NCBI RefSeq assembly: GCF_028372415.1
Contig: NC_092879.1
Span: forward strand, 92,769,741 to 92,833,740
From: Notamacropus eugenii
Lineage: Eukaryota; Chordata; Mammalia; Diprotodontia; Macropodidae
Reading direction: 5' to 3'
DNA: 64,000 nt
The position numbers were made by a program, and so were the translations under genes. Below, piece after piece: positions 1-64,000 of this stretch (the first letter of the stretch is position 1; each line of letters opens with the position of its first letter). A model generated the notes under the pieces. That model was not told where the DNA came from, did no database searches, and worked only from the letters and a program-made list of their open reading frames with translations.

Positions 1-640
1 AAGAGAAGCAGCTACTAAGTGGGGAAAAATAAAGAACTAGAAACAAAGCAAATGCCCTAAGTTGAGGAATGACTGAACAAATTGTGGTTTCTGAAATGTA
101 AAGGAATATTGATTGTGTAATAAGGAATTACAAATTTCTGTGATTCTGTGAATTTGAGGACTTCAGAGAAATATGGGAAAATCCACGTGAAGGAACATGG
201 AACCCAAAGAACATACAAAATGACAATATAAATAAAATGATCACTAAAAGCAAGCTAAGCCGAGCAAATGAAACCCCAACAATGACCAAGGAGAGCAGGC
301 CTGAAATACACATCTGAAGGGTGGTGGGTAGGGAAGACAGGACAGAGAGGAGAGGGAAGGAAGAGGAAAAAGCACCATTAATTTGAAAGAGGGGTTTATT
401 TCCAGAAATGACTTGTGATGTGTGTAATTTTTCTAACGCAGAGAGCATGGCTTCAATTCAATTTAACTTTTAAGAGCTACTCTGTGAAAAGGTGCTGGGT
501 AAACAGAAGCCAAAAGGAAGAGTTCCTGCCTTCATTAGGAGCTTCACTTCTGGGGTAGGAGAGAGAAGTACATGGGGGCAGATGAGCAAATACTGGCTAA
601 GATGGGAGGGGGAAAAAGTGCTGCTGCCTGAAGGGTGACT
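1..640. other. TAF7L intron, last one in view
   Basis: No exon-like segment seen. The first 260 bases, with a GGAATGACTGAACAAATTGT-type motif, resemble the 3' part of marsupial L1 copies seen elsewhere in the window. The purine-rich 300-380 segment gives long antisense frames without coding character. Confidence 0.4.
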
Positions 641-3600
641 GTACAGCTCACCTTGAGGGCCAGATTTGCCACTCTGAAGACAAGGTCCTCCTGGTGTTTT
701 GCTCTCTTCCAAGTCTCTTGGTGCTTTCCCTTCATCACATCGATCTGCTTCTGGAGTCCTACAACTAAGAGAAAGTCGTTTCTCCTTAATCTATCCTGTG
801 TCAGTGGCAGACCATGATCATGATCAGCTGGTCTGGTCACAATCTGATGATCACCTGTTCAAACTTGCCAGGCACTCATTTGGGCACAGGGGCTCAGCCT
901 CCAAGACTGGCCCCTTGGGACTTACCAAGATAATTTGCTTTCTCATCTTTTCGGCGCTGTTCATCAAATGTGCTTTGTGATGATCTCTCCAGGTCTTCCT
1001 CAGTGTTGATGTTTATTTCTTCATTGTCCTGGTTATCATCTTCTTCTTCCTCTTCATCATCATCATCTTCATCTTCATCATCATCATCATCATCATCGCT
1101 GCTAATGTCATGACATATCTCTTGAAACTTCTCATATTCTGTTTGAAACGAGGAAACAACAAATAAATGCAATGTTTCAAATACCTCCCACTAGTGTGTA
1201 ACCCACTGTGCTAAGTAGAGGAGCGCGCTCCTCACAAACAAGAGTTAGCATCAGGAAAAAGTCCTCTCCACACATTAAGTAATTGAGGATGGGAGAGAAA
1301 TGAGAATACTACTCCCAAATCAAAGAGTCAGTCATCAAGAAAGGTTGAAGGGAGGCCTAGGAATCCTTTGCAAACCAGAGCCTGCAAGTTTGTGGAAGCT
1401 GCTTATCCAACAAATAGTCTTCAGCAAAGCTCAAGCTCTGTACCTGATGAGCTACGGCCCTGCTTATAGCTACTCATTCCTGGAGAGATGTCCAGGCTGG
1501 TCAGAGAACTCTGGTTATCTGTGTCCTTTAATTCATCTTCAGTAATGATCTCCCAACCTGACAATAGGTGCAATTAAGGAAAAGGTAAGAGAACTACAAG
1601 GTCTCCAAAGAGTTTCTTTAATAGAAGCACTACTTACTTAGGTCTGACCCCAGCCCAACTGGGACTTGATTCTTAGTGTAGCAATGTGCCCTGACAGTGG
1701 TTAACAGAGGCTCTACATTAACGTAAGTACAAAGTAAATCTGATGACCCGGCTTTCTGCTAGCTAAATGAAGAAAACATGGCCACTTGTGTCTTTATGAG
1801 AGAGTACACCCTGGTTTGAACCAACTGTCCTCATCATACCATCTTAGGAAATGCCTTTACTAAGTAAAGGCTAAAAGCTGAAAACAAGTTCATGGGCCCA
1901 GAGAAGTTCCCAGGCCCCAAGATTTCCGATATAAAAGGATACGGGTACTGACAGCTTCAGCATCTGTGCTCAGCAATCTCCTGACTTCCTTTTCTACATC
2001 TGGAGATTCGAAGAACTGGGCCAGAGGAGACAAAAGAACAGTCACAGCATTAAATGCCCTGTGGTGGGCAGGGAGGAGCCTGTTAACTGTGGGCAAAGGC
2101 ATCGGAACAACCAGCATTCTTTAGCTGCAAGAAAAGAAGCCTTTCTCCAGCACCTGGGTTTGTACAGGATACAGGAGCTTTCTTCTGTCAAACAAATGAC
2201 TGAGGGGGCTTTTTTTTCCATCTTAAGACTTTATAGCAGAGTTTTCACACAAAGAATCCTCCCTTTAAATTCTAGTTATTAAAAATTTGCACTGACTTCA
2301 CAATAGTAGCCTGCACCCCCCTTCTTAGCTATTGAGAAATGAAGTGGCTTGAAGGTTCAAATTCCCAGATTCCTTTTCCTTATTGTTATTTAGTCTTTTC
2401 AGTCATGTCCAACTCTTTGTGACCTCATTGGGGTTTTCTGGGCAGAGATATCAAAGTGGTTTGCCATTCTTTCTGACTCCAGGCCGGGTACTCTATCCAC
2501 TGACCCACTGAACTACCCATCTTTGTTATTAGGAACATTCATAAAGAGCAAGTATTATTTGCACGTCCCCCTTGAATATTAACTCAAGCAATTATCTCCA
2601 GAATATCCAAGATGTCAAGCCACAAACTGAAATCAGGACCTCAAAAGGAACACTCCTGAATAGCAAACAACTGTCTATAAAACAGAGACCTGATTTACTG
2701 ATGTTATAATATATATTAAATTATATAAATATTTATATTTATTTAGCCTTTATATTTTATGTGTGTGTATATATATGTACATATGTTTTATACATACACA
2801 CATGTATTACCTTTGCAATAAATAGCTACAAGACAGAGATAAACAGATTACAAAGGTCACTGACAAAAAGAACATTTTCCCTAGCAGTTATTTGAAAGAC
2901 CTAAAATGGTGAAGTCATTTTTCAGTGAGACAAATTAGGGGGAAGACTTATAGAAGCAATTGTTCTCTTTCCAGCTTGTTCAATTCAAATGAACTATGAA
3001 CTCATGCTGAAAAAATGAACAAACAATATGATACAGTATCTGACTCCAACTCTGTGAAGTCTGAGGAGAGAATGAACAAATCATCCTTTTGCTCTTTAGC
3101 AGGTTAAGGATGAGGCAGCTGAGAATAGGACAGAGTCTGTCTACTGGCTGACTGTGAGACTAGGCTGTGGGGCCTTTCGTTTATAAATCTCATAGTCCAA
3201 AGTGTTACCTGAACCTCCACATAAGGATTCTAGCCAGATCTCTTTTTGACACCTTTGCCCATCGTCACGCTCCAAGGCTGCCTGGCAGAGAAATTAAGAG
3301 TCTGGATGAAGATGAAACTTTTACCTTCTTCTTGGCTGTCTTCCGGAACCTTCTCTGTCTGATATTCTTCAGGGGCAGAGTGACTAAAACAAAACAAGGT
3401 GCCATGTATCAGCCTAATTGTTGGTTAGACAACAGTCTGAACAGATTTGATAAAAAGAACATTCATCCTATAGAATCTAAGAAGTGACACAGGCTGATTA
3501 TGAAATCACAGCACTGTACTGTATAGAAGACCTAGACGCTGGGATTTGCAATCCCAGGTTCAAGCTGATACCCTTTTTCAACTCTGGCTACGAACGTAAA

Positions 3601-6600
3601 TGGGCTGAGGCTTGGGGCACATGTCTGAGTCATCACTAGATAGGATTCAGCAGGTGTGACAAGGAGGCCAGGGCAAAAAAAGGGTTCTCACTTACCGCCA
3701 TGGTTCCATATGAATTTCTTCTCTTTCTCCTTCTCTTTTTTCTTAGTTACTTTTGGATCATTAGTGGCAACTGGTCCTTCCACCGGTGGATAAAGATCTC
3801 CATCCACACTACTCACAAGCATCTATAAACAGCAACCCCCCCCCCAAAAAAATCAGAAAAGCTATTTTTGGGGCTCTATGACTTAGATGTTAGGTGATTT
3901 TTAACAACGGACCACCACCCTTAACACCAAAAAGGCACCTGAATGTAAAAGGTTACATAAAAACAAGTAAAGGAAAATGAAAAGGAGGTACCTTTCACAG
4001 CTGTAGCTGGGAAATTCTTAAACAAGTAAGGTAGAGGCAGCCATAAAAGATGAAATAGAAAATTTCTATTATATAGAATTCTGAAAGCTTTTTCGTGAAC
4101 AATATCAATACAACTAGCATAAGAAGAGCAACAGTCAATTAAGGAAAATCAATTGAATTCTATATCATTGATAGAAATCTGGCATCCAGATGATATATGG
4201 AATTAACATAGACCAAGAAGCATTCCCTCAAATAGTGATCAAAGGATATAAACAGACATTTATCAAAAAACTTGCAAAATATTAACAACCTTATGGAAGA
4301 CTGCTCCAAATCATTAATAATTGATTCAACCAATATTTATTAAGTACCTATAACCCTAACTGCTGGACACTGTGGTAAACAAGAGACATAAAAAAGACAA
4401 AATCTAAACTGCCCTTGGCCAAAAGGAACTTACATACTTTTGGAAGGAAGCAACATGCAAAAAGAAAACTAAATACAAAATACATTCAAAATAATTTCGA
4501 AGGGGAGAGCAGTAACAACTAGGAAAAAGAGACTTTCTCCAGTAGACGGCACTTGAGCTCTGCTTTTGCTAGAGGCCCCTTCAACTATAACCCAGTGATT
4601 CATTTCTTAGTGTTTCTGGTGTGTTTCCCATGACCTTCTTATGATGTGCATCAGAATATGTTTTTCAACATTTTCTACTCTGCTATCCTTCCTCTGAGGA
4701 ATGTGAATGAATTGCTAACCATAAAACAAATATACAGGTACACATACATTTTTACACAGCTCTATTACTAACTGGGGCTTTTTCCCCCCACAGTAGAACC
4801 TTTATTGTATTAGAAGTTTAGTTCCCATTCCTCTGCAGAATATGAGTTTAACATTCACCCAAGGCATCTCCAGCAGAGGTCTTTGGTTCTCACTTGAGAG
4901 AACGATCCAAGGCCATTCTCCAGGCACTGGCCAGAACTCCTTGGGAACACTCACACCCAAATTAATTGGCTATTTTCCTGTATCCCTGTGTAGCTTTAGT
5001 TGCTTTTTGATTTCTTTTCTTTCACTGCCAAAACCAGCAGAGAAAGAGTCTTTGTCTTCCCTTATGGTTTCAGGGGTAAATATCCACCAGGGCCCACCAT
5101 GACCCACAGTTCTTGGGATCACAGATAAGATCCTTCACATCTCTCTTGTCAGCTGAACCCAAGTAAAGGAGAGAACATTCTGATCCTACATTGTCACTTT
5201 GTCAAACAAAGATCCCAAACCAGAGATCTGGAAATCCTAGAACCTCCCAAAAGGAGGAAGCAACTCTAATGCATGTCAAAAGAGAAATCTTTTCCTTTAC
5301 AAAAATGGAAAACTGGGAAGTTATCATGGGAGTTGCCTTCCTACTCCTCCGAATTGGATGTAGATTTGATGGATCATAATACACCCTCCATCTCTAAAAA
5401 ATAGAAGTTGGACAGCTAAGTCTAATATATGGGGTTTCTCCTTTCTTTTCTCCAGTTTGGATGCTGAGTTGTCACAAAATCATTCATTTGAAATGAGCCT
5501 GTGAAGCCCACATAGGAACTGAAATGAATGGGAGAAATGGATTAAGCTCCCTCCCATTTTAAAACTTCAACTTACATAAGGTTGCAGTAAGTATTCTGAG
5601 TTTTAATGGGAGCTATGGATTCTATATGGTAGAGGTGGGAAGGTAGCACATTCTACGCATGGAATAAAGCCTATGGAACAGCAAGGCCAGTTTGTCTGGG
5701 ATGCAAAGCACGTGAAAGAAAAGAAAATGAAATAAGTTTGAAATAGTCTGGAGGAAGACTGTGAAAGGTTTCAAAAGCCAGCTTCATACTTTATCCTAGA
5801 AGCAAGAGGAAGTCACTCAAATTTTTTGAGGAATGACTATGCGCTTTAGGAATAGCAATTTCTGAAATAATGCTATAAAATTGAAATGTGCAAGCTTGGC
5901 CCCAAAGACATATGAGAAAGCACCTCTCTCCTTATCTCTGTCTCTGTTTCTGTCTGTCTGTCTGTCTCCTTAGCGGAAAGGTGAGGGGGGGACAATGGGT
6001 GTGGACTAGCACTAACAACAGCTAGCATTTAAGGTTTGCAAAGCATTTTCCAGATGTCATCTCATGTGGAGCACTTGAGCTAATGTCAGGACTTGATAGA
6101 ATCAGAGAAAGCATATTGTACAGACAGAAGATGATCCAGGAGAAAGCCCTTGGGGCCACCACCCACATAAGGGGAGAGACAAGGACACGATTCCAAACAA
6201 AGGCAACTGAGAAGGAAAGCTAGGAGATGAGCCAGGAGACAGCAGCGTCATGAAAACTGAAGGAGGAAAGTATGTGTGGGAGGTCAGCATGGCCAACAAT
6301 GTCACATGCTGCAGGGAGGTCAAAAAGAAGAAAAATCTAACAGCTTTGGCAATGAATAGAGCTTGGTAACCTTGAAGAGAAGTTTCAGTTGACCAATGAG
6401 ATTAGAAGCCATGTTGCAAGGAGTTCAAAGTCGGGGCAATGAGTGTGAATGGCTTCTTCTAGAAATCTGAAAAGGATGATAGCTTGAGGGGCCTATAGGC
6501 CAAGTGACAGTTTTTAAGATATGGGGAGATATGGGAATATTTGTAAGCAATAAGGAAGAAATCAGCAGATAGTAGAGATTGCATCCTCCTCTAAGACTAG

Positions 6601-9600
6601 AGCAAAGGAGGAGAGAATGGAGGAGCTGTTGAAATGATCTGGAACAAGGAGGGAGTTCACAAGTGATAAGAGATTTCTAAACTGAAATAACTTTGAAGTT
6701 TCACTTTGTACCTAGCAAACTGAAAGATACCAAAAGACTTAACTAATTGATGCTAGAGAGTCTGGAGTAAGACAGGCACACTAACATACTCTGGTGGGAT
6801 TGTGAATTGGTCCAACCATTCTAGACAGCAATTCAGAATGATATAAGAAAAGTGATTATCTCCCCTTTGACGTAGAAATCCCCTACTGGTCATACTCCCA
6901 AGGGCATAAAAAATTAAGAAACAAAGGTGTAACATATGCCAAAATAGTCATAATGGCTCTTTTCGAAAGAGCAAAGAAATGGAATCAACAAGCACTATTA
7001 AACATCTTTGTGCCAGGGGCAGTGCCAAGTGCTGGAAACAACAAACTATAGTATCTGAATGTGAAGAAATATTACTGTGCTGTAAAAAATGATTAAGATT
7101 TCAGAGACATATGAACTGAAGTAGAAAGAAATCAGCAGCACTAGGAAAACAACATACACAAAGACTACAATAATGTAAACAAAAAGAATAACCAAATAAA
7201 GCTAACCCTTTGTGGTTATAATGAGAAGAGATGAAAGGTGCAGTCCCCCTTGAGCCAGCTGTACAAGCCGTCAGACGTGGCCATGGCAATGGATCTTGCT
7301 TAACTGTTTTTTTGTAACAAGGAAAGGCTCACCAGAGGGTATGGGGGTTGGGAGTATATATCTACAAATGTTTCGGAGGGAAAAACAAAAGGCAGCAGTA
7401 AAACTTTATAAAAAGTCAGAGGGCAATGCACTTGGCATTTTACTGCAGTCACTTTGTCATGAAGCAGCACTACAAATATAGAATCTAGCAAAAGGCTTTT
7501 TGGAGCTAGAGTACTTACCACTGCAGAGGAGGAAGTATGTTGGAAAACAGATCCCAGCATTTTGATTTACAAAGAAAACAAGAAATCAACAGCAGAGATG
7601 ATGGATAAGAACCAGTTTATACCTCTCTGGTCAAGTGCAGGTGGCTTCAGCAGAAGGAGCCAGAGAAGATCCCAGCTGCTTCTATTTGTCAATTAATGAA
7701 TCACTACAAATGACAGACAGGAGGTTCAATACTCCACAAGCTGGTTACATGACAAGAGGTAATGGTAATAAACAGTTAAGTCTCAAAACACCAAAATGAA
7801 GCATGAAATTTCATCCTTGTATTTTAGCCTAGAAACCAGTGATAGGAAATAGTCATTCCCCAAATACAATGGCCACCTGGAAGAAGTAAAAACTAGTGGG
7901 TATTAGGAAAAGACTAGTCTAGCCATACCTGGCAAACATCCGCAGTCTTGTAAAAGGTTTTCTTATCGACGGTTTTCAAGCTTTCAATAATGCAGGGCAG
8001 GTCAACCAGCTTAGAGGGCAATGGGACACCATCCACACACACAATTCCATGACGGCCATCAGCTAAGGACAAATAAACAAAAGCTTCAATTCTGACATCC
8101 TTTCAGTGAAATGTAAGCCTCCCAGGGTTACAATAACAAGGACCTGCACAATAACAAGGTACGTGCATGGGATTTAATTGAGAAATCTACCATTTCTTTT
8201 AACAGTAAAGCTGTTAAGAGCTGTGCTATGTGACCAGTAGTAACCTCTGTGGAAAAATGCCAGCTGACATGGTGTTCACAACTCCCAACTCTGCTGGGAC
8301 TTGCTGAATTTCCCAATTAATGTTTGAGGACTGAATAGCATGGTGGAGCTGTGGATTTCTGCAGAAAATTTTATATGAACATAAATGCTACATTTTTTTG
8401 TTATTCTAAGCAGTCTATTCCACTCATTCAAACTAGTCCTCAGAAACATTCCTGTTCTAGAGATAGACTATCAGTTTTCTGAAATTAGAACACTGCAGGG
8501 GAGGTCATTGCAGATGTGTACTTTGTAGGAAGGGAAAAAAAACTGCACTTCTAGAATGGTGCTTAGAACCCACAATTATAGATTTGATCTCTAGTTCTGT
8601 CACGGAGAAAACTCAAACATAGTCCACAACTGTTATTTCCCCCAAAGCATGCAAATGACAAGGGAAACTTTGGTCCATTCTCTGGAACAGCTCACTGAAA
8701 CATCATCCATTATGGAAAGCAAGCTTCCTCCCAAGGTGGGGGTCTGAAAGGCTATCTTTATAAACAAAGGCCAGTGTTTGTTATTCCCTTGGATAAGGAG
8801 AAACCAAGAAGGCCGACTATATCAGACAGGAGACAGTAAGCATTACCTGTCTGATCTCTGGAAGCCAAACTCCGGTACAGGTACAGTGTACAGAGGTACA
8901 CGCCCATAGTTTTTAACCGTATTGCTCTTTGGACGGTTTCAGAGAAACCTGGGCAGATCCATGAGTGAAATGAGCAAATTCAGGAGAACAATGAATGAAC
9001 ACAGCAACAGCCATACTGTAAAGACAACAACTTGGAAAGACTTAGGAACTCTGATCAGCACAATGACAAACTGCAGTGCCAACCAACATACTGCCCACCT
9101 CCAGAGACAGAGAGAGGGCTGAGGAACTCAAGAGTACAGAGTGAAGTATAGCTTTTCTGGACATGGCCAATGTGGGAATTTGCTTTGTCTGACTTAAATG
9201 TTAGTAACAGATTTTGTTTGTTTGTTTGTTTGTTTTTGCTTTTCCAATGGTGGTGTAAGGGGAGGGGGAGGGGAAAAATGCTAACCTGAAAATAAAAGTG
9301 AGTTAAATAAAGTAAGAAAGACGTTGCCCTTTCACTTCTAAGGGACAACAAAGAGATATGGACTACTTACGATGTAATTCGATGGTTAATTTGTCTTTCA
9401 AGTTGGCATTTCCAGACTGCATTGCCTTTCTCACAGTAGCAGCATATTCCTGAAAAGAAAAAAAAACTTCTAAGACTGGTCACATGCATACCAGATGGCA
9501 GAAGAGATGGGCCAGGGAAATTCTGCTCTTAAATCTAACCTTCAAACAGTTTCTGGACAGACACATAGAGACAACAACTACTTGGCGCTCCATGGAGCCA

Positions 9601-12600
9601 TTTTATCAGGGTATCTAAATCAAGCCAGGACAAAGGTTGACCTTTATTCCTGGCGCTCCAAACAAAGAACTCTCAGCTAACTGCTAAAAGTCAGGAGGGT
9701 TCTGATCTCTAAATATTCTAGGTATAAAAAATGACCTCAATCTGGGAGAAGACTGTTTATTCCACCCAACGGCTGGAGTTTGTGCCATTTACCATTAGAT
9801 GCCACTTTCCTGGTCCATTTCTAAATTCAAATCCAGATATCAAGGGTAAGAGGCCCTAAAACAGGATTCAAAAGGACTGTTCTTTCCAATCCCAGAGGTT
9901 ATCCAGACTTCAATAGCACAACATACTTTAATGTTTATGGAGGAGTGCTCTATGTAGTATACAACTAATTCAACTCTCAGCCTCTTTGTAAGTATATGAG
10001 CATTCTACAACAAAATAAGTTTGGTATCTAACTAAAAAAAGGACTACCAATTGTAGCATGACAGGGTGACACAGAAAAAGTACAGGATTTAGAGTCACAG
10101 AACCTGGATTTGAGTCATAATACTAACTTAGTTACTTAAGAACTATGTAATCTTGGGCAACTCATTTTGCTTCTCTAGACCTCAGTTCACTCATCTATAA
10201 GATGGTACAGTTTGAACTAGAAGGTCTCTAGCACTAGAGAGTACTTTCAGCTCTAAACTTATGATTCAATTCAATGAAGATTTATTTCCTATAATGTACC
10301 AGGTACTGTGATGGGCAACGAAGACATGAAGACCCTATGAGAGTTGATGGAGTCTATTCAAAATGAATATTATATGAAAAAATAGCTCTCAAAAGTAAAT
10401 CATCATGAACAAGGGAAAAGACAACTTCAATGAAGAGCATACGCAGTAAAATATTACTACATTTGGGTCCTTAATGACCAATATCCTCTTAAATAATGGT
10501 TTTATACTTATCAACTGACAACCAACTGACAACAGAATCCTCATGTATGACAGTTTGTAAAACTGTATGTAAAACACATACAGTTTGTAAAAACCACTCA
10601 AACTCAACCTCCAGTCATTTGTTCTGATCTTCTAGGGTTCCTTACCGGAGGGAGACGTAATATAAACTGGTTTTCCAGCTCATGGGGAGGATCCTCTTGG
10701 TTCTTGCTCATCTTTTGTTCTTGAGTTCAGAGGGGGAAAAAAACAAAATCACAAATAGTCAGTGAAAATCCCTTGTTTCCTTAAAATTATTCACTAAAGA
10801 TGGTATCTCCAAATAGAAGTTGTTTTATACGCACTCTAGAGAGCCAGCATGAAATGTACACAGCTCAGAAACACTCCATTTCACCCCCACCTCTTCTCTC
10901 CAAGTGGGGCAGCTGGGGGCCCAGTGGAGAGAGCATTGGGCTTAGAGTCAGAAGACTCATCTTCTTGAGTTCAAATCTGGCCTGAGATACTTCTTGGCTG
11001 TGTGACCCTGGGAAAGTCACTGAACCCTGTCTTCCTGTTTCCTCATGTGTAAAATGAGCAGGAGAACAAAATGGCAAACCATTCTAGTATCTTTGCCAAG
11101 AAAATCCCAAATGGGGTCACAAAGAGTCAGACATGACTGAAAGGAGTGAACAACAACTCTTTGCTTAATGAAAACTATTTACACTTTCAAGGAGAATTTA
11201 AGTTACGCAATACAATTTCTCTCAAAATCAACTATAAGTTATACAATACAATTTCTCTCCAAAATAAATTATACATATACATACATATATATATATATTT
11301 CATAAAGTAAAAGCTACAAGCAATGACATTCTACATTCTCCGGCAAAGAATAGTCCAACACCAGAAGAGAACACTACCTCTCTAAGGAAACTACATACAT
11401 TCTCCAATCACAGACAAAAGTGAAATAAACCAAGGATCGCAGTCAACACCAAAACCCTTTAGAGTAGTTAGTAACCTATGATGTTTTGAGGAAAATATAA
11501 TTAAATTTTCCATTATCTGTTCACTTCTCTGGGTTGAAACACGGTGAGCATTTATTTGGATAACAGGCAGCTTCTTGCGACGGTGACTCTACAAGCAGTT
11601 TATGTCTACCAAGTCTATTTCACCTTGTAGAGATGCTGAAGGTTATGAGTCAATTATTGTGAAATAGCAGCATCGACCTCTCTGCCTTCTAAGCTAATAA
11701 TAAGTAATGGTAAGTTTTCAGTTTGTTGATGACTGAAAACTTATTAAACATCAATACTCCTTAAAAAAAAGAAAGATGGGGTTTGCTTTCTGTGATATGT
11801 TTATAATAATTTCAACTTCAGCAAATCAAAGCATATCTAAAATGAATTGAGAAACTTTCTATAAGGAAATCCTTTTGATAGTAAAAACTCTTTCCATAAG
11901 GTGAATAATCACCTTCCTCCTCTTTTGTGTTATTTCTAATATTCATTTATTGGATTTAAGCATTTATACCTGGAGCAGTTTAGCTTTCATAAACAGCTTT
12001 CTGGATGCTGGTGTCCCCAAGTTCTACAGTTTAAAGGTCTCCTCTGAGGTGGAGAGAGTGCAATGTGTTTATTTTTGACCTGACAATCGGGTTCATAGTT
12101 ACGAGGCATTAAGGATCAAAGTAAAAAGATTCTGGGCTACACCATAAAACAAGCCAAAAAAAACCCCTTCACTTTAGATTAGAAAACAATGTAAGAAAGG
12201 CAGTGCTTCACAGTGGATAAAATCCTCTATCTGATGCTTACCAGCTATATAAGCAGGATCAAGTCCTTTAACCCAAACCCTAGTTTCATCATCTGTAACA
12301 AGGGGCTAATACCTGTAGTATCAACCTCACAGGGCTACTGGTGGGGTTCAAAAGACAAACTACACATCAACATATTATAAAACTTTAAAGCTGGCACATG
12401 TGTATACACACACATGAGATAGTATTATTATTAATTCACCTCAGGAATCTGTAGGTCATAATAGGGCTTTGAATTTAAACTTCACTATAACACATTATGG
12501 GGCTAAAGAAGCTGTGTTTGTGGGACTGTGGTTACAGAGGTAAGTGGAAGTTATAATAATAATTGCAGGTGGCTTTTATACAGTACTTAAGGTTTGCAGA

Positions 12601-15060
12601 ACAACTGCCACATTATCTCATTTGATCCTCACAACTCTATGATGTCTTAGATGCCATTATTATCCTCATTTTACAGGTGAGCAAATTGAGGGTGCGAGAG
12701 GTTAAATGACAACTCAGAGTCATACAACTAGTAAGACCTTGAAATTAGGTCTTCCTAATTACCAAGTCTGGCACTGGCATTTTATCTACTATGCCACCAT
12801 TATTAATATACATTCAGCCCTACAGGTGACTTAAGAAATTTTTGAAAAGGCACAGAAAGCAAAGAGAATTTAGCATTCCATAGTATCCTTTTTTACCACA
12901 GAAACCTAGACACCCAACACAAGAGTGGAGGGAAAAACAAACCATAAATGTATTACGTGTGATAGTCATTTCTTCTCTTTTTTTGCTTCATGCAAATATT
13001 TATACAACCTGTATCATTCAAAAAGTAAATATATATGTAAGGAGGGAGGGGAAAAGTCCATTAAAATAAAAGTCAGAGTCTGAGGATCCTGTCAACCCTT
13101 TAACACCACCCCAACCTTCTACTAATAGCCAATCTTCTGCTATAGCAATTTAAACTTAAGACTTCTCAGGAGAGCTACTTCTAAAATACTTTGGCTAGGT
13201 AACTCAGATTATTCTGGGTTCTCTGGGGGCAAAATGACTTTTTAGTATGGGTTTTCCAACAGGAGGATGCCCATACCTGGGGTAGGGGGTAGTGGGCAAG
13301 AGAAGCCAGTTAAAGGGATAGAGGGAACATTTTGACTGGATTAAAAAAAAACAACCTGATTTCCAATCAATAAAGCAGTAAACTTTCTGGAGTACCCTTG
13401 GAAAAGTATATCCCATTCTTTCTGAATATACTCATAAAGTTTTAAATTTAGAAATTATATCAATCTATTAATATTTTAATAAATTAGTTCTAAATTAATC
13501 TATTTTTAAGTGCATATGCATGGTAAAACCTACAGTTTATTTCCTTCATACTAAATACTACAGTAGGGTTTCCTGAAAGCCAAAGGGCACAAGACTGCAA
13601 AAGGTTAGGAACCCCTCCTGTGATGTAAAGAGGTGTAGTTTGTTAATTCCAGAAGCTCTGTGTTTTATTCCTAGGTCTGCCACTACTTGTGTGAGCTGGG
13701 GGAGTTACTTTAATCTCTCCAAGTTTTAGTTTACTCATTTGTAAAATAATTTAAGGACAGCAGTAAAAGATAAGGAAATGATTGAGGAAAGGCTGCTGGT
13801 TATAGAATTCTCTCAGAGTTTTATTTCTCACCATTCTTTCCAGTCATGGCTGACTGGTAATGCTGAACCTTAAGCAAGAAGATCTCCCACATTTTCCCCC
13901 AATCATCACCTCGATGTGATTCAGTGGCAACAGCATTATCTCCCTAGCTAGAGGTTCAAACCCCTGGCTCTACCCTTTTAATATTTTTATTATTCTTAGA
14001 GTCTATCTAGTCCAGGCCCTGAGAATTCATTTTAAAATGATTTTGATATCAGTATTTTCACATAACTGGTTTCGTATTGTAATTTTGGAACTTAAAGAAG
14101 CGAAAATGTAATTAGAAGTAAACACTTTTGGGGAAGGACAAGGTCTAAAGAGAGAACAGAAGAAATAGAGGCAGGATAGGATGGAGGGAAATATAGTTAG
14201 TCTTACACAACATGACTATTATGGAAGTCTTTTGCAAAACTACACATATGTAGCCTATATCGAATTGCTTGCCTTCTCAGTGGGGATGAATGGGGAAGGA
14301 GGAAAAGATGGAACTCAAAGTTTTAAGAACGAATGTTGAGAATTGTTTTACGTACAATTAGGAAATTCAGGTAATGGGGTATAGAAAGCTATCTTGCCCT
14401 ACAAGAAAAGAGAGAAAATGGGGGCTAACAGAAAGGAGGGCAGACTGGGGGAGGGGCAATCAGAATGCACGGAGTTTCAGGGTGGGGGAGGGGAGAGATG
14501 GGGAGAAAATTTGGAACTCAAAATCTTGTGGAAATGATTGTTGAAAAGTAAAAATAAGTAAATTGGAAAAAAAAAAAGAAGAAAAAAGTGAAGATGTGCC
14601 CCCCCCCCCCAAAAGGCTTAGCGGCCTCATTTTGCAGAGGAGAAAACTGAGGCCCCAGGAAGTTAAGTATCGGGAGCTGAGGCGAAAAATCAACGTTTTC
14701 CCTCCACCTACAGTGCCTTGGGGGCAGTCCTTTCCCTTCGCCTCAGTTTTTCCAAGAGTAAAGCCAGGGGCTGGGAGAGGACCGCCTCAGGCGTCCCCTC
14801 TAGCTCCTAGGCCTTCTCCATTTTTCTTCACAGCTCCCTGTCCCGGCCCCCTCCTCCCCTAACAGAAAAGTAACGGCTCCGTCTCCCGCAGCCGCGGGGT
14901 CGGAGTTTACCTCTCCTCAAGTGCCCAGGGCCACTCGCCAAAGCCCCAAAGACGAGGACGACCACCGCCGCTCACGAGGAACGCCGCCGCCGCTGCCGCT
15001 CAGCTCGGGAATCACGACCTCCAGACGACGACGACTTGACGACGGCGGGAGGCGCAACGC
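1..15060 (-). CDS. TAF7L: TAF7L (TFIID subunit 7-like), 3'-truncated by window edge
   Basis: TFIID subunit; TAF7-family proteins bind TAF1 and regulate its acetyltransferase activity, and TAF7L is the X-linked, germ-cell-enriched paralogue. Coding exons on the minus strand: 10646-10711, 9371-9449, 7929-8062, 3696-3822, 3325-3383, 1943-2015, 1444-1557, 926-1138, 652-764; all junctions are GT-AG and phases join to one open frame of 326 codons. The start MSKNQEDPPHELENQFILRL and the later SPDVEKEV, LLSTDAEAVSTR and EEDLER blocks match the TAFII55 N-terminal domain and the following TAF7 region. A long Asp/Glu tract lies at about residues 232-252. The frame ends in LALK at a donor, so the last exon(s), carrying the C-terminal coiled coil, lie left of base 1. 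Multi-exon structure and position next to TIMM8A/BTK argue for TAF7L rather than autosomal TAF7, which is an intronless retrogene in human. Confidence 0.93.
652..764 (-). CDS. TAF7L: TAF7L coding exon 9 (residues 289-326)
   Basis: Encodes VVGLQKQIDVMKGK through VANLALK, the start of the C-terminal coiled coil. Donor GTGAGC follows. The expected NRFQAVL-type continuation was looked for in 1-640 and not found, so it should be beyond the left edge. Confidence 0.9.
926..1138 (-). CDS. TAF7L: TAF7L coding exon 8 with acidic tract (residues 218-289)
   Basis: Encodes EYEKFQEICHDISS, about 21 consecutive Asp/Glu residues, then NTEEDLER. The acidic run is coded largely by GAT/GAA/GAG triplets and forms a (TCA)n/(TCT)n simple repeat on the plus strand, so it is prone to length change. 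Acidic tracts here are usual for TAF7/TAF7L. Confidence 0.93.
1444..1557 (-). CDS. TAF7L: TAF7L coding exon 7 (residues 180-218)
   Basis: Encodes WEIITEDELKDTDNQ then SPGMSSYKQGRSSS, matching the TAF7 WEIIAEDE...SSPGMS region. Acceptor TGTCAG, donor GTACAG. Confidence 0.9.
1943..2015 (-). CDS. TAF7L: TAF7L coding exon 6 (residues 156-180)
   Basis: Encodes FFESPDVEKEVRRLLSTDAE through AVST, a block highly conserved in the TAF7 family. Acceptor GCCCAG, donor GTATCC. Confidence 0.93.
2381..2522 (-). repeat. Marsupial tRNA/CORE-SINE (MAR1/WSINE-like)
   Basis: Minus-oriented copy: begins TTATTGTTATTTAGTC, contains the TTTGTGACC...GGGGTTTTCT core and ends near CTATCCACTGACCCACTGAA. Middle portion shortened. 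Lies in a TAF7L intron. Confidence 0.8.
2698..2815. repeat. AT-rich simple sequence
   Basis: Alternating TA/TATTTA and TATATG/TGTGTG runs in a TAF7L intron; no coding or splice signal. Confidence 0.7.
3325..3383 (-). CDS. TAF7L: TAF7L coding exon 5 (residues 136-155)
   Basis: Encodes VTLPLKNIRQRRFRKTAKKK, the basic end of the TAFII55 domain. It joins directly to the next exon (FFESPDVEKEV), as in TAF7; human TAF7L, as I recall it, has additional residues at this point. Confidence 0.92.
3696..3822 (-). CDS. TAF7L: TAF7L coding exon 4 (residues 94-135)
   Basis: Starts MLVSSVDGDLYPPVEGPV and carries a lysine/glutamate-rich stretch before FIWNHG. Acceptor TTATAG, donor GTAAGT; ends one base into codon 136. 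Confidence 0.93.
4317..4480 (-). repeat. L2 LINE 3' end fragment
   Basis: Minus orientation: motif TTTATTAAGTACCTATA, then GGACACTGTGGTAAAC and AAGGAACTTACATAC, the inverted L2 3' tail (CR1-clade LINE). Confidence 0.7.
5590..6665 (-). repeat. L2 LINE fragment(s)
   Basis: Minus-oriented L2 internal sequence. Typical landmarks, read on the plus strand, are the stretch near GGAGACAGCAGCGTCATGAA and CTGCAGGGAGGTCAAAAAGA. A (TCTG)n tract and a short MIR-like piece (about 6010-6070) interrupt it. Confidence 0.7.
6690..7400 (+). repeat. L1-like LINE 3' fragment
   Basis: Contains the marsupial L1 ORF2-end signature GTGGGATTGTGAATTGGTCC and later CCTTTGACGTAGAAATCC, followed by degraded 3' sequence. 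Confidence 0.6.
7929..8062 (-). CDS. TAF7L: TAF7L coding exon 3 (residues 49-93)
   Basis: Encodes the core of the TAFII55 domain (PDGRHGIV, SKLVDLPC, ESLKTVDKKTFYKTADVCQ). Acceptor CCTTAG, donor GTATGG; ends in phase 0. Confidence 0.93.
9215..9237. repeat. (GTTT)n microsatellite
   Basis: About five GTTT units in a TAF7L intron just upstream of coding exon 2. Confidence 0.8.
9371..9449 (-). CDS. TAF7L: TAF7L coding exon 2 (residues 23-48)
   Basis: Encodes EYAATVRKAMQSG followed by NLKDKLTIELH of the TAFII55 domain. Acceptor TTTTCAG, donor GTAAGT; ends one base into codon 49. Confidence 0.93.
10050..10265 (+). repeat. MIR/MON1-like CORE-SINE
   Basis: Contains AGAGTCACAGAACCTGGATT, ATCTTGGGCAACTCATTTTG and CTCATCTATAAGATGGTA landmarks of MIR-type SINEs. 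Diverged. Confidence 0.7.
10646..10711 (-). CDS. TAF7L: TAF7L coding exon 1 (residues 1-22)
   Basis: Start codon at 10711 with A at -3. Encodes the extreme N terminus through ILRLPP and ends at the donor GTAAGG. The start matches the TAF7 start, with no extra N-terminal extension visible. Confidence 0.93.
10906..11156 (+). repeat. Marsupial tRNA/CORE-SINE (MAR1/WSINE-like), near full length
   Basis: Starts GGGGCAGCTGGGGGCCCAGT, with CTGTGTGACCCTGGGAAAGT mid-element and AAATGGGGTCACAAAGAGTC near the end, closing with AACAACAAC. In TAF7L intron 1. Confidence 0.9.
12556..12803 (+). repeat. MIR/MON1-like CORE-SINE
   Basis: Contains ACTTAAGGTTTGCAGAACA, ATCTCATTTGATCCTCACAA and CCTCATTTTACAGGTGAGCA, the typical MIR-family core and 3' region. 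Confidence 0.75.
14195..14580 (+). repeat. L1 3' end with A-rich tail
   Basis: Carries the marsupial L1 3'-UTR landmarks TAGCCTATATCGAATTGCTT and, further on, ATTTGGAACTCAAAATCTTG, ending in an A-rich tail near 14565-14585. It sits about 300 bases from the CpG island. A partial repeat of the same tail motif (GGAACTCAAAGTTTT) occurs inside it, suggesting two nested or tandem tails. Confidence 0.7.
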
Positions 15061-15480
15061 CTGAGAATCTGGGCGGGCACCGGAAGAGCTCGGCGGCCCC
15101 GCCCCCTGGCCGCGCGCACGCTGTGGGCGGAGTTCCGGGCGGAGGGCCGCTCAGAGCCAGGCAGCGGGCGTGCGGCGGGGGCGGGGCCGGGAGGCTGGGG
15201 AAGGCGCGATTTTCGCAGGTGCGGCGGCCGGGCGGCTCTGGGGCGGTGCTCTCTAGCTCTCCCGCGCGCCTGCCTCCCTCCCTTCGTGCGCTCCCTCGTC
15301 GTGTGCGCGAAGCGCGGCGGGGCTTGGGTGCACGCGCTCGGCTTGGGAGAAAGGTAGGGGTGACGGCGGGGGCGCGGGGGAGGGGAGCCGGAGGAGGCCA
15401 GAGGAGGACCGTGGAAAGTGAGGCGAGGCCCCTGCCCCCTTGAAGCGGCCCCAGCAGCGTTCCGCCTCCTCGTTAACATT
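14880..15480. promoter_or_regulatory. CpG island, likely shared TAF7L / NIPA-like promoter
   Basis: Strongly GC-rich with dense CpG, in contrast with AT-rich flanks. Leftward it contains the candidate TAF7L exon 1 donor at 14911. Rightward, donor-like sites occur at about 15213 (CGCAG|GTGCGG) and 15352 (AAAG|GTAGGG), and the next plus-strand exon with a start codon is at 17776. No TATA box is evident. Two genes pointing away from one island suggests a bidirectional promoter; use by the rightward gene is an inference. Confidence 0.65.
14911..15040 (-). other. TAF7L: TAF7L 5' noncoding exon (candidate)
   Basis: Reading leftward, a good donor (GTAAAC, exon end at 14911) lies inside the CpG island. 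The next acceptor is just before the start codon: a pyrimidine run then AAG at about 10720. This suggests a noncoding first exon in the island and an 8-nt leader before the ATG in the second exon. The transcription start is not defined by sequence; the right end given is a guess. Confidence 0.45.
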
Positions 15481-15489
15481 TTGGAAACT

Positions 15490-17775
15490 TTGTATCTCCT
15501 CCCCGCGTCTGTCAAAATTCCGGGTTACCAGAGAAATGAAGAAAAATCATCCACTCTCCCTCCCCCCACTGGGCCCGGCCCTAAAGCCCCGGCCGCCTCC
15601 CCAAGAGGGGGAGAATTGGCGGGGCAGAAGCACAGCCTGCCATCTCCCCAAAGAAGACTCAGCCTCCAAGGATTGCCCCTCTGAACCCCGGGCCTTAAAA
15701 CAAATTGGGGGAAGATGGAGAACCTGTGGCCTCGAGGCCATGAGTGGCCCCCAGGTCCTCCAAGGTGGGCAGGCTTCCCAGAACAAATCCCCTTCAGAAA
15801 AGACTCCAAGAGTCCTCCCGCAGGACTCAGTGTCACACCTGTCAGAGCAGGTATCCCCGTCCTCAGAACAGAAGGTTTTCCCGCCTTCCCAGCAGATGGG
15901 CTTTGGGTTGGATTTAATGTCCCAAACCCAGTTTGGGGGGGCAGAGATGAAAACGATCCCTGCAGTCTCATTGGGAAACTAAAACATAACGGAGGGAAAT
16001 GATAAAGGAACGGGACTAAATACGAGAGCGAGTAATATGGCTAAAGAAAATGGGGTTTTTGTTTCATTTTTAAAATGTGTATTTCTAGAGGAAAGTTTAA
16101 TCAATGGAATTTTTGTTTTACATAAGTTTGTATTGCTGTCTTGGGCTGGAAATCTCTTTCACTCTGTCGTTTTTGTGGCTTCTGCTGCTCTAAAATTTGT
16201 TTAGAGTCCTTTCTTAGAGTCCAGGTATTTTATGGGCTGTAGGGGGAGAGTTTTCTAGAGGTGTCCGCCATCCTGACTCCACCCCCCCATTTCTGTCTTT
16301 TGGGTTTTATATCACCATAAAGTACCTCAATATGCTTCCCCCTCCCAACGAGCCATCTCATATAGTAAATAGTATTTTTAAGACAAAAAAAAGAAAAAAG
16401 AAAAAGAGGAAATAATCAGCACAAATGATCAATGCATCAAAAAAGCTTGAAAATGTAGGCAACATACAACATGTGTGGGTTACCTTCTGTTTTTTTCCCT
16501 GGAGTCATGCCTGTTCTTTAATATTTTGCAACTAAAACTTAGTTTTTTACTTTTAAAAACTAACTAGTTACATTTACGATATTTTTAGTCTGGTGGGAAA
16601 ATGTCTATGATTTTGTATTCAATAAATGTTGAACCTTTTAAAAAAATTACCAGGATTTTCACCAACAAAATATGTTGTGGAAACCTTGTTGTGGTTAAGT
16701 GAATGTGTTGTGGTGTTAAGTGAATGATAAAGAGAATGGATGCTGTAGAAAATCAGGGAAATAAAATGATTTACAGCTAAATTGGAACTTGAGGAATGGG
16801 CTGAAATAATGTGAGAAAATGGGTGAAAGAATCTGTAAATCTGAACATAAGGGTGGGACAAAGAGTAGAGAAATTGAGAGAAGAAGGGACTTGGGGCATT
16901 AGGGATTAGGACAGGTTGAATTGGAGTGAGATTAGAATTTAGAAGTAATAATTTGACATTGGAAGATTGCAGCCATGGCAAGATAGCCATTTTTAGAAAC
17001 ACTGCATGCTGGATTTGTTCTGTAAACTGGAGGAGAATTATAGGGTGTTGAATCATATCACTGGAGAGTTACTCTAAATGACTAGAAACTGAGTCCAAAA
17101 GCAGGACTGCTATATAGACATCCATCTTTGTATGCATACACACATACATGCACATTAGACACATGCAGTATCTCTTCAGTATTCTTTAATACAGCCCTCC
17201 TCCTGCCCCTCAAACAAGGTCCTTCTGGACCTTTTTTTCCTGCCTCCAAAATCTGTTTCATGATAGCAAGCAGACAGCACATGTGTGGCACCATCTCTAT
17301 ATTTAAATTGCCTGGTCAGTGCCTTAGTTAACAAATGCTCAAGGGTGAGGAGGGCAACGTGGTTGTTGGTCTGTCTTTGAAAATTCAACTTTAAAAACAC
17401 ATCTAAATCCTTTCTCACTGCTTAAACAAACCTAAAACATTTAAGCAGCTTCAAGGAAAAAGCTAACCACCTGTCTGTTTGCCAGGGATGAAATAATGAG
17501 GTAATATGTACAAGAATAAGGGTTAAAGTTGAAGCAGTTTAATTATCTTAATAAAAAGCAAACGGTCACAGAAAATAAAATTACTCAAAAATACCGAAAA
17601 AGAAAATTACTCAGTTTGATCAGCTATCTTAATAAGTCATCAAGACTGGTTTGACCACTTAGTGCTGTCCTCAGAAGGAACGTTTAGCCTCTGATCTTCA
17701 GGAATCCACAGTGTAGGTGTTGAACTTTATCAAAGGGCAAGTGTCCTTACATCTGTTTTTTGAAAATCTCAACAG
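15490..17775. other. NIPA-like gene upstream region / first intron
   Basis: Runs from the CpG island to the start-codon exon. Apart from the MITE fragment it contains A-rich and T-rich stretches (16380-16410, 16490-16640) and an unrecognised segment at 16640-17060. One or more noncoding exons may lie here; none can be placed. Confidence 0.4.
15704..15805 (+). mobile_element. hAT-type MITE fragment (left half)
   Basis: GAGAACCTGTGGCCTCGAGG followed by GGTCCTC and CAGAACAAATCCCC matches the copies at 34598-34799 and 49622-49725. The right terminal repeat is not visible here. Confidence 0.6.
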
Positions 17776-20700
17776 GACCAGTGCTGGCCAGAGATGATGG
17801 CAGGACACAATAACTTTTATATTGGTCTGAGCTTGGCTCTCATATCCAGCACTTTCATTGGTGCAAGCTTCATCCTGAAGAAGAAAGGACTTCTTAAGGT
17901 TGCCAGCAGAGGTTCTGTGAAAGCAGGTATAGTAAACTCTATTCCTGGGCTGCTTTGTCAGAATCTTTCTTTCCTCTTGCTTCCTATCTTTGGCCTGAAA
18001 AGATAGGTGGTGTTAAGATGGAAAAGAGACTAAATGGGAATCTGTAGGTATCATTATTAACATACTTGCTGATTGGCTCTTAGAAAAGGTTGAAATTAGT
18101 TCAAGGATTGTTTTTGGGATTGTATCTGAATTTGATTTATCATTATCCATGATAATGGAGGAGAGGAATAGCAATTGAGAATTGAATGTACTTTCAATAT
18201 TTGGAAGATGCTGTGCTGAAGGCATAGCAGTTATTCAGTAAATCTGTAAGAATTTAGGGTTAGAATCAAAGGACAATAGTTGTCAGGCTGAGATTTTTAA
18301 AAGCTTGTTACATTCAGATTCTTTTATTCTGAGTTTGTGGTCAGAAATTACACTGTATAGACCAGAATTGCGCTTTATCTATGTTGGCTCTTGCCCCTTG
18401 GTATGTGATCTGCCCAAGGAGCAGTTTTCCTTCCCTGGATATATTGAAAGAAACTGCCATGGGTACGGAGTACTGTGATCAGTCTTTTGCATTGGGGATT
18501 CACAAGTTCTGGTCAAAATGCTCCTGCTTTGGAGGACTAAAAAAAGGAAATAAAAAGAAAAACCTTTAAGAAGTTGATGGGAGTAATCTAAGGCCCCTCC
18601 AAATTATGGCAGGTCAGGAGAAATGAGAAAATTGTCTTTTCATCTAAAGAAAAATGTTCCAGTCGTACTATTGCTCTCTTTTATTTCCAGTCATTTAGGC
18701 TGGATTTGTAATTTCTTTTCCTTCTTTTAGGTCATGGTGGCCATGCGTACCTAAAAGAATGGCTCTGGTGGGCTGGACTGATATCCAGTAAGTTTTTTTG
18801 GTTAGTTCTTGAAATTGCAGCCTGAAAGATATATAGCAAAATAAGGCAACCAGTTATTTTAGAATAAGCTGGAAAGATGACCATTCTGCATTAAACAGTA
18901 TAAAACAGTATTTTCTCTTGTAGTTCTATTTAACCAATTGTCTTCTGGCAAAGATACACATAATTATTTATAACAGATTTTTGATCACATTGATTATCAC
19001 CTGGTCTGGTATAAACCAAAAAGCACTCAGGATTTCCTCTTTTGCTCCCAAATGAATGTTTCTCTACACCATGAAAGCTACAATATGTAAGTATACTCAC
19101 GTATAGTCACATAGGTAGAGACCTATTTTCTCTCCCTATTCCCTTCTGAGAAGCCTCTTTAGTATCTTTTCCTTGTCCATTTTCCAGGTAGACAAATTAA
19201 CAGCAGTGAGAGTGTGGCTCCTGGAGCCTTGGCTGAAAGTCCCATCACTTGGGCCTTTCACTGCTCATAGATGTCTTCCTAGGAGATCTGTACAAACCAG
19301 GGTGACAGTCTGGGGACAAGCATTAGCACAAGACACTTGGAGGTGCCCAGGGGCCTCGAATGCAAATCCTGACTACTCAGGGTTTTGCTCTAGTAAAATG
19401 GTCTCGTGATCATCTGGAAATAAGATGCTCATCTCCTCCTGTTAGCTCCACATTTATTGATGCCTAGTGCAATTCGAATTAGTGCGTAATGTGCCATTCT
19501 TGCTTCCTGGGGTTACACTCTCAATCTGCTAGGGTGGCAAGCAGTTTACTGGTACAGGATTCTAATTTCATTCCTGCTCGAGGATTTATATCATCAAGGA
19601 AGAAATTGTAGAGAAGAATTAGGTAAAGAAGAATTTATTAAGCAAGCGCATCTAAGAACCCAAGACTTTGCATTGGGTAGACTTGGCTTTAAAAACTGGA
19701 TGGATGGATGGATGGATGGATGGATGGATGGATGGATGGAGTATTTATCATGTAGAAAACATTAGGCCAAGCCCCGGGAGCTGCAGATAGAAAAGTCAGA
19801 CAGTCCATGATCTTAGAGAGTTCACATTCTAACGGGGGGAGAGGGAACAGCCCATTTGGGACTTTCCCACTACAAGTGTGATAGAAAGGTCCCTGGGTCC
19901 AAAGCCACTGTCTCAATCAAGATCTGATGAGAGATGGTGGTCATCCTGTCAGGCCTCTTCTTTAATGGCATTTCCACTCTTAAAATCATATCAGGCTCTG
20001 ATGTTGAACCATTGGACAGGGCCAAGGACTTTGGTGCAAGAACTTTTTTTTCTAGGTCTTCAGTAACTGTCTGTATCACCTGCAGGAGGAGTGGAAGAGT
20101 CTGCTTCTCCACAGGAGTTGCTGCCCAGGGTTGATAGCTGAGGGCATTGGGCTGGAAGAAATCCTATTCCCAAGGCCCTTGGATCCAGGGTTCTAGGCTA
20201 TTAACTGTTGGGATCTGAAGGGAAATAGATGGTGGTCAAGGTGGTGATGATAGTGGTTTCACTTGTCTGGCACATGCTGCGTCCTGTTTTTCCCTCAGGG
20301 TGCCTGACTGCTTCACCTAGGCTGTCTTGCCTGCTCTGTGTATGTGACAGTTGGTGGGGCTGGCTGGCCCATTCTCCACCGGAGTTGATGATGATGATGA
20401 TGGTAGGACCGGTGGTCTGGGAGGTGCTACTACTCCCAGGGCTCTCGTGTCTGTCCACCTGTTGGTGGCCATTGGTCAGCATTTGTTGCTGATGGTGATG
20501 AGGAAGATGGGCCTCTTCTCCAGGATGATTTCTCCCCTCAAGGATGGCTGTGGGGGTTGGGCTGGAAGCAGATCTGGTGGGGTGGGGCCATTTCCATTCC
20601 CAAAGCTTTTGGGTTTAGGGTCCTGGACTGTCTCCAGCAAGATCTGATGAGAGATGGTGGTCAGTCTGTAGTGGCTTTAGATAACATTGTCCTCATGCTG

Positions 20701-22742
20701 AGTTTTTCTTGTAATGAAGATCACTTTCTTAACCAAGAAAGTTGCTTCTCCTTTGCAGTGGGGGTCGGAGAAGCTGCCAATTTTGCTGCCTATGCTTTTG
20801 CCCCAGCCACACTAGTAACGCCCCTGGGTGCACTGAGTGTGTTAATCAGGTAAGCAATATTCAGGTGCTTTATTTGAGTCTGTGTCCCAGCAACCTGAAG
20901 TGATGCTGTATTACTGCTCAAGATATTTTACTCCATTTTTTCAGTTTCCTTGTTTTCTTACATTCTTTTCCTAAGTTTGGTTCATAGAAGTGTTTTACTT
21001 CTTAGGAGAAAAGTTTTCTTTCCCTTAACTCTCTCTGTTTTGGGGAGAAAGTTTCACTTTGGAACTTCTGGAGTCTACTGTTGTATGAATTCTTTTTCAA
21101 GAACAGACTGTTTCATTCCTGCCCATCAACCCTGACCCAATTTAAGTGTCTATTTATTGCATTAACTTTTTTTGTTTGTTTTATCTATCTTCCTGTGTCC
21201 TCTACTGGTTCTCCCCCTTACTTTTTTCTTCCCAGCATCTCCTTGGTTCTGTTAAATACTTAGCTATCTCACTCTTGTTGAAGTTTTACGTAATACAGTG
21301 AAAACTCTTGTGAACCTGGTTGAGGAACTCAGAATCCTCCCTGTTCCATGCCAGTGTGGTATTGATTTATAGATGAGTGTTATTGGTGAAGGAATCTCTG
21401 CCTGGGTTTATTGACATGTTTTATGTTTACCCTCAGTTCAATTTTATCCTCTTACTTCTTGAATGAGAAGTTGAACATTCATGGGAAGATTGGTTGTGTG
21501 CTAAGTATTCTTGGCTCGACAGTGATGGTGATCCATGCCCCCCAGGAAGAGACCGTCTCCACCTTGGCAGAGATGTCTGAGAAACTGAAGAGTCCAGGTA
21601 CCAGACAGGAATGCTAACATGATTTTGATTTAAAATACTTTAGTATGACAAAAGCCTTGGTTGGAATTTGAGGGGTTTTTCCTCCCTTGATAAGAGAAGG
21701 CAGATGGTTTTAGTGGTCCCTGCTTTCAACACTATTCCAATAGGATATTTCAGTCCTACTCTGATGTCTCATTGTAACATGGAGGTGCTTTCTCTAGATT
21801 TGTGCAAGCTCTGGTATGTATAGGTTCTAAGCTGAAAAGATTTCAGATATACTTCTGCTGATGGTGTCTGCTGTCTGCTGTCTGAGGACGAGCAGCAACT
21901 CATCAGCTGGTTGACCACTAGCTAATGAAATCTTTGGTCAAGGCAACTGATATGTTCCATCTCCTACTTGTGATTCTTTGTTTTTCTAATTCACTAAACT
22001 CCAGACTCACAGCACCTGCCTCTGTTTCTGCTGACAGTAATCTGAGTACATCTGGCAGAAAATCAAATTCCATGGTAACTTCTTAGAAGCCTTCCCTGAA
22101 TCCCTTCAGGGAGAAGAAACTCACTACCTTCTGAGAGAGGCCTTAACCCTCATGGATAAAATTAGTTGATAGGAAGTTTTTCCCCAACCTCAAGCTGAAA
22201 TTTGCCCCTTGGCGGCTTCTATCTACTACTCTTAGTTCTGTCTGGGGCCAAGCTGAGCAAGGGTCATTTCTCTTCTTTATGATTGTCTTGATACAGCTAT
22301 CCGGTTCCCCCTCTGGCTTTCAGCATCCCCAAGTTCCTTCAGCTAATCTTTCTATCACTGTCCTGGTAACCCTCCTCTGAATGTTCTCTGGCTTATCATT
22401 GTCCTTCCTAAAATGTAGTACTCATGTGAACAGGGGCAGCTAGGTGGTGCAGTGGATAGAGCACCAGTGTAGGAGTCAGGAGGACCTGAGTTTAAATCTC
22501 ACCTCAGACACTTGACACTCACTAGCTGTGTGACCTTGGGCAAGTCACTTAACCCCAATTGCCTCATCCTGGGTCATCTCCAGTCATCCTGATGAATATC
22601 TGGTCACTGGATTCAGATCAGATGACTCTGGAGGAGAAGTGAGGCTGGTGACCTGCACAACCCTCCCTCACTCAAAAACAAAGTCAAGTACAAGTCGTCA
22701 TTATTTCTCTGATGGCATGGTCTTCTTTGGCAACAAAGGATG

Positions 22743-22782
<40 letters not shown>

Positions 22783-25700
22783 TGAACACACTGTCCACAG
22801 TGAAGACTGGTCAGGGCAGAGAGACGCTGGAATGTTTATCTCCCTAATCTTGGACACAATATCTCTCCTAATGTACCTCAGTGATGCCTTAGCTTTTTTG
22901 GCTGCCATCCCAGTTACTCATTGGATTTGTCCTAATTCACTATGCCCCAGGCTCTTTTGGAGAGACTGTGGATTAGCCATCTTGTACTTGTAAAACTGAC
23001 TTGTCTTAATTCAAGTATGATACCACAGGAATTGATAATTTATGGAATTATGAAATGGGGTAGGCAGGCCTGGTTCTTTGGATGCTCACTGGCCAAGACC
23101 ATGAGGGTGGTGGGGAGTGAGATTGCGATCAAACTTTAAGAAAGCACCAAGGGTAGAGGGAGGAACAGGTACAGAAAGTATAGAGACAGCCAACAAAAAG
23201 GGATACAGAGACACACAATGTAAGAATAGGAGATAGGGCGGCAGAGGAAAACAGGCATCGTAGGAAGGGGAGGGGGAGGAAGAGAGATACCGAGTTACTA
23301 GGGATTATTAGAGTTGGGAACCCTTGGCAGCATGGACCCACATGGAGAGGAAAGAGTGCTTAGAATTTGGGTAGGGGGGACAGATTTATTCATATCTGTG
23401 CCACTTTGGAGTGAATTCATTAACATATCCACGTCATTTCAAAGTTCTCAGCACCCTTTGGTGTTCTGCTGGACTTACTACAGATATTGGGAACTTCTCT
23501 GAGATTTCTATATCATAGAACTCAAAGGCCTGACAAGAAAGCCCAGATGACTTCCCCTGAATCAGCACTTGTTACCAGAATGTGATTTTTGGTCAAGATA
23601 TGATATAGTTTGTAAATTATGCTCCTTTTATCTTTGGAACAGCTTGTTCACAACTTCTAGGTTCCCCTTTGCAACCTTATTTCCTGCTATTACCACTTTA
23701 AACCAGCTTCTTAGAAACTTACTTACCATGCTAACTAGAAAGGAGGGGGTTGTAACCAGAGGGAGCAAAGTAAGATGTGGCTTTGATGTACCACATCTTT
23801 CCCAATTAAACTCTGTCTTACTCACTTTGCCCGAATGGCCTAGCCTGTGGAGGTCCTTGAGGATCCTAATTGGGTCATCCTTTCTAGGTTTGGAGATACG
23901 TGTTATCTATGCCTTTATCTGAGTCATTGGTTAAATAACATTAAACAGCACTGAGCTATTTGACACAGATCCAGGGTCTGGGGACATCTCATTCTGGATG
24001 TTCCAAATCGAACTCTATTACTTTCCCACTTAAATTTGCCCTCCATCCTGACCTCCTTGTTTCCACTGATGCTTCCTTGTCACTGGAGATCGAAACCTTG
24101 GTTTCATTTTTGTTCATTGGTTCTCAACCAAGCATCTACTATGTAGGACTATAGCACCACCAGGGACAACACTGTCTTTCAACCCTTTCCCTTTGTTTTA
24201 CATTTGTTGTCTAGGTTCTTAAATATCCTGAAATTATTTTCCTATTTTGTCTACCAGCTAGAGAGGAAGTGTGGGTGCTGGGAAGAGTCTAATCCCCACC
24301 CTCTAAGTTGCAATGCCTCCAAACTTGGAAGGGACCTTTAAGATCATTGAGTCTAATCTCAACCCCATGGCTGTTTTCTGTCTTCTCTGCAGGAGTAAGC
24401 AAGTTAGGCAAACACCTCCTAGCTCTATTTCTCCATTATTTTATCACATTTTTCAGAGTTCAAGGTACATTTCATATAATTACCCAGACTTAATAATTCA
24501 TATTATTTCTAACCTTTTTGTAATATTTTAGGCACCCTAATGGAGCTCCTTAGCAAGAGCACTACTTCCATTTGGAGAATGTATATATTTCATGGCTCAA
24601 AATCCTATTAGCCATTTTCTCCATAATGAAATCTCTGCTAATGTGCCTAAACCCTGATCTGATGTGTCTCTCCCCCTGCCCCATAGGTATCTCTGGTGTA
24701 CTATCCATCTCCACCTCTTCATATTAAACCTTTCTGGATGGGGACAGATAAAAGGAGAAATTTAGAACTAAAACCTTACTGGTTAACATGATTAAAGGAC
24801 TGACAAATTGATTCACTGTGCAACTCTTGCTGAGATGTATAGTTATAATGATTTGGCATTTCCTATGCCTGTCAGACACGCCTAAAACATTTGAATGTCA
24901 ATAACAAAAATGTGCGTATAATAATCGATTTCAGATTTTTATGGATTTCATTCTCTTTTTTCTCAGGATTCATTGGCTTTGCCATGTGTGTGCTGGCCAG
25001 CTCCACTGCCCTCATCTGTGTGGTAGGACCTCGCTATGGCCACAGTAACGTCCTGGTATACATTCTGATCTGCTCTTCAATTGGGTCCCTTTCTGTGTCC
25101 TGTGTCAAGGGTTTGGGCATCACCCTGAAGGAACTATTTTCAGGGAAGCCTGTCCTGAAGGAACCCCTTGGTTGGGTGCTGTTGCTGTGTCTGCTGATTT
25201 GTGTAACAATTCAGATCAACTATCTGAACCGGGCTTTGGACATTTTTAGTACCTCAATAGTTACTCCCATCTATTATGTCCTTTTCACCACAGCTGTCAT
25301 GACCTGCTCTACCATTCTTTTTAAGGAATGGCAGAATATGGTCCTGGACAGTGTCATCGCCACAATGAGTGGTTTCCTAACCATAGTTTTTGGCATTTTC
25401 CTCCTTCATGCCTTTCGAGATAGCCCTTTTTCTCCTGACCCAATATATTTTTCTCTGAGGTCAAATTCAGGTAATTCCCATGCTCCTCCCTGGATGGAAG
25501 ATGAAGGGCAAAATCAGCCTCTTCTAGTTGGAGATGACCCCAACGAAGAGTTCCAGAGTATTGAGGTTGAAGAGGTTGAAATCTGTGAATCATCTTAGGC
25601 AGAACACTATCTTTTTCTGTTGGGTAAAGTGGCCTTTGCACTTTTACTTAAGATCTGCCCAGGCCTCTGACATCCAGCCAGACCAAATCAGATTATATTG

Positions 25701-26660
25701 TGGAGAGGAGCAAATTAATACCTAACTAGTAAGCAGTGGAGCAGCAGAACTTTCCCAACTGCCATATTGTGACTAAAATCTCATTTGCTTCACTTGCATA
25801 ATATGCTGAGTTATTGTAAGACATGGTGCTAGATGAATATATACACTGGTAAAGTATTTGTGAAAACAACCATCCATCCCTCATCACTAGTTTATACAGA
25901 AACCTAAAAGCACATGTTAGTCTGATTTACTTGTTACAGTTGGAGAATTCAAATGTTTTAATTGTTTAGTGAATGCTAGCTTTTTTTTAAAAAATGTTTT
26001 TGCAGGTGTTTTTGTGTGACTTTTAGTGCTAAGTGAATCCTGACCATCCTGAAGTTTGTATCGAGGACTTGAGTATAATGACTAATAACTGCTGCTTGGT
26101 AAGAGGATTCGATTCTAAAAACCACATTCCCGAGAGTAATATCCACCTCACCCCACCCCCAAGTTCCAGTACCTAAGGTCCTGAAGGACAAAGATTATTT
26201 AGCTACCCAGAATGCCTATTCTAGTCCTAGCTGACCCTGTTTTATACTTAAAGAGCTAGGTCTCCAAGCTTCCTATAAATGATACTATTAAAGTACATTT
26301 AGAGTCGCTCATAACGTAACATATTGGAGACCAAGGAGAGAAGCGGCTTAAATGGCCCTGTGTGTTTTGGGCTTAGCTTGGAGCAAAGAGTTCCTTTGTC
26401 CCTCACCATTTCCCTGAAGACTTCAAAATGTAGTGGCAGCCTCCCCAGGAGGCCAAACAGCAGTTATAGGTATTATACTTCCTGTCTGAAGACCATGTTA
26501 GAGTTTAGAAAGGTAGCAATGTACTGAGTCTATAGGAGGCTCACAGTGTTTGAAAGAGATAACCATTCACTGGAGTGTAACCTCCTTCAGGCCAGGGGCC
26601 CCTCTGGCTTCTATTTTTGTATCCATATTTGATGCTTAATAAATGTTGATTCTCTATGAG
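17776..26660 (+). CDS. NIPA-family magnesium transporter-like gene, NIPA2-like
   Basis: Predicted multi-pass membrane Mg2+ transporter (NIPA/Mg_trans family). Coding exons: 17794-17926, 18731-18787, 20759-20849, 21437-21597, 24967-25598; all GT-AG, phases join to one 357-codon frame ending TAG. Family landmarks are FILKKKGLL near residue 30, [15 protein letters not shown] at 47-61, [33 protein letters not shown], the [10 protein letters not shown] loop, [20 protein letters not shown] and [10 protein letters not shown]. About nine hydrophobic segments are present. The acidic tail ([17 protein letters not shown]) is not like the NIPA2 tail I recall. Length is near NIPA2 (360 aa); the sequence is closer to NIPA2 than to NIPA1. 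Two consecutive ATGs open the frame; the second (17797) has A at -3 and G at +4 and may be the real start. Multi-exon and intact, so not a processed copy. No NIPA gene is known to me between TAF7L and TIMM8A in human. Confidence 0.9.
17794..17926 (+). CDS. NIPA-like coding exon 1 (residues 1-45)
   Basis: The exon begins at about 17776 after a CAACAG acceptor, so it has 18 nt of leader. Encodes the first transmembrane helix (about residues 8-28) and the ILKKKGLL motif. Donor GTATAG one base into codon 45. Confidence 0.9.
18731..18787 (+). CDS. NIPA-like coding exon 2 (residues 45-64)
   Basis: Short exon encoding [18 protein letters not shown], nearly invariant in NIPA2 as I recall it. Acceptor CTTTTAG, donor GTAAGT. 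Confidence 0.92.
19697..19740 (+). repeat. (TGGA)11 microsatellite
   Basis: Eleven perfect TGGA units, 44 bp, inside NIPA-like intron 2. Confidence 0.95.
19880..20670 (+). repeat. Diverged direct repeats in NIPA-like intron 2
   Basis: A 26-bp segment containing GATCTGATGAGAGATGGTGG is identical at 19918-19943 and 20638-20663. A related block (CTGAAGGGAAATAGATGGTG) lies at about 20214-20233. Sequence upstream of each also matches loosely (CATTCCCAAAG/TATTCCCAAGG, then a GGGTCC/CAGGGTTC block). Confidence 0.55.
20759..20849 (+). CDS. NIPA-like coding exon 3 (residues 64-94)
   Basis: Encodes [20 protein letters not shown] then [10 protein letters not shown], the family's most conserved membrane segment. 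Acceptor TTTGCAG, donor GTAAGC. Confidence 0.92.
21437..21597 (+). CDS. NIPA-like coding exon 4 (residues 94-148)
   Basis: Encodes [20 protein letters not shown], the [13 protein letters not shown] loop and [10 protein letters not shown]. Acceptor CCCTCAG, donor GTACCA. Confidence 0.92.
21598..24966. other. NIPA-like intron 4
   Basis: 3.4 kb, no further exon needed because the frame joins 21597 to 24967. Holds a near-complete RTE-tailed SINE (22433-22777) and MIR-like pieces (about 24306-24400). The 23,120-23,320 segment is purine-rich and unassigned. Confidence 0.45.
22433..22777 (+). repeat. Marsupial tRNA-SINE with RTE-type tail and (CA)n end
   Basis: tRNA-like head (GGGGCAGCTAGGTGGTGCAG, TGTGTGACCTTGGGCAAGTC), then a different body (GGAGGAGAAGTGAGGCTGGT, TCTGATGGCATGGTCTTCTT), ending in (CA)n. 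This is the RTE-mobilised SINE type of marsupials and is diagnostic for the lineage. Confidence 0.85.
24967..25598 (+). CDS. NIPA-like coding exon 5 (residues 148-357)
   Basis: Terminal coding exon with the remaining hydrophobic segments and a cytosolic acidic tail; stop TAG at 25596-25598. Acceptor TTCTCAG after a pyrimidine-rich run. Confidence 0.92.
25599..26660 (+). other. NIPA-like 3' untranslated region
   Basis: From the stop to the first canonical AATAAA (26638-26643). The last 100 bases resemble an L2 3' end. Confidence 0.6.
26638..26643 (+). terminator. Polyadenylation signal, NIPA-like gene
   Basis: AATAAA about 1.04 kb after the stop, followed by T/G-rich sequence. It lies in L2-like sequence (CTCCTTCAGGCCAGGGGC ... 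GATGCTTAATAAATGTTGAT). Confidence 0.6.
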
Positions 26661-28864
26661 CAGTATGGACACTTCTGGGCTTGTTCTTCCATTCAAGACT
26701 AGCGTCAGCCACCTTTCCAATTCCAGTTCCACAAGGAAATTGATTCCAGTCAAGGGGAAATTGAAACTGTTCTCCTGCAACCTGGAGCTCAGTTTCCTCT
26801 AGTTATAGATTTCTTAAACAGCCTCACAGAAAAGGTCCTTGAACCATCTCTTTGTCACCCATTTCATTTTACAGGTCCTCTGTACCTTAGTTTTGGAGAG
26901 TTGCCTGGCTTGTTGGGGGTCACACAGCCAGTGTAACATACAAGAACCAAGGCCAGCCCTTTCTACTAGGCCAGCTGCTTCTGTCGGTGTTAGACAACTA
27001 TTGATTGATCCATGCAAATGATATGACTTAGAGTTATTGTGTATGGCTGGAAGAATCTAGAATTTTTATATTTGTAAAGAATGGGTTGTAAAATTTGATC
27101 ATAGGAGTGAGAGCTGGTCCAATTCCTTCATTTTACAGGTCAGGAAACTGAGACTGAGATTGATGGATCCAGGGTCACACAGACACTAAGAGGTCAAGCA
27201 GATGCTCTTGCTCCTTGGATGATTCCATTTCTCTACAAGGGCTGCTAGGTGGCGCTGCAGCAGCCAGAATGTGTGAGGTGGGTGGGGCTGAAGTCAGGAA
27301 GGCTCATTCTGAATTCAAATCTAGCACCAGACGTTTACCTGTGTGACCCTGGGCAAGTCACTTCACCCTGTTTGCCTATTTACTCATCTGTAAAATGAGC
27401 TGGAGAAGGAAATAGTCCAGTATCTCTGCCAAAAATACCCCAAATGGATCACAGAGTCGAACATGCCTGAAAATGACTGAATAAAGCCATTTCTCAAGGG
27501 GGAAAAAAAGAGTGGTCCAATGGTTTTGGTGACTAAACTAGGTGATAAACTAACTTCAGATTTACATGAGGTTGCCTTAATTTTGTTGTTATTGGTAAAC
27601 AGCAAATATGAAGTGGCTGCAAAGTGTAAGGTATGGTGCTGATATACAAAGACAAGGAATTATTTGGCAACCTCACTATGTCCATGAATCACCATATGTA
27701 GAACAGAAACTGAGGTAGGGCTGGGGCTTCTTAGAGGAAGATTGGATTTAAGGCCAAGTTGGGAGCAGAGGCTGCCTCAGTGTGGTGTCAAATTATTCTG
27801 CCTGGGATGACTGGGGTGGCCTAGCTATTGCAGGATTTAAGAAGGGTCCTGGCTGGTAAGGACACTTATTAAAATAAAATCCTTGTCACCCATGCCCCTC
27901 CCTCAAACTCAGGATGGTTCAGTTTACCTCTACCAAACCTTTAATCCAATCTGGTTTTAATCACTCCTTCACTAGAGTGTCCCCAGTATTTGCATACTCA
28001 TTTTGTCTTGTTTTGCATTGTCTAGGTTCCTAAATATTCTGAATTTTCACATTTTATCTATCAGCTAGAGAGGAAGTCTGAATGCAAGGAAGAGTTCAAT
28101 TCTCCACCCCCCACCCCAAGTAGCAATGCTTTGAAACTTAGAAAGGATCTTAGTGATCTTAGATCAGAATCTAATCAGGACTCCACAGCTGAAAAACCCG
28201 AGGTCTAGAGACTGACTCAACCAAGGTATCTGGGGCTCTGAAAAATTCTTCTTAGCTTGGGCCCCCATTCCAAATCCTAATGTTCCACTGTACTACCTCT
28301 GCTCTAGTAAGCAGTTGGGGACATACAGCTAAGACACATAAAAACTTGAACATTTCTAAGCCACTGGCCTCTTCCTTTGTCATCTGTCCAGGGAGGAGTG
28401 TGGCTGGCAGCCATCACTTTGTTCAGCTAACAGACTTGATTATCTTGGGGGAATATAGATCAAAACTTCCATCCCCAGTGGCTAGAGGTTCTTCCTAGAA
28501 TTGTGCCTTACATAAAAGTCGCTCAGCAAATCCTTATTGAGTGACATGAAGTCTTGGCACCAGCCCATGCCCAAGTTTTAACTGCCAAGCCACCTAGCTA
28601 GTAGATGCAATGATGAACTTAAAATAGCCCTGGCACTGGAGGTAAAGGACGAGGCCCCGGAGCCCCAACTCTGTCTGCTGGGATGTTCAGCCAGCTTAGG
28701 ACTACTCTGAGTTGTCTGATCAGTGAAATGGGGAGACAGTGTCCACAACCATTCTGTAAGAAGCATGAGGAAAGTGTTCTGTAGATCCTGAAGTTCTACA
28801 AAAATGAGTACACAGGTGTTGAGTGGTGAGAACCAAGGAAAGAAAAGTTGTCCCAAAACCATGT
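26661..28864. other. Intergenic, NIPA-like to TIMM8A (tail to tail)
   Basis: Contains MIR-like pieces (about 26810-26990, 27100-27210, 28120-28220) and one full SINE. No gene seen. Confidence 0.5.
27239..27484 (+). repeat. Marsupial tRNA/CORE-SINE (MAR1/WSINE-like)
   Basis: GGGCTGCTAGGTGGCGCTGC start, CTGTGTGACCCTGGGCAAGT, then ACCCCAAATGGATCACAGAG near the end. Confidence 0.88.
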
Positions 28865-31640
<2,776 letters not shown>

Positions 31641-32224
31641 CGCTACCACCTAGGTCCTCAGTTTCTGTTACTGTGAAATTGGTTTGGGCTAAATATGGCG
31701 GTCTCTAAGACTTGAGCATAACTTCTGGAACTCCCAGAAGCCTTCACGTAAAGAGCCACATTAAGCAGGCCCTTCCTCTCACAGGGCTTCGGTTTCTTGT
31801 AAAACGAGGGACATGCAATAGATGCCTTTCAAGGGCTCTTCCAGCCTTAGTTGTATGCTAGACAATCACAGAATTTGACGCTGGAAGGGCCCACTTGCCA
31901 CCCATTATGCTACTTAGGATAACTCCAAAGGATAGAAGGTCTTTTCCTGACATCAAGCCTAAAATTTTCCCCCTTCGTTGTTCCTGCTGCTTCCCCCTGG
32001 GGCCAAGCAGAACAAGTCTAATCCCTCCTCCCCCTGAGCACCCTTCAAATATTTGCAGAGAGCTCTCTTGTTCAGCACTCCCCTCTAAGTTCCTTCAAAC
32101 AATCTTCTTATGATGTGAAGTCAAGACTCACCATCCTGGTCTCTCTCCTCTGAACTCTCTCTCTCCAGCTTAAAAGTTCTTAAAAGGCGGTACTCAGAAT
32201 GGGATACAATATTGAGAATGTAGT

Positions 32225-32425
32225 CTGACAGAAATGAAGGACCTAGGTGTATCAGTCGGTAAACAAGCATTTTTTAAAGCATGCCAGACATTGTGCTAAC
32301 TGCTGGAGATAGGAAGGAAAAAATACCCATTGCCCCCAGGGAGCTCACATTCTATTGAGGAAGACACCATGCAAATAACTAAACACAAATACTGTATGTG
32401 ATATGTCATATGTAATAAATGTGCA
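32225..32425 (-). repeat. L2 LINE 3' end fragment
   Basis: Minus orientation: CAGTCGGTAAACAAGCATTT, GACATTGTGCTAACTGCTGG, GGGAGCTCACATTCTATTGA and CATGCAAATAAC are inverted L2 3' landmarks. Confidence 0.75.
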
Positions 32426-33299
32426 CATGCAATCTGTACCACAGGTCCCCAAGTCCATTGGTATGGGACTCTCCCTTTGATGGAGATCAGTGCTGGTAGA
32501 GAAGAAATGAGGAGAGAAAACATGAAGGAGAGACTGTCAGCTTCTTCAGTCTTTTCACTTTTCAAGCCTCTTCAGATTCTGCACTAGCTTCCTGCACTTC
32601 TGGCTTCCAGCTTGGAGAGAGAAGATGGAAGATGCCAATCCCACTTCAGGTTGCTGAACAGAAAATAAACCCCTGGGAAGAAGATGAGGTAAGAGGAGCC
32701 AGCAGCCTCCATCACGTCTCTTGTCTCCAACTTACTACTCTGGAGCTTTAAGGGAACTTGCCCTTGGGTGAGATCTGCTGTTCAAGTGTCTCACACTGAG
32801 TCACCTGGCTTTCAATGGGAGAGCTCCTTCATTCTGCATTTTTTGACATATATTCTCCTATGCATAGTTTATCTGATTTCTGTTTGGCTTTTGAATTGGA
32901 TAAATGGGTTTCTTTGCTATTTACAATATATGTGTATTGTAGAACTGGTGGGAAAGGGGCAAAGCCTTTCATATAAAGCTGGGGTTCTCTTTTCCCCGTT
33001 AATGGACAGTGATCAGAAGTTTAGCTGCAACCTGAAAGCCATATCCCTAGACTGCTACTATTTAAGGGAGCAAATAGATATAATTCTAGCCCTGTAGCCC
33101 CATAATCCCAATCTGAGGAGAGCAGAAAGGCCAAGTTTCTGGCCCCAACCACCTGCTTCCTCTTCTGGTAGTAATTAAAGTCTCCCTTGGAGAAGAGTAG
33201 GGGGAGAACAAACCAGAGATATTTGTTCTCCTTCCCTTTTAATCCCACACTGGCACCTTTATGCCACTTGGAGAGGACAGACTTCACTACAAATATATA

Positions 33300-34390
33300 T
33301 GATATAAATGGGACATAATCTCAGAAGGAAGGCATATCACTGAAGTGAGCTGGAAAAGGCCTCTCGATGTAGGGGAGATTTGAGCTGAGACTTGCAGGAA
33401 GCCAGGACTTGGCAGAGGTGAGAAGGAAGAGCATTCCAGGCATAGAGGACAACATTTCTATTCCAGGACCTACAAATAGGACAGCAGGGCTGCAGTGTAC
33501 AGTATGAGGAAGGAAGAAAGGTGTAGAAAGCCTGGAAAGGTAGGAATGGGGGTGGTGAGGAAATTTAAAGATAACCAGAGGATTTTACATTTGATTCTGG
33601 AGGTATGTGGAGGATGGGGTGGAGAGGTGACATGGTCAGACCTGGGCTTTAGGAAGATCACTTTGACAGTTGAGCAGAGGCCAGATTGGAGTGGGGAGAG
33701 CTTGGAGATAGGCAGCCCCTCCAGCAGTAGTCTAGGTTTGAGGGGATGAGGGCCTGCACCAGGGTGGGGGCAGTGTGAATGGAGAGATGGAACACACAGG
33801 TGCTGGGAAGTTAGAGAGTACAAGATTTAGCAGCCCACCACATGAGGGTTGTGGAGATGGGAATGGATGATGCCAGTGAAAGTGCAATTAGTCGGACAAT
33901 GGTGGTGTCCTTGCTGGATTTAGGAGGAAAGATGAGTTTTCTTTCATTTTGAATGTGAGCTGTCCAAAAGGCAGCTGGTGATATATGACTGTACAGGATG
34001 GATAAATCGACCTGAGCATCATTTTCATTGAGATGACTCATGTTTTCCCTGGGAGCTGGTGAGATCACCAAGTGAAGGAGTATACAGAGAAAAGAGATTG
34101 GGACAGAGCCTTGGGAGACCCGCTAGGTTGGTTGGTGTGCAGGAACTGGCATTAGATGAAGATGCCAAAGCAGTTGGACAGTCAGGAGGAGAAGCAGGAA
34201 AGAGCAACGTCATGAAAACCTAGAGGGGAGAGAGTTGCCAAGACAAGAGTGTAACCCAGTGTCAGGGGCTTCAGAGGAAGTGAAAAAGGATGGCTGAGAA
34301 GAAGCCATAGTCTCATCTGGTAATGAAGAGACCATCAGAGATCACATTGTAGAGGGTTTGGAAGAAAGGGAAAGGAAAGGAGGTGGAGGC
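33300..34390 (-). repeat. L2 LINE fragment including RT-region remnant
   Basis: Minus-oriented L2. GAGCATTCCAGGCATAGAGG and GGTGACATGGTCAGACCTGG mark the 3' half. The reverse strand near 34025-34213 reads LFSLYTPSLGDLTSS, matching the L2 reverse-transcriptase segment. Confidence 0.8.
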
Positions 34391-34597
34391 ACAGGCTGGA
34401 TATGCTTTCCTCAAGGCGCCCCTTTCCTATCAGGATCACATTACCAGGTTGCTCAGTCCCAAGGCTCATTTGTGTTGTGCACATCCCAGCCTACACTTAG
34501 AAATATTCTCTGGTTTTCAGGACGCTTTGGCTGAAGATCAGATGGTGATTAGGAGTCAGGTGGAAAAAAGAGATGCCTAAGAGTCTTCATGGTTTAG

Positions 34598-34799
34598 TGC
34601 GGGAGTAGAGAACCTGTGGTCTCAAGGCCACATGTGGCCTTCTAGGTCCTCAGGTGCAGCCTTTTGACTGGGTCCAAGCTTTATAGAACAAATCCTTTTA
34701 TGAAGGGGATTTGTTCTGTGAACTTTGAATTCCATCAAAGGGTGGCACTTTAGGACCTAGAGGCCCACAACTTGTCTTGGGGCTGCAGGTTCCCCACTG
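34598..34799 (+). mobile_element. hAT-type MITE, complete with target duplication
   Basis: The ends are inverted: GAGAACCTGTGG...TCTAGGTCCTC on the left against the complement of CTAGAGGCCCACAAC...GCAGGTTCCCCACTG on the right. The 8-bp TGGTTTAG flanks both sides (34590-34597, 34800-34807), the TSD length of hAT elements. No coding capacity. Confidence 0.8.
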
Positions 34800-34894
34800 T
34801 GGTTTAGTGGATAGGATCCTAGACTTGAAGTTATAAAGACCTAAATTCAAATCCTGCCTCAGATACTTATTAGTTGTTACCTTCTATTTCTCCA

Positions 34895-35110
34895 GCATAT
34901 GTCTTACGTGTACATAGTTAGTGGTATGTTGTATCCTCCATTAGAATGTGTCTGGAATATGTTTTTGCTTCTCTGTATTCCCATTGCTTAGCACAGAGCC
35001 CACCACATAAGAACATGCTAGAATGCCTCTTTGTGACTTACTTTCCTCATTTATATAATGAGAAGATCATATTCATTGGCCTCGAAGGTCCTGTCCAGCT
35101 CTGAACTGAT
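34895..35110 (+). repeat. L2 3' end / MIR-like fragment
   Basis: Contains TGCTTAGCACAGAGCCCACC and ATTTATATAATGAGAAGATC, decayed L2 3'-tail and SINE landmarks. Confidence 0.55.
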
Positions 35111-35838
35111 GGCCCAGTGGAAGTTATCCATTTCCCTCCTCCCTATTCGCTGTAACTCTGAGAATCTTAACTCTTAACTCCTTGATCACAGGTATTCACA
35201 TTAAGGCTCCCAGGAATCCTGTGGGGCAGGCACATGTGCCTACCTTGGATCACTCAGCTCTGGGGGAGTCAGAAGCTGTGGGGATGGCTTGGCTATCAGC
35301 CAGACTTCAGGTCCTGCTTGTTTAATAAATCAGTCAGCCCTGGGCTTTTCAAGGGATCAGGAGGGAGACCAATCCCATAGTTTTATAAACACAGCAGAAA
35401 TTTCCTAGGGTGCTGAGCTCAGGGACTTTTTTTCATTTTGTCTCTGTTGGCAGCATTGAGCAAAGTGCTTACCAAAGAGTAGGAACTTAATGAATTTAAC
35501 CCTTAGGGCTGCCCCATGCTAGATGGGGCTGCTTCAGATTTGCTGTGTATCCATTTTGCATATGGGAGGCAGGGTGGCATGTCTGCTAGAGGGCTGGCCT
35601 TGCAGTGAGGAAGGCCTGGGTTCAAATCTTGTAGCATGACCATGGGCAAGTCATTACTTAGTTACTTTTAGGGCCCCAGGCCTCTCTGAGCGAAAGGTTA
35701 CAAATACTGAGCAGGTTCAGTCAGTAAAGGGAGCTGACAAAGCAGTTCCTTCCAGCAGTGGAAAGCACAAGTCCTGACGAAAATACTTTGTACTGACTCG
35801 CCTTTTCCCAGTAGAATATAAACTCCTTAAGCCAGCCT

Positions 35839-36080
35839 TGTTTTGTTTTTTTCCTGTTGTTTTTCAGTTGTGTCTGACTCTTTTTGATCCCATTTGGGGT
35901 TTTCTTGGCAGAGAGTGTTTTGCCATTTCCTTCTCCAGTTCATTTGACGGATGAGGAAACTGAGGTGAAGAGGGTGAAGTGACTCGCCCAGGGTCACATA
36001 GCTAGGAAATATTTGAACCCAGGAAGATGAGTCTTCTGCTCCAGGCTGGATCCTGTGCACTATGGTGCCACCTAGCGGCC
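35839..36080 (-). repeat. Marsupial tRNA/CORE-SINE (MAR1/WSINE-like)
   Basis: Minus-oriented full copy: CCCATTTGGGGTTTTCTTGG, CGCCCAGGGTCACATAGCTA, ending GGTGCCACCTAGCGGCC. It lies about 220 bases beyond the BTK poly(A) signal. Confidence 0.9.
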
Positions 36081-36304
36081 CTGTTTTTCTATTAGCCCAG
36101 TGCTTTGCACACCCAGTAGTGTGAACTTGGATTGAGTGAAATTGAGCCTGACACAAAGAAAGCCCTGCTTTTGTGAAGTCAGTGACATCACACAGTGTGA
36201 TGACCGTGATAATGAAGACTTGGGGGATTTCTTCTGGAGCAGTTTGGTCAGAAACAGTCCCGTGCCCATCCCCATTCTCATTATGACCACCTCTGATCAC
36301 AACC

Positions 36305-59030
<22,726 letters not shown>

Positions 59031-59634
59031 TGTGGGCACTAGAAACAGAGAACTGGTGAGCACCCAGCAGACTACCAACTAGTCTCCCTTCATCCTTTGC
59101 CCATCCCAGGGAGTCCCATTTTCAACAATAAGACCACCATGGGTGGCTATCCAAGAGCTGTTTGCTTCCACTGATTCCCCTCTTGCTACAGTGCCTACTG
59201 GGGCAAATCCTGGGCCAAGAAAATTTTGGGGTAAACTTGCCCACCTTTGGGAGGCTCTGTTAGACTGGGTCATTGTAGAAGTCGATTGATTATCCTAGAT
59301 ACTGAATCTACTTGTCTGCTCTCCAGATACCAGAGAAGCACACCCTCATTGACACCAACAAGACTCATTTTATATGCAGCCTGTGAACAAAGATAGGCGG
59401 TATGCAGCTGTTGATCCTGATGGTCACCTCTCTCCCCAACCTACCCCTCCCCCCAAAGATCAGGAATTTAATACAGGGACTGATTTGGGCCTTTAAGTTC
59501 CCAGTTTCCTGGATAGTATATTTAATTGTTTTCATGTGGCATCCCACTGGTATCTGTAGCCCAGCAGGATCTGGGGAGAGTGAGGAAACACATCTATGGA
59601 TAGAAGGTACAATTAACTGCCTCCACACTGAGCC

Positions 59635-59870
59635 TGGGCATCGAGGTGGTGCTGCAGTGGATAGAATGCTAACTTGGAGTCAAGAAGACCTGAGTTCAAA
59701 TTCAACCTCAGACACTTACTAGCTGTGTGACCCTGGGCAAGTCACTTCACCCTGTTTGCTTCAGTTCCTCATCTGTAAAATGAGCTGGAGAGTGAAATGG
59801 AAACCACCCTGGTATCTTTGCAAGAAAACCCCAAATCGGGTCACAAAGAGTTGGACACGACTCAATACCA
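59635..59870 (+). repeat. Marsupial tRNA/CORE-SINE
   Basis: GGGCATCGAGGTGGTGCTGC start, CTGTGTGACCCTGGGCAAGT, AAACCCCAAATCGGGTCACA near the end. Confidence 0.9.
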
Positions 59871-60694
59871 CCACCTGATGCTGATTCTGCCTGATCCTGC
59901 CTGAGCTGAAGGAAAGAGAATGAAAGCTGGGGATTTTGCTGGGGATCAGGATGTGAGGTCTTTATTCTTGGAGCCATCCGTGGTAACCAGTTTTAGCGAT
60001 AACAAGGGCAGTACTAGCGTGCTGACTCCAAAGTATAAAGATCACATGATGGCTCCAACGTGGTCATTCTCTTCTCCGATGCTCTCTTTCATCCCAGATG
60101 TCTAAGCCAGGAAGTAACTTAGAGATTCTTAAGATACCCTGTGAGGGAAGCACGGCTGATACTATTACTCACTACTCCTTTGGAGAAATGAACTGACACA
60201 GAGAAAGGTGACAAAATCCAGGACGAAATGGAGTGTTAACAAAACAATGCTTTTTTCAAAAGGTATCATTATTTTAAGATTTCGAGCTGCCTTTTGCTTT
60301 TCCATTACAGTTGTTTCCAGATGTAGCCTTCCCCGTCTCCCACAGTAAGCCTTCCCACGTACCAAAGGAAAGCCTTTAAGTAGAACCAGCACAGCAACTG
60401 TGCTTAGGCATCCATAGGCCCCAACCTCTTCACAAAAGGAAGGAGGTATTTTTCTTTGTTCTTCTCAGGCGTCAACACTAGACATTCTATCATTTGTTCT
60501 TGTCACAAAGCAATACTTTTTGTCTGTCACACACTAAGCTTATAAGAAATGCTCTATTATCAACTCAAAAAACTAAAGTTTCCTTTAGAAAGGTGAAGGA
60601 AAAAAAGCATCATGGGAATAGTAAATAAAATGCCAGAAATTGGTTGTTTTTTTAATGCCACCCCCCCCCCCCCCAGTGGCAGAACGGTAGCAGG

Positions 60695-60898
60695 ATCATA
60701 GATTTAGAACTGGAAAGGACATCAGGAACTATCTAGTCCAATCATCTCACTTTAACAGAAGAGGAAACTGAGGCCCCAGGAGTTCAAGTGACTTGCCCAA
60801 AATGGCATATTGAGTAAGTGGTAGAGCTGAGATTCCAACTGAGGTCCTTGGATTGCAAGGCCAGTGTTCTTTCCACTGTACCACACTGCCTCCAACAT
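60695..60898 (+). repeat. MIR/THER1-like SINE
   Basis: TAGATTTAGAACTGGAAAGG, GAGGAAACTGAGGCCCCAGG and CCACTGTACCACACTGCCTC. It follows a 14-base C run at 60661-60674. Confidence 0.75.
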
Positions 60899-61074
60899 CT
60901 GCTCTTCTTAGAGCTGGCCCTTTTATCCAGTCTTCGTAGATCTTCATGGATTCTGATTCAGCTACCTAATTAATTTAGCAATCCTTCCAACTTTACATCA
61001 CCTGCAGATCAGATATGCAGATCCCTTAGATCTTTAATCAAGTTGTTGATTTAAAAAATAGCAAATATATCATA

Positions 61075-61235
61075 CTGCTTACCTTCTCAAGGGGTGGGAG
61101 TGGGGTAGGAGAGAGGGAGAGAATTTGGAAATCAAAATTTTTACAAATGAATGTTAGCATTTGTAAAAATGTGATTGGGAAATATTTACTGAAGTAACTA
61201 AAATATTTTAAGCTATTTTTAAAAAGAAAAAAAAA
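61075..61235 (+). repeat. L1 3' tail fragment
   Basis: AGGGAGAGAATTTGGAAATC, AAATGAATGTTAGCA and an A-rich end, the terminal part of the marsupial L1 3' UTR. Confidence 0.65.
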
Positions 61236-63289
61236 ACATCAAACAGAACAGGGCTAAGCAAGAACACAGTCCTATGGCACATTGCTAGAGACTTTTCCCC
61301 AGGTTGACATCCATCCAATAATCAGTACTCTTTAGATACAGTTGTTCAGGAACAAACCCAAAGCTTATTTTCCTTCTTTCTGCTGATTATTGGCTTTTTC
61401 CTGTGGCCTCATAAGTAGGCAGAACCTGCCACAGCTAGACCTGAGAGACAAAGGGGAAAAGCTGCTGGGTGAGGCCTTGAAATGCTCACATAGTAACCTA
61501 CGGGCTCCATGGCAACCTATGATTTACCTAAGGGAACAAAGAATGAGGAGACCATTCAAAACAGCAGGCTCTAATACAGCACTGAGATTGTGTGGGTGGT
61601 GGAAAGAACACTGAATTTAGAGTCCAAGGACATACACTGAAACCCTGGTTCTGCCACTTTTTTTCTGGGTGACCTTGGGCAAAGCACTTCATCCTCTGGG
61701 CCTCAGCCTCTAAGATCCTGTCTGGCCCCAAATCTATGCCCCTATGATGTGTTCCTTTTTAACTTTACTATGATATTATCCTGATGCCTCATGGCACTGA
61801 CGTGACCTTCGGGGTGGTTGGGTACTCAAAGGCAATGTCAATGGAGTGTAAGCCTAATGCCATGTCCAGTGGAGCTCCATGGCAGGTTCCACCATGCTGG
61901 AGAAGGCTCTGAGTCTGGACCTGAGTCTGGACAAACCTGGTCAGTTTGTTTTCTGAGGACTAGCCAAGCTAAGTACAATGAGACCCATCACAAATGGACA
62001 GGGACCATTTGGAAATAAATTCTCTGACCATGGCGATCCATGAAACGTGGGCAATTCAACCTTTGTTCAACAAAAGAAACCTAGGATCTCAGAGATTGCC
62101 TAGTCTGACCTTTGCCTGAAGCAGGAATTCCATCTTCAAGGTCCCACGGCCAGAGCTCCATGATTGAGAATTCCTTCTGGGGATGGCTCTAATTGTTAAG
62201 TTTTTCTTTATGCTGAGTCAAAACATGAGACTTGTTATAACAACCTCTAGATCACCTATATAATGTTTTAAGTGGTCTCCCTACCTCTGGTCTCTCTTCC
62301 AAACAATCCTTTATGTCACTGTGAGAAGCATCTCCTTTACAATAGCACTTTTACAGTGTCATTCCTCAGCTCAACAATATCCAGACTAACTTCCCAGTGC
62401 TTCTCAGATCAAGGTGAAGACTGTTCCCATCTGCCATCTTCTGCTGCCATCATTGTGAATGGAGAGGCTTTGAAAGGGACATTCACTCCCCTCTAGCCTG
62501 TGTCTTTTGTGCCTTCCGAATGTGGCTCTTTGCTTGAATGCATTTCCACAGTCCCAGAATAAATGCTCAGTCGGCAAACAAAATGTTCAACACTAGCTCT
62601 GCTCACAGGTTGTGGCAAGGGAAGCCTTGTGCTTTTTTGTTCTCTCCAGGGCAAGGCCCTTCCTGATGCTCCACTTTGTGAAGATGAATAGATTTCCAGA
62701 ACTGCCTGGTCAGGGGTAGAGAAGGTAGCTGATGGACTAAGGTAGGTGTGAAATGATTTCCAATCAGCTCCCAGGAGAAACTGCTGATCTCAAGTTTGGG
62801 GATTCCCTGACCTTATAACCTGGAGAACATGGTTGAAAAGAAGGACTCTGTGGTGACTATTCAGTTCACCTAGGCTTGGTGGGCTCCCCTGAAGCCTAAT
62901 AAGGACAAAGCCAGTGATGGGAGGAAGGCCTCAGTACTGAACCTGAAGCCTCCTCCAGTTTGGGGTCTGACTCTTTGACCAAGAGCAGTTCCCTGGCATT
63001 CCAGAGGCCACATTAGGGCTCATGTGATGCTGTGCCAATCCCTGAAGGTCTCAGGGCTGCTGCCCCATTGTTGGCAATGTTTCACAGGTTTCTTCTGTGA
63101 CTTTGGCAGCTGCTGGACCACTGGGGAGCTTCCTTTCCACGACCTTGCTTGTGTAAATGGGCTCTTGCAGTGTGGCAAGGGCACTGCCAGGTAGCTAATT
63201 TGTCAGTTTTGTGTGTGGTGGCAGAGGGGTTTAGGTACCCTTGAATCTGAAACTGTATGTCCCTCTCTGCTCTGGGGTGGCTCTGAATT

Positions 63290-63740
63290 CTGCTTTAGTC
63301 AGCCTGGCTTCCTCCTGGGCCTCTTGTACCCACCTATTCTTTGCATCTCATCTTGGCCTTTCTCCACTATTTTCACTCACATTCTCTCTCAGGCATCTTC
63401 AGCCTCTCCTCCACTGGCTCCTTCCCATTTGCTTACAGACATGGTCAGGTTTTCCAGGTCCTTTATACTCCTGCCACTTCACCCATCCCCTCACCCTACC
63501 CCCCCCCCCCCCATCTGTGTTTCTCTAGTTGTCCTTTTCTGGCTTCAGAGAGAGCATATTTTTCTGGTTATCTTCCTATCTCAGTAACCATTCCATCCCA
63601 GCTTCCTTCCCTGATTCTTCAGCCTTTTTTCCAACACCTTGACGTGGATGTTCTCAAAGATCTCACCATTGGTCTTCTTCATAAACTCATTTACTCCCAT
63701 GGCTTCAATTGCCACCTCTTAAATAGATGACTTTTAATCT
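63290..63740 (+). repeat. L2 LINE internal fragment
   Basis: CCTTGACGTGGATGTTCTCA-type text ending CATGGCTTCAATTGCCACCT resembles the L2 body. It includes a 14-base C run at 63499-63512. Long frames here are L2-derived. Confidence 0.6.
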
Positions 63741-63890
63741 GGGAGGTGCCAATAAATGATTAACAAGCAGCTCTCTGAAAACAATACCCATGACACATTT
63801 TAAAGTTTAATCTGCATCATAAATACTTTCTTAAATCCAAACAATCAACAAAACAATAAGCCAAATCCTGCTGTGTGGCATTTGCTCCCA

Positions 63891-63914
63891 CAAGTCAAGT
63901 CAAGTCAAGTCAAG
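63891..63914 (+). repeat. (CAAGT)n microsatellite
   Basis: Nearly five perfect CAAGT units. Confidence 0.9.
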
Positions 63915-64000
63915 CTCAAGCACAGCCCTACTCCCATCCTCTCTCTCTGGAGCTCCAGAGTCCTAATTCTCTTGGCCTCCAGGATAGCTCTAGCTGGATG

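Follow-up and report, generated by a model that had tools for sequence, protein, structure and literature searches.

An intact X-linked NIPA-family gene beside BTK in Notamacropus eugenii, probably a fourth 2R ohnologue of NIPA2, NIPAL1 and NIPAL4

On the X chromosome of Notamacropus eugenii, a 64,000-nucleotide window (the whole stretch of DNA analysed here, contig NC_092879.1, positions 92,769,741 to 92,833,740) carries a NIPA-family gene at a place where human appears to have none, which raises the question of whether this gene (the X gene) is intact, how old it is, and how it came to lie beside BTK. In the available part of a human OMIM gene list, the genes given for the locus are DRP2, TAF7L, TIMM8A, and BTK, with no NIPA gene among them (PMC10201758); this matches the human order TAF7L-TIMM8A-BTK that the sequence-only reading had given. 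The placement of the X gene between TAF7L and TIMM8A was borne out by a TAFII55_N exon and a Tim10/DDP exon, both on the minus strand. The features of the locus, in window coordinates, are as follows.

7917-8102, minus strand: TAF7L exon, open frame (TAFII55_N, E 3.8e-19)
14900-15500, no strand: CpG island between TAF7L (minus) and the NIPA gene (plus)
17776-17793, plus strand: end of the 5'UTR, with an AG splice acceptor (...ctcaacag) immediately upstream
17794-17926, plus strand: coding exon 1, amino acids 1-45, donor gtatag
18731-18787, plus strand: coding exon 2, 57 bases, a length common to NIPA2, NIPAL1, and NIPAL4
20759-20849, plus strand: coding exon 3, 91 bases, a length common to NIPA2, NIPAL1, NIPAL4, and NIPA1
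21437-21597, plus strand: coding exon 4, 161 bases, a length common to NIPA2, NIPAL1, NIPAL4, and NIPA1
24967-25598, plus strand: coding exon 5, 632 bases including the stop; encodes the latter half of the membrane core, Ser242, and the acidic tail
26638-26643, plus strand: AATAAA polyadenylation signal, the sole AATAAA within 25599-27000
29715-29930, minus strand: TIMM8A exon, open frame (zf-Tim10_DDP, E 2.3e-13)
37279-54846, minus strand: BTK, given as the outermost matched open frames, which resemble the TEC-family genes near NIPAL1 and NIPAL4 and whose domain labels are our presumption; BTK motif at 50683-50763

The X-linked NIPA gene is a real, intact gene. As had been proposed, it has five coding exons with GT-AG junctions (all four introns run GT...AG), and its spliced frame of 1,074 bases encodes 357 codons plus a stop; the proposed bounds of 17776 and 26660 agree with the acceptor at 17775|17776 and the AATAAA at 26638. 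A further non-coding exon would lie upstream of 17776. Read in its five other frames, the spliced coding sequence contains 13 to 30 stops per frame, and the probability of so long a frame staying open, judged by base composition, is about 2e-8, which together rule out a chance open frame; a retrocopy origin is ruled out by the four introns and by exons 2 to 4, which are matched in length to those of the paralogues. The CpG island (observed/expected 0.92 to 1.13 across three 200-base bins, 14900-15499) is probably a head-to-head promoter common to TAF7L and the X gene. TAF7L, a TFIID gene, is testis-expressed in other mammals. The animal's own genome yielded no retrocopy of the X gene and therefore no hint that it is transcribed in the germline, which counts against the gene.

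The product belongs to the NIPA family and, as the sequence-only reading had held, retains the membrane core: Pfam NIPA (PF05653) matches residues 7-299 with E 6.1e-127 and a score of 423 bits against a curated cut-off of 26.2, covering profile positions 2-294 of 295. Against the solved NIPA2 (PDB 9z6n, 9z7r, 9z7t, and 9z7s), 311 residues align without gaps at 72% identity and, because the match is ungapped, this suggests that the X product shares the fold of NIPA2. The X gene also resembles NIPA2 in its short N-terminus and in the lengths of exons 2 to 4. Hydropathy peaks, too crude a guide to the number of spans, of which about nine are expected, numbered 8 for the X product, 12 for NIPA2, 9 for NIPAL1, and 8 for NIPAL4. 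NIPAL1 shares exon 2-4 lengths with the X gene at 60% identity (329 codons), and NIPAL4 shares them at 51% (338 codons), whereas NIPA1, which adjoins NIPA2 and served as the outgroup to the quartet formed by the other four genes, is alike in exons 3 and 4 (91 and 161) with 42.5% identity (252 codons). NIPAL1 has an N-terminal extension arising from an upstream splice acceptor, and NIPAL4 also has such an extension; the X gene and NIPA2 do not.

One possibility raised at the outset was a lineage-specific duplication, in which the X gene would be a recent copy of the animal's own NIPA2. Family membership fits this, and nothing else does. The X gene is identical to its own NIPA2 at 224 of 311 residues and to the solved NIPA2 at 223 of 311 (72% across the core), whereas the two NIPA2 proteins agree with each other at 304 of 311 (98%). 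In a tree of six rows, the X branch measured 0.64 against 0.029 for the animal's own NIPA2 after it parted from the solved NIPA2, and forcing the X gene together with its own NIPA2 cost 5.9 lnL units (p-AU 0.039). Synonymous sites between the X gene and NIPA2 are saturated, so that dS is not estimable by NG86 or YN00 and no dN/dS ratio is given. The gene region of the window had no non-coding match to the NIPA2 or NIPAL1 loci at E 1e-3; one 133-base non-coding match to the NIPAL4 locus was seen in a SINE-like stretch at about 22434-22565. On identity, tree, and saturated dS we reject a recent copy, which we regard as extremely improbable. The X gene is older than the parting of these two NIPA2 lineages and, because it is equally distant from both NIPA2 proteins and dS is saturated, the duplication predates the marsupial/placental split, provided that the solved NIPA2 comes from a placental. 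The suggestion of an ancient, intron-bearing paralogue is thus supported, with the shared exon lengths as a further point in its favor.

An intact frame could still belong to a gene under relaxed constraint that is heading for the loss it apparently suffered in placentals. With NIPAL1 as the outgroup, changes unique to the X gene outnumber those unique to NIPA2 by 31 to 9 (p 7e-4), and with NIPAL4 by 32 to 6, that is, three to five times as many; with the distant NIPA1, the count is 15 to 12 (p 0.70, no difference). The X gene therefore appears to be faster-evolving than NIPA2 with two of the three outgroups, and it has a Ser at the site of NIPA2 Asn244, both of which fit decay. Against this, 357 codons and four introns have passed without a stop, a frameshift, or the loss of a splice site, whereas three NIPA2 retrocopies in the same genome, 11 to 27% diverged at the DNA level, do show stops and indels. 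The unbroken frame also has a codon-position bias, with differences from NIPA2 of 0.31, 0.19, and 0.59 at positions 1, 2, and 3. Of 82 residues that do not vary among its four paralogues, the X gene keeps 75, equal to NIPAL1 and NIPAL4 (75/82 each; NIPA2, 75/75; NIPA1, 75/116); of the residues invariant in the three quartet partners of each gene, the X gene keeps 143/164, a smaller share than NIPA2 (143/147) or NIPAL1 (143/160) but a larger one than NIPAL4 (143/185). We therefore consider decay very unlikely.

The surroundings of the four genes point to their origin. In this genome the X gene lies on C25, NIPA2 on C15, NIPAL1 on C23, and NIPAL4 on C1, and exon lengths of 57, 91, and 161 are common to all four, with the paralogue exon boundaries placed by hand at frame-keeping GT/AG sites. 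The labels NIPAL1, NIPAL4, TXK, TEC, ITK, CYFIP1/2, BMX, and RASA are those that we take the genes in these regions to bear. TEC-family kinases lie near three of the four: the distance to BTK-motif exons is 25 kb for the X gene, about 110 kb for NIPAL1, and about 262 kb for NIPAL4, and these loci are three of at least eight BTK-motif places found (150 of 245 candidates scored). Two tandem TEC-type kinases stand tail-to-tail with NIPAL1, as TIMM8A-BTK does with the X gene, and the closest kinase exon to NIPAL1 among the matches listed is at 19 kb. NIPAL4 shares a wider kinase neighborhood, but CYFIP2 lies between gene and kinase and the arrangement is same-strand, unlike that of the X gene. NIPA2 adjoins CYFIP1 and NIPA1, whereas the X gene adjoins BTK; CYFIP genes thus adjoin two of the four, NIPA2 and NIPAL4. 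A GABA-A-type receptor cluster of three to four genes is present on the chromosome of each (4/4), at 0.7 to 4.3 Mb for three of them and at 20.7 Mb for the X gene. The best matches of the cluster alpha exons were GABRA3 for the X chromosome and GABRA5 for the NIPA2 chromosome; receptor subunit types were assigned by eye from 14 of 20 exons, with 2 of the 14, and 2 of the other 6, checked against PDB. The quartet genes occupy paralogous chromosome positions. We take these to correspond to the human positions 4p12, 5q33, 15q11, and Xq28, to form the 4p/5q/15q/X paralogon, and to include GABA-A clusters that date to 2R.

The explanation that we favor, and consider probable, is that this intact X-linked gene is the fourth 2R ohnologue of NIPA2, NIPAL1, and NIPAL4, kept beside the TEC-family kinase BTK in a marsupial. 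Two vertebrate genome doublings would have produced the quartet, with the date at 2R being our inference, and in N. eugenii the X gene would have stayed by its old kinase neighbor. A segmental duplicate of NIPA2 that arose after 2R, before the two compared NIPA2 lineages parted, and landed by chance beside BTK would account for the grouping of the X gene with NIPA2 in the tree (support 79/94) and for the missing N-terminal extension in both. Several points weigh against the ohnologue reading: the modest support for the X gene with NIPA2 in a tree of six rows, which weakly rejected a grouping of the X gene with NIPAL1 (p 0.039), did not reject one with NIPAL4 at 0.05 (p 0.056), and neither recovered nor rejected NIPAL1 with NIPAL4 (p 0.37); the 20.7 Mb between the X gene and its GABA-A cluster; and the lack of a CYFIP match on C25. 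A chance landing of a segmental duplicate, however, must hit the very kinase family that is also near NIPAL1 and NIPAL4, in NIPAL1's tail-to-tail layout, and we estimate the chance of arriving no more than 50 kb from any of about four TEC-kinase loci in 3.4 Gb at 1e-4. A genome search found no CYFIP or NIPA1 match on C25, which also counts against a segmental duplicate, although a loss of CYFIP from the X block is needed for an ohnologue too. We therefore hold a later segmental duplication to be unlikely.

If the X gene is the fourth ohnologue, it was apparently lost from the human X. The backing for the earlier suggestion of loss in placentals is that one human list of OMIM genes (PMC10201758). 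The available part of a review from 2020 gives NIPA2 and five paralogues as the NIPA/NIPAL genes, six in all (PMC7246448), and none of the literature matches listed (title and abstract start) concerned this gene; public annotation may well label it automatically, for instance as "NIPA2-like".

The X product differs from NIPA2 in having Ser242 at the site of Asn244, Val in place of Ile178, and a distinct tail. NIPA2 Asn244 is a childhood-absence-epilepsy site, and N244S impairs human NIPA2, trapping the protein inside the cell. The acidic C-terminal tail, described beforehand as unlike that of NIPA2, holds up, its last 57 residues having 13 D/E and a single K/R; by eye, no canonical [DE]xxxL[LI] sorting signal was found in it, the nearest being QNQPLL. 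The product would most likely be a polytopic NIPA2-type membrane protein moving Mg2+ over the plasma or endosomal membrane, and Ser242 and the acidic tail probably alter its surface delivery or activity. More tentatively, and less likely than not, marsupials may have kept a fourth 2R ohnologue that turned into a regulated, mainly intracellular Mg2+ transporter with Ser242 fixed, a net-acidic tail, and a promoter shared with TAF7L, its loss being a difference between the marsupial and placental X. If true, a fourth ohnologue by BTK would complete the paralogon quartet, date the family, and identify a gene that the human X has apparently lost, and it would offer a natural test of the epilepsy site in the form of a related transporter with the mutant residue and an intact frame.

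The five-exon, NIPA2-like gene studied here (the X gene) and its neighbours are laid out as follows, in window positions where given:

14900-15500, CpG island between TAF7L (minus strand) and the X gene (plus strand), with candidate splice donors on both strands by eye
17794-17926, plus strand, X gene coding exon 1
18731-18787, plus strand, coding exon 2
20759-20849, plus strand, coding exon 3
21437-21597, plus strand, coding exon 4
24967-25598, plus strand, coding exon 5
TAF7L exon, minus strand, flanking the X gene (TAFII55_N domain match)
TIMM8A exon, minus strand, on the opposite side of the X gene from TAF7L (Tim10/DDP domain match)

The exons join into an open frame of 1074 bases (357 codons plus stop) with GT-AG borders at all four introns, as the sequence-only reading had described, and the window contains no N bases. 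The retained NIPA membrane core was likewise confirmed: residues 7-299 of the product are covered by the Pfam NIPA domain (E 6.1e-127), and 311 residues align gap-free with the sequence of a solved NIPA2 structure. The introns hold short (ATGG)n and (CA)n tandem arrays at about 19698-19741 and 22743-22779; a SINE-like stretch at about 22434-22565, which we take to resemble marsupial tRNA-type SINEs, has a 133-base match (75%) at the NIPAL4 locus.

The two domain matches place the gene between TAF7L and TIMM8A, where it had first been read; beyond TIMM8A lie TEC-family kinase exons with the BTK motif. Judged from sequence, the CpG island is likely the start of both TAF7L and the X gene and probably a two-way promoter. 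A glycine-receptor alpha exon at G000:C25:92.897M (C25 being the X contig of the source assembly, G000) is 102 kb from the X gene; human GLRA4 is presumably farther from BTK. The human order given by the sequence-only reading, TAF7L-TIMM8A-BTK without a NIPA gene, holds in one human list, which covers OMIM genes only: those deleted at Xq22 run DRP2, TAF7L, TIMM8A, BTK, RPL36A, GLA, with NIPA absent, and "NIPA" has zero occurrences in that paper's main text (PMC10201758). The human BTK 3' end is 770 bp from TIMM8A (PMC7498534). The paralogues of NIPA2 named in a 2020 review are NIPA1, NIPAL1, NIPAL2, NIPAL3, and NIPAL4 (PMC7246448), and the marsupial-specific testis-expressed genes listed in another paper include NIPAL1 and not the X gene (PMC11350913). 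Our literature search found nothing on the X gene by title or abstract start, among the matches listed.

The window occupies G000:C25:92769741-92833740 in an assembly of 3.45 Gb, and C25 (103 Mb) bears the BTK motif and a cluster that includes a GABRA3-like exon. GLRA2 maps to human Xp22; a GLRA2-like exon was found outside C25, on C15 at 375.68 Mb, about 1.1 Mb from a BTK-motif exon (C15:374.56M) that we take to be BMX, the outcome expected of a genome in which genes of human Xp22 lie off the X. Human X long-arm genes are thus linked here and a short-arm gene lies elsewhere, an arrangement that, together with the assembly size, would fit a marsupial.

Genome searches gave 30 exon-level matches with the NIPA family and 36 with the X protein, which we read as follows.

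NIPA-family genes and copies elsewhere in the genome
C15: NIPA2 and NIPA1
C23: NIPAL1-type gene
C1: NIPAL4-type gene
C14, and C15 at 65 Mb: pieces of further NIPA-family genes, presumably NIPAL2/NIPAL3
C2:539.566M (L014), C2:324.10M (L026), C2:322.69M (L027): three broken intronless NIPA2 copies (retrocopies)
C1:220.11M (L015): broken 97% copy of the last NIPA1 exon, which need not be a retrocopy

A weak match at C1:309.39M (E 0.2) was taken as chance. The intronless copies, with DNA identities to NIPA2 of 89%, 77-79%, and 73-79%, all carry stops and indels, and an X-gene origin was ruled out for these three and for L015. L014 sits about 3-4 kb from its contig's end. Besides the X gene, four genes were modelled with hand-placed exon borders (NIPA2, NIPAL1, NIPAL4, and NIPA1 from exon 3 on). 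In these models coding exons 2, 3, and 4 measure 57, 91, and 161 bases alike in the X gene, NIPA2, NIPAL1, and NIPAL4 (the quartet), and NIPA1 exons 3 and 4 are also 91 and 161 bases. The N-terminus is short in the X gene and NIPA2; in NIPAL1 and NIPAL4 it is extended, with the added part starting at an upstream splice acceptor.

Over 311 residues, the X protein is identical to the animal's own NIPA2 at 224 and to the solved NIPA2, assumed to be a placental's, at 223, while the two NIPA2 share 304; at the 7 sites where these differ, it agrees with the own sequence at 3 and the solved one at 2. A tree of six rows pairs the two NIPA2 (97/98) and attaches the X gene to that pair (79/94). Forcing it to join own NIPA2 alone was 5.9 lnL units worse (p-AU 0.039), which, with X-NIPA2 synonymous divergence saturated, disfavours a recent copy of own NIPA2. 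Forced pairings with NIPAL1 and NIPAL4 gave p 0.039 and 0.056, and a NIPAL1-NIPAL4 grouping, absent from this tree, was unrejected (p 0.37). From the near-equal distances, tree tests, and saturation it follows that the X copy predates the split of the own and solved NIPA2 lineages. This age, its introns, and the common exon lengths uphold the description of an ancient, intron-bearing paralogue.

Differences from NIPA2 at codon positions 1, 2, and 3 are 0.31, 0.19, and 0.59. Of 82 residues that do not vary among the other four genes, the X protein keeps 75, equal to NIPAL1 and NIPAL4; residues invariant in the three quartet partners are kept at 143/164 (X), 143/147 (NIPA2), 143/160 (NIPAL1), and 143/185 (NIPAL4). 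The gene is not slow-evolving relative to NIPA2, since it has 31 unique changes versus 9 with NIPAL1 as outgroup and 32 versus 6 with NIPAL4, though 15 versus 12 with NIPA1.

The ungapped fit suggests that the X protein has the NIPA2 fold, and it most likely moves Mg2+ across the membrane. It differs from NIPA2 at two positions affected by childhood absence epilepsy mutations: Ile178 is Val176, and Asn244 (Asn in NIPA2, NIPAL1, and NIPAL4; Asp in NIPA1) is Ser242. In neurons, NIPA2 bearing N244S failed to reach the plasma membrane and intracellular Mg2+ fell by 62%; I178F was also mislocalised, without a significant Mg2+ drop (PMC4209971). The C-terminal tail is indeed acidic, with 13 acidic residues and 1 basic in 57. 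Because of Ser242 and this tail, the X protein may act inside the cell or under other control, unless other changes compensate. DRYALL, which conforms to the canonical acidic dileucine pattern, occurs in the NIPAL1 tail (locus L010, about 8946-9092); at the corresponding place the tails of the X protein and NIPAL4 hold related stretches that do not conform to it.

For the wider neighbourhoods, open frames in the window were set against 200 kb taken from C23 and C1, and the genome was searched for ligand-gated channels (84 matches).

Kinases (among the matches listed) and GABA-A-type clusters on the quartet's chromosomes
C23 about 102.477-102.570 Mb, minus strand: two tandem TEC-type kinases downstream of NIPAL1, which is on the plus strand
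C1 about 386.178-386.225 Mb, plus strand: one TEC-type kinase (open-frame comparison)
C1 390.8-391.8, C15 402.2-403.2, C23 100.3-101.8, C25 71.5-72.1 Mb: GABA-A-type clusters, 3-4 genes each

Scoring 150 of 245 candidates located BTK-motif exons at at least 8 places. Three of these 8 lie close to quartet genes, at distances of 25 kb (X gene), about 110 kb (NIPAL1), and about 262 kb (NIPAL4). The C23 order of NIPAL1 (plus), kinase (minus), kinase (minus) recurs as X gene (plus), TIMM8A (minus), BTK (minus). CYFIP genes (26 matches genome-wide, none of them on C25) lie beside NIPA2 at C15 400.19-400.28 Mb and beside NIPAL4 at C1 386.30-386.38 Mb. The GABA-A-type clusters lie on the quartet's four chromosomes, each with alpha-, beta-, and gamma-like exons (14 exons, by eye); two exons checked matched GABRA3 (C25) and GABRA5 (C15) best. 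The clusters are 0.7-4.3 Mb from the other three quartet genes and 20.7 Mb from the X gene, which weakens the link there. The simplest account is a single ancestral block that would have held a TEC kinase, CYFIP, NIPA, and GABA-A genes and been quadrupled by the two vertebrate genome doublings (2R), with subsequent losses. The favoured explanation of the X gene is that it is the fourth 2R ohnologue in the NIPA2 group, retained on a marsupial X; its protein is of an ordinary kind, its location surprising.
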